A stretch of DNA of 34,269 bases from NCBI GenBank assembly GCA_014730185.1, contig WJIP01000129.1, positions 1 to 34,269 on the forward strand. Reading direction: 5' to 3'. The position numbers and the translations under genes are program-made. Source of the DNA: Caldithrix sp. (GTDB taxonomy: Bacteria > Calditrichota > Calditrichia > Calditrichales > Calditrichaceae). Below, one piece after another: positions 1 through 34,269 of this stretch; position 1 is the first letter of the stretch, and every line of letters starts with the position of its first letter. Below the pieces are notes generated by a model that was not told where the DNA came from, did not search any database, and saw only the letters and a program-made list of their open reading frames with translations.

Positions 1-1
1 G

Positions 2-640
2 ACCTATGTTCTGAGAGAAAGTGGAATACAGGTTAATGGAACATATTTTAGCCAAACAAAGGCTTTACCCCCCGAAGCGCGAAGTGCCATAACCAATCGT
101 TCGCCTGCAACACCCCAGCTTATTAAGACCGTTAATAAAAGAAGTAATAATTTTTTTGCCGAACAATTATTAACGACCATCGGAATGCAAGTGGCAAAAA
201 AGGGTAGTCGAAGAACGGCCGTCAACAGGGTGATGTCCTGGTTAAATTCCATTGGAATTCTCAATCGCGAATTTATTATGATCGACGGTTCGGGTCTGTC
301 CCGAAAAAATCTAATTGCGCCCATCTCAACAGCCCGATTACTAAGAACAATGTATAACCATGCCGACTTTCAACTGTATTATGAATCTTTACCGATTGCA
401 GGTGTTGACGGAACTTTGCGTTATCGGATGAAAGGTACGGCTGCTGAAGGAAATGTAAGAGCCAAAACCGGCTATGTCAGTAATGTAAGATGTTTGTCCG
501 GTTATGTTAAGGATAAAAAGCAGCGACCCTATATTTTTGTAATAATGGTTAATCACTATTCTGTGCCCACCTCTTATGTCAACCAGTTTCAGGATAATAT
601 TTGTAATATATTATGTAATTACAACGGGCCTATTCCATAA
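2..640 (+). CDS. D-alanyl-D-alanine carboxypeptidase/endopeptidase, PBP4 (peptidase S13) family, 3' part only
   Basis: The open frame enters from the left edge with no start codon, leaving about 212 codons of a protein usually 400-500 residues long. The peptidase S13 family cleaves or trims peptidoglycan peptides in the periplasm. Two penicillin-binding motifs are visible in correct order: the SxN motif as Ser-Asn-Asn at bases 143-151 (context KRSNNFFAEQLL) and the KTG motif at bases 464-472 (context AKTGYVSNVRCLSGYV). The SxxK nucleophile would lie upstream of the window. An internal ATG at 185 is in frame, but it falls after the SxN motif and is not the true start. The gene ends 628 bases before the next intact gene. 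The family call is firm; assignment to dacB itself is not possible without the N-terminus. Confidence 0.85.
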   Translation, partial: TYVLRESGIQVNGTYFSQTKALPPEARSAITNRSPATPQLIKTVNKRSNNFFAEQLLTTIGMQVAKKGSRRTAVNRVMSWLNSIGILNREFIMIDGSGLSRKNLIAPISTARLLRTMYNHADFQLYYESLPIAGVDGTLRYRMKGTAAEGNVRAKTGYVSNVRCLSGYVKDKKQRPYIFVIMVNHYSVPTSYVNQFQDNICNILCNYNGPIP

Positions 641-953
641 TAAGTAACAGCTGTTGTTTTGCATTCGGTCATCGGGAATACAGCTATTTAAGTGAACAGT
701 TTTATATATTATATAAACAGTAAGTATTGGGAAATTTTTAATCCTCTGATGGTCGTATTCCGGTATTAAGCGGAATATAACCTCTACTTTAGTAATTTAT
801 TTATTCTATCAGTTTTTCTGACCAAAAAAATTTTCAGAAATAACCTCTGCTATCACCTTAGCATCACTCTGCAAATGTATTTCCTATTAAAACTTACTGT
901 TCAAATCCCTTGCGCCATGGCAAACGAAGAGTACGCTTTGCAAACTAAAAACT
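641..953. other. Intergenic stretch without a recognisable gene
   Basis: This A/T-rich stretch follows the carboxypeptidase stop. No frame holds a convincing coding run on either strand. It contains a short dyad, TATTCCG at 756-762 and CGGAATA at 771-777 with an 8-base loop. No T-tract follows, so I do not call a terminator. There is also a near-palindromic TA-rich run around 701-717. The bases after it (954-1241) look like a decayed gene and are listed separately. Confidence 0.5.
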
Positions 954-1241
954 GATTTTGAGAAAGAAGTATACTTTCAGGAATCAATGATAAGATAGAG
1001 TTTGGCGTTAAGATAAATGTACCTAGATTAGGGATTCATTTCATTTGATACAATTATTGGTGATTCTGCAGACTTTTTTTAGTTGCCTATTGATGATTAT
1101 ATTCTGCATATCAGTACCTTTGGCTAAAGTGGAACAGAAATATATGGTAACATATCGATGTTTAATGTTATAGAAAACAATAAAGCCTGTGTAAGGAATA
1201 GCGGTGATGCACGTCTTTCCATTAAAATAAAAATTTATTAA
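954..1241 (+). pseudogene. Decayed gene remnant, family unknown
   Basis: Coding-like peptide text runs through this stretch but is broken. Frame starting at 954 reads DFEKEVYFQESMIR then a stop. Frame starting at 962 reads through IEFGVKINVPRLGIHF and stops at 1046. From 1044 the first frame resumes as FDTIIGDSADFF, then a TAG at 1080, then LPIDDYILHISTFG, then a TAA at 1125. It then continues as SGTEIYGNISMFNVIENN and on to a terminal TAA at 1239-1241. At least two frameshifts and two internal stops are needed to join these pieces. The amino-acid composition (alternating hydrophobic and polar residues) suggests a beta-rich secreted or outer-membrane protein, but I do not recognise the family. 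The alternative is chance open reading in A/T-rich DNA. Confidence 0.45.
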
Positions 1242-1268
1242 GAAAAAACCATGAACAAGGAAACCGAA

Positions 1269-1988
1269 ATGTCCAAACGCATATTGATCATTGAAGATGA
1301 TAAAGAATTAACTCAACTTCTGGATATGCATCTGCAGGATCTTGATTTAGAAGTTGAGATATCAAACGATGGCAGAGAAGGACTGAGCAAAGCCCTCGAA
1401 CAGGATTATAATTTAATCATTTTGGATATAATGTTGCCCGGAATTGAAGGTACTGAGATTTGCCGTCGGATCCGCGAGAAGAGGAAAGTCGTTCCGATTT
1501 TAATGCTTACGGCTCGAACCGAGGAGTTGGATAAAGTTCTGGGACTGGAGCTAGGTGCGGATGACTATATTACGAAGCCATTCAGTATAAGGGAGTTGCA
1601 GGCCCGTGTCAAAGCCATGCTCAGAAGAATGGATGCCGTCGAAGAAAATAGCAGAGGCACCAATGAGCAGAAAGAATTGGATATGGGAAAAATGAAAATC
1701 TATATTGATAAAAGAAAAGTGTTTTTAAATGATAAGCAAATAGAATTGACGGCCAAAGAATTCGATTTACTGGCGCTTTTTGCTTCTAATCCGGGAAAAG
1801 CGTACACAAGAGAGGAATTGTTGAATATTGTCTGGGGCTATCAGTATACCGGTTATGAACACACTGTAAATTCTCATATAAATCGGCTGCGGGCAAAAAT
1901 TGAGGATGATCCTTCTCAACCATTGTTTATCAAAACCGTATGGGGGGTGGGATATCAATTTGCTGAGCTTGAGGAATTAAATGTATGA
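1269..1988 (+). CDS. Two-component response regulator, OmpR/PhoB family
   Basis: This is a DNA-binding response regulator of about 239 residues. The receiver domain (about residues 4-118) has the acidic pair at D10/D11 (ILIIEDD), phosphoacceptor D53 (LIILDIMLPG), the conserved threonine at 81 (LMLTAR) and K103 (DYITKPF). A winged-helix domain follows at about 135-236, ending in the typical VWGVGYQF wing. An ATG at 1251 would add six residues. I prefer the ATG at 1269 because AAGGA at 1257-1261 lies seven bases upstream of it, while 1251 has only a poor AAGAAAA leader. The stop overlaps the kinase start by four bases (ATGA), so the two are translationally coupled. The signal and target genes cannot be read from sequence. 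Confidence 0.93.
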   Translation: MSKRILIIEDDKELTQLLDMHLQDLDLEVEISNDGREGLSKALEQDYNLIILDIMLPGIEGTEICRRIREKRKVVPILMLTARTEELDKVLGLELGADDYITKPFSIRELQARVKAMLRRMDAVEENSRGTNEQKELDMGKMKIYIDKRKVFLNDKQIELTAKEFDLLALFASNPGKAYTREELLNIVWGYQYTGYEHTVNSHINRLRAKIEDDPSQPLFIKTVWGVGYQFAELEELNV

Positions 1989-3487
1989 AGTTCTTCCACA
2001 CCATTTATGGGAAAATAGCGGTAATATTTCTTTTTTTGATTACAATTATCAGTTTAATCCAATTGTATGTAGCTTTGCAAGCGGCGGTTGATTATTCCAG
2101 TGAGGCTAATCAAAAAGTAAATTATATGCTGGCCAGTGATTTAGCTAAACGTTGTCAGCCAGATATGAAAGATAGCATGAATGTTTCGGCTATGCGGGGT
2201 AAAATGGAAGATATGATGCTTATGAATCCACATGTCGATATTTATTTTTTAGATGAACAGGGAAATATCATCATGCACTCCGTAGCAGAGAATAAGCTTG
2301 AAAAAAGACGGGTGGATATCCAGCCCATTCAAAGATTCATTGATAAAAACAGTAATGACTATTTGCCTATCTTTGGTGATGATCCACGGTTTGCAGGAGA
2401 ACAGAAAGGGGTTTTTTCGGCGGCAACCATTCATTTCCCCAGTGGATACGCTTACCTTTATATTATCTTAGCCAGCCAGAGATATGAAATTGCGTCCGAA
2501 GGTGTAAAGTCCAGTTACATCCTGCGAACAACGGGGATCGTTTTTGTTTCTATATTAATCACCGGTGCCTTTATAGGATTGGTGTTGTTTTTTTTGATTA
2601 CCAAACGGTTAAGGCAAATGACATTTGCGGTACGTGCCCTGGAAAAAGGTGATTATCAAAAACGCATCCCGGTGAAAAGTGATGATGAATTGGGTGAGCT
2701 GGCTTCTGCTTTCAATCATATGGCTTCCACCATCGAAAAAAATGTTGCGGAATTAAAACGAAATGACTTATTGCGGCGAGAACTGGTGGCCAATATTTCG
2801 CATGATTTGAGAAGTCCATTGTCTTCGGTACAAGGGTATCTGGAAACAATATTGATTAAAGATAATAAACTGGATACCGAAACACGCAATACCTTTCTAA
2901 AAACGGCGTTAAAAAATATCGGGAATCTCAATCATCTTGTACAGCAATTATTTGAGTTAGCAAAGTTTGATGCCATGGAAATCGAGCCAAAAATGGAACC
3001 GTTTGCAATCACCGAGTTGGCTCAGGATATAATGTTGAAGTTTCAGCAGAAAGCCGAACAAAAAAATGTCCGATTACAATCACGTTTTCCCAGAAATTTA
3101 CCCATGGTTAGAGGAGACCTGGCGATGATGGAGAGGGTTTTATCTAATTTGATTGACAATGCCATAAGGTATACGCCTCCTGATGGGGAAGTGATACTTT
3201 CATTACAAAGATTAAATGACAACCTGCAAATCAAAGTAAGTGATACCGGTGTCGGTATTCCCGAAAAAGATTTGCCCAATATATTCAGCCGGTTTTATCG
3301 GGTGGAAAAAAGTCGAAACAAGGCATCCGGTGGAAGTGGCCTGGGCTTAGCGATAACCAAGAAAATTCTTGAAATACACGGAAGTAATATAGAAGTAACC
3401 AGCCGGGAAAGAAAAGGCACTGTTTTTTCTTTTACTCTGCCTGTGATGGAAAAAAGTAAAGTCAGGAAACCATCGGTTATGGCTTAA
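1985..3487 (+). CDS. Membrane sensor histidine kinase (HAMP-HisKA-HATPase_c)
   Basis: This is a 500-residue partner of the upstream response regulator. TM1 is at about residues 10-30, followed by an extracytoplasmic sensor domain of about 150 residues (31-178) with no family I recognise. TM2 is at about 181-206, HAMP at about 207-259, and the dimerisation/phosphotransfer domain has the phosphorylated His at 273 (NISHDLRSPL). The ATPase domain shows the N box with N392 (LIDNAIRYTPP), the G1 box at 420-424 (DTGVG), an F box (IFSRFYR) and the G2 box at 450-455 (GSGLGL), so all catalytic motifs are intact. The stop codon (3485-3487) directly abuts the stop of cydC on the other strand, leaving no intergenic base. 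Whether this system controls the neighbouring cyd operon is unknown. Confidence 0.95.
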   Translation: MKFFHTIYGKIAVIFLFLITIISLIQLYVALQAAVDYSSEANQKVNYMLASDLAKRCQPDMKDSMNVSAMRGKMEDMMLMNPHVDIYFLDEQGNIIMHSVAENKLEKRRVDIQPIQRFIDKNSNDYLPIFGDDPRFAGEQKGVFSAATIHFPSGYAYLYIILASQRYEIASEGVKSSYILRTTGIVFVSILITGAFIGLVLFFLITKRLRQMTFAVRALEKGDYQKRIPVKSDDELGELASAFNHMASTIEKNVAELKRNDLLRRELVANISHDLRSPLSSVQGYLETILIKDNKLDTETRNTFLKTALKNIGNLNHLVQQLFELAKFDAMEIEPKMEPFAITELAQDIMLKFQQKAEQKNVRLQSRFPRNLPMVRGDLAMMERVLSNLIDNAIRYTPPDGEVILSLQRLNDNLQIKVSDTGVGIPEKDLPNIFSRFYRVEKSRNKASGGSGLGLAITKKILEIHGSNIEVTSRERKGTVFSFTLPVMEKSKVRKPSVMA

Positions 3488-5242
3488 TTATTTTATAGTT
3501 TCAATCACTTCATGGGCTTGTTGTAATCGATACATTTCGGCATAAAGCCCATTTTGTTTGAGCAATTGATGATGCTTTCCCGATTCCCAGATAATTCCAT
3601 TATTCAAAAGGTATATATGATCGGCTTTATCGAGGCCAGCCAGACGATGAGTAATCATAACTAAAGTTTTTTTGCCCTTAAACCGGAACAAATGGTTAAA
3701 TATTTTTTGTTCGGTCAGGCTGTCAAGATTAGCCGTAGGTTCATCCAGCATCACCAAAGGATTATTACGTAACAGGGTGCGGCCGAGGGCAATACGTTGC
3801 CTTTCACCGCCACTCAGTTTCAATCCTTGTTCCCCCACATAACTATCCAGACCGTGTGGTAACCGGTCGACTAAGGTTCTAAGGGCCACTTCATCTATAA
3901 CGTTATACAGTTGTTTTTCAGTAGCTTTTGGAGCTCCTATCAGAAGATTTTCTCTCAATGAGCCGGAAAAAAGATACGTATGTTGCGAGACAATACCCCA
4001 GAGATTTCGGATCTGGTCCTCGGTAAACTCATGCCAATGAATCCCAGACAGCTGAATGATTCCCTGTTTAATGTCCCAAAATCTCAGTAGTAAATGCATC
4101 AAAGTACTTTTGCCGGCACCACTTGGTCCTACAATCGCCACCATCTTGCCGTGGGGGATGTTGAGGTTAATATCATTCAAAACATAATTTTCTGATTTGG
4201 AACTGTTTTCATATTTAAAGGAAAGATGCTTTATGTGGATATCATAAATATCAGGCAACGGTTTCCCATCCTTTGGAAAATTTACCGCCGGTTGTGCGTT
4301 TATGATTTCAAAAAGACGTTCCCCGGACCGCATATTCGATTCCAAGTGTTGGGCAGCTTCTGGAAGAGGTATAAAAGGTTCAAACGAAGCCATAATGCCT
4401 AGAATAAGGACAGCCAGATAAATACCGGTAAGTTCATCATTGTTAACATGGGGAATGACTACAATCAACATCGTAACAACACTCAGAAACATTAACAGTC
4501 CGATAAAATGTTCATGCATCTGTTTTAATAAATGCATGCGTCGTTGAATTTTCATTAATTTATTGTGGGCATTGGCTAACTTATTATGATGCTTTTCGAA
4601 TTGATTAAAGGCAAGCAACTCTTCGATGCCCTGAACCCCATCCATTATAAAATGATTAAGCATCGCTTTGAGTTGAATGATCTGGCTGCCAAGACCTTTA
4701 CTCAAGCGATAAGCAAAGTATGGGATAATAAATGCGGATATAAATTGAAAAACAAACAGGATGAATGCATAAAGCCATGAAAATTGACCGAAGAGAATTC
4801 CGATTAAGATCATAGTAGCCAAAGCCACCATAGGAGGCGCCAGTACACGGATATATATATTTTGCAATTCTTCAATATCGTTGATGATGCGGGAAAACAG
4901 ATCGCTTTTTTTCGTATAAAGAATCCTTGCCGGAGTTAGAGGTTCCAATGACTTATAAAACCAAACCCGTAATTTTTTTAAGATGTGGAATGTCGTATTA
5001 TGAGAAACGATTCGTTCCAGGTATCGAAAAATCCCCCGTGAAATACCAAAAAAACGAACCCCGACAATGGCAATTTGCAGCTCTGCTATGGAAGGATGGA
5101 GGGCTGCTTTGGCGATAAGATAAGCTGATGTCATCATTAAACCAATACCACTGCCTGCTGTCAGAAATCCTAACAAAGCGGATAGTAACATCCATTTGGT
5201 ATACGGCTTAACCAATTGCATCAATTGCCGGAGGGTACTCAT
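3488..5242 (-). CDS. cydC: Heterodimeric ABC exporter subunit CydC (cytochrome bd assembly)
   Basis: This is a 584-residue fused membrane/ATPase half-transporter. With CydD it forms the inner-membrane exporter of reduced thiols (glutathione/cysteine) that is needed to assemble cytochrome bd. Six helices fill about residues 15-300, and the CydC-typical stretch FRYLERIVSHNTTF is near residue 72. The ATPase domain has Walker A GPSGAGKST at 372-380, the signature LSGGE at 476-480 and Walker B ending in D500/E501 (VMLDEP). Its ATG overlaps the cydD stop (5239-5242), so translation is coupled. It is the last gene of the minus-strand cyd operon. The C/D assignment rests on the order cydD-cydC and on the SH-x-TF motif. 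Confidence 0.93.
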   Translation of the reverse strand: MSTLRQLMQLVKPYTKWMLLSALLGFLTAGSGIGLMMTSAYLIAKAALHPSIAELQIAIVGVRFFGISRGIFRYLERIVSHNTTFHILKKLRVWFYKSLEPLTPARILYTKKSDLFSRIINDIEELQNIYIRVLAPPMVALATMILIGILFGQFSWLYAFILFVFQFISAFIIPYFAYRLSKGLGSQIIQLKAMLNHFIMDGVQGIEELLAFNQFEKHHNKLANAHNKLMKIQRRMHLLKQMHEHFIGLLMFLSVVTMLIVVIPHVNNDELTGIYLAVLILGIMASFEPFIPLPEAAQHLESNMRSGERLFEIINAQPAVNFPKDGKPLPDIYDIHIKHLSFKYENSSKSENYVLNDINLNIPHGKMVAIVGPSGAGKSTLMHLLLRFWDIKQGIIQLSGIHWHEFTEDQIRNLWGIVSQHTYLFSGSLRENLLIGAPKATEKQLYNVIDEVALRTLVDRLPHGLDSYVGEQGLKLSGGERQRIALGRTLLRNNPLVMLDEPTANLDSLTEQKIFNHLFRFKGKKTLVMITHRLAGLDKADHIYLLNNGIIWESGKHHQLLKQNGLYAEMYRLQQAHEVIETIK

Positions 5243-6975
5243 ACAGCGCTCCCCTGATAGGCCGTAAATAATTGTTTATAAACACCATTTTGCTGCAGCA
5301 GTGCGCTTTGGCTGCCGTGTTCAACAATTTGACCATCCGCCATAACAACGATTTGATCCGCACGGCGTAATGTATGTAATCGATGGGCAACGTAAAGAGT
5401 GGTGCGGTGTTGCATAAATTGGGTTAAGGACTCTTCGACTTCTCTCTCGATATTTGCATCCAGATTTGCCGTAGGTTCATCCAGAACTGCAATTTTGGTA
5501 TCCCGAAGAAATAAGCGTGCCAGGGCCAAACGTTGCTTTTGCCCGCCACTGAGCCGAGCCCCATTTTCTCCGACTGGGGTGTTGATGCCTAAAGGCAAAT
5601 CTGATACGAAAGCATCCAAATGCGCCAGGTGTAATGCCTGCATTATTTCTTCATCAGTTGCAGAGGCACGGACGAGACGCAGGTTTTCCGCTAGGGTTGT
5701 ATTGAAGATATAAGGCTTCTGTGGTAACCATCCAATTTGTTCCCGCCATTGATAGACATCGATCTGCTCAAGGGGTTGATTACCGATAATGATGCTTCCG
5801 CTATCGGGTTCAAAAAAACGCAGCAACAGATTAATTAATGTGGATTTTCCGCTGCCACTGCTGCCAACAACGGCACATGTCTCACTAGGTTGCAGCTTTA
5901 AATTTATATTGTTGAGCGTTGGTTTATCGTTGCCGTCATAATGGACATGGACCCCTTCGAAACGAATGTCATCCTGATTATTGAACGAATGCTTTTTAAC
6001 GGATGCGTTTGTTGTTTGATGTCCTTGAATATTTAAAATATTAAATATGCGCTCGGCAGCATGTAGGCCCTGCATACCGTCGTGAAACCGGGCACCCAGT
6101 TGCCGTAGGGGTTGATAGAATTCTGGGGCCAGTATCAAAATGAACAAAGCTTTTTGGAAAGGCATTTCGGCGTAAAGCAATCGTAACCCGATTTCCACAG
6201 CAATAATTGCCGTGCTGAGAGTCGCTAAAAGTTCCAGAGTTAGGGCCGATATAAACGCAATTTTTAGGACATCCATAGTGGTTTTGCGGAAAGCCTCACT
6301 TACTTGCTCGATATGGCTAATTTGTTCTTTGCTCCGTCCCAATATTTTGAGTGTTGTTAATCCCTGTAACGTATCCATAAAAAAAGCACTCATCCGGCTT
6401 AATGTTTTCCATTGTTTTTGAGTACGTGCATTAGCCACATGTCCTATTAGGATCATGAATACCGGAATGAGCGGAGCAGTCAGCAGAAAAACAAAACCGG
6501 ACAGCACATCTATGGGAAATACAAAGAATAAAATCAGTACGGGGATTAAGGTAGACAAAAAGAGTTGAGGCAGATAACTACTAAAATAGACATCCAAAGA
6601 TTCAACACCGTTAAGCAATGTATTACTGACTTCACCACTACGTTCATCTTTGATAGTCTTGGTGTCCATTTGTTTAAGATGTTTGAATAACTGCAGGCGT
6701 AATTTTGTTTTTATGAACACCGCTGTCTTATTGCCCGCATTGGCGCTTTGCCATGATGCAGCATAACGTAAAAAACTAACTGCTGCCAGGCTTCCAATCA
6801 GATACTGAACATCCAAAAGCATGGAATTGTACAGGAATACTTCGGCAATGATTCTGCTGATTAGATAGGCCTGGCCAATAATGGCTAAAGCAGCCAGGAC
6901 TCCCATAGCAATGGATTGAACAAAATCAGGTAAAGTATCTTTTAGAAGACCAAGTAGACGTTTATCGGGCCGCAT
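5239..6975 (-). CDS. cydD: Heterodimeric ABC exporter subunit CydD (cytochrome bd assembly)
   Basis: This is a 578-residue ABC exporter half, the partner of CydC. The N-terminal membrane domain contains the CydD-like segment AIIGQAYLISRIIAEVF at about residues 31-47. The nucleotide-binding domain has Walker A GSSGSGKST at 371-379, the signature LSGGQ at 475-479 and Walker B with D499/E500. Length is normal for the family. The leader is odd: a strong hairpin with a T-run ends only 15 bases before the ATG, with no clear Shine-Dalgarno in between. No promoter can fit after the hairpin, so the gene probably depends on read-through from cydAB. An internal alternative start with a better ribosome site was not seen. 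Confidence 0.93.
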   Translation of the reverse strand: MRPDKRLLGLLKDTLPDFVQSIAMGVLAALAIIGQAYLISRIIAEVFLYNSMLLDVQYLIGSLAAVSFLRYAASWQSANAGNKTAVFIKTKLRLQLFKHLKQMDTKTIKDERSGEVSNTLLNGVESLDVYFSSYLPQLFLSTLIPVLILFFVFPIDVLSGFVFLLTAPLIPVFMILIGHVANARTQKQWKTLSRMSAFFMDTLQGLTTLKILGRSKEQISHIEQVSEAFRKTTMDVLKIAFISALTLELLATLSTAIIAVEIGLRLLYAEMPFQKALFILILAPEFYQPLRQLGARFHDGMQGLHAAERIFNILNIQGHQTTNASVKKHSFNNQDDIRFEGVHVHYDGNDKPTLNNINLKLQPSETCAVVGSSGSGKSTLINLLLRFFEPDSGSIIIGNQPLEQIDVYQWREQIGWLPQKPYIFNTTLAENLRLVRASATDEEIMQALHLAHLDAFVSDLPLGINTPVGENGARLSGGQKQRLALARLFLRDTKIAVLDEPTANLDANIEREVEESLTQFMQHRTTLYVAHRLHTLRRADQIVVMADGQIVEHGSQSALLQQNGVYKQLFTAYQGSAV

Positions 6976-6990
6976 AGTATTTTATCTGTT

Positions 6991-7023
6991 AAAAAAGGAA
7001 ACCGGTTGATATATCCGGTTTCC
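6991..7023 (-). terminator. Rho-independent-type terminator between cydB and cydD
   Basis: On the minus strand, GGAAACCGG (7023-7015) pairs perfectly with CCGGTTTCC (7005-6997) around a 9-base loop, and is followed at once by six T (6996-6991). On the plus strand the same stem is followed by C and five T (7025-7029), so it could act in both directions. It sits after cydB and 15 bases before the cydD ATG. It would reduce transcription from cydAB into cydDC. Confidence 0.8.
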
Positions 7024-7069
7024 CTTTTTGCCATTACATGGATAGCAATAATCCATTAATACATTATTA

Positions 7070-8083
7070 TTAATATTCAAGATGTGTGGTTGACCCGACT
7101 CTCTTACGGAAAACCCAGTATGTCCAGGCCTGATATCCCAAAACGATGGGAACGAAAATCAAGGCAACAATACTCATAATTTTCAGCGTATAGGGTGTGG
7201 AAGAGGCATTGTCGATGGTTAAACTGTATGCCGGATTAATACTGGATACCAGCACCCGTGGATAGAGACCCATGAAAATCGTTATGGTGGAAAAGACAAT
7301 AGTTAAACCCGTCATAATAAAAGCCCAGCCCGATAAATTGCGTTTCATTAAAAAGATAACTGAAATCAGCGAGAGGCCGGCAAAAATAGGAATGACACCT
7401 GGATTTATTCCCAATCGTGTGAACATGTCGGTGGCAAAGTAACCACCAATTACAAAAAGAAGCATAAAGATGAGGGTAGGCAACCATAATTTTTCAGCAA
7501 ATTGCTTTGCTTTTTCTCGCAATTCATCCTCTGTTTTTAAATTGAGAAAGATTGCGCCGTGCAGTAAGAACAGGAATAGCGAGGCCAGACCACCCGTCAG
7601 AGCGTAGGGATTAAGCAAATTGAAGAAACCGCCAACATAATTCATGTTTTGATCGATGGGTACACCACGTATAATGTTGGCAAGGGCCACGCCCCAAAGT
7701 AATGCGGGTATGAAACTGCCGATGAAGAGCATCCAATCCCAGGTTTTACGCCAGGTTGGGTTATTATCTTTGCTTCGAAATTCGAAAGCGACTCCCCGGA
7801 CAATGAGGGCTAGTAACATGAGTAATAATGCCAGATAAAAACCACTGAACATTGTCGCATACCAGTTGGGAAAGGCAGCAAACATGGCCCCCCCTGCGGT
7901 TAACAACCATACTTCATTTCCATCCCAGAATGTTCCGATTGTGTTAATGACCATTCGGCGTGAGCGATCATCCTTTGCGATGAAGGGTAGTAAAATACCA
8001 ACGCCGTAATCGAATCCTTCTAAAAAGAAAAATCCGGTAAATAAAACAGCGATCAATATAAACCAAAGGGTGTTTAATTCCAT
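7070..8083 (-). CDS. cydB: Cytochrome bd quinol oxidase subunit II
   Basis: This is a 337-residue, very hydrophobic protein with about eight or nine membrane helices, shorter than the 379 residues of E. coli CydB. The family hallmarks are at the N-terminus: FFLEGFDYGVGILLPF and, near residue 54, WDGNEVWLLTAGGAMFAAFP. CydB pairs with CydA in the inner membrane to oxidise quinol and reduce O2 to water with high affinity. An AGGAGG sits a few bases upstream of the ATG, overlapping the end of cydA (12-base gap). A strong terminator follows about 40 bases after the stop. No small cydX-like reading frame is evident after it. Confidence 0.95.
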   Translation of the reverse strand: MELNTLWFILIAVLFTGFFFLEGFDYGVGILLPFIAKDDRSRRMVINTIGTFWDGNEVWLLTAGGAMFAAFPNWYATMFSGFYLALLLMLLALIVRGVAFEFRSKDNNPTWRKTWDWMLFIGSFIPALLWGVALANIIRGVPIDQNMNYVGGFFNLLNPYALTGGLASLFLFLLHGAIFLNLKTEDELREKAKQFAEKLWLPTLIFMLLFVIGGYFATDMFTRLGINPGVIPIFAGLSLISVIFLMKRNLSGWAFIMTGLTIVFSTITIFMGLYPRVLVSSINPAYSLTIDNASSTPYTLKIMSIVALIFVPIVLGYQAWTYWVFRKRVGSTTHLEY

Positions 8084-8095
8084 GACATTATCCTC

Positions 8096-9475
8096 CTATT
8101 CCTCGTGATCTTCTGTATAGGTAGTGCCAGCAATAGCGTATTTTTTTAACAGATATACATCTACAACCATTAAAATGCCGTAAACCAGGGTAAACAATAT
8201 GAGTGATGTTAAAACTTCACCTGCACTTACAGCGACTGCAGGTGAAACCGCATCCTGTGTTTTAAGTAATCCAAACACAATCCAGGGCTGGCGGCCAACT
8301 TCTGCTAAAATCCAACCCGTGGAATTGGCAAGGTAGGGTAGAGTCAGAGACAAAAGGAGTATCTTTATAAGCCAGGGCTTAAAATCAAACCGATCTCTGA
8401 GCACCAAAAAGATAACATAAAGGGATATAAACACCATCAAAACACCAGCGCCTACCATAATACGAAATGACCAGTAAGAAATGGCGACCGGTGGAACATA
8501 ATTGCCGGGACCGTATTTTTGTACATATTCTGCCTGAATATCATTGATACCACGAACGGTGCCATCTACTGAGTTAAATGCCAATATGGATAATAAACGC
8601 GGTACGCGTATGGCAAAAATATCTTTCCGTTCCTCTTCATCGCCCACTGTAAAAAGCGACAGACTGGCCGGATCTTCGGTATCCCATAAAGCTTCTGCCG
8701 CAGCCACTTTCATCGGCTGTACTTTCATCATATGCTGCATTTGTGTGTGTCCGATAAGAACCGCCAGCAGAACGCCGATAAAGGCATAAACAGAACTTAT
8801 TTTTAATGATTTTTGATAGGCATCCTGATCTTTACTTCTTTTCCAGATATGGTAGGTACTGATGGCGATTACAAAAAATCCTGCTGTAGCAATGCCCGAT
8901 GTAATAACATGGGGAAATTGAACCCAGACGTGCGGATTGAATACCAGAGCCCAAAAATCTGCCATTTCTGCCCGTACAACTTCTCCAGCGGCATTGGTTA
9001 CCAATCGATAACCCTGTGGTTCCTGCATGAAAGAATTGGCAATTAGAATCCATAAAGCAGACAGGTTGGAACCGATTGCCACCAGCCACATAGTGGCAGC
9101 GTGCAATTTTTTTGATAAACGATCCCAGCCGAATATCCAGATCCCTAAAAAAGTTGATTCCAGAAAAAAGGCCAGCAAAGCTTCAATGGCCAGGGGGGCA
9201 CCGAATATGTCACCCACAAAGCGGGAGTATTCCGACCAGTTCATACCAAATTGAAATTCCTGTACAATCCCTGTAACAACGCCCATGGCAAAGTTAATAA
9301 GAAATAGCTTTCCCCAAAATTTGGTCATACGTTTGTAAACATCTTTACCCGTGCGGACATAGGCCGTTTCCAGGATGGCCACAAAAATGGACAGTCCCAG
9401 GGTGAGGGGGACAAAAAAGAAATGGTATATCGTCGTAACGGCAAATTGCCAGCGGGCCAGAATTAAAACATCCAT
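8096..9475 (-). CDS. cydA: Cytochrome bd quinol oxidase subunit I
   Basis: This is the haem-carrying subunit, 459 residues. Expected ligands are present: H18 for b595 (IYHFFFVPLTLG), H189 (QFPHV) and M340 (YWSFRIM) for b558, acidic E98 and E106 in the second helix pair, and the GRQPW motif at 394-398. Total length fits the short Q-loop form of Bacillus/Geobacillus type rather than the about 520-residue E. coli form. The first gene after the Rrf2 regulator, it has a strong AGGAGG five bases before the ATG and lies only 21 bases from the regulator's stop. This supports one transcript of regulator, cydA and cydB. Its presence indicates microaerobic respiration or O2 scavenging. Confidence 0.96.
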   Translation of the reverse strand: MDVLILARWQFAVTTIYHFFFVPLTLGLSIFVAILETAYVRTGKDVYKRMTKFWGKLFLINFAMGVVTGIVQEFQFGMNWSEYSRFVGDIFGAPLAIEALLAFFLESTFLGIWIFGWDRLSKKLHAATMWLVAIGSNLSALWILIANSFMQEPQGYRLVTNAAGEVVRAEMADFWALVFNPHVWVQFPHVITSGIATAGFFVIAISTYHIWKRSKDQDAYQKSLKISSVYAFIGVLLAVLIGHTQMQHMMKVQPMKVAAAEALWDTEDPASLSLFTVGDEEERKDIFAIRVPRLLSILAFNSVDGTVRGINDIQAEYVQKYGPGNYVPPVAISYWSFRIMVGAGVLMVFISLYVIFLVLRDRFDFKPWLIKILLLSLTLPYLANSTGWILAEVGRQPWIVFGLLKTQDAVSPAVAVSAGEVLTSLILFTLVYGILMVVDVYLLKKYAIAGTTYTEDHEE

Positions 9476-9496
9476 ATAAGCCTCCTATTTTAAGTT

Positions 9497-9961
9497 TTAA
9501 ATCGTTTCCTGTTGAGTATCAGTTGGAACGCGTTTGAGTTGAAAACGTCGTTTCTTGTTGAAAATGAAATCGACAAGCCTTTTATCCCTGAACGCCGCAA
9601 ACAATTTGTCCTCCTGTTCATTAAAAAAAGTATGAATGGCACAATCACCCACAAATGGGCAAACTTCATGGTTTTGAATACATTCATTGAGAGTGGAATC
9701 GAAATCCATGGCCTGGAAAACATCCATTACCGAAATATCGTTGGGGTCTTTTTTAAGATAAATACCACCAAATTTGCCCTGGACCGTTCCCAACAGGTCA
9801 GCCTTTCGTAGCTTATGAACAATTTTGGAAGCAAAGGGTCTGCTGATGTGCAGGTAATTGGTTATCTTGGATAGTGGAAGCGTTTTGACCTGAAAAAATT
9901 CAGCTAAATAGGTGCATATGCGTAAAGCATAATCGTATTCGCGTTTAATAAATACATTCAT
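9497..9961 (-). CDS. Rrf2-family transcriptional regulator with three-cysteine cluster motif
   Basis: This is a 154-residue winged-helix regulator of the family that includes IscR, NsrR and RirA. The N-terminal helix-turn-helix lies at about residues 28-60 (LPLSKITNYLHISRPFASKI), followed by the wing with the family GGIYL turn. The loop after the dimer helix holds C94, C101 and C107 (spacing C-x6-C-x5-C), the position where IscR and NsrR bind an Fe-S cluster. The protein could therefore sense O2, NO or iron status. It is the first gene of the cyd transcript, so autoregulation together with control of the oxidase is likely. The ATG at 9961 is preceded by only a weak ribosome site. The exact subgroup cannot be told from sequence alone. 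Confidence 0.9.
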   Translation of the reverse strand: MNVFIKREYDYALRICTYLAEFFQVKTLPLSKITNYLHISRPFASKIVHKLRKADLLGTVQGKFGGIYLKKDPNDISVMDVFQAMDFDSTLNECIQNHEVCPFVGDCAIHTFFNEQEDKLFAAFRDKRLVDFIFNKKRRFQLKRVPTDTQQETI

Positions 9962-10084
9962 TGTTCTATTTAATGCCTAATTCTATTCTGCCATTCTAGT
10001 ATTAAAAGAAACTGTTGTATTACTACACTCTCTCATCACCATGGCCTCGTGTAGCTTTTTTGACAACTTTAAATGTGACTGTTA

Positions 10085-10100
10085 AGGTAATATATTACCT
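10085..10100. promoter_or_regulatory. 16-bp perfect palindrome, candidate Rrf2 operator
   Basis: AGGTAATATATTACCT is a perfect dyad in the control region between the Rrf2/cyd operon and the lipoprotein gene. It lies just downstream of the predicted start point of the minus-strand promoter and just upstream of the plus-strand -10 element. This position suits a repressor of both. Binding by the neighbouring Rrf2 protein is inference. Confidence 0.5.
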
Positions 10101-10103
10101 GAC

Positions 10104-10112
10104 TGGTATAAT
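10104..10112 (+). promoter_or_regulatory. Extended -10 promoter element toward the lipoprotein gene
   Basis: TGGTATAAT matches the extended -10 form (TG-n-TATAAT). No good -35 box exists at the normal distance, and that region is occupied by the AGGTAATATATTACCT palindrome. The predicted leader to the lipoprotein ATG would be about 125 bases. Confidence 0.4.
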
Positions 10113-10138
10113 ATAAAAAAACATTTTTTTAGTGACAA
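10110..10138 (-). promoter_or_regulatory. Sigma70-like promoter for the Rrf2-cyd operon
   Basis: Read on the minus strand, TTGTCA (10138-10133) and TATATT (10115-10110) are separated by exactly 17 bases. The start point would be near 10103, directly in front of the 16-bp palindrome, giving a leader of about 140 bases to the Rrf2 ATG. The -10 overlaps the plus-strand -10 element. Confidence 0.5.
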
Positions 10139-10244
10139 GTTTTTTTTAGGTTTTTTTTGCAATACATTTAGGAAGGATTGAACAGAGCAACAATTGTAAA
10201 AAGCCTTCGTATTAAAGGGTAAATGCAACCTTAAGGAGTTCAAT

Positions 10245-10886
10245 ATGAATAACAAAAATACTATCTTGCTAATAATAGGATTATTATTGATTGGTTGTAC
10301 AGCCACGGTTAACAAATCGATCTATATTGAAGATGGTCAAACTAAAGAAGGTGATATCAATACGGTCAATGGAGCCATCATCATTGGAGAAAACTGCAAG
10401 GTATTTGGGAATAGCCGGGCCGTGAACGGCCACATTGAAGTAGGTAAGGGCAGTCTTGTAGAGGGCTTAACCACTGTAAATGGTTCCATATCCATCGCCC
10501 GTCAGTGTAGCGTAACCAATGATATCCGGAGCATAAATGGCCGTATCGATACCGAAATGGAAACCAAAATTGATGGACGGGTTTCAACGATAAACGGTGA
10601 TATTGAATTTAAGGGTACACATATTCTGCGCGATGTGGAAACGATTAACGGTGATCTTTATCTTAAAGCGGGAAGCGTAGTAGAAGGGAATATCATAGTG
10701 GAAGATAAAGGTCATTTCAGCGATGATGAGAAACATCGTATCGATATCTACATTATGCAAGAGAGTTTGGTTAAAGGTGATGTGCGGGTAGAGAATAAAA
10801 ACGCTGTGGTCGAATTACATCTCTCGGAAAACAGTAAAGTACTGGGTGATATTATCAATGCCGAAATCATTTATGAAAATAATTAA
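10245..10886 (+). CDS. Repeat-built lipoprotein, polymer-forming/bactofilin-like beta-helix
   Basis: This is a 213-residue protein with a lipoprotein signal: hydrophobic residues 7-17 and a lipobox LIGC with C18. The residue after the cysteine is Thr, not Asp, which would favour outer-membrane sorting. The mature part contains six copies of a [VI]-N-G-x-[IL] motif, with the Asn at 42, 61, 79, 98, 117 and 135. The spacing of 18-19 residues is what is expected for one turn per repeat in a beta-solenoid. Similar VNG/ING repeats occur in bactofilin-like and polymer-forming proteins, but I cannot place it in a named family. A strong AAGGAG lies six bases before the ATG. It is transcribed divergently from the Rrf2-cyd operon and shares its control region. 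Function unknown. Confidence 0.8.
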   Translation: MNNKNTILLIIGLLLIGCTATVNKSIYIEDGQTKEGDINTVNGAIIIGENCKVFGNSRAVNGHIEVGKGSLVEGLTTVNGSISIARQCSVTNDIRSINGRIDTEMETKIDGRVSTINGDIEFKGTHILRDVETINGDLYLKAGSVVEGNIIVEDKGHFSDDEKHRIDIYIMQESLVKGDVRVENKNAVVELHLSENSKVLGDIINAEIIYENN

Positions 10887-11039
10887 TCAGGATACGCTTT
10901 GAGAATTCATTTTAAGATAACCAAATCAATTGTATTGCAAAGCAGATTCAATGTTCTGAAAAGATGAAAAAAAGTAAAATGGGTATCGATGTAATTCACA
11001 CTGAAAGCAAAGCTATCAATTTAACGATTATTATCAGCT

Positions 11040-11741
11040 TTATAGAAAAAAATCCAGCAAATCGGTAAACTTTGATATGCGATGTAAACGGCCGTTGCGA
11101 TCCAGTAAGGGTTCATCATCCAGTTTCCAGGTATTTTCATAGGGTATGTGTATGGCGTACATACCATTTCTCAGAGCGGGATTAATATCGGATTTGGGAC
11201 TATTACCCACCATGCAGGTCTCATCCGGATTCCATCGGTGTTGTTGGATGAGATTTTCATAGGTATAATCATTTTTTTCTTCCACGACAAAATAATCGTT
11301 TACCAGTTTATGTAAACCGGAACGAATGATTTTTCCTTCCTGTTCTTCATGATCGCCTTTTGTCAATATGTATAAAATATAATTATTATTTAATTTGGAT
11401 AGTGTATTTTCCACACCTTGGAACAAACGCGGTTTTCGTTTTGGATGACGCGTAAATCGCGAAACGATGCTTTGGTACTGTTTTCTATCAATGGGACGAT
11501 TTGAACGCAAGTTAAATTGTTTGTACAGTTCATCCAGAATAAAAACAAAATTATGGCTGCCGTATCCTTTTTCTTTAACAACATTGGCTTCCAGATTATC
11601 AAAAGCGTTTTCAACTTCCTGCCTTTCAAAGCCATAGTCACTGAGTAAAGTAAAAAATGCTTCGCTGGCTTCGATGTAATAAATATTGTTTTCCCATAAC
11701 GTGTCATCGGCGTCGAAAATAATCTGTTTTATATGCTTCAT
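11040..11741 (-). CDS. HAD-superfamily hydrolase (putative phosphatase)
   Basis: This is a haloacid-dehalogenase-like protein of 233 residues. Motif I is near the N-terminus with nucleophile D10 and acid/base D12 (IIFDADDTLW). A helical cap follows at about 20-100, then motif II threonine (YILTKGD) and motif IV (CMVGNSPKSDINPA). This motif set predicts a Mg-dependent phosphatase of a small molecule; the substrate cannot be read. The frame is open to an ATG at 11768. I chose 11741 because AGGA precedes it by about six bases and the Rossmann strand begins right after it. It faces the lipoprotein gene tail to tail and is divergent from the aspartase fusion. Confidence 0.85.
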   Translation of the reverse strand: MKHIKQIIFDADDTLWENNIYYIEASEAFFTLLSDYGFERQEVENAFDNLEANVVKEKGYGSHNFVFILDELYKQFNLRSNRPIDRKQYQSIVSRFTRHPKRKPRLFQGVENTLSKLNNNYILYILTKGDHEEQEGKIIRSGLHKLVNDYFVVEEKNDYTYENLIQQHRWNPDETCMVGNSPKSDINPALRNGMYAIHIPYENTWKLDDEPLLDRNGRLHRISKFTDLLDFFL

Positions 11742-11989
11742 AGGTGTTCCTGTAAAAGTTTTTATCAACCCAATTAACTTAAAAAATAAGTCTTATTAAT
11801 GAAAATTAAATCAAAGCTGGCCAGGGCGACGCTTTCATCTATTTTCTATGGCCTTTCCAAAAATGTTTTTATAAGAACCATGGGAATGCGCCAAGTGAAA
11901 TGGATTTGATTGATTTCTGAAATTGATTTTTACCTCCAAGACATCTATTTTTCGTCTCAATTGATATTAAAATAACAGGAAGGCCATTC

Positions 11990-13870
11990 ATGATTAAAGG
12001 CATTAACAACGGCAATATAGCCGATTATATTCGAACAATAGAGCTTTTTCGTGATCTAACGGATAATGAAATCGAAATACTAATGAATGAGATCGAGGAG
12101 GAGCATTACCAAACGGGACAGTTCCTGTTTAAGGAAAACATGCCTCGGGAAAAGTTGTTTTTAATATATCAGGGCGAAATTGAATTACTCAAAAAATCGG
12201 CGTTGGGAGAGGAAAAGCGTCTCGGAATTTTTAAAACCTATGATTTTTTAGGTGAAGGCGCTCTGATGGATGCCTACCCGCATTCAACATCGTCGCGGGC
12301 TTTAGTAGATACAAAGGTTTTTGTCCTCAAAGCTAAAAAATTCACAAAATTATTTGAGAACCAGCCTGCTTTGGCGGGGAAAATTCTGGCTCATGTGGCC
12401 AGGGTTATCTCCCGGAGAATGCGTCAGACAACTTCTCAGGTGGTTGACATTGCCGCGCAATACATTTCCGGGCGAACCCGACAGGAACATGATTTATTGG
12501 GCGAGCGCTATGTTCCCCACGAATATTATTATGGCATCCAAACATTAAGGGCGCTGGAAAATTTCAGTATAAGCGGCGTTCCGCTTATGCATTTTCCTCT
12601 ACTTATAGAATCTCTGGCCATGGTTAAGATGGCGGCGGCAAAAGCTAACCTGGAAATTGGATTGTTAAGCAAGCCGGTGGCTAATGCCATCATCCAGGCC
12701 TGTACAGAAATTATGAATGGAAAATTTCATACCCAGTTTGTTGTGGATATGATTCAGGGAGGAGCAGGCACATCCACTAATATGAATGCCAATGAAGTGA
12801 TTGCCAACAGGGCGCTGGAAATATTGGGATATGAAAAAGGACAGTATACGCATTGTCATCCCAATAACCATGTTAATTTATCTCAATCAACCAATGATGT
12901 GTATCCCACTGCCCTTAAAATTGCTTTAATCAACAGCAATCGAAAACTTACTGGTGTTTTAAAAGATTTGGTAGACGCCATCCGGCAAAAAGCGGACACG
13001 TTTAAAGATATAATCAAAATGGGTCGTACACAGCTTCAGGATGCTGTACCAATGACTCTTGGACAGGAATTCGGGGCATACGCCGCTACTTTGCAGGAGG
13101 AAATTGAACGTCTACAAGTAAATGCGGATTTATTTCTTGAAGTCAATCTGGGCGGCACAGCTATAGGAACAGGCATCAACGCAGATCCAAAGTACAGCGT
13201 CCTCGCCATTGATTATCTGAAAACGATTTCCAAATTAAATGTAAAATTAGCTCCGGATTTAGTGGAAGCAACCCAGGATACAGGGGCTTTTGTGATGTAT
13301 TCCTCTGCCCTGAAACGATTGGCTATCAAACTTTCAAAAATGTCCAGTGATTTACGGTTGTTATCTTCCGGTCCCCGCGCCGGTTTTCACGAAATTAATT
13401 TGCCGAAAATGCAGCCGGGTTCATCCATAATGCCGGGTAAGGTTAATCCTGTGATACCGGAAGTCGTCAATCAAATTACCTATAAAGTTATTGGTAACGA
13501 TTTAACGGTTTCAATGGCCGCCGAGGCGGGCCAACTGGAACTGAATGTAATGGAACCGATCATTGCTCAGAGTATATTCGAATCCATTGAAATGCTTAAA
13601 AACGGTATGGCCACACTCCATCAGCGTTGTATAGAGGGTATTACAGCGAATGAAGCCCGTACGCGACAAATGGTGGAAAACAGTATCGGTCTGGTGACGG
13701 CCCTGAATCCGGTGCTGGGTTACGAGGTTTGTAGTTCTTTGGCCAGCGAAGCCCTGCAAGCGGACAAGAGTGTATACGATTTGGTGTTACAAAAAAAACT
13801 ATTAACCAAAGAAGAACTGGATCGATTGATATTACCGGAAAATATGATCGGACCCAACCGTCTAAAATAA
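11990..13870 (+). CDS. aspA: Cyclic nucleotide-binding-like domain fused to aspartate ammonia-lyase
   Basis: This 626-residue protein has two parts. Residues about 12-145 form a CRP/FNR-type effector domain (FRDLTDNEIE, then the beta-roll with FLGEGALMDAYPHSTSSRAL near 86-104) without any helix-turn-helix. Residues about 162-626 are a full aspartase: DLLGERYVPHEYYYGIQT near 168-184, QSTNDVYPTA at 299-308, and the flexible catalytic loop GSSIMPGKVNP at 477-487. The text IGNDLTVSMAAEAGQLELN near 501-519 is much closer to AspA than to fumarase. The reaction is L-aspartate to fumarate plus ammonia, reversible. Glu is kept in the phosphate cassette (GEG), but the position of CRP Arg82 is His98, so cAMP binding is doubtful and another ligand is possible. 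AGGAAGG precedes the ATG. The next genes use aspartate and release fumarate. Confidence 0.9.
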   Translation: MIKGINNGNIADYIRTIELFRDLTDNEIEILMNEIEEEHYQTGQFLFKENMPREKLFLIYQGEIELLKKSALGEEKRLGIFKTYDFLGEGALMDAYPHSTSSRALVDTKVFVLKAKKFTKLFENQPALAGKILAHVARVISRRMRQTTSQVVDIAAQYISGRTRQEHDLLGERYVPHEYYYGIQTLRALENFSISGVPLMHFPLLIESLAMVKMAAAKANLEIGLLSKPVANAIIQACTEIMNGKFHTQFVVDMIQGGAGTSTNMNANEVIANRALEILGYEKGQYTHCHPNNHVNLSQSTNDVYPTALKIALINSNRKLTGVLKDLVDAIRQKADTFKDIIKMGRTQLQDAVPMTLGQEFGAYAATLQEEIERLQVNADLFLEVNLGGTAIGTGINADPKYSVLAIDYLKTISKLNVKLAPDLVEATQDTGAFVMYSSALKRLAIKLSKMSSDLRLLSSGPRAGFHEINLPKMQPGSSIMPGKVNPVIPEVVNQITYKVIGNDLTVSMAAEAGQLELNVMEPIIAQSIFESIEMLKNGMATLHQRCIEGITANEARTRQMVENSIGLVTALNPVLGYEVCSSLASEALQADKSVYDLVLQKKLLTKEELDRLILPENMIGPNRLK

Positions 13871-13992
13871 TTCTTTTCTGCCTAAGCACCCCAATTAGCA
13901 AGAAAAAATGATGGAAAATTTTCATCGTTTTAGCCTCGTGCGACAACCCATGCTGTCATCATTTGATGCAATCTTGGCCGATAAATTTATTT

Positions 13993-13998
13993 TATAAT
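13993..13998 (+). promoter_or_regulatory. Candidate -10 box upstream of guaB
   Basis: A perfect TATAAT lies in an A/T-rich stretch 62 bases before the guaB start. No convincing -35 sits at 16-18 bases. TTGATG at 13963 is too far and TTGGCC at 13974 is too close. It is offered as the likeliest start region of the purine block and is otherwise unproven. Confidence 0.3.
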
Positions 13999-14060
13999 TT
14001 AGCTTATTTTTTGTATGTTTAGCGCAAAAAATTAACCGTCTCTTTCACAGGAGCTTTTTG

Positions 14061-15560
14061 TTGCCAAAAAAGATAATTTATGAACCCTCCCGTACACTGA
14101 TGGAGTTCCGGTTGTTACCGGGCTTGACCACAAAAGAAACTGTACTTGAAAATATTTCACTGCGCGCTCCATTTGTTTACACGGAAACCGATGATCCCAA
14201 ATATTATTTAAACATACCCATGGTAGCGGCCGCCATGCAGTCCGTTTCGGGTGTAAATATGGCCATTGAGTTAGCCAAGTTGGGCGGGCAGGCTTTTATT
14301 TATTCTTCTCAGACACCCAAGCAGCAAGCAACCATGGTGGAAAAAGTTAAAAAACACAAAGCGGGATTTGTTGAACCGGAAACCGTCCCACCCGATATGT
14401 TGATTGCCGATCTGCACAATTTACGAAACCATCGTGGCTACAATACCTTTCCGGTGGTAGACAATGGAAGCCGCAAATTGCTGGGCGTTATCACCAAAAA
14501 CGATTATGATTATAAAATGCACGCCGACCAAAAAGTAGAAGAGCGCATGATAGCCCGCAAAGAACTGGTTGTGGGCGTGGAAATCGAAGATATTAAAGAA
14601 GCCAATAAAGTACTTAAAGAAAGCCATCAGTCGGTACTGCCCATTGTGGATGAGAAGGATAATCTGCGCTATCTCGTTTTTCGAAAGGACATCCGCAATC
14701 ATCTGGATAATCCGCTTGAAATTCTGGCCGAAAACAAAAGTTTGATGGTAACGGCCGCTATTAATACCCATGACTACGAGGATCGTGTGCCGGCGCTGGT
14801 GGAAGCGGGCGTCGATGTGCTGACCATTGATTCATCGGATGGCCACTCCACGTTCCAGCGCGATACCCTGCATTGGGTGAATAAAAATTATCCCCAGATA
14901 CCGGTCATTGGCGGAAATATTATTACAGCATCAGGTTTTGAATTTCTGGTGGAAGCCGGCGCCAAAGCGGTTAAAGTGGGTATGGGCGGGGGATCGATTT
15001 GCATTACTCAGGAGCAAAAAGGTACAGGACGCGGACTGGCCACAGCCATCATAAAAGTGGCTGAAGCCCGCGACCGCTATTACGAGGGAACAGGTAAATA
15101 CATACCTGTCATAGCCGATGGCGGTATCGTCAACTCCAAAGATGTGGTGGTTGCCCTGGCTATGGGCGCCGACTATGTAATGATGGGCCGTTATTTCGCC
15201 CGCATGGAAGAATCGCCGACGGAAAAAGTGACCATCAATAATTCCGTTATGAAACCGTACTGGGGAGAAGGCTCCTCCCGGGCCCGCGACTGGAAGAAGG
15301 CCCGCTACAATCAACTGCAGTTTGTCGAAGGGGTGGAAGGGTTCGTGCATTATTCAGGTAAACTGCGGGATAATCTGCCCGAAACCCTGTCAAAAATTAA
15401 AGCATCCATGTCGTCCGTGGGCGCCGCAACCATTGTCGAACTGCACGAACGGGCTGAGTTGGAAGTCGTATCCGCCCTTTCTATTCGCGAAGGTAAAGCC
15501 CACGATATTTACCTGCCCGGTAAAGACGCCGATTACAGTTCGATTAATTGGGGAGATTAA
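14061..15560 (+). CDS. guaB: IMP dehydrogenase (Tritrichomonas-like subtype), TTG start
   Basis: This is the NAD-dependent oxidation of IMP to XMP, the first step of the GMP branch. The barrel contains a CBS pair at about residues 105-220, the dinucleotide-site DSSDGHS at 257-263 and the catalytic loop GMGGGSICITQEQKGTGRG at 308-326 with nucleophile C314. The flap carries KPYWGEGSSRARDW at 398-411. That flap text and the C-terminal GKAHDIYL resemble the IMPDH of the protist Tritrichomonas foetus, a known bacterial-type subgroup, more than E. coli GuaB. The frame begins with two consecutive TTG codons (14058, 14061). AGGAG at 14049-14053 is seven bases from the second, so I use 14061. purA follows directly after the stop. 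Confidence 0.92.
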   Translation: MPKKIIYEPSRTLMEFRLLPGLTTKETVLENISLRAPFVYTETDDPKYYLNIPMVAAAMQSVSGVNMAIELAKLGGQAFIYSSQTPKQQATMVEKVKKHKAGFVEPETVPPDMLIADLHNLRNHRGYNTFPVVDNGSRKLLGVITKNDYDYKMHADQKVEERMIARKELVVGVEIEDIKEANKVLKESHQSVLPIVDEKDNLRYLVFRKDIRNHLDNPLEILAENKSLMVTAAINTHDYEDRVPALVEAGVDVLTIDSSDGHSTFQRDTLHWVNKNYPQIPVIGGNIITASGFEFLVEAGAKAVKVGMGGGSICITQEQKGTGRGLATAIIKVAEARDRYYEGTGKYIPVIADGGIVNSKDVVVALAMGADYVMMGRYFARMEESPTEKVTINNSVMKPYWGEGSSRARDWKKARYNQLQFVEGVEGFVHYSGKLRDNLPETLSKIKASMSSVGAATIVELHERAELEVVSALSIREGKAHDIYLPGKDADYSSINWGD

Positions 15561-16781
15561 ATGGCCAATTATATCGTATTGGGCGCGCAGTGGGGGGATG
15601 AAGGAAAAGGTAAGATTGTTGATTTGATTGCCGGCTATATGGATATGGTGGTACGCTTTCAGGGCGGCGCCAATGCCGGTCATACGGTTATCATTAACGA
15701 TGATGAATATGTCTTGCATTTGATCCCGGGGGGCATTGTTTCCGGTAAAGCGGTTAATATCATTGGTAACGGCTGCGTGGTCGATCCGTTGATCTTTGAT
15801 AAAGAGCGCCGCTATTTAAAAGATAAAGGGATTCCGGTTGCCCCGGATAAACTGATTGTATCCGATCAGGCTCATATTGTGACGCCCATGCATCGCCATC
15901 TCGATAAAATAATGAATAAAAAAATCGGTACCACAGGACGCGGTATCGGTCCGGCTTATGTGGATAAGGTCCAGCGAACCGGCATACGGGCCGGAGACAT
16001 ACTCAACGGTGCTTACGAACAAATATTCAATGAACAAATCCGCTATTATCAGAGAATGAGTGAGTGTATCTTCGAGGAACCGTTTATCGATATAAACGAA
16101 ATCAAGACGCAATTCGCGACCGCAGCCGATAAAATCAAACCGTTTATCGCCGATACGGTCAACGTCATTGCCGAAGCCGCCGTCAGACACCAAAACATCC
16201 TTTACGAAGGGGCGCAGGGGACGATGCTGGATGTGGATCACGGCTCCTATCCCTTTGTTACGTCGTCATCGACCACGATTGGCGGCGCATTTACGGGATC
16301 CGGGGTTTTTATGGATTTCGATAAACGCATCGGTGTGGTTAAGGCCTATACCACACGAGTGGGCGAGGGGCCATTTCCCACGGAACTGCACGATACGACC
16401 GGCGAACAACTGCGCAAAAACGGTCATGAATTCGGGGCCACTACCGGCAGACCGCGTCGTTGCGGATGGCTGGATTTGAAAGCTCTCAAACGCTCGTTCA
16501 TCAATAACGGATTCAATTATATTTCGCTGTCCAAAATCAGTTGCTTATCCGGATTCGATCAGGTGAAAGCTGCCGTTGATTATGATGCAGCCGGAAAGCC
16601 CGTCTATGAAACTTTTGATGGGTGGCAGCAGCCCATTGAGGGGCTTAAAAAAGAAGAGGATTTACCCGGTAATGCCCGGGCCTATATCGACTTTATAGAG
16701 TCGTATCTTAAAGTTCCGGTGGGCATGATTTCCACGGGGCCGGCGCGCGATCATATCATCATCAGGGATTTTTTATGGTAA
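15561..16781 (+). CDS. purA: Adenylosuccinate synthetase
   Basis: It joins IMP and L-aspartate with GTP to give adenylosuccinate, the first step of the AMP branch. At 406 residues it is a little shorter than the usual about 430. The GTP-binding loop GAQWGDEGKGK (residues 8-18) carries catalytic D13, and the GGANAGHT segment carries H41. GRPRRCGWLDLKAL near residue 296 and the C-terminal STGPARDHII are family signatures. The ATG follows the guaB stop immediately, with GGGGAGA upstream serving as ribosome site. The last seven bases overlap purM. Confidence 0.96.
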   Translation: MANYIVLGAQWGDEGKGKIVDLIAGYMDMVVRFQGGANAGHTVIINDDEYVLHLIPGGIVSGKAVNIIGNGCVVDPLIFDKERRYLKDKGIPVAPDKLIVSDQAHIVTPMHRHLDKIMNKKIGTTGRGIGPAYVDKVQRTGIRAGDILNGAYEQIFNEQIRYYQRMSECIFEEPFIDINEIKTQFATAADKIKPFIADTVNVIAEAAVRHQNILYEGAQGTMLDVDHGSYPFVTSSSTTIGGAFTGSGVFMDFDKRIGVVKAYTTRVGEGPFPTELHDTTGEQLRKNGHEFGATTGRPRRCGWLDLKALKRSFINNGFNYISLSKISCLSGFDQVKAAVDYDAAGKPVYETFDGWQQPIEGLKKEEDLPGNARAYIDFIESYLKVPVGMISTGPARDHIIIRDFLW

Positions 16782-17863
16782 ATAAGCAGAGCGGCGTTGA
16801 TATCGATCTGGGAAATAAATGCTCTCAAATTGCTTATGACTGGGCCAAAAAAACCTTCGCCAATCGTCCACCCGGCAGCGGCAATCCCATAATCGACGCC
16901 GACGGCGGCTTTGCCAATATTATGGATTTTAACGGCGTCAAGATTGGCATCTCCTCGGACGGCATCGGTACAAAAATAGAGCTGGCCGAACGCACGGGTA
17001 TTTATGATACGCTTGGATTCGACCTGGTAGCTATGGTTGCCGATGATCTGGCGGCCAACGGTTTGCAAACCGTTAACCTTTCCAATATTCTGGATGTGGA
17101 TTTCCTGGATGATACGATTGTGGATAAGCTGATGCAAGGCCTGCATGATGCGGCTGATTTTACCCGTATTACCTTAACCGGCGGCGAGATTGCAGAATTG
17201 GGTGAACGGATTGTTGGTTACGGAACAGATATGCATTTTAACTGGGGCGCTACCGCTATCGGTATTTTACCGGAAAATCGCCAACCTGTTGACGGCAGTG
17301 GTGCGGCCAAGGGCGACGCCATCATAACCTTACGAAGCCGGGGTTTTCGCAGTAACGGTTTCTCCCTGATAAGACGCATCATGAAGGATAGATTCGGCGC
17401 GGAATGGCATACCGCTTCCTTTGACGATAAAAATACCTGGGGTAGGTTACTGCTTACCCCGTCGCTGATATACACGCCCGGCGTCGTACAATTATTGAAT
17501 AACAATGCACAGGTAAATGGCATCGCCCATATAACAGGCGGCGGAATCTTCGATAATATGGCCAGAGTACTAAAACTTAATGGTCTGGGCGCCCGACTGG
17601 ATAATGTATTTCCACCCCATAAAATGATGCTGAACATGCAGGACATGGGGAAGGTTACGGAAGACAAAGCCTACCGTTTATGGAATATGGGCAATGGTAT
17701 GATGATTATTACACCGTCCACTGATGCGGACCGGGCTATCCGTATTTTACAGGAAGCAGACTACGATTGCCGGATAGCCGGAAATGTGACAGATGGCGCT
17801 GAAATCACGTTGTATTCCAAAGGCAAAGAGCCGCAAACATTGCACTATCGTTACGAATCATGA
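16775..17863 (+). CDS. purM: Phosphoribosylformylglycinamidine cyclo-ligase (AIR synthetase), divergent form
   Basis: This ATP-dependent enzyme closes the imidazole ring of FGAM to AIR. At 362 residues, it shows the PurM-type sequence SSDGIGTKIELAERTGIYDT at 60-79 and the DLVAMVADDLAANG stretch, followed by a C-terminal AIRS domain with RSNGFSLIRRIM and ITGGGIFDNMARV. The canonical GGETAEMPG is replaced by GGEIAELGER (136-145), and the N-terminus is extended by a DADGGFANIMDF segment, so this is a divergent branch of the family. The start overlaps purA and the stop overlaps the purL start (ATGA), a tight coupling. PurM acts directly after PurLQ. Confidence 0.88.
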   Translation: MVNKQSGVDIDLGNKCSQIAYDWAKKTFANRPPGSGNPIIDADGGFANIMDFNGVKIGISSDGIGTKIELAERTGIYDTLGFDLVAMVADDLAANGLQTVNLSNILDVDFLDDTIVDKLMQGLHDAADFTRITLTGGEIAELGERIVGYGTDMHFNWGATAIGILPENRQPVDGSGAAKGDAIITLRSRGFRSNGFSLIRRIMKDRFGAEWHTASFDDKNTWGRLLLTPSLIYTPGVVQLLNNNAQVNGIAHITGGGIFDNMARVLKLNGLGARLDNVFPPHKMMLNMQDMGKVTEDKAYRLWNMGNGMMIITPSTDADRAIRILQEADYDCRIAGNVTDGAEITLYSKGKEPQTLHYRYES

Positions 17864-20800
17864 GAAAGGGGATTGTGCAAAGTCCAACGATAAATCATAT
17901 TCAATTGGTCAAAAAAGAAAATGTTGCGGACACTCTGGCGGACCAGGTCCAGGAAAGTGCGCTCAAGTATTTCCGTATTGATCCCGGAAAGACAAAAAGC
18001 GGTAAGATTTTTACTATTGTACAACCCGTTTCCGAGCATTACATCCGGGACTTTGCCTATCAGTCGCTGCAGGATACAATAATTCATGATGTATACATCA
18101 ACCGGCTATATCAGAGTGATCAATACCAGAGTTACCTTTTGATCGCCAAACTTCCCGGCCTCACCGATGACGAGGGCATTTCGGCTCAGAAAGCTTTTAT
18201 TGATTTACTTAATCCACAGGATGTTCCGGACACCCAATGGATATTTACCCAGGATATTTTTTATTTTGAACAGGCTTTGACTGAATCTCAGTTGCAGCAA
18301 CTGGCCGAGGAATTATTGGGCAATCCGCTTGTAAACCATTTTGAATATGGTTCTTTTAACGGGACGGTGCAGTATACACCGGATGTGCGCTTACATACCA
18401 GCGATGATGTACAGAGCATAGACGTCAATGTACCGAATGAACAACTGCAGCAACTGTCCAGAGATCTGTTACTGGCGCTGGATTTGAAGGAAATGCAAGC
18501 CATCAAAAACCATTTTGCAAACCAGGAAACCATCCGCGCCCGCAAGGACAGAGGATTATCGGCAATGCCCACCGATTGTGAACTGGAAGTCCTGGCTCAA
18601 ACCTGGTCTGAGCATTGTAAACACAAGGAATTTAATGCGCTCATCACCTATACCGATCGGCACAGCGGCGAAGTTAAAACGATCGATTCGCTGTTTAAAA
18701 CCTACATCAAACGTTCCACGGATATGATCAGTAAACGGCTAGAAAAAGCGGGCCAACATTGGTTGTTGAAAGTATTCTCCGATAACGCCGGCGTTGTGCG
18801 CATTAATCAGGATAAGGTGTTTATCTGGAAGGTGGAAACGCATAATAGTCCGTCCGCTCTCGATCCTTATGGCGGCGCCCTGACCGGCATTGTGGGTGTA
18901 AACCGCGATCCCCTCGGTACGGGAATCGGTGGTGGCAAACTGCTGTTCAATACCGATGTTCTCTGTTTTGGTCCTCCCGATTATCAAAAAACATTGCTGC
19001 CCGGGCAACTCCATCCCCGGCGGATCATGTCCGGTGTGATTAAGGGCATTGAGGACGGTGGTAATAAATCCGGCATCCCCACCGTCAACGGCTCCGTCGT
19101 ATTTGATGACCGTTTTGCCGGCAAACCGCTGGTATTTTGCGGAACGGGCGCGGTTATGCCTGCTCGCTATAACGGCCGAAACAGCTGGGATAAAATAATC
19201 GATCCCGGCGACCGCATCATAATGGCCGGCGGCCGCGTGGGTAAAGACGGCATACACGGAGCTACCTTTTCGTCCCTGGAAATTGGCGATCACTCACCGC
19301 GCTCAGCTGTGCAAATCGGCAGTCCCATCACCCAAAAAAATATGTCCGATTTTATGGAAAGAGCGGCTGCCGCCAATTGGATCAAATCGTCAACCGATAA
19401 CGGAGCCGGCGGCTTGTCATCATCCATCGGGGAACTGGCCCGTATACCGGGGGGCGCCGTAGTGGAATTGGATCGCGTTCCTCTCAAATATGCCGGTTTG
19501 AAACCGTGGGAAATTTTTGTGTCCGAATCGCAGGAACGCATGACTTTGGTTATCGATCCGCATTATGCGGATGAGCTCTTTGAGCTGGCCGGTGAATTTG
19601 AAGTGGAGCTGTCCGATATCGGTTATTTTACGGATGAAGGGTTTTTACAGGTTTTGTACGATCAAAAGACCATTGCCTGGCTTGATCTTGATTTTTTACA
19701 TGATGGGGTACCCAAAAAACAATTAACGGCCGAATGGCAAAAACCGCAATTGAGCGAACCCAAACTGCCCGAAATTACCGATTATAATGATATCCTGATG
19801 CGTCTGCTTGGTCGTTTTAATATCCGTTCCCGTGAAGACATCATTCGTCGCTACGATCATGAAGTTAAGGGTAAAACCATTATTAAACCCCTGATGGGTA
19901 GGCACGGCTATGCGCCTCAGGATGCGGCCGTGATGCGTATTGATTTTGATAGCCATGAAGGATTGTTGATTTCCAACGGCATTAAACCGCGCATCGGCGA
20001 TATCGATCCCTATCAAATGTCGGCCAATGCTTTTGATGAAGCGGTGCGCAGTATAATTTCCGTAGGCGGACGCTTGCCGGACCTGGAGAACGGCCATGAC
20101 CTGTTCTGGACGGTTAATGATAATTTTTGTGTACCGGATTCGGTGTATCATCCGCAAAACAATCCCGACGGAAAAATTAAATTAGCCAAACTGGTGCAAA
20201 TGAACGAAGCCCTTTACGACATGGCTACCTTTTTTAATATTCCTATGACCTCCGGAAAAGACAGTATGAAAAATGATTTTATCCGCGGGGGAACGAAAAT
20301 ATCGGTGCCGCCGACCATATTGTATTCCATGGTAGCCCAAACCAATGATTATCGCCAAACCGTAACGGCGGAATTTAAGGCGTCCGGCGACCTGATTTAT
20401 GTGGTGGGGCAAACTTATAATGAACTGGGCGCATCGGAATTCTATCAATTGTTCGAAGCGCTTGGCGCCCATGCGCCCCGGGTGCGACCGCAGGAAGCCC
20501 TGCGGGTGTATACCAAAATGATGCGCGCCCACACCGACAATTTGCTGGCTTCCTCCCATGATATTTCCGATGGCGGTTTGGCTGTGGCCCTGGCGGAGGC
20601 TCTGTTTGGCGGGCAGTTCGGCGCTGATATAAAACTGCACGAAACCCGGTTACCGGGATATGCTCAGCTGTTTTCCGAGTCGCCGTCCCGTTTTGTGGTT
20701 TCGGTTACGCCCCAAAAACAGCAGGCCTTCGAAGCCGTTTTCGGAGAGGATTGTCATAAAATAGGTCGCCTTACGCAAGAACCGCGTTTAAAGCTATCGC

Positions 20801-20874
20801 TGGGAGATCAACCGCTTATTGATATCCAAGTGGACCAATTGTTAAACGCCTGGCGTGCGGGGCTGGAGGTGTAA
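17860..20874 (+). CDS. purL: Phosphoribosylformylglycinamidine synthase, PurS-PurL type large subunit without glutaminase domain
   Basis: With PurQ it converts FGAR to FGAM using glutamine and ATP. At 1004 residues it lies between small PurL (about 740) and the fused enzyme (about 1295). Residues 1-180 look like a PurS-like N-terminal region (IAKLPGLTDDEGISAQKAFIDLL at 95-117). The linker holds TWSEHCKHKEF at 248-258, and the duplicated AIRS core begins with VETHNSPSALDPYGG at 325-339. The separate glutaminase is encoded by the next gene, whose ATG overlaps this stop by one base. No separate purS is present, as expected if that domain is built in. A GTG at 17875 is an alternative start, but its ribosome site would be too close. 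Confidence 0.93.
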   Translation: MRKGIVQSPTINHIQLVKKENVADTLADQVQESALKYFRIDPGKTKSGKIFTIVQPVSEHYIRDFAYQSLQDTIIHDVYINRLYQSDQYQSYLLIAKLPGLTDDEGISAQKAFIDLLNPQDVPDTQWIFTQDIFYFEQALTESQLQQLAEELLGNPLVNHFEYGSFNGTVQYTPDVRLHTSDDVQSIDVNVPNEQLQQLSRDLLLALDLKEMQAIKNHFANQETIRARKDRGLSAMPTDCELEVLAQTWSEHCKHKEFNALITYTDRHSGEVKTIDSLFKTYIKRSTDMISKRLEKAGQHWLLKVFSDNAGVVRINQDKVFIWKVETHNSPSALDPYGGALTGIVGVNRDPLGTGIGGGKLLFNTDVLCFGPPDYQKTLLPGQLHPRRIMSGVIKGIEDGGNKSGIPTVNGSVVFDDRFAGKPLVFCGTGAVMPARYNGRNSWDKIIDPGDRIIMAGGRVGKDGIHGATFSSLEIGDHSPRSAVQIGSPITQKNMSDFMERAAAANWIKSSTDNGAGGLSSSIGELARIPGGAVVELDRVPLKYAGLKPWEIFVSESQERMTLVIDPHYADELFELAGEFEVELSDIGYFTDEGFLQVLYDQKTIAWLDLDFLHDGVPKKQLTAEWQKPQLSEPKLPEITDYNDILMRLLGRFNIRSREDIIRRYDHEVKGKTIIKPLMGRHGYAPQDAAVMRIDFDSHEGLLISNGIKPRIGDIDPYQMSANAFDEAVRSIISVGGRLPDLENGHDLFWTVNDNFCVPDSVYHPQNNPDGKIKLAKLVQMNEALYDMATFFNIPMTSGKDSMKNDFIRGGTKISVPPTILYSMVAQTNDYRQTVTAEFKASGDLIYVVGQTYNELGASEFYQLFEALGAHAPRVRPQEALRVYTKMMRAHTDNLLASSHDISDGGLAVALAEALFGGQFGADIKLHETRLPGYAQLFSESPSRFVVSVTPQKQQAFEAVFGEDCHKIGRLTQEPRLKLSLGDQPLIDIQVDQLLNAWRAGLEV

Positions 20875-21716
20875 TGACGGATGGGGTGAGAGCTCTGGTG
20901 GTAACGGGTTACGGCATCAATTGCGAAGAAGAGATGGCTGCCGCTTATCGGATGGCCGGGGCCGAAGCAAAAATAGTCCATTTGAACGAAATTTTTTCCG
21001 GGCAATACCGCTTACAGGATTATCAGATTCTCAATTTTCCGGGTGGATTTTCTTTCGGCGATGATTTGGGGGCGGCCAAGGTATTGAGCAATAAAATTAA
21101 ATATAAAAAAACAGTCCGCGGCCATTATCTGATTGATGAAATAGGCAAATTCATCAGTGACGGCAATTATATCCTGGGGGTCTGCAATGGCTTTCAGGCT
21201 CTGGTTAAAATGGGCATTTTACCCAATATCGGCAAAAACTTTGACCAGGAAGCAACCATTACGTTCAATAATTCGGGCCGTTTCGAAGATCGCTGGGTAA
21301 CCTGCGGGGTTAACCCACAATCTGAAAGTTCTTTTTTAAACGATCTTAAATTGCTGGAATTACCGGTGCGCCATGGCGAAGGTAAACTTTTGTTTAAGAA
21401 TGAGGATATTGCCCGGAGCGTAGTGCAAAACCACTTGAATACGTTGAGTTATGTGGATGAACAGGGTAAGCCGACGCCTCATTATCCACAGAACCCCAAC
21501 GGTTCGCAATTGAACTGCGCTGGTCTGGTGGATGAAAGCGGCCAGATTTTTGGTTTGATGCCCCATCCCGAAGCCTTTCTGTCGCTTTATAATCATCCCA
21601 ATTGGGGCTGGCTGAAACGGCATCAAACGGAACCGGACGAAGAGGGCCAGGGACTACAGATATTCAAAAACATCGTGCAAGCGGTTGCACAAAGCGAATA
21701 TTTTGTACAGCCGTAA
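20874..21716 (+). CDS. purQ: Phosphoribosylformylglycinamidine synthase, glutaminase subunit
   Basis: This class I amidotransferase supplies ammonia to PurL. At 280 residues it is longer than Bacillus PurQ (about 227) and resembles the glutaminase domain of fused FGAM synthase. The triad is present: nucleophile C104 in GVCNGFQALV, and H231 and E233 in MPHPEAF. FPGGFSFGDDLGAAK at 55-69 is the oxyanion-side signature. PurL plus PurQ adds to 1284 residues, close to the single-chain enzyme. It closes the first purine block; a palindromic element and 229 bases separate it from purH. Confidence 0.95.
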   Translation: MTDGVRALVVTGYGINCEEEMAAAYRMAGAEAKIVHLNEIFSGQYRLQDYQILNFPGGFSFGDDLGAAKVLSNKIKYKKTVRGHYLIDEIGKFISDGNYILGVCNGFQALVKMGILPNIGKNFDQEATITFNNSGRFEDRWVTCGVNPQSESSFLNDLKLLELPVRHGEGKLLFKNEDIARSVVQNHLNTLSYVDEQGKPTPHYPQNPNGSQLNCAGLVDESGQIFGLMPHPEAFLSLYNHPNWGWLKRHQTEPDEEGQGLQIFKNIVQAVAQSEYFVQP

Positions 21717-21783
21717 ATGACAAGCTGTTCGTTGAAATGAGGTTAGTCTTAAGCACGAAGAGCATTGGGAATCCATAAAATTT

Positions 21784-21843
21784 GACCTTCCACCTTTCAT
21801 CCCCTCCCTAATGCATTAGGGAGGGAGAAAGTGGGGGTGGGTC
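21784..21843. repeat. G/C-rich palindromic element, copy 1 (purQ-purH gap)
   Basis: The core at 21802-21825 is a perfect 24-base palindrome: CCCTCCCTAATG followed by its reverse complement CATTAGGGAGGG. The flanks (GACC at 21784, GGTC at 21840) extend it as an imperfect inverted repeat of about 60 bases. It shares a GACCC-CCCC-CTTTC-CCC-CCCT pattern with the element at 29775-29823. There is no T-tract, so it is not a standard terminator. It could be a REP/MITE-like unit. Confidence 0.7.
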
Positions 21844-21850
21844 AGTTATT

Positions 21851-21877
21851 ATAAATTACAGAATCAATGTAATTTAT
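21851..21877. promoter_or_regulatory. 9-bp inverted repeat upstream of purH, candidate operator
   Basis: ATAAATTAC at 21851-21859 and GTAATTTAT at 21869-21877 are perfect inverted halves with a 9-base spacer, centred about 80 bases before the purH ATG. The arrangement suits a dimeric repressor for the second purine block. No regulator gene in the window is linked to it. Confidence 0.35.
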
Positions 21878-21945
21878 TACACCTTGCTGAGTAAACGACA
21901 TATTCAATAAAACAAATTGTTAGTTAGCAAAAGGATACGGTCGAT

Positions 21946-23562
21946 ATGAACCAACCTGTTAAAATTAAGCGTGCCCTGATCAGCGTCTCCGATAAAAGTG
22001 GTTTGGATTCTTTAGCTAAAGCATTGCACCATCAGGGCTGTGAAATCATTTCCACCGGCGGTACCCAAAAGGTCATCGAAGAAAACCAAATTCCCGTAAC
22101 CGATATTAATCGGGTTACCGGCAATCCGGAGGCTTTTGGCGGAAGGATGAAAACCATTTCCTTTCAGATTGAATCGGCTCTTCTGTTCGATCGGGATACG
22201 GATAAGAAAGAAGCCGACGCCCTCGGCATTCAGCCTATTGATCTGGTGGTTTGCAATTTGTATCCCTTTGAACGGGTCAAAAACCGGGGTGCGGATTTTG
22301 AAACATTAATTGAAAACATTGATATCGGCGGGCCGACCATGATCCGGGCAGCAGCAAAAAATTTTAAATACGTTACCGTGGTTACGGATCCCCGCGACTA
22401 TGAAGAATTGATCGATGTCCTGCAGAAAAATGATGGACAGGTACCTTATGAATTCCGCTTTAAGGCCATGCGCAAAGCCTACAATCTGACAGCGGATTAT
22501 GACAGCATGATCGCTTCCACTATGGATGAAACGGCCGGCGCCCAAAGTATGCGCATGGCCTACGGTGAAGCCAGAACACTGCGTTACGGTGAAAACAGCC
22601 ATCAGAACGGATTATTTCTGCGCAAACAAGGGGCCGTAGATGCCTTATACGATCTGCAAGCGCTGCACGGCAAAGAACTGTCGTTCAATAATATCGTGGA
22701 TATTTACAGTGCGCTTGATTCCGTACGCGACCTGCAGAATCACGGTTGTGCCATCATCAAACATAATAATCCCTGCGGATTGGCTGCGGGCGACAATCAA
22801 CGTACGGTATTCGAACGGGCCTGGGCCGGCGATCCGGTGTCCGCTTTCGGTTCGGTGATCGCCTTCAATCGCACTGTGGAACTGGATACGGCCCGGTTTC
22901 TGCAACTGGATAATGAAGATAAAATGCAACGTAAATTTGTGGAAGTGGTTGTGGCCCCGGATTTTAATGAAGATGCTAAACAGTACCTGTTCCGGCATAC
23001 AAATTTACGTGTGGTTAAATTCGATCCGGACAATCTGCAGCAGGAATGGGATATCAAATTTTTTGCCGGTTCCCTGCTCGTGCAAAATGCGGATCGCCAA
23101 CTTTACGATAAAAAAGAATGGGTCACCGATTCCGAAGGATCTATTGATGAGGATTTATTAACATTTGGTTTAATCGCCGCACGTCAGCTCAAATCCAATG
23201 CCATCGCAGTAGTGCGCAGGACCGAAGAGGGTATTCTGCAATTGCTGGGTATGGGCTGCGGCCAGCCCAACCGGGTCAATTCCACAGAATTAGCTTTAAG
23301 GCGCTGCCATGATAATCTAAAAATGGAATTTGAGGGCGACCGCCAGGCGTTGCTGGAATATGTGAAAACGGAAGTCAATAATGCGGTTTTAATATCCGAC
23401 GCTTTTTTTCCGTTTCCGGATAATATCGAACTGGCCGCTAAATTTGACATCAAAACCATTGTTCAGCCGGGCGGTTCCATTCGCGATAAAGCGGTTATTC
23501 AGCGTTGTAATGAGCTGGGTATACAAATGATGTTTACCGGCATTCGCCATTTTAAACATTGA
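21946..23562 (+). CDS. purH: Bifunctional AICAR transformylase / IMP cyclohydrolase, variant cyclohydrolase loop
   Basis: It carries out the last two steps to IMP: formylation of AICAR by 10-formyl-THF, then ring closure. At 538 residues, the N-terminal cyclohydrolase (about 1-200) begins SVSDKSGLDSLAKAL and keeps GGRMKT at 65-70 and VVCNLYPFE. The usual LHPKIHGG after KT is replaced by ISFQIESALLF. The transformylase half has the catalytic K272-H273 pair in IKHNNPCGLAAG, and SAFGSVIAFN, so it looks active. AAGGA precedes the ATG by about 11 bases. It is the first gene of the second purine block, after a gap with a palindrome and a possible operator. Confidence 0.93.
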   Translation: MNQPVKIKRALISVSDKSGLDSLAKALHHQGCEIISTGGTQKVIEENQIPVTDINRVTGNPEAFGGRMKTISFQIESALLFDRDTDKKEADALGIQPIDLVVCNLYPFERVKNRGADFETLIENIDIGGPTMIRAAAKNFKYVTVVTDPRDYEELIDVLQKNDGQVPYEFRFKAMRKAYNLTADYDSMIASTMDETAGAQSMRMAYGEARTLRYGENSHQNGLFLRKQGAVDALYDLQALHGKELSFNNIVDIYSALDSVRDLQNHGCAIIKHNNPCGLAAGDNQRTVFERAWAGDPVSAFGSVIAFNRTVELDTARFLQLDNEDKMQRKFVEVVVAPDFNEDAKQYLFRHTNLRVVKFDPDNLQQEWDIKFFAGSLLVQNADRQLYDKKEWVTDSEGSIDEDLLTFGLIAARQLKSNAIAVVRRTEEGILQLLGMGCGQPNRVNSTELALRRCHDNLKMEFEGDRQALLEYVKTEVNNAVLISDAFFPFPDNIELAAKFDIKTIVQPGGSIRDKAVIQRCNELGIQMMFTGIRHFKH

Positions 23563-23601
23563 TAAAGTTGACATATTTCCAATAAGGAATTAGGAGGCCT
23601 A

Positions 23602-24987
23602 ATGAATTGTTTAACGACAATTATCACCCCTCAAATTGAAAAAATCCATTCCGGAAAGGTGCGGGAAAGTTTTCGTATCGATGAAAATACCCGTATGATT
23701 GTGGCAACCGACCGCATTTCCAGCTTCGATAAGGTGCTGGATACGCCCATTCCCGGCAAAGGGGCGGTTTTGAATAAATTAGCCGCCTATTGGTTCAAAG
23801 AAACCAAAGATATTATCGAAAATCATTTTGTCGAAGTTATTGATCCAAACATTTCGCTGGTCAGGGAAGCCACGCCTATCCGTGTGGAAATGATTGTAAG
23901 GGGCTATATGACCGGTTCGGCATGGCGCAGCTATCAGCAGGGCAAACGCACGGTTTCGGGAGTACAAATTCCCGACGGTATGAAAAAGAACCAGGCCTTC
24001 GATGAACCCATTGTAACCCCGACCACCAAAGAAGAAAGCGATCGCGAAATTTCCGCTAAAGAGCTGGTGGAAGAAGGATGGGTGTCGGCCGAAATTTATA
24101 AGGCCATGGAAAAGACCTCCTTAAAATTGTTTAAGCACGGCCAGGCAGTGCTCAAAGAACGGGGCATTATTCTAGTGGATACCAAATACGAGTTTGGCCT
24201 GATCGATAATAAACTGGTTTTGATTGATGAAATTCATACGCCGGATTCTTCGCGGTTCTGGTCCGCTGAAAATTACGAGACTGAGCCCGATAACGCCGAA
24301 CAACTGGATAAAGAATATGTGCGCAGCTATCTGTTGAAACACAAAAAAGACGGCGCTTATCCCAACACGTTACCCAATGATGTGGTGCAGGAAACCACCC
24401 GTCGGTATCGGGATATTTATGGTATGATTACCGGTGAAGTCCTGCCCGAAATCGATAACAATACCCGTAGCCGGGTCCATGCCAATCTGGTCCGGCATAA
24501 ATTGATCAAAGACGGTTTTGTGGCTATTATCATGGGTTCACCTTCGGATCTGGATCATTGCAATAAAATGAAAGACATCATGGAGCAGTACGATATTATG
24601 GTTGATTTAAGGGTGGTATCAGCGCACAAAAACGGGGAAAATCTGGGCCAAGTCATTAAAGAATATAACAATTCCATCGAACCGGCCGCCATAATAGCGG
24701 TTGCCGGTCGATCTAATGGTCTGGGCGGTGCTCTGGCAGCCAACGTCACAGTACCAGTGATCAACTGTCCGCCGTTTAAGGATAAAACCGATCAAATGGT
24801 CAACATCAATTCCTCTTTGATGATGCCGTCCAATACGCCGGCGGTTACGGTGGTCGATCCTAAGAATGCGGCCATGGCCGCATTGCGCACCCTCAATCTG
24901 CCGCGACTTAAGACGCGGTTCGAAGAAGAAATCAATGAAATGAAATCGGAGTTAAAAGCAGCCGATAAACGGGTAAGGGGCCGTTAA
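23602..24987 (+). CDS. purC/purE: Fused SAICAR synthetase (PurC) and class II AIR carboxylase (PurE)
   Basis: One 461-residue chain carries two consecutive pathway steps. Residues 1 to about 290 are a PurC of the long, yeast Ade1-like type: SGKVRESF at 17-24, RGYMTGSAWRSY at 100-111, DTKYEFGLID at 193-202 and TPDSSRFW at 213-220. Residues about 305-461 are PurE: IMGSPSDLDHC at 310-320, SAHK at 340-343 and AGRSNGLGG at 368-376. The GRSNGLG form is that of class II enzymes (animal PAICS, Treponema), which carboxylate AIR with CO2, instead of the AGGAAH form of class I mutases. That agrees with no purK in the cluster. AGGAGG lies just before the ATG. purB, the next step, begins four bases after the stop. 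Confidence 0.93.
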   Translation: MNCLTTIITPQIEKIHSGKVRESFRIDENTRMIVATDRISSFDKVLDTPIPGKGAVLNKLAAYWFKETKDIIENHFVEVIDPNISLVREATPIRVEMIVRGYMTGSAWRSYQQGKRTVSGVQIPDGMKKNQAFDEPIVTPTTKEESDREISAKELVEEGWVSAEIYKAMEKTSLKLFKHGQAVLKERGIILVDTKYEFGLIDNKLVLIDEIHTPDSSRFWSAENYETEPDNAEQLDKEYVRSYLLKHKKDGAYPNTLPNDVVQETTRRYRDIYGMITGEVLPEIDNNTRSRVHANLVRHKLIKDGFVAIIMGSPSDLDHCNKMKDIMEQYDIMVDLRVVSAHKNGENLGQVIKEYNNSIEPAAIIAVAGRSNGLGGALAANVTVPVINCPPFKDKTDQMVNINSSLMMPSNTPAVTVVDPKNAAMAALRTLNLPRLKTRFEEEINEMKSELKAADKRVRGR

Positions 24988-24990
24988 TTC

Positions 24991-26355
24991 ATGGAAAACG
25001 CCATTTCCCCACTGGATGGTCGGTACGCTTCCAAGCTCTCTCATTTTGGCGCCTATTTTTCGGAATATGCGCTGATGCGGTGGCGGGTTATCATCGAGCT
25101 GCGGTTCGTTAAAGCACTGAATGAAACCGGCCTGTTCCGGGCATTAAGTGCTGAGGAATTGAAATGCACCGATGCGCTGGAAAATAATTTTGACGCTCAT
25201 CATTACCAACAGATTAAAACCATCGAGGAACGAATCAATCACGATGTGAAAGCGGTGGAGGAATTTCTGCGCCAAAATCTTAACCTAAAGCAGAAAAATA
25301 TGATCCACTTTGGCTTAACCTCCGAGGATGTAAATAATCTGGCCTACACCGGCATGTTGCAGGCTTACGTTCATGAACAACAGATTCCCCGGCTAAAAGC
25401 TTTTATGGAAGAGCTGATGAACAAAACCGGCGGCTGGTGTGATCAGCCCTTTCCGGCGCGTACGCACGGACAAGTTGCTTCGCCTTCCACGGGCGGGAAA
25501 GAAATGGCTGTTTTCTTATCCAGACTGCTGGTGCAATATCAGGCTCTGCAAACCCTGCGTTTCAAAGGGAAACTCAACGGCGCTACCGGTAATTATTCCG
25601 CCTTAACCGCCGCCTTTCCCCATTTTGACTGGATAGCATTTTCGAACCGGTTTATTGAAAGCCTGAACATGGAAACCAATCCCGTAACGACGCAAATCGA
25701 AGATCACGATGCCTGGAGCGCCTATTTTGCGGTTTGCAGGCGGATCAATAATATTTTGCTCGATTTTGATCGTGATATTTGGTTCTATTTGACGCTGGGC
25801 TATTTAACCTTATCCACCGATACGCAATCAGTGGGATCGTCGACTATGCCTCATAAAGTGAATCCGATCAATTTTGAAAACAGTGAGGGCAACCTGCAGG
25901 TGGCCAATGGTTTACTGTCCACTCTGATGGATAAATTCGGAACATCCCGGCTGCAGCGCGATTTGTCGGACAGCACGGTTGAACGAAATATAGGGGTAGC
26001 GCTGGCCCATGGAGACCTGGCTCTGCAGGAGTCCATGAAAGGCCTGAAGCGTTTGCAAATTAATACCGCCCGATGTGACGCCGAATTGGATCAATTTCCG
26101 GAGCTGCTGGCGGAACCCATACAAACCATACTGCGTCGGGAAGGAGTGGACGATCCCTACATGCTGCTAAAGGAACTGACCCGCGGTAAACGCATCGACC
26201 GGCAGGGATTGCATCAATTTATTGATAATCTGCAGCTGCCGGATAAAGTAAAAGAGGAACTCAAGGCCCTCAATGTGCGCACGTATATCGGAAAAGCGCC
26301 GGAAATCTGTAAGCAGACGGTGAACCGGGCGCAACAAATTTTGAACACAACTTAA
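24991..26355 (+). CDS. purB: Adenylosuccinate lyase
   Basis: It splits SAICAR to AICAR and adenylosuccinate to AMP, releasing fumarate each time. The 454-residue length and the opening SPLDGRYASKL match the E. coli PurB subgroup closely. Key segments are RINHDVKAVE at 81-90, the catalytic RTHGQ with H159, the flexible serine loop SSTMPHKVNP at 283-292 and ELTRGKR near the end. It lies three bases after purC/E and 13 bases before purD, so it is clearly in the same transcript. Confidence 0.97.
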   Translation: MENAISPLDGRYASKLSHFGAYFSEYALMRWRVIIELRFVKALNETGLFRALSAEELKCTDALENNFDAHHYQQIKTIEERINHDVKAVEEFLRQNLNLKQKNMIHFGLTSEDVNNLAYTGMLQAYVHEQQIPRLKAFMEELMNKTGGWCDQPFPARTHGQVASPSTGGKEMAVFLSRLLVQYQALQTLRFKGKLNGATGNYSALTAAFPHFDWIAFSNRFIESLNMETNPVTTQIEDHDAWSAYFAVCRRINNILLDFDRDIWFYLTLGYLTLSTDTQSVGSSTMPHKVNPINFENSEGNLQVANGLLSTLMDKFGTSRLQRDLSDSTVERNIGVALAHGDLALQESMKGLKRLQINTARCDAELDQFPELLAEPIQTILRREGVDDPYMLLKELTRGKRIDRQGLHQFIDNLQLPDKVKEELKALNVRTYIGKAPEICKQTVNRAQQILNTT

Positions 26356-26368
26356 CATTGAGCATGAT

Positions 26369-27613
26369 ATGAATATAGCGGTTATCGGATCAGGTGGCAG
26401 AGAACATGCCATAGCCTGGAAACTTAAACAGTCGCCAAAGGTTAGCCAGGTATTTGTCTTGCCGGGAAACGGTGGTACGGAAAACAATGTGCCGATGGAT
26501 ATTCAAGATTTTGCCGCCGTCAAACGATGGTGCACAGACGAACAGATCGGTCTGGTGTTTGTCGGGCCGGAGGATCCTCTGACCCAGGGAATCGTGGATG
26601 CCTTTAAAAACACTCCCATCCGTGTATTCGGTCCGGACCGGTCGGCGGCCCGGCTGGAAGGCTCGAAAATATTTGCCAAGCGTTTTATGCAACAATACGG
26701 CGTGGCCACAGCCTCTTTTAAGGAATTTGACAGCCTGGATAACGCCCGTCAAAAAATCCGGGATATGAAGGGTCGGTTGGTGGTCAAATACGATGGACTG
26801 GCCGGGGGCAAGGGCGTTACCGTATGTTCCGCGGTTCAAGAAGCTGAACAGGCCATTAAACAAATCAAGAACAAATATGGTCCGGAGGCCCGGTTTATCA
26901 TTGAGGAGCGGTTAACGGGACGGGAAGTTTCGGTAATCGGTTTTACGGACGGCAGGCACATCCAATTACTGGCGCCTTCTCAGGATCACAAACCGGTCTA
27001 TGAAGGTGACACCGGACCCAATACCGGCGGAATGGGTGCTTATTGCCCGGTTCCGTTCCTTGATGAGGCCCTGATGCAGACGATTAGAGAAACGGTTGTC
27101 GAACCCACCCTAAAAGGCATTCAGGCGGAAAATATGGATTATAAGGGCGTCATCTATTTCGGATTGATGCTGACGGAGACGGGCCCCAGCCTTCTGGAAT
27201 ATAATGTGCGTTTCGGCGACCCGGAGACGGAGGTGATTCTGCCCGCTATGCAAACCGATCTGTTTGAACTCACCATGGCATGCTTTGATCATCAGCTCAA
27301 GGAACTGACCATGACATTTAACAAGGGTTACTGGGTGGATGTGGTTTTGGTCTCCGGAGGCTACCCCGGTGCTTATGAAAAAAGCAAACCCATTAACGGC
27401 CTGGACGATGTGCCGGAAGATATCCTGGTTTTTCATGCCGGTACCCGACGGGAACACAACCATTTGTTGACCAGCGGCGGCCGGGTACTGAATGTGGTGG
27501 GATGCGGCCAAAATTTACAGCAGGCCATAAATAATACCTATCAGGCCGTCGATCAAATACATTTTGAAAATAAATATTACCGGCCGGATATCGGGAAAAA
27601 AGGATTGCAATAA
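26369..27613 (+). CDS. purD: Phosphoribosylamine--glycine ligase (GAR synthetase)
   Basis: This ATP-grasp enzyme joins phosphoribosylamine and glycine, the second step of the pathway. At 414 residues, the N-terminal Rossmann-like domain starts GSGGREHAIAWKL (8-20), the glycine-rich ATP loop is KYDGLAGGKGV (140-150), and the family signatures GDTGPNTGGMGAY and VRFGDPETEVILP are intact. It is a stand-alone enzyme, unlike the eukaryotic PurD-PurM-PurN fusion. The ribosome site is weak. The gene sits between purB and purN on one strand with short gaps. Confidence 0.97.
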   Translation: MNIAVIGSGGREHAIAWKLKQSPKVSQVFVLPGNGGTENNVPMDIQDFAAVKRWCTDEQIGLVFVGPEDPLTQGIVDAFKNTPIRVFGPDRSAARLEGSKIFAKRFMQQYGVATASFKEFDSLDNARQKIRDMKGRLVVKYDGLAGGKGVTVCSAVQEAEQAIKQIKNKYGPEARFIIEERLTGREVSVIGFTDGRHIQLLAPSQDHKPVYEGDTGPNTGGMGAYCPVPFLDEALMQTIRETVVEPTLKGIQAENMDYKGVIYFGLMLTETGPSLLEYNVRFGDPETEVILPAMQTDLFELTMACFDHQLKELTMTFNKGYWVDVVLVSGGYPGAYEKSKPINGLDDVPEDILVFHAGTRREHNHLLTSGGRVLNVVGCGQNLQQAINNTYQAVDQIHFENKYYRPDIGKKGLQ

Positions 27614-27658
27614 CATAAATTGTACGATTAAACGGTTTAAATTTGAATATGAATTAAA

Positions 27659-28240
27659 ATGCGAAAAAAACGAATAGCCATCCTAATTTCGGGTACCGGC
27701 AGCAATATGGCTGCCATTGTTAAAGAAACGCAAAACGGTATATTAAAGGATGTATGCCGGGTTGAGCTGGTTCTGTCCAATAAATATTCGGCCAAAGGTC
27801 TGCAAACGGCCGGGGAACTGGGCGTGCCTACTAAAGTGGTACCATCGAAAGGTAAGGAACGGGAAAACTATGATCGGGAAGTACTGCAGGTTTTGGAACC
27901 GTATCAACCGGATTATATAGTGCTGGCCGGCTTTATGCGGATTCTCAGTCCCGTATTCATTCGAGCCTATAAAAATCGCATCATCAATATACATCCCGCG
28001 GATACCCGGCAATTTCAAGGCGTGGGTGGCTACGAATGGGCCTTTGAAAACGGATTGCAGGAAACCTGCATTACCGTGCATTATGTGGATGAAGGCGTTG
28101 ATACCGGCCCGATTATCGGCCAGAAAAAAGTCGATTTAAGGGGTGCGCATTCCGTTGATGAAGTCAAAGCCCGGGGCTTGCCGATTGAACATTCATTTTA
28201 CAGCGAGGTATTAAAGGATGTATTTTCCAAAAACATTTAA
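27659..28240 (+). CDS. purN: Phosphoribosylglycinamide formyltransferase, folate-dependent
   Basis: It transfers a formyl group from 10-formyl-THF to GAR, the third step. At 193 residues, the nucleotide-binding start SGTGSNMAAI (11-20) and the catalytic trio N110, H112 and D148 (IINIHPADTRQF and EGVDTGPII) are present. The common HPSLLPAFPG is changed to HPADTRQFQG, a variant of the substrate loop. Because PurN is present, formate-using PurT is not required. A 45-base gap follows purD; the leader before the ATG is A/T-rich with no clear ribosome site. Confidence 0.95.
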   Translation: MRKKRIAILISGTGSNMAAIVKETQNGILKDVCRVELVLSNKYSAKGLQTAGELGVPTKVVPSKGKERENYDREVLQVLEPYQPDYIVLAGFMRILSPVFIRAYKNRIINIHPADTRQFQGVGGYEWAFENGLQETCITVHYVDEGVDTGPIIGQKKVDLRGAHSVDEVKARGLPIEHSFYSEVLKDVFSKNI

Positions 28241-28258
28241 TCAGGATGAGGTGATACA

Positions 28259-29692
28259 ATGTGTGGTATAATAGGAGTGGTGGGTTATAATGATGTCAAT
28301 ACGGAGATCATTAACGGTCTGACCACCTTACAACATAGAGGACAGGATTCCGCCGGTTTGGTAACGTTCGATGGAAATTTCCATTTAAAAAAGGGCAGCG
28401 GGTCTGTAGGTACGGTGTTTAAAAATATAAATCTGAATAGCGTACGCGGTAATTATGGTTTGGGACACGTGCGTTATTCAACCATCGGCTCCACGGATGA
28501 AGTGGATGCCCAGCCCATTGCCGTCAATTACCCCTTTGGCATTGCTATGGTGCACAACGGCAATGTGATTAATTTTGTGGAGCTGCGTAAAAAATTGTAC
28601 GAAGAGCACCACCGGCTGTTGGATACATCCAATGATGTGGCTTTGATATTGTACACGTTTGCTTCCATTCTGGAAGGCAAGGATCTTAAAAATCTTAAAG
28701 TGAACGATATTTTCGATACGGTAGAAGAGGTGCAAAAAAATGTTAAGGGGGCATTCTCGGCCATTACCATCATTGCCAATCGGGGCTTTCTGGCGTTTAC
28801 CGATCCCTACGGCATTCGTCCGCTGGTAATGGGCCGTAAGTATACGGACCAAGGGGTGGTGTACGCCTTCGCTTCCGAAAGTACCACATTTGATTATCTG
28901 GGTTATGAACTGGTGCGTGATCTGAAACCGGGAGAAATGTTGTTTGTTGATAAAAACCGTAACATTCATACGCGCATCGGTAAAACAAAAAAACAGGCCT
29001 TTTGTGTGTTCGAATACATTTACTTTGCCCGCGAAGATTCCGTTATTCATGACCGGCTGGTGGCCAGCGAACGGGTACGTATGGGACGTAAACTGGCCGA
29101 AACATTTGATCGATCCGGTCTGAAGCCGGACATCATCATCGATGTGCCCAACTCGGCTTACTTCTTTGCCTCGGCCATGGCCGAAACCATGGGCGTGCCC
29201 TATCGGCGGGGTCTGGCCAAGAATCATCACATGGGCCGCAGTTTTATTACACCCAATCAGAAAGAACGGGAAAAGATGGTGAAGCAGAAATTAAATCCCA
29301 TTCGCGATATTGTGAAGGGCCGAAAAGTAGCGGTTGTTGATGATTCCATCGTTCGGGGCACCACTTCCAAACACATTGTTCAACTATTGCGCGATTACGG
29401 GGCAAAGAAAGTATATTTTGTTTCGGCCGCCCCGCCCATCAAACATCCCTGTATCTACGGCATTGATATGTCGGTTAAAAAGGAGATTCTGGCCTCCCAT
29501 TATAACTCCGATGAAATCGCCAAATTTATCGGCGCCGATGCCGTGATCTATCAGAATCTGGACGATATTAAAGAGCTATACAAAGATTTACCGATCTGCC
29601 ACGCCTGTTTTTCAGGTGAATATCCTACGGGCATAACCAATGAATTGCTGGATGAGATCGAACAGGAAAAATTGGGTTCCAATCGGGTGTGA
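28259..29692 (+). CDS. purF: Amidophosphoribosyltransferase, Fe-S type
   Basis: This is the committed first step: PRPP plus glutamine gives phosphoribosylamine. At 477 residues, the N-terminal nucleophile is C2 (MCGIIGVVGY), exposed after Met removal and without the propeptide seen in Bacillus PurF. The phosphoribosyltransferase loop is VAVVDDSIVRGTTSKH (358-372). Four cysteines at C249 (FCVFEYIYFARED), C398 (KHPCIYGID) and C447/C450 (ICHACFSGEYPT) match the [4Fe-4S] ligands of the Bacillus-type enzyme, implying oxygen sensitivity. GAGGTGAT precedes the ATG. It is the last gene of the second purine block. Confidence 0.97.
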   Translation: MCGIIGVVGYNDVNTEIINGLTTLQHRGQDSAGLVTFDGNFHLKKGSGSVGTVFKNINLNSVRGNYGLGHVRYSTIGSTDEVDAQPIAVNYPFGIAMVHNGNVINFVELRKKLYEEHHRLLDTSNDVALILYTFASILEGKDLKNLKVNDIFDTVEEVQKNVKGAFSAITIIANRGFLAFTDPYGIRPLVMGRKYTDQGVVYAFASESTTFDYLGYELVRDLKPGEMLFVDKNRNIHTRIGKTKKQAFCVFEYIYFAREDSVIHDRLVASERVRMGRKLAETFDRSGLKPDIIIDVPNSAYFFASAMAETMGVPYRRGLAKNHHMGRSFITPNQKEREKMVKQKLNPIRDIVKGRKVAVVDDSIVRGTTSKHIVQLLRDYGAKKVYFVSAAPPIKHPCIYGIDMSVKKEILASHYNSDEIAKFIGADAVIYQNLDDIKELYKDLPICHACFSGEYPTGITNELLDEIEQEKLGSNRV

Positions 29693-30088
29693 TATGAATA
29701 TCGGAACAAATGCAATTGTCCAAAAGCGGAATCATTATTTACATAATTTCTGGCAATTGTCACTAAACAATCTGAGACCCCCCTCTTTCCCCCCTGACAG
29801 GGGGGAACTTAAAAGGGGGGTCTAAACAAGGGGCACATTGAGTAATGGTTTTAATACAATGATTAAATAATTAAAAAACCACCGTTTTTTTGATCATTTA
29901 GGTTTATTTTGGACAGCAATGCTGAAAAAAATGAAATAAAAGCTAAGTGACTTAGAGAATGAGAAAGCGGGTGGAAAATCAACAGGAAACAGCTAATATT
30001 TGTATTTGGTGATTTTTGAGTAAATCTAAAACTTTACTTTTCCATGATGTGGCGGGGAAAGTCCGAATCCGTTTAATAAGGGATATAC
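29693..30088. other. Intergenic gap between purF and pyrC
   Basis: These 396 bases carry no convincing gene. They contain the palindromic element at 29775-29823 and a weak A/T hairpin at 29873-29890 (AAAAAAC, 4-base loop, GTTTTTT). A small dyad CTAAG-TGA-CTTAG is at 29943-29955. The pyrC ribosome site AAGGG lies seven bases before its ATG. No pyrimidine-sensing leader of the PyrR type was recognised. Confidence 0.5.
29775..29823. repeat. G/C-rich palindromic element, copy 2 (purF-pyrC gap)
   Basis: This is a nested inverted repeat. The outer arms AGACCCCCCT (29775-29784) and AGGGGGGTCT (29814-29823) are perfect. The inner arms TTCCCCCC (29787-29794) and GGGGGGAA (29800-29807) close around a five-base loop. 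Its left arm shares the GACCC/CTTTC/CCCT pattern with the reverse strand of the element at 21784-21843. Confidence 0.75.
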
Positions 30089-31363
30089 ATGCTTCTGATC
30101 AAAAATGGCCGATGGCTCAGTGAAGACGGGCAGATACACAAGGGTAATGTGCTTGTTGAAGGCCGGACCATAAAAGCCGTTAACAGTAAAACGGAAGGGA
30201 TAGCGGCTGACCAAGTAATCGACGCCGCCGATGGCATCATTCTTCCCGGTGCTATCGATACCCATGTTCATTTTCGCGAACCGGGCCAGTTATATAAAGA
30301 AGGTATTGCCAACGGTTCACGGGCGGCTTTAAGGGGCGGTGTAACCACGATTGTTGATATGCCCAATAATAAACCGCCCACTTCCACGGCTAAACGGCTG
30401 CATGAGAAAATCGATCGTTTCCGCCGAAAGTCACTGGTCAATTACGGCATACAGTTTCACGCCTCGGCGGATAAAAACATGGACATTCCGGAAGCAGCCA
30501 AGTCAACCAAAATTTACATGGCCAAATCGTCGGCTTTAAAGGCTATCACGGAAGTCGATCAACTACAGGCCATTTTTGCCAAAGCCCCGCGGGTGGCTAT
30601 CCACGCCGAGGATGAAACTCAATTTGATACCAGTCCCCAGCGCAGTCCACTGCATCACGTCAATCGACCGCGAACCGCCGTACAATCCGCCCTTGGTAAG
30701 ATCCGTAAGGCGCTGGGCAATTTACCCGCTTCCAAGCGGCCCCGGGTGATTATCTGTCACATGAATACGGCGGATGAAGTGGACTGGCTGCAGGAGATGA
30801 AAGCGGATGGCTATGATGTATGGGGTGAAACTTGTCCCCATTACTTGTATTTTAGGCAGGATGATTATGTGGCGCATGGCAACTGGTTCAAGGTGAATCC
30901 GCCCATACGCACACAAGCCGATCAGGCCCGGCTGCGTGAGGCAATACAATCGGGCATTGTGGATTTTGTGGGTACGGATCATGCGCCCCACACCGTGGAG
31001 GAGAAACACAGCGACGCCCCGCCCTCCGGCATTGCGGCTATTGAATGGTTCGTGCCGCAAATGCTCAACCTGCTGGATGAAGGACTGCTTTCCTGGGCGG
31101 ATATACATCGACTGTTAACCGGGCATGCGGCTAAGGCCTATGATATCACCCAACGGGACGGCATCAAAGTGGGAAATTACGCCGATCTGGTTATTATCAA
31201 AAAACAGACTGAAGGTTCTTCCGGAAAAATACAGACAAAAGTGCAATGGAATCCGGTAAAGCCGTTCCATTTTCAATGGTCGGTGCAAACGACTATCGTT
31301 AACGGTATTGTAAAATATCATGACCAACGATTTTTAAATAAAGTCAGCGGACAACAGGTGTAA
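30089..31363 (+). CDS. pyrC: Dihydroorotase
   Basis: It interconverts carbamoyl-aspartate and dihydroorotate, the third pyrimidine step. At 424 residues it is an amidohydrolase barrel of the class I/long type. Metal and catalytic residues are visible: H59 and H61 (DTHVHFREPG), H172 (AIHAED), H224 (IICHMNT) and D297 (VGTDHAPH). K141 in STKIYMAKSS is the candidate carboxylated lysine of the bridged metal centre. The presence of all metal ligands argues for an active enzyme instead of a PyrC-like partner of ATCase. pyrE begins three bases after the stop. Confidence 0.93.
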   Translation: MLLIKNGRWLSEDGQIHKGNVLVEGRTIKAVNSKTEGIAADQVIDAADGIILPGAIDTHVHFREPGQLYKEGIANGSRAALRGGVTTIVDMPNNKPPTSTAKRLHEKIDRFRRKSLVNYGIQFHASADKNMDIPEAAKSTKIYMAKSSALKAITEVDQLQAIFAKAPRVAIHAEDETQFDTSPQRSPLHHVNRPRTAVQSALGKIRKALGNLPASKRPRVIICHMNTADEVDWLQEMKADGYDVWGETCPHYLYFRQDDYVAHGNWFKVNPPIRTQADQARLREAIQSGIVDFVGTDHAPHTVEEKHSDAPPSGIAAIEWFVPQMLNLLDEGLLSWADIHRLLTGHAAKAYDITQRDGIKVGNYADLVIIKKQTEGSSGKIQTKVQWNPVKPFHFQWSVQTTIVNGIVKYHDQRFLNKVSGQQV

Positions 31364-31366
31364 ATT

Positions 31367-31984
31367 ATGGATAAGGCCAAAAAAGAATTCATCACCTTTT
31401 TAATCGATGCCGGCGCCCTGCGTTTCGGACAATTCAGGTTGAAATCCGGTATAGAATCGCCGTTTTTTATCAATCTGGGCGATATCACGTCCGGCCGGGC
31501 TTTACAACAGGTGGGCCGGGCGCTGGCCCGTGTTATTCACAATACATTTCCCCAAACCACCATCCTGTTCGGTCCGCCGTACAAGGGTATCAGTTTGGTA
31601 ACAGCCGCTGCCATGGCGTTGCATACTGAATATAGCCATCACACGCATATCCTGTATAATCGCAAAGAGGCTAAAACCCACGGTGAAGGGGGTAATTTTG
31701 TGGGATATAAACCCTCGGAAAACGACCGTATTTTGGTGATCGATGATGTGTTAACCACCGGCGGAACCAAGCTGGAAGCCATTCAAAACGTGGAATCCGC
31801 CTTCGCCGCGCCGGTGGACGGCATACTGGTTACCGTGGATCGACGGACCAAGGGGATGGGTAGCGGCGGATTGGACCGGTATAACTTAAAGGCCATTGTG
31901 ACGCTGCCCGATGTCATTGAATATCTGGAACATATTGACAGTCCGCATGCCGCGGAAATGAAAACCTTTTATGAGGACGTATAA
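31367..31984 (+). CDS. pyrE: Orotate phosphoribosyltransferase
   Basis: It adds the ribose phosphate of PRPP to orotate to make OMP. At 205 residues, the PRPP loop RILVIDDVLTTGGTK is at 121-135, with the OPRT-specific RKEAKTHGEGG at 99-109. The N-terminal LKSGIESPFFINLGDI is the usual hood segment. The stop shares a base with the pyrF ATG (31984), so OMP production and decarboxylation are made together, although the two domains are not fused as in eukaryotic UMPS. Confidence 0.96.
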   Translation: MDKAKKEFITFLIDAGALRFGQFRLKSGIESPFFINLGDITSGRALQQVGRALARVIHNTFPQTTILFGPPYKGISLVTAAAMALHTEYSHHTHILYNRKEAKTHGEGGNFVGYKPSENDRILVIDDVLTTGGTKLEAIQNVESAFAAPVDGILVTVDRRTKGMGSGGLDRYNLKAIVTLPDVIEYLEHIDSPHAAEMKTFYEDV

Positions 31985-32685
31985 TGCCTGAAACGATACG
32001 CAAGGTGATTCCGGCTCTGGATGTTGCCGAGTTAAGCCGTATTGAATCGTTGCTGAAATCCGTTGGGGATGATGATTTCATTTATGGCTATAAAATCGGT
32101 TTTGCATTGGGCCTGGCCTTTGGTTTGCCCAAGGTGGTACAAACCATTAAATCCATATCCGATAAACCGGTGATCTATGATCACCAGAAGGCCGCCACCG
32201 ACATTCCCGATACCGGTAAACTTTTTGCCGATACGATGCAGCAAAGCGGAGTGGATGAAGTGATTTTATTTCCGCAAGCCGGACCAAGCACCATGGAGGG
32301 CTGGGTTAAGGCTATGCAGGAAAACGCATTGAAAGTAATTGTTGGCGGGATTATGACCCATGCTAAATTTGTGCAATCCGAAGGCGGTTACATTCGGGAT
32401 GAGGCCGTAATGGAGATCTATGGCAAGGCTATGCAATTAGGAGTGCGGGATTTTGTGGTTCCCCTGACTAAACCGGAGGCCACCCGAGCGGTATACGAAC
32501 AAACCGAGATGGATGATACCTGTTCGTTTTACTCACCGGGATTCGGTAAGCAGGGCGGCGACCCCCAAAAATTTACATACTTGCGCACGCACTATTGGAT
32601 TATTGGACGATCGTTGTTGAATGCGGATAATCCCAAAAACTATTTAGATCAGGTGAAACGTAATACTTCGGGCATTACGGATTAA
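31984..32685 (+). CDS. pyrF: Orotidine 5'-phosphate decarboxylase, variant active-site motif
   Basis: It decarboxylates OMP to UMP. At 233 residues in a TIM-barrel pattern, it has ALDVAE at 11-16, YKIGF with K37, SPGFGKQGGDPQ and IIGRSLLNADNP for phosphate binding. The normally strict D-x-K-x-x-D catalytic motif reads D66-H-Q-K69-A-A-T-D73 followed by IPDT, so the charged residues remain but with one extra residue on each side of the lysine. Context (pyrC-pyrE-pyrF) and the phosphate-binding C-terminus support the assignment. It is the last gene of the block; a palindromic element follows. Confidence 0.88.
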   Translation: MPETIRKVIPALDVAELSRIESLLKSVGDDDFIYGYKIGFALGLAFGLPKVVQTIKSISDKPVIYDHQKAATDIPDTGKLFADTMQQSGVDEVILFPQAGPSTMEGWVKAMQENALKVIVGGIMTHAKFVQSEGGYIRDEAVMEIYGKAMQLGVRDFVVPLTKPEATRAVYEQTEMDDTCSFYSPGFGKQGGDPQKFTYLRTHYWIIGRSLLNADNPKNYLDQVKRNTSGITD

Positions 32686-32697
32686 ATGAAGGCTTTT

Positions 32698-32742
32698 GCC
32701 CCAATCCCTGCACCCCATCGAGCGGGGTGAGGAGGGGAAATC
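32698..32742. repeat. G/C-rich palindromic element, copy 3 (pyrF-pyrB gap)
   Basis: The inner arms CACCCC (32711-32716) and GGGGTG (32724-32729) form a 6-bp stem with a 7-base loop. The outer CCCC and GGGG runs extend it imperfectly. It is less alike than copies 1 and 2, but has the same style and the same placement at an operon junction. No T-tract follows. Confidence 0.5.
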
Positions 32743-32874
32743 AAAGCGGTGGGTAATAAAAGATTTGCAAATACTTTGAAGCTTATTCTGAAATTTTAAG
32801 TTGGCGACTAAATCAAAGATAGATAACATCAAAAAAGTTCAAAAACCATTATTGAATGTATTGAGGTCTGCGCT

Positions 32875-33795
32875 ATGAAAAAAGATTTGATCTCCATGGA
32901 CGATCTCCGCCTGCAGGAGATCAGGGCGTACCTTGAACTGGCCCGCCGGGTTGAGGACACGCCGCTCAAAGAGAGAGCAGCACTGCTGCCGGGATCGATT
33001 ATGGCCAGCATGTTTTTCGAACCCAGCACCCGCACCCGGCTGAGTTTCGAATCGGCCATGTATCGTCTGGGAGGCAGCGTCATCGGATTTGCTGAGAAAG
33101 ACGCCACGTCCGTATCCAAAGGGGAGTCTTTTACCGATACCGTGCACACAGTGGAAAGCTACAGCGATATCATGGTGATCCGCCATCCCGGCGAAGGGAC
33201 GGCCCGTCTGGCGGCCCAGGAAAGTTTTCTGCCGGTGATTAACGCCGGCGACGGCTCCAATCAGCATCCCACCCAAACTTTGCTGGACCTGTATACCATC
33301 GAAAAAGATTTCGGCAAAATCGAAGACATTAAAATCGCCTTTGCCGGCGACCTTAAATATTCGCGCACCGTGCATTCCCTGTTGCGGGCGTTGATGAAAT
33401 TCGGCATGCGCGAATTCTATCTGGTTGCACCGGAGGAGTTAAGCCTGCCCAAATATTTCAAGATGGGCGGGGAACAGGACACTTTTACCTTCAACGAATC
33501 CGAACACATTGAGGAGGTGATTAACCAGGTTGATGTCCTTTATGTGACCCGCATCCAAAGAGAACGGTTTCCGGATATTGTGGAATACGAAAAAGTCAAA
33601 GGCAGCTATGTGCTGGATGCCGAAATGCTGGAAAAGGCGCCCGCCAACTTACGGGTATTGCATCCGCTGCCCCGGGTGGATGAAATCGCTTACGATGTGG
33701 ACAAAACCAAACACGCCGGCTATTTTCCACAGGCCCGCAATGGCGTAATTATGCGGCAGGCTATCTTACTCAAACATCTGGGGGTGAGCTTATGA
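32875..33795 (+). CDS. pyrB: Aspartate carbamoyltransferase, catalytic subunit
   Basis: It condenses carbamoyl phosphate and aspartate, the committed pyrimidine step. At 306 residues, the carbamoyl-phosphate motif STRT is at 51-54 (FFEPSTRTRLSFESA), the loop lysine is in SKGES near 81-85, HPTQTLLDLYTI starts at 131, and the aspartate-binding PLPRVDEI is near the C-terminus. Length and text match the E. coli class B enzyme that binds PyrI. GAGG precedes the ATG by a suitable distance. The stop overlaps the pyrI ATG (ATGA). Confidence 0.97.
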   Translation: MKKDLISMDDLRLQEIRAYLELARRVEDTPLKERAALLPGSIMASMFFEPSTRTRLSFESAMYRLGGSVIGFAEKDATSVSKGESFTDTVHTVESYSDIMVIRHPGEGTARLAAQESFLPVINAGDGSNQHPTQTLLDLYTIEKDFGKIEDIKIAFAGDLKYSRTVHSLLRALMKFGMREFYLVAPEELSLPKYFKMGGEQDTFTFNESEHIEEVINQVDVLYVTRIQRERFPDIVEYEKVKGSYVLDAEMLEKAPANLRVLHPLPRVDEIAYDVDKTKHAGYFPQARNGVIMRQAILLKHLGVSL

Positions 33796-34268
33796 AAGAT
33801 TCCGAAAATGTAATGCTGATACCTAAAATTAAGCTGGGCATTGTGATCGATCATATTCCGGCCGGCGATGGCATAAAAGTACTGGAAATTATAACCCGCC
33901 ACGAGGAAATGCACGAGGTGGTCGTATCGCTGGGTCAGAATTATAAGAGTAAAAAACTGGGCCGTAAAGACCTGATCAAATTGCAGATGGATTATCTGTC
34001 CCCGGAAATCATTCAGCATATTTCCCTGGTCGTGCCGGGTGTGACCATAAAAGCCGTCAAAAATTATGATGTACACAGTAAGGTGGTGGCTCATCCGCCC
34101 AAAGAGATTAAAAATTTACTGGTCTGTAAAAATCCCAATTGTGTGACCAATCTGGAGTCGCATATTGAGAGCTATTTCACGGCGGTGGATAAAGAAATCA
34201 AGACCGTTAAATGTTATTATTGTGAGCGGGTTTTTGAACTGCATGCCTTGGAACCCAATGTGGATTAA
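33792..34268 (+). CDS. pyrI: Aspartate carbamoyltransferase, regulatory subunit
   Basis: This subunit binds CTP/ATP and confers allosteric control on PyrB. At 158 residues, the N-terminal allosteric domain (about 8-100) includes KLGIVIDHIPAGDGIKVL. The C-terminal zinc domain has four cysteines at C112, C117, C141 and C144 (C-x4-C and C-x2-C), as in E. coli PyrI. The gene is complete, with its stop one base before the window edge. Its overlap with pyrB indicates coupled translation for the 6:6 holoenzyme. Confidence 0.97.
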   Translation: MKDSENVMLIPKIKLGIVIDHIPAGDGIKVLEIITRHEEMHEVVVSLGQNYKSKKLGRKDLIKLQMDYLSPEIIQHISLVVPGVTIKAVKNYDVHSKVVAHPPKEIKNLLVCKNPNCVTNLESHIESYFTAVDKEIKTVKCYYCERVFELHALEPNVD

Positions 34269-34269
34269 A

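Follow-up and report, generated by a model that had tools for sequence, protein, structure and literature searches.

Domains of the CRP type are known mainly as sensors in the control of transcription. They also occur fused to enzymes, as in the mycobacterial acetyltransferase Pat, a cAMP-activated enzyme in which a cNMP-type domain lies N-terminally of the catalytic domain. In the regulatory subunit of the PKA of kinetoplastids, the cNMP fold has lost the Arg that binds the phosphate, and this loss accompanies a change of ligand to nucleosides, whilst an extra Glu, at the position of A202/A326 of human PKARIα, binds the 3'/5'-OH of the ribose (PMC10959531). The known solved aspartases are enzymes of ~470 residues without an N-terminal sensor domain. 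According to a passage in PMC10634366 that cites Schubert et al. (2021), AspA of Escherichia coli was reported to interact with GlnB, which is a separate protein.

The window, i.e., the whole stretch of 34,269 nucleotides of contig WJIP01000129.1 of Caldithrix sp. that was analyzed, contains an aspartate ammonia-lyase gene (11990..13870, + strand) with the sensor domain built in. The gene is a single uninterrupted frame of 626 codons, for which at least 80 full-length homologs were found. It starts with ATG, and an AGGAAGG stretch resembling a ribosome-binding site can be read just 5' of it. In a Pfam scan, all three families detected in the protein, cNMP_binding, Lyase_1, and FumaraseC_C, exceeded their cut-offs.

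The catalytic part comprises residues 164–626 (12479..13867, +), with Lyase_1 at residues 172–502 (E 6e-95) and FumaraseC_C at residues 568–620 (E 2e-18). It scored 692.6 bits with the NCBIfam model TIGR00839 (aspA), for which the curated equivalog cut-off is 681.2, and 731.6 bits with PRK12273 (cut-off 510). As in the class II AspA enzymes of known structure (6wng, 1jsw, 1j3u), the catalytic part is complete; 6wng, the aspartase of Elizabethkingia, is the nearest solved structure by both sequence and fold. The catalytic (SS) loop, GSSIMPGKVNP, is read directly at residues 477–487 (13418..13450, +) and is conserved in the 81 fusion sequences to which all conservation figures refer: S478, I480, M481, P482, G483, K484, N486, and P487 were each found in 81/81. 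Furthermore, the protein has the motif GRTQLQDA, with a Gln that is common to most unfused aspartases compared, whereas fumarases have a His there. The fumarase of the source genome (fumC_II, 751 bits) indeed has GRTHLQDA. Thus, the catalytic part is, as judged from its sequence, a complete aspartate ammonia-lyase with all catalytic motifs and is predicted to convert aspartate to fumarate and ammonia. The source genome encodes three class II lyases. As the other two are fumarase C and a divergent unfused paralog, which exceeds the cut-off of PRK12273 but falls below the aspA equivalog cut-off, the fused enzyme alone is above the latter. The paralog (L083, G000:C3:5929-7305) is an aspartase-family protein on a very long branch of 4.2 changes per site.

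The N-terminal part, residues ~7–147 (12008..12430, +), is a CRP-type β-roll with flanking helices, including a C-helix at residues 126–147, as found with Pfam, AlphaFold2, and Foldseek. Pfam places cNMP_binding at residues 38–124 (E 1.9e-16), and the score, 60.2 bits where 27.5 would suffice, answers the doubt, raised with the original prediction, whether a profile search would detect such a domain here. NCBIfam models of CRP and of encapsulin-2B match inside residues 10–165, and that of Pat matches the protein weakly. An AlphaFold2 model of the isolated domain had a pLDDT of 85.4 and a pTM of 0.81, and its best Foldseek matches were sensor domains of the CRP/GlxR type (E 2.5e-12). No match to the sensor domain was found in PHROGs. 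The β-roll, the C-helix, and the Glu in the ligand cassette are shared with the CRP/FNR sensors, such as E. coli CRP, GlxR, and CRP of Mycobacterium tuberculosis. Unlike these regulators, the protein has no helix-turn-helix, has His98 where they have the phosphate-binding Arg, and carries an enzyme. Pat has the same design, but with another enzyme and another pocket.

The equivalent of the phosphate-binding cassette is found at residues 85–103 (DFLGEGALMDAYPHSTSSR; 12242..12298, +). This is the least variable 19-residue window of the sensor domain, with an entropy of 0.72 bits vs. a domain mean of 1.67 in the 81 sequences. In alignments with PKG, PKA, and CRP, Glu89 coincides with the ribose-binding Glu and His98 with the phosphate-binding Arg (DFLGEGALMDAYPHSTS in this protein vs. 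DYFGERALLYDEPRTAS in PKG). Thus, of the residues that characterize a canonical cAMP or cGMP site, the ribose Glu is present and the phosphate Arg is absent. His98 is found in 80/81 fusion sequences, the single exception being a Gln in L060, and D85, E89, and S99 are each found in all 81. The cassette Arg is retained in four other cNMP domains of the source genome (FGEMALLTGEPRSAS and similar) and likewise in the nearest non-fused cNMP domains of the phylum, which makes the His specific to the fused family among the domains checked. A standalone copy of the His-type sensor was not found in 40 genomes of the phylum with a sensor profile: the fusions scored 208–235 bits, and nothing else exceeded 95 bits. 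The original prediction thus proved correct in its main elements: a CRP/FNR-type β-roll is fused in frame to a full-length aspartase (Pfam, NCBIfam, and one open frame), the lyase loop is intact, the phosphate-binding Arg of CRP is replaced by His98, and a DNA-binding domain is missing, as the C-helix continues into the lyase and the Pfam scan returned no helix-turn-helix family.

The end of the C-helix and the linker to the lyase (residues 142–163; 12413..12478, +) are conserved as well: R142, R143, Y158, and S160 are invariant (81/81), and Q157 and G161 are found in 80/81. In the AlphaFold2 model of the full-length protein (pTM 0.69), residues 144–160 have a pLDDT below 50, and the placement of the linker and the domains is of low confidence, too weak for conclusions about geometry.

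The gene lies upstream of an almost unbroken cluster of purine and pyrimidine genes on one strand (14058-34268, +), running from guaB to pyrI. It includes guaB, purA, purM, purL, purQ, purH, purC-purE, purB, purD, purN, and purF, and the pyrimidine genes pyrC, pyrE, pyrF, pyrB, and pyrI; most of these names come from reading the translations, those of guaB, purA, purC-purE, purN, and pyrI being verified by Pfam. The location is suggestive, since several enzymes encoded in the cluster use aspartate. A functional operon with the purine genes was, however, rejected: a gap of 187 nt precedes guaB, and the neighbors are not conserved in relatives, where guaB and the pur genes were each found near the fusion in only 0–2 of 86 loci and the most shared neighbor family in at most 9. 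A scan for promoters and terminators revealed nothing above shuffled sequences. Within the cluster, SAICAR synthetase is fused to AIR carboxylase (23602-24987, +), i.e., PurC and PurE form one chain as in vertebrate PAICS. On the other side of the aspartase gene, the stretch 10245-10886 (+) encodes a predicted lipoprotein in which 'VNG-I' motifs recur and for which Pfam gave no match, and cydA/cydB-like and cydD/cydC-like genes adjoin a gene for an Rrf2-family regulator (7070-9961, −). Parts of the latter block are also present near the fusion in L013, which is the same locus as that of G006 of the source's own family.

The reading that we favor, with moderate confidence, is that of a homo-oligomeric aspartase, the activity of which would be set by the built-in CRP-type sensor with its altered nucleotide-type pocket. 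The homo-oligomeric state is assumed by analogy with known aspartases, and we infer that the sensor controls the enzyme by binding a small molecule. This ligand would enter the β-roll and cause the C-helix to move, as in CRP and PKA, and the segment R142/R143...QYxSGRTRxEHDLLG, which is conserved, would relay the movement to the lyase at its N-terminal part. As a result, the activity of the lyase would change, by either activation or inhibition. Since the ribose-binding Glu89 and Ser99 are kept, the ligand may be nucleotide-like, but probably not cAMP bound in the canonical mode.

It could be argued that the sensor binds cAMP or cGMP after all, with His98, Ser99, and perhaps the arginines of helix C taking the place of the canonical Arg, which would make the protein an ordinary cNMP-controlled aspartase. 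The retention of E89 and of the invariant Ser following the Arg position is in line with this option, and the His could still bind phosphate. Moreover, the source genome (G000) encodes two class III cyclases, besides one CYTH protein and one diadenylate cyclase, and at least one class III cyclase is encoded in 12/15 tested fusion genomes, G000 included. Yet, the His is almost invariant, although domains with the canonical Arg exist in the source genome itself. Furthermore, two of the 14 other fusion genomes, G044 and G052, showed no match to PF00211 (class III), PF01295 (class I), or PF01928 (CYTH), the three families on which this absence rests. G044 is the single-chromosome record of Zixibacteria bin25 and G052 is a draft, and the fusions in both keep the cassette with the His. 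Also, PF00211 cyclases are present in 40/40 genomes of the phylum, whereas the fusion is present in only 7/40; hence, the presence of a cyclase predicts nothing about that of the fusion. We therefore consider control by cAMP or cGMP unlikely in this protein. Given G044 and G052, these nucleotides are also unlikely as the universal ligand across the family in their canonical role, although a single species may still use them. The earlier suggestion of a possible ligand other than cAMP is strengthened by the near-invariant His98, the Arg in the sibling domains, and the two genomes lacking the tested cyclases. Diadenylate cyclases are encoded in 15/15 tested fusion genomes, but, as they are also found in 11/14 unrelated controls, the connection is only a lead.

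Alternatively, the N-terminal domain could be a structural or docking module, serving in dimerization, stability, or the binding of a partner without any ligand. The C-helices of CRP-type domains are known to dimerize, and here conservation is strong in the linker and in parts of the C-helix. Some domains of the CRP family function without a ligand, according to a passage in PMC11253593, and the conservation of the cassette might likewise reflect a contact that is purely structural. Nevertheless, the constraint peaks at the ligand cassette and not at the dimerization helix, which has an entropy of 1.44 bits vs. 0.72 for the cassette, and such a role is deemed rather improbable.

As a further option, the sensor might bind a purine nucleoside, like kinetoplastid PKA, and so link the supply of aspartate to purine synthesis. 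The combination of a replaced Arg with a retained ribose Glu and the purine cluster downstream, starting with guaB and purA, fits this idea. However, the compensating Glu that defines the kinetoplastid pocket is absent, residue 91 being Ser, Ala, Thr, Val, or Gly in 81/81 fusion sequences, so a pocket of the kinetoplastid type was rejected, and the purine neighborhood is not conserved in relatives. This link is therefore very improbable. Finally, that the gene results from misassembly, from a frameshift, or from two genes read as one, as might be feared with a draft source genome of 398 contigs and as the original prediction had allowed for, can be dismissed with near certainty, since no support for it was found and the same in-frame fusion is present in at least 80 independent assemblies, single-chromosome records among them.

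Returning to the favored sensor-controlled aspartase, the original prediction had anticipated that similar fusions may exist in databases. They turned out to be plentiful and represent a conserved family rather than a one-off. A scan of GTDB-representative genomes yielded 177 confirmed relatives. All of the 80 analyzed in detail are full-length fusions in one frame (residues ~10–626, 64–72% identity), so that this one scan holds at least 80 and possibly up to 177 fusions. The 80 are labeled Bacteroidota (36), Ignavibacteriota (24), and Zixibacteria (6), with a few further ones in Calditrichota, Electryoneota, Gemmatimonadota, and others; the fusion is found mainly in the FCB group, mostly in uncultured bacteria, although Perlabentimonas gracilis (L079) is a cultured carrier. 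Contigs L036, L046, L068, and L060 carry the labels Caldisericaceae, Syntrophobacteraceae, and Bacillota. Such unexpected assignments (Caldisericota, Bacillota, Thermodesulfobacteriota) may reflect errors in binning or naming, and the label of the "Caldisericaceae" locus L036 is probably wrong, because its lyase is identical to that of G002, which belongs to the Calditrichaceae, the source's own family. Within the Calditrichota, the seven genomes with the fusion are all Calditrichaceae (7/15 there). In a sample of 197 Bacteroidia genomes, the fusion was found only in the genome used as the center, and 15 others have an unfused aspartase with 50–61% identity. Thus, the distribution is wide but patchy. 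The Zixibacteria chromosome G045 contains two matching places, C1:1369245-1370507 and C1:2618082-2619917. One of these matches comprises the sensor and part of the lyase, with 66% identity over query residues 9–429, and is possibly a second copy of the fusion.

In a tree of the lyase part, constructed by a quick search and rooted at the midpoint, a single branch (SH-aLRT 95) separates the fused proteins from the unfused aspartases. The fused or unfused state requires one change on this tree vs. a mean of 32 when shuffled, which is consistent with one fusion event. The sensor is more divergent than the lyase, with mean pairwise distances over the 81 sequences of 0.51 vs. 0.23, and the distances of the two parts correlate (Mantel r 0.65; 0/999 permutations as high). 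Together with the single supported branch, this correlation suggests that sensor and lyase have stayed joined ever since they were fused long ago.

Whilst the combination of an enzyme with a cNMP-type domain is a known design, its occurrence with an aspartase, in several phyla and with a family-specific His cassette, has apparently not been described; no paper on an aspartase with a cyclic-nucleotide-binding domain was found in the open-access literature, though this argues only weakly that none exists. With its invariant His, the cassette suggests that the ligand differs from canonical cAMP, and this ligand can be searched for directly, because the protein is a single chain, is predicted to be soluble, and has an easy spectrophotometric assay (fumarate, 240 nm). 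We put forward tentatively, as a proposition with a little less than an even chance, that the FCB group contains widespread aspartases gated by a small molecule, in which the His-for-Arg cassette defines an undescribed ligand class of the CRP fold and the flux of nitrogen and fumarate would be controlled post-translationally and independently of cAMP. Aspartase links aspartate, ammonia, and fumarate. Thus, if true, the family would offer a clear prokaryotic case of the CRP fold acting directly on central metabolism.

Follow-up and report, generated by a model that had tools for sequence, protein, structure and literature searches.

A purC-purE fusion in a purine operon

The window, by which we mean the whole stretch of 34,269 nucleotides analysed here, comes from a MAG of the Calditrichaceae (Calditrichota) that comprises 398 contigs and is 96.5% complete. 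It contains a purine operon whose genes cover the route to IMP and the first branch steps. Neither purE nor purK occurs in it as a separate gene, and purF is followed by pyrC, pyrE, pyrF, pyrB and pyrI on the same strand. Between purH and purB lies a single gene, here termed purCE, in which purC and purE are joined. The features of the operon and of this gene are as follows.

14058..29692, + strand: purine operon, guaB, purA, purM, purL, purQ, purH, purCE, purB, purD, purN, purF
23602..24987, + strand: purC-purE fusion ORF, 461 aa, predicted SAICAR synthetase and class II AIR carboxylase
23641..24348, + strand: PurC (SAICAR synthetase) domain, long type, residues 14-249 (the PRK12607 model covers 3-298)
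24463..24519, + strand: join, residues 288-306, a helix at the PRK12607 C-terminal end and then about 7 residues to PurE
24520..24945, + strand: class II PurE (AIR carboxylase) domain, residues 307-448
24619..24633, + strand: SAHKN motif, a class II signature, residues 340-344
24703..24726, + strand: AGRSNGLG motif, a class II signature around the AIR and CO2 sites, residues 368-375

The purCE frame runs from an ATG at 23602 to a stop codon ending at 24987, has a good ribosome-binding sequence (Shine-Dalgarno-like 'taggagg') just upstream of its start and is followed after 3 nt by the start of purB. Pfam searches of the protein identified SAICAR_synt at residues 14-249 (E 1.4e-69) and AIRC at residues 307-448 (E 6e-36), and PurC thus precedes class II PurE within a single chain, the order of animal PAICS, as the initial annotation had proposed. 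The match to PRK12607 extends over model positions 7-311 of 315 and ends at residue 298 of 461, while the first PurE strand of the structural model starts at residue 306, indicating that PurC and PurE are joined nearly end to end.

Two further genes of the window lie upstream of the operon on the + strand. The first (10245-10883) is a 213-aa ORF with no Pfam match, located between a cydAB/cydCD block and an aspartase gene. The second is the aspartase gene itself (11990-13867), which encodes a cyclic-nucleotide-binding domain (38-124) fused to aspartate ammonia-lyase and whose product is possibly an allosterically regulated aspartase.

Class and subfamily of the two halves

The PurE half belongs to class II, and this part of the initial annotation was borne out. 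SAHK (340-343) and AGRSNGLG (368-375) are present in place of the class I text SAHR...GGAAH, and in a PurE tree that split class II from class I at 100/100 the PurE half of purCE fell inside class II. Its score of 110 bits against TIGR01162, the model for class I PurE (N5-CAIR mutase), lay below the curated cut-off of 149.6. The residues of the human PAICS AIR carboxylase (AIRc) active site and their roles have been described, with His303 as general base (PMC9376930); His342 of purCE corresponds to His303 and Lys343 to Lys304. Across 74 aligned fusions, M311, G312, S313 and D316, S340, A341, H342 and K343, and A368, G369, S371, N372, G373 and L374 were invariant, and all of these match the human AIRc pocket (PMC9376930). 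R370 was kept in 72 of the 74, V367 was replaced by isoleucine in some, and positions 314 and 315 were variable.

The PurC half contains the PF01259 domain and catalytic motifs of the long type, including DTKYEFG (193-199) and PDSSRFW (214-220); GKVR, TPTTK, DTKYEFG and DEIHTPDSSRFW were nearly invariant across the fusion alignment. It scored 347 bits against the PRK12607 PurC equivalog (NF009251), below the curated cut-off of 371. In the PurC tree, 32 fusions formed one clade (100/99) that grouped at 100/100 with standalone Bacteroidota PurC of the PRK12607 type and the purE-adjacent purC of Treponema, while yeast Ade1, Mycobacterium abscessus PurC and the standalone long PurCs of Calditrichota lay outside this group. 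Short PurC, PAICS included, was set apart from long PurC at 100/99. Grouping of the fusion PurC with animal PAICS was rejected (AU p 0.0008), as were a sister relationship with Ade1 (p 0.009) and descent from the long PurC of the phylum itself, which occurs as a standalone protein in three Calditrichota families (f4-f6; p 0.02). Neither Treponema nor Bacteroidota PurC was rejected as the nearer sister (p 0.49 and 0.39, respectively). The final tree omits four rows of another PurC type (L029, L030, L033 and L036) and the Spirochaetota PurC-like rows; in a first tree that included them, branch lengths reached 4-6 changes per site and one set was nested among the fusions, which we treated as long-branch artefacts. 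As the initial annotation had claimed, the PurC half is thus not of the shorter PAICS type. Its description as yeast Ade1-like holds for the long type and the shared motifs only, since sisterhood with Ade1 was rejected.

Animal PAICS (human 2h31 and 6yb8, invertebrate 4ja0) shares with purCE the domain order, the class II pocket residues and the dispensability of PurK, and the PurE halves are 38-42% identical; its PurC, however, is of the short type, only 25% identical to the long-type PurC of purCE and in a separate clade. The class II PurE of Treponema denticola (3rg8) is 40% identical to the PurE half, but in Treponema PurE and the adjacently encoded PurC are two proteins and both fall in clades separate from those of the fusion halves. 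Together with Treponema purC, the Bacteroidota PRK12607-type proteins are the closest PurC subfamily found (42-48% identity to the PurC half in four examples), but they are standalone, in genomes that mostly encode a standalone class I PurE and PurK. Yeast Ade1 and M. abscessus PurC (1a48 and 3r9r) are also of the long type and have DTK.EFG and TPDSSR.W in common with purCE but are likewise standalone.

An AlphaFold2 model of the purCE monomer, built from a 74-row alignment, had a mean pLDDT of 92.9 and a pTM of 0.88. In this predicted monomer, the fold of the PurC half best matched yeast SAICAR synthase (TMt 0.84) and that of the PurE half matched Treponema denticola class II PurE (about 0.80). 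Superposition of the whole chain on PAICS was poor (TM about 0.5, rmsd about 23 Å, for the monomer model only), which indicates that the relative placement of the domains differs in this model.

Distribution of the fusion and absence of purK

The fusion was found in 11 of 15 Calditrichaceae genomes (66-77% identity), one of which consists of one contig of 4.98 Mb and has a completeness rating of 100%. Within Calditrichota (40 genomes) it was limited to this family, and the other families have separate PurC and PurE. A scan of genomes from approximately 85,000 species yielded 80 loci that were kept, some of them ending at contig ends, and all 80 encoded a fusion with long-type PurC. This recurrence in independent genomes, the single-contig genome among them, rules out an assembly artefact. 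The carriers belong to Calditrichota, Neomarinimicrobiota (Fidelibacterota), Cloacimonadota, Bacteroidota, Chlorobiota/Ignavibacteriota, Armatimonadota, Spirochaetota, Riflebacteria, Wallbacteria, Fermentibacteria, Eisenbacteria, Myxococcota and others, about a dozen phyla in all. This count is a lower bound, because the class II-like motif patterns of the scan were derived from an alignment headed by purCE and favoured its family rather than sampling class II PurE as a whole. With few exceptions the carriers are MAGs, for which bin membership or labels may be wrong, and 'absent' is therefore never absolute in what follows.

Within the stretch examined, the order purL-purQ-purH-purCE-(purB)-purD-purN-purF recurred across the 80 loci, with purD as a neighbour in 68, purH in 61 and purN in 53. 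This recurrent gene order, combined with the mixed taxonomy of the carriers, suggests that the purine operon moved among phyla as a unit with purCE.

A search of the source genome for purK found none; of three weak matches to the purK model, two were judged by sequence to be biotin-carboxylase-like and the third D-Ala-D-Ala-ligase-like. The AIRC family had a single match in this genome, the fusion itself. Outside Calditrichota, purK was missing from 49 of 50 fusion genomes. The sole exception was an Opitutales MAG (L119/G049) with purK and class I purE side by side in addition to the fusion, whose contig is possibly misbinned. In the purK-less fusion genomes, the fusion was the only full-strength PurE and extra AIRC matches scored 19-63 bits, except in an Eisenbacteria MAG (G073), where AIRC matched two open frames as long as the fusion (463 and 468 aa, on C64 and C94), apparently two copies of it. 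For the Bacteroidota order of the Saprospiraceae carrier, purK was present in 0 of 3 fusion genomes versus 59 of 67 genomes with a standalone PurE (Fisher p 0.003).

The claim that a CO2-using AIR carboxylase explains the lack of purK was overstated, strong as the correlation is outside the phylum. In the sister families f2-f6 of Calditrichota, 22 genomes without purK encode a class I-like PurE (L067-L088) with GMAAHL or GLAAHL for GGAAHL, and thus CO2 use cannot be diagnosed from the absence of purK. A similarly scoring PurE, likewise with no purK over the cut-off, occurs in three genomes of Bacteroidota (G090, G095 and G100). These class I-like proteins possibly form a CO2-using or N5-CAIR-scavenging group. 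Only one of the 40 Calditrichota genomes had a purK over the cut-off (L037 and L066, on G032:C653); a canonical class I purE adjoins it, and the pair would represent either a recent transfer or contamination.

The source genome also has a second PurC-like gene.

G000:C326:1959-2630, - strand: second short PurC-like gene (L006), standalone, on another contig of the source genome

This gene adjoins psd and pssA. Its motifs are altered, with GSRK for GK.K in the P-loop and DFQLQFG for the catalytic text DFKLEFG, making a role as a normal SAICAR synthetase doubtful. Throughout Calditrichota, relatives (L234-L244) are found at this position, their motifs variable and in part decayed, and in several genomes of families f3 and f6 a PurB-like gene lies upstream. 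The gene would be a relic or have acquired a new function.

Origin, function and meaning of the fusion

The 34 fusions in the PurE tree formed one clade (100/99), with PAICS and Treponema-type PurE each separate. As each half is monophyletic, one old fusion event fits the data. A potential precursor survives in Treponema-type loci (L186 and L187), where a long purC and a class II purE overlap by 4 nt (GTGA), the TGA of the former running into the GTG start of the latter, in the gene order of the fusion. We infer that purCE had a single origin from such an adjacent, overlapping purC-purE pair, in an event separate from the animal one. In two Spirochaetota loci (L190 and L191), the gene immediately after a class II purE, which it overlaps or abuts, encodes about 340 aa and resembles a very divergent PurC.

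A competing account is that purCE and animal PAICS descend from the same ancestral fusion, with PurC later swapped for the long type. Domain order is identical in the two, and the PurE tree placed PAICS as sister of the fusion PurE, albeit weakly (88/61) and with a Treponema alternative that was neither rejected nor better (AU p 0.46); the PurE half alone may thus be sister to PAICS PurE. We nevertheless consider shared ancestry unlikely, as the PurC halves come from different subfamilies and the Treponema gene pair is a ready precursor that needs no swap. In separate trees, the two halves did not both group with PAICS, and the independence of the fusion, as put forward in the initial annotation, was supported by the position of its PurC in the long subfamily.

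The purCE protein is very probably a bifunctional AIR carboxylase/SAICAR synthetase, a functional analogue of PAICS that arose by a single fusion and later spread with its operon. The class II PurE half would add CO2 directly to AIR, forming CAIR without ATP, PurK or N5-CAIR. The long-type PurC half would then combine CAIR with aspartate to give SAICAR at the cost of one ATP, and SAICAR would be cleaved by the product of purB, the gene just downstream. The protein may also channel CAIR between its halves and form an octamer. Spread of purCE with its purine operon would account for its presence in bacteria of about a dozen phyla.

The PurE half could instead be an N5-CAIR mutase that does not use CO2 and is fed by spontaneously formed N5-CAIR or by an unrecognised substitute for PurK. 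The purK-less sister families of Calditrichota offer a parallel, as do archaea with a class I-like PurE but no PurK, for which non-enzymatic formation of N5-CAIR has been proposed (PMC3261824). A mutase is, however, quite improbable given Lys343 and Arg370-Ser371-Asn372 in place of SAHR and GGAAH, and given the position of the PurE half inside the class II clade with Treponema denticola PurE, an enzyme that is cited as an AIR carboxylase in PMC9376930. It is extremely unlikely that the PurE half persists only as a structural remnant, with AIR converted to CAIR in another way, because its active site is invariant in 74 fusions and the source genome has no other AIRC-family gene.

A literature search, with most subscription journals outside its reach, turned up no description of a PurC-PurE fusion in bacteria, and no assayed enzyme of the purCE family was found. 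Beyond the bifunctional PAICS analogue proposed above, and much more tentatively, purCE could be a second, convergent invention of PAICS with a class II PurE core, long-type PurC arms arranged unlike those of PAICS and perhaps its own route for CAIR, spread across phyla in a self-sufficient operon that makes PurK dispensable to recipients.

Automatic pathway calls could list purE and purK as absent although the operon is complete, because the PurE half scores below the curated cut-off. Most bacteria use PurK with class I PurE and animals use PAICS; this division would need correcting for a sizeable bacterial group. On the proposed origin, AIR carboxylase was joined to SAICAR synthetase at least two times in evolution, with PurC coming from different lineages. 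This suggests that keeping CAIR near PurC is worth something in itself.
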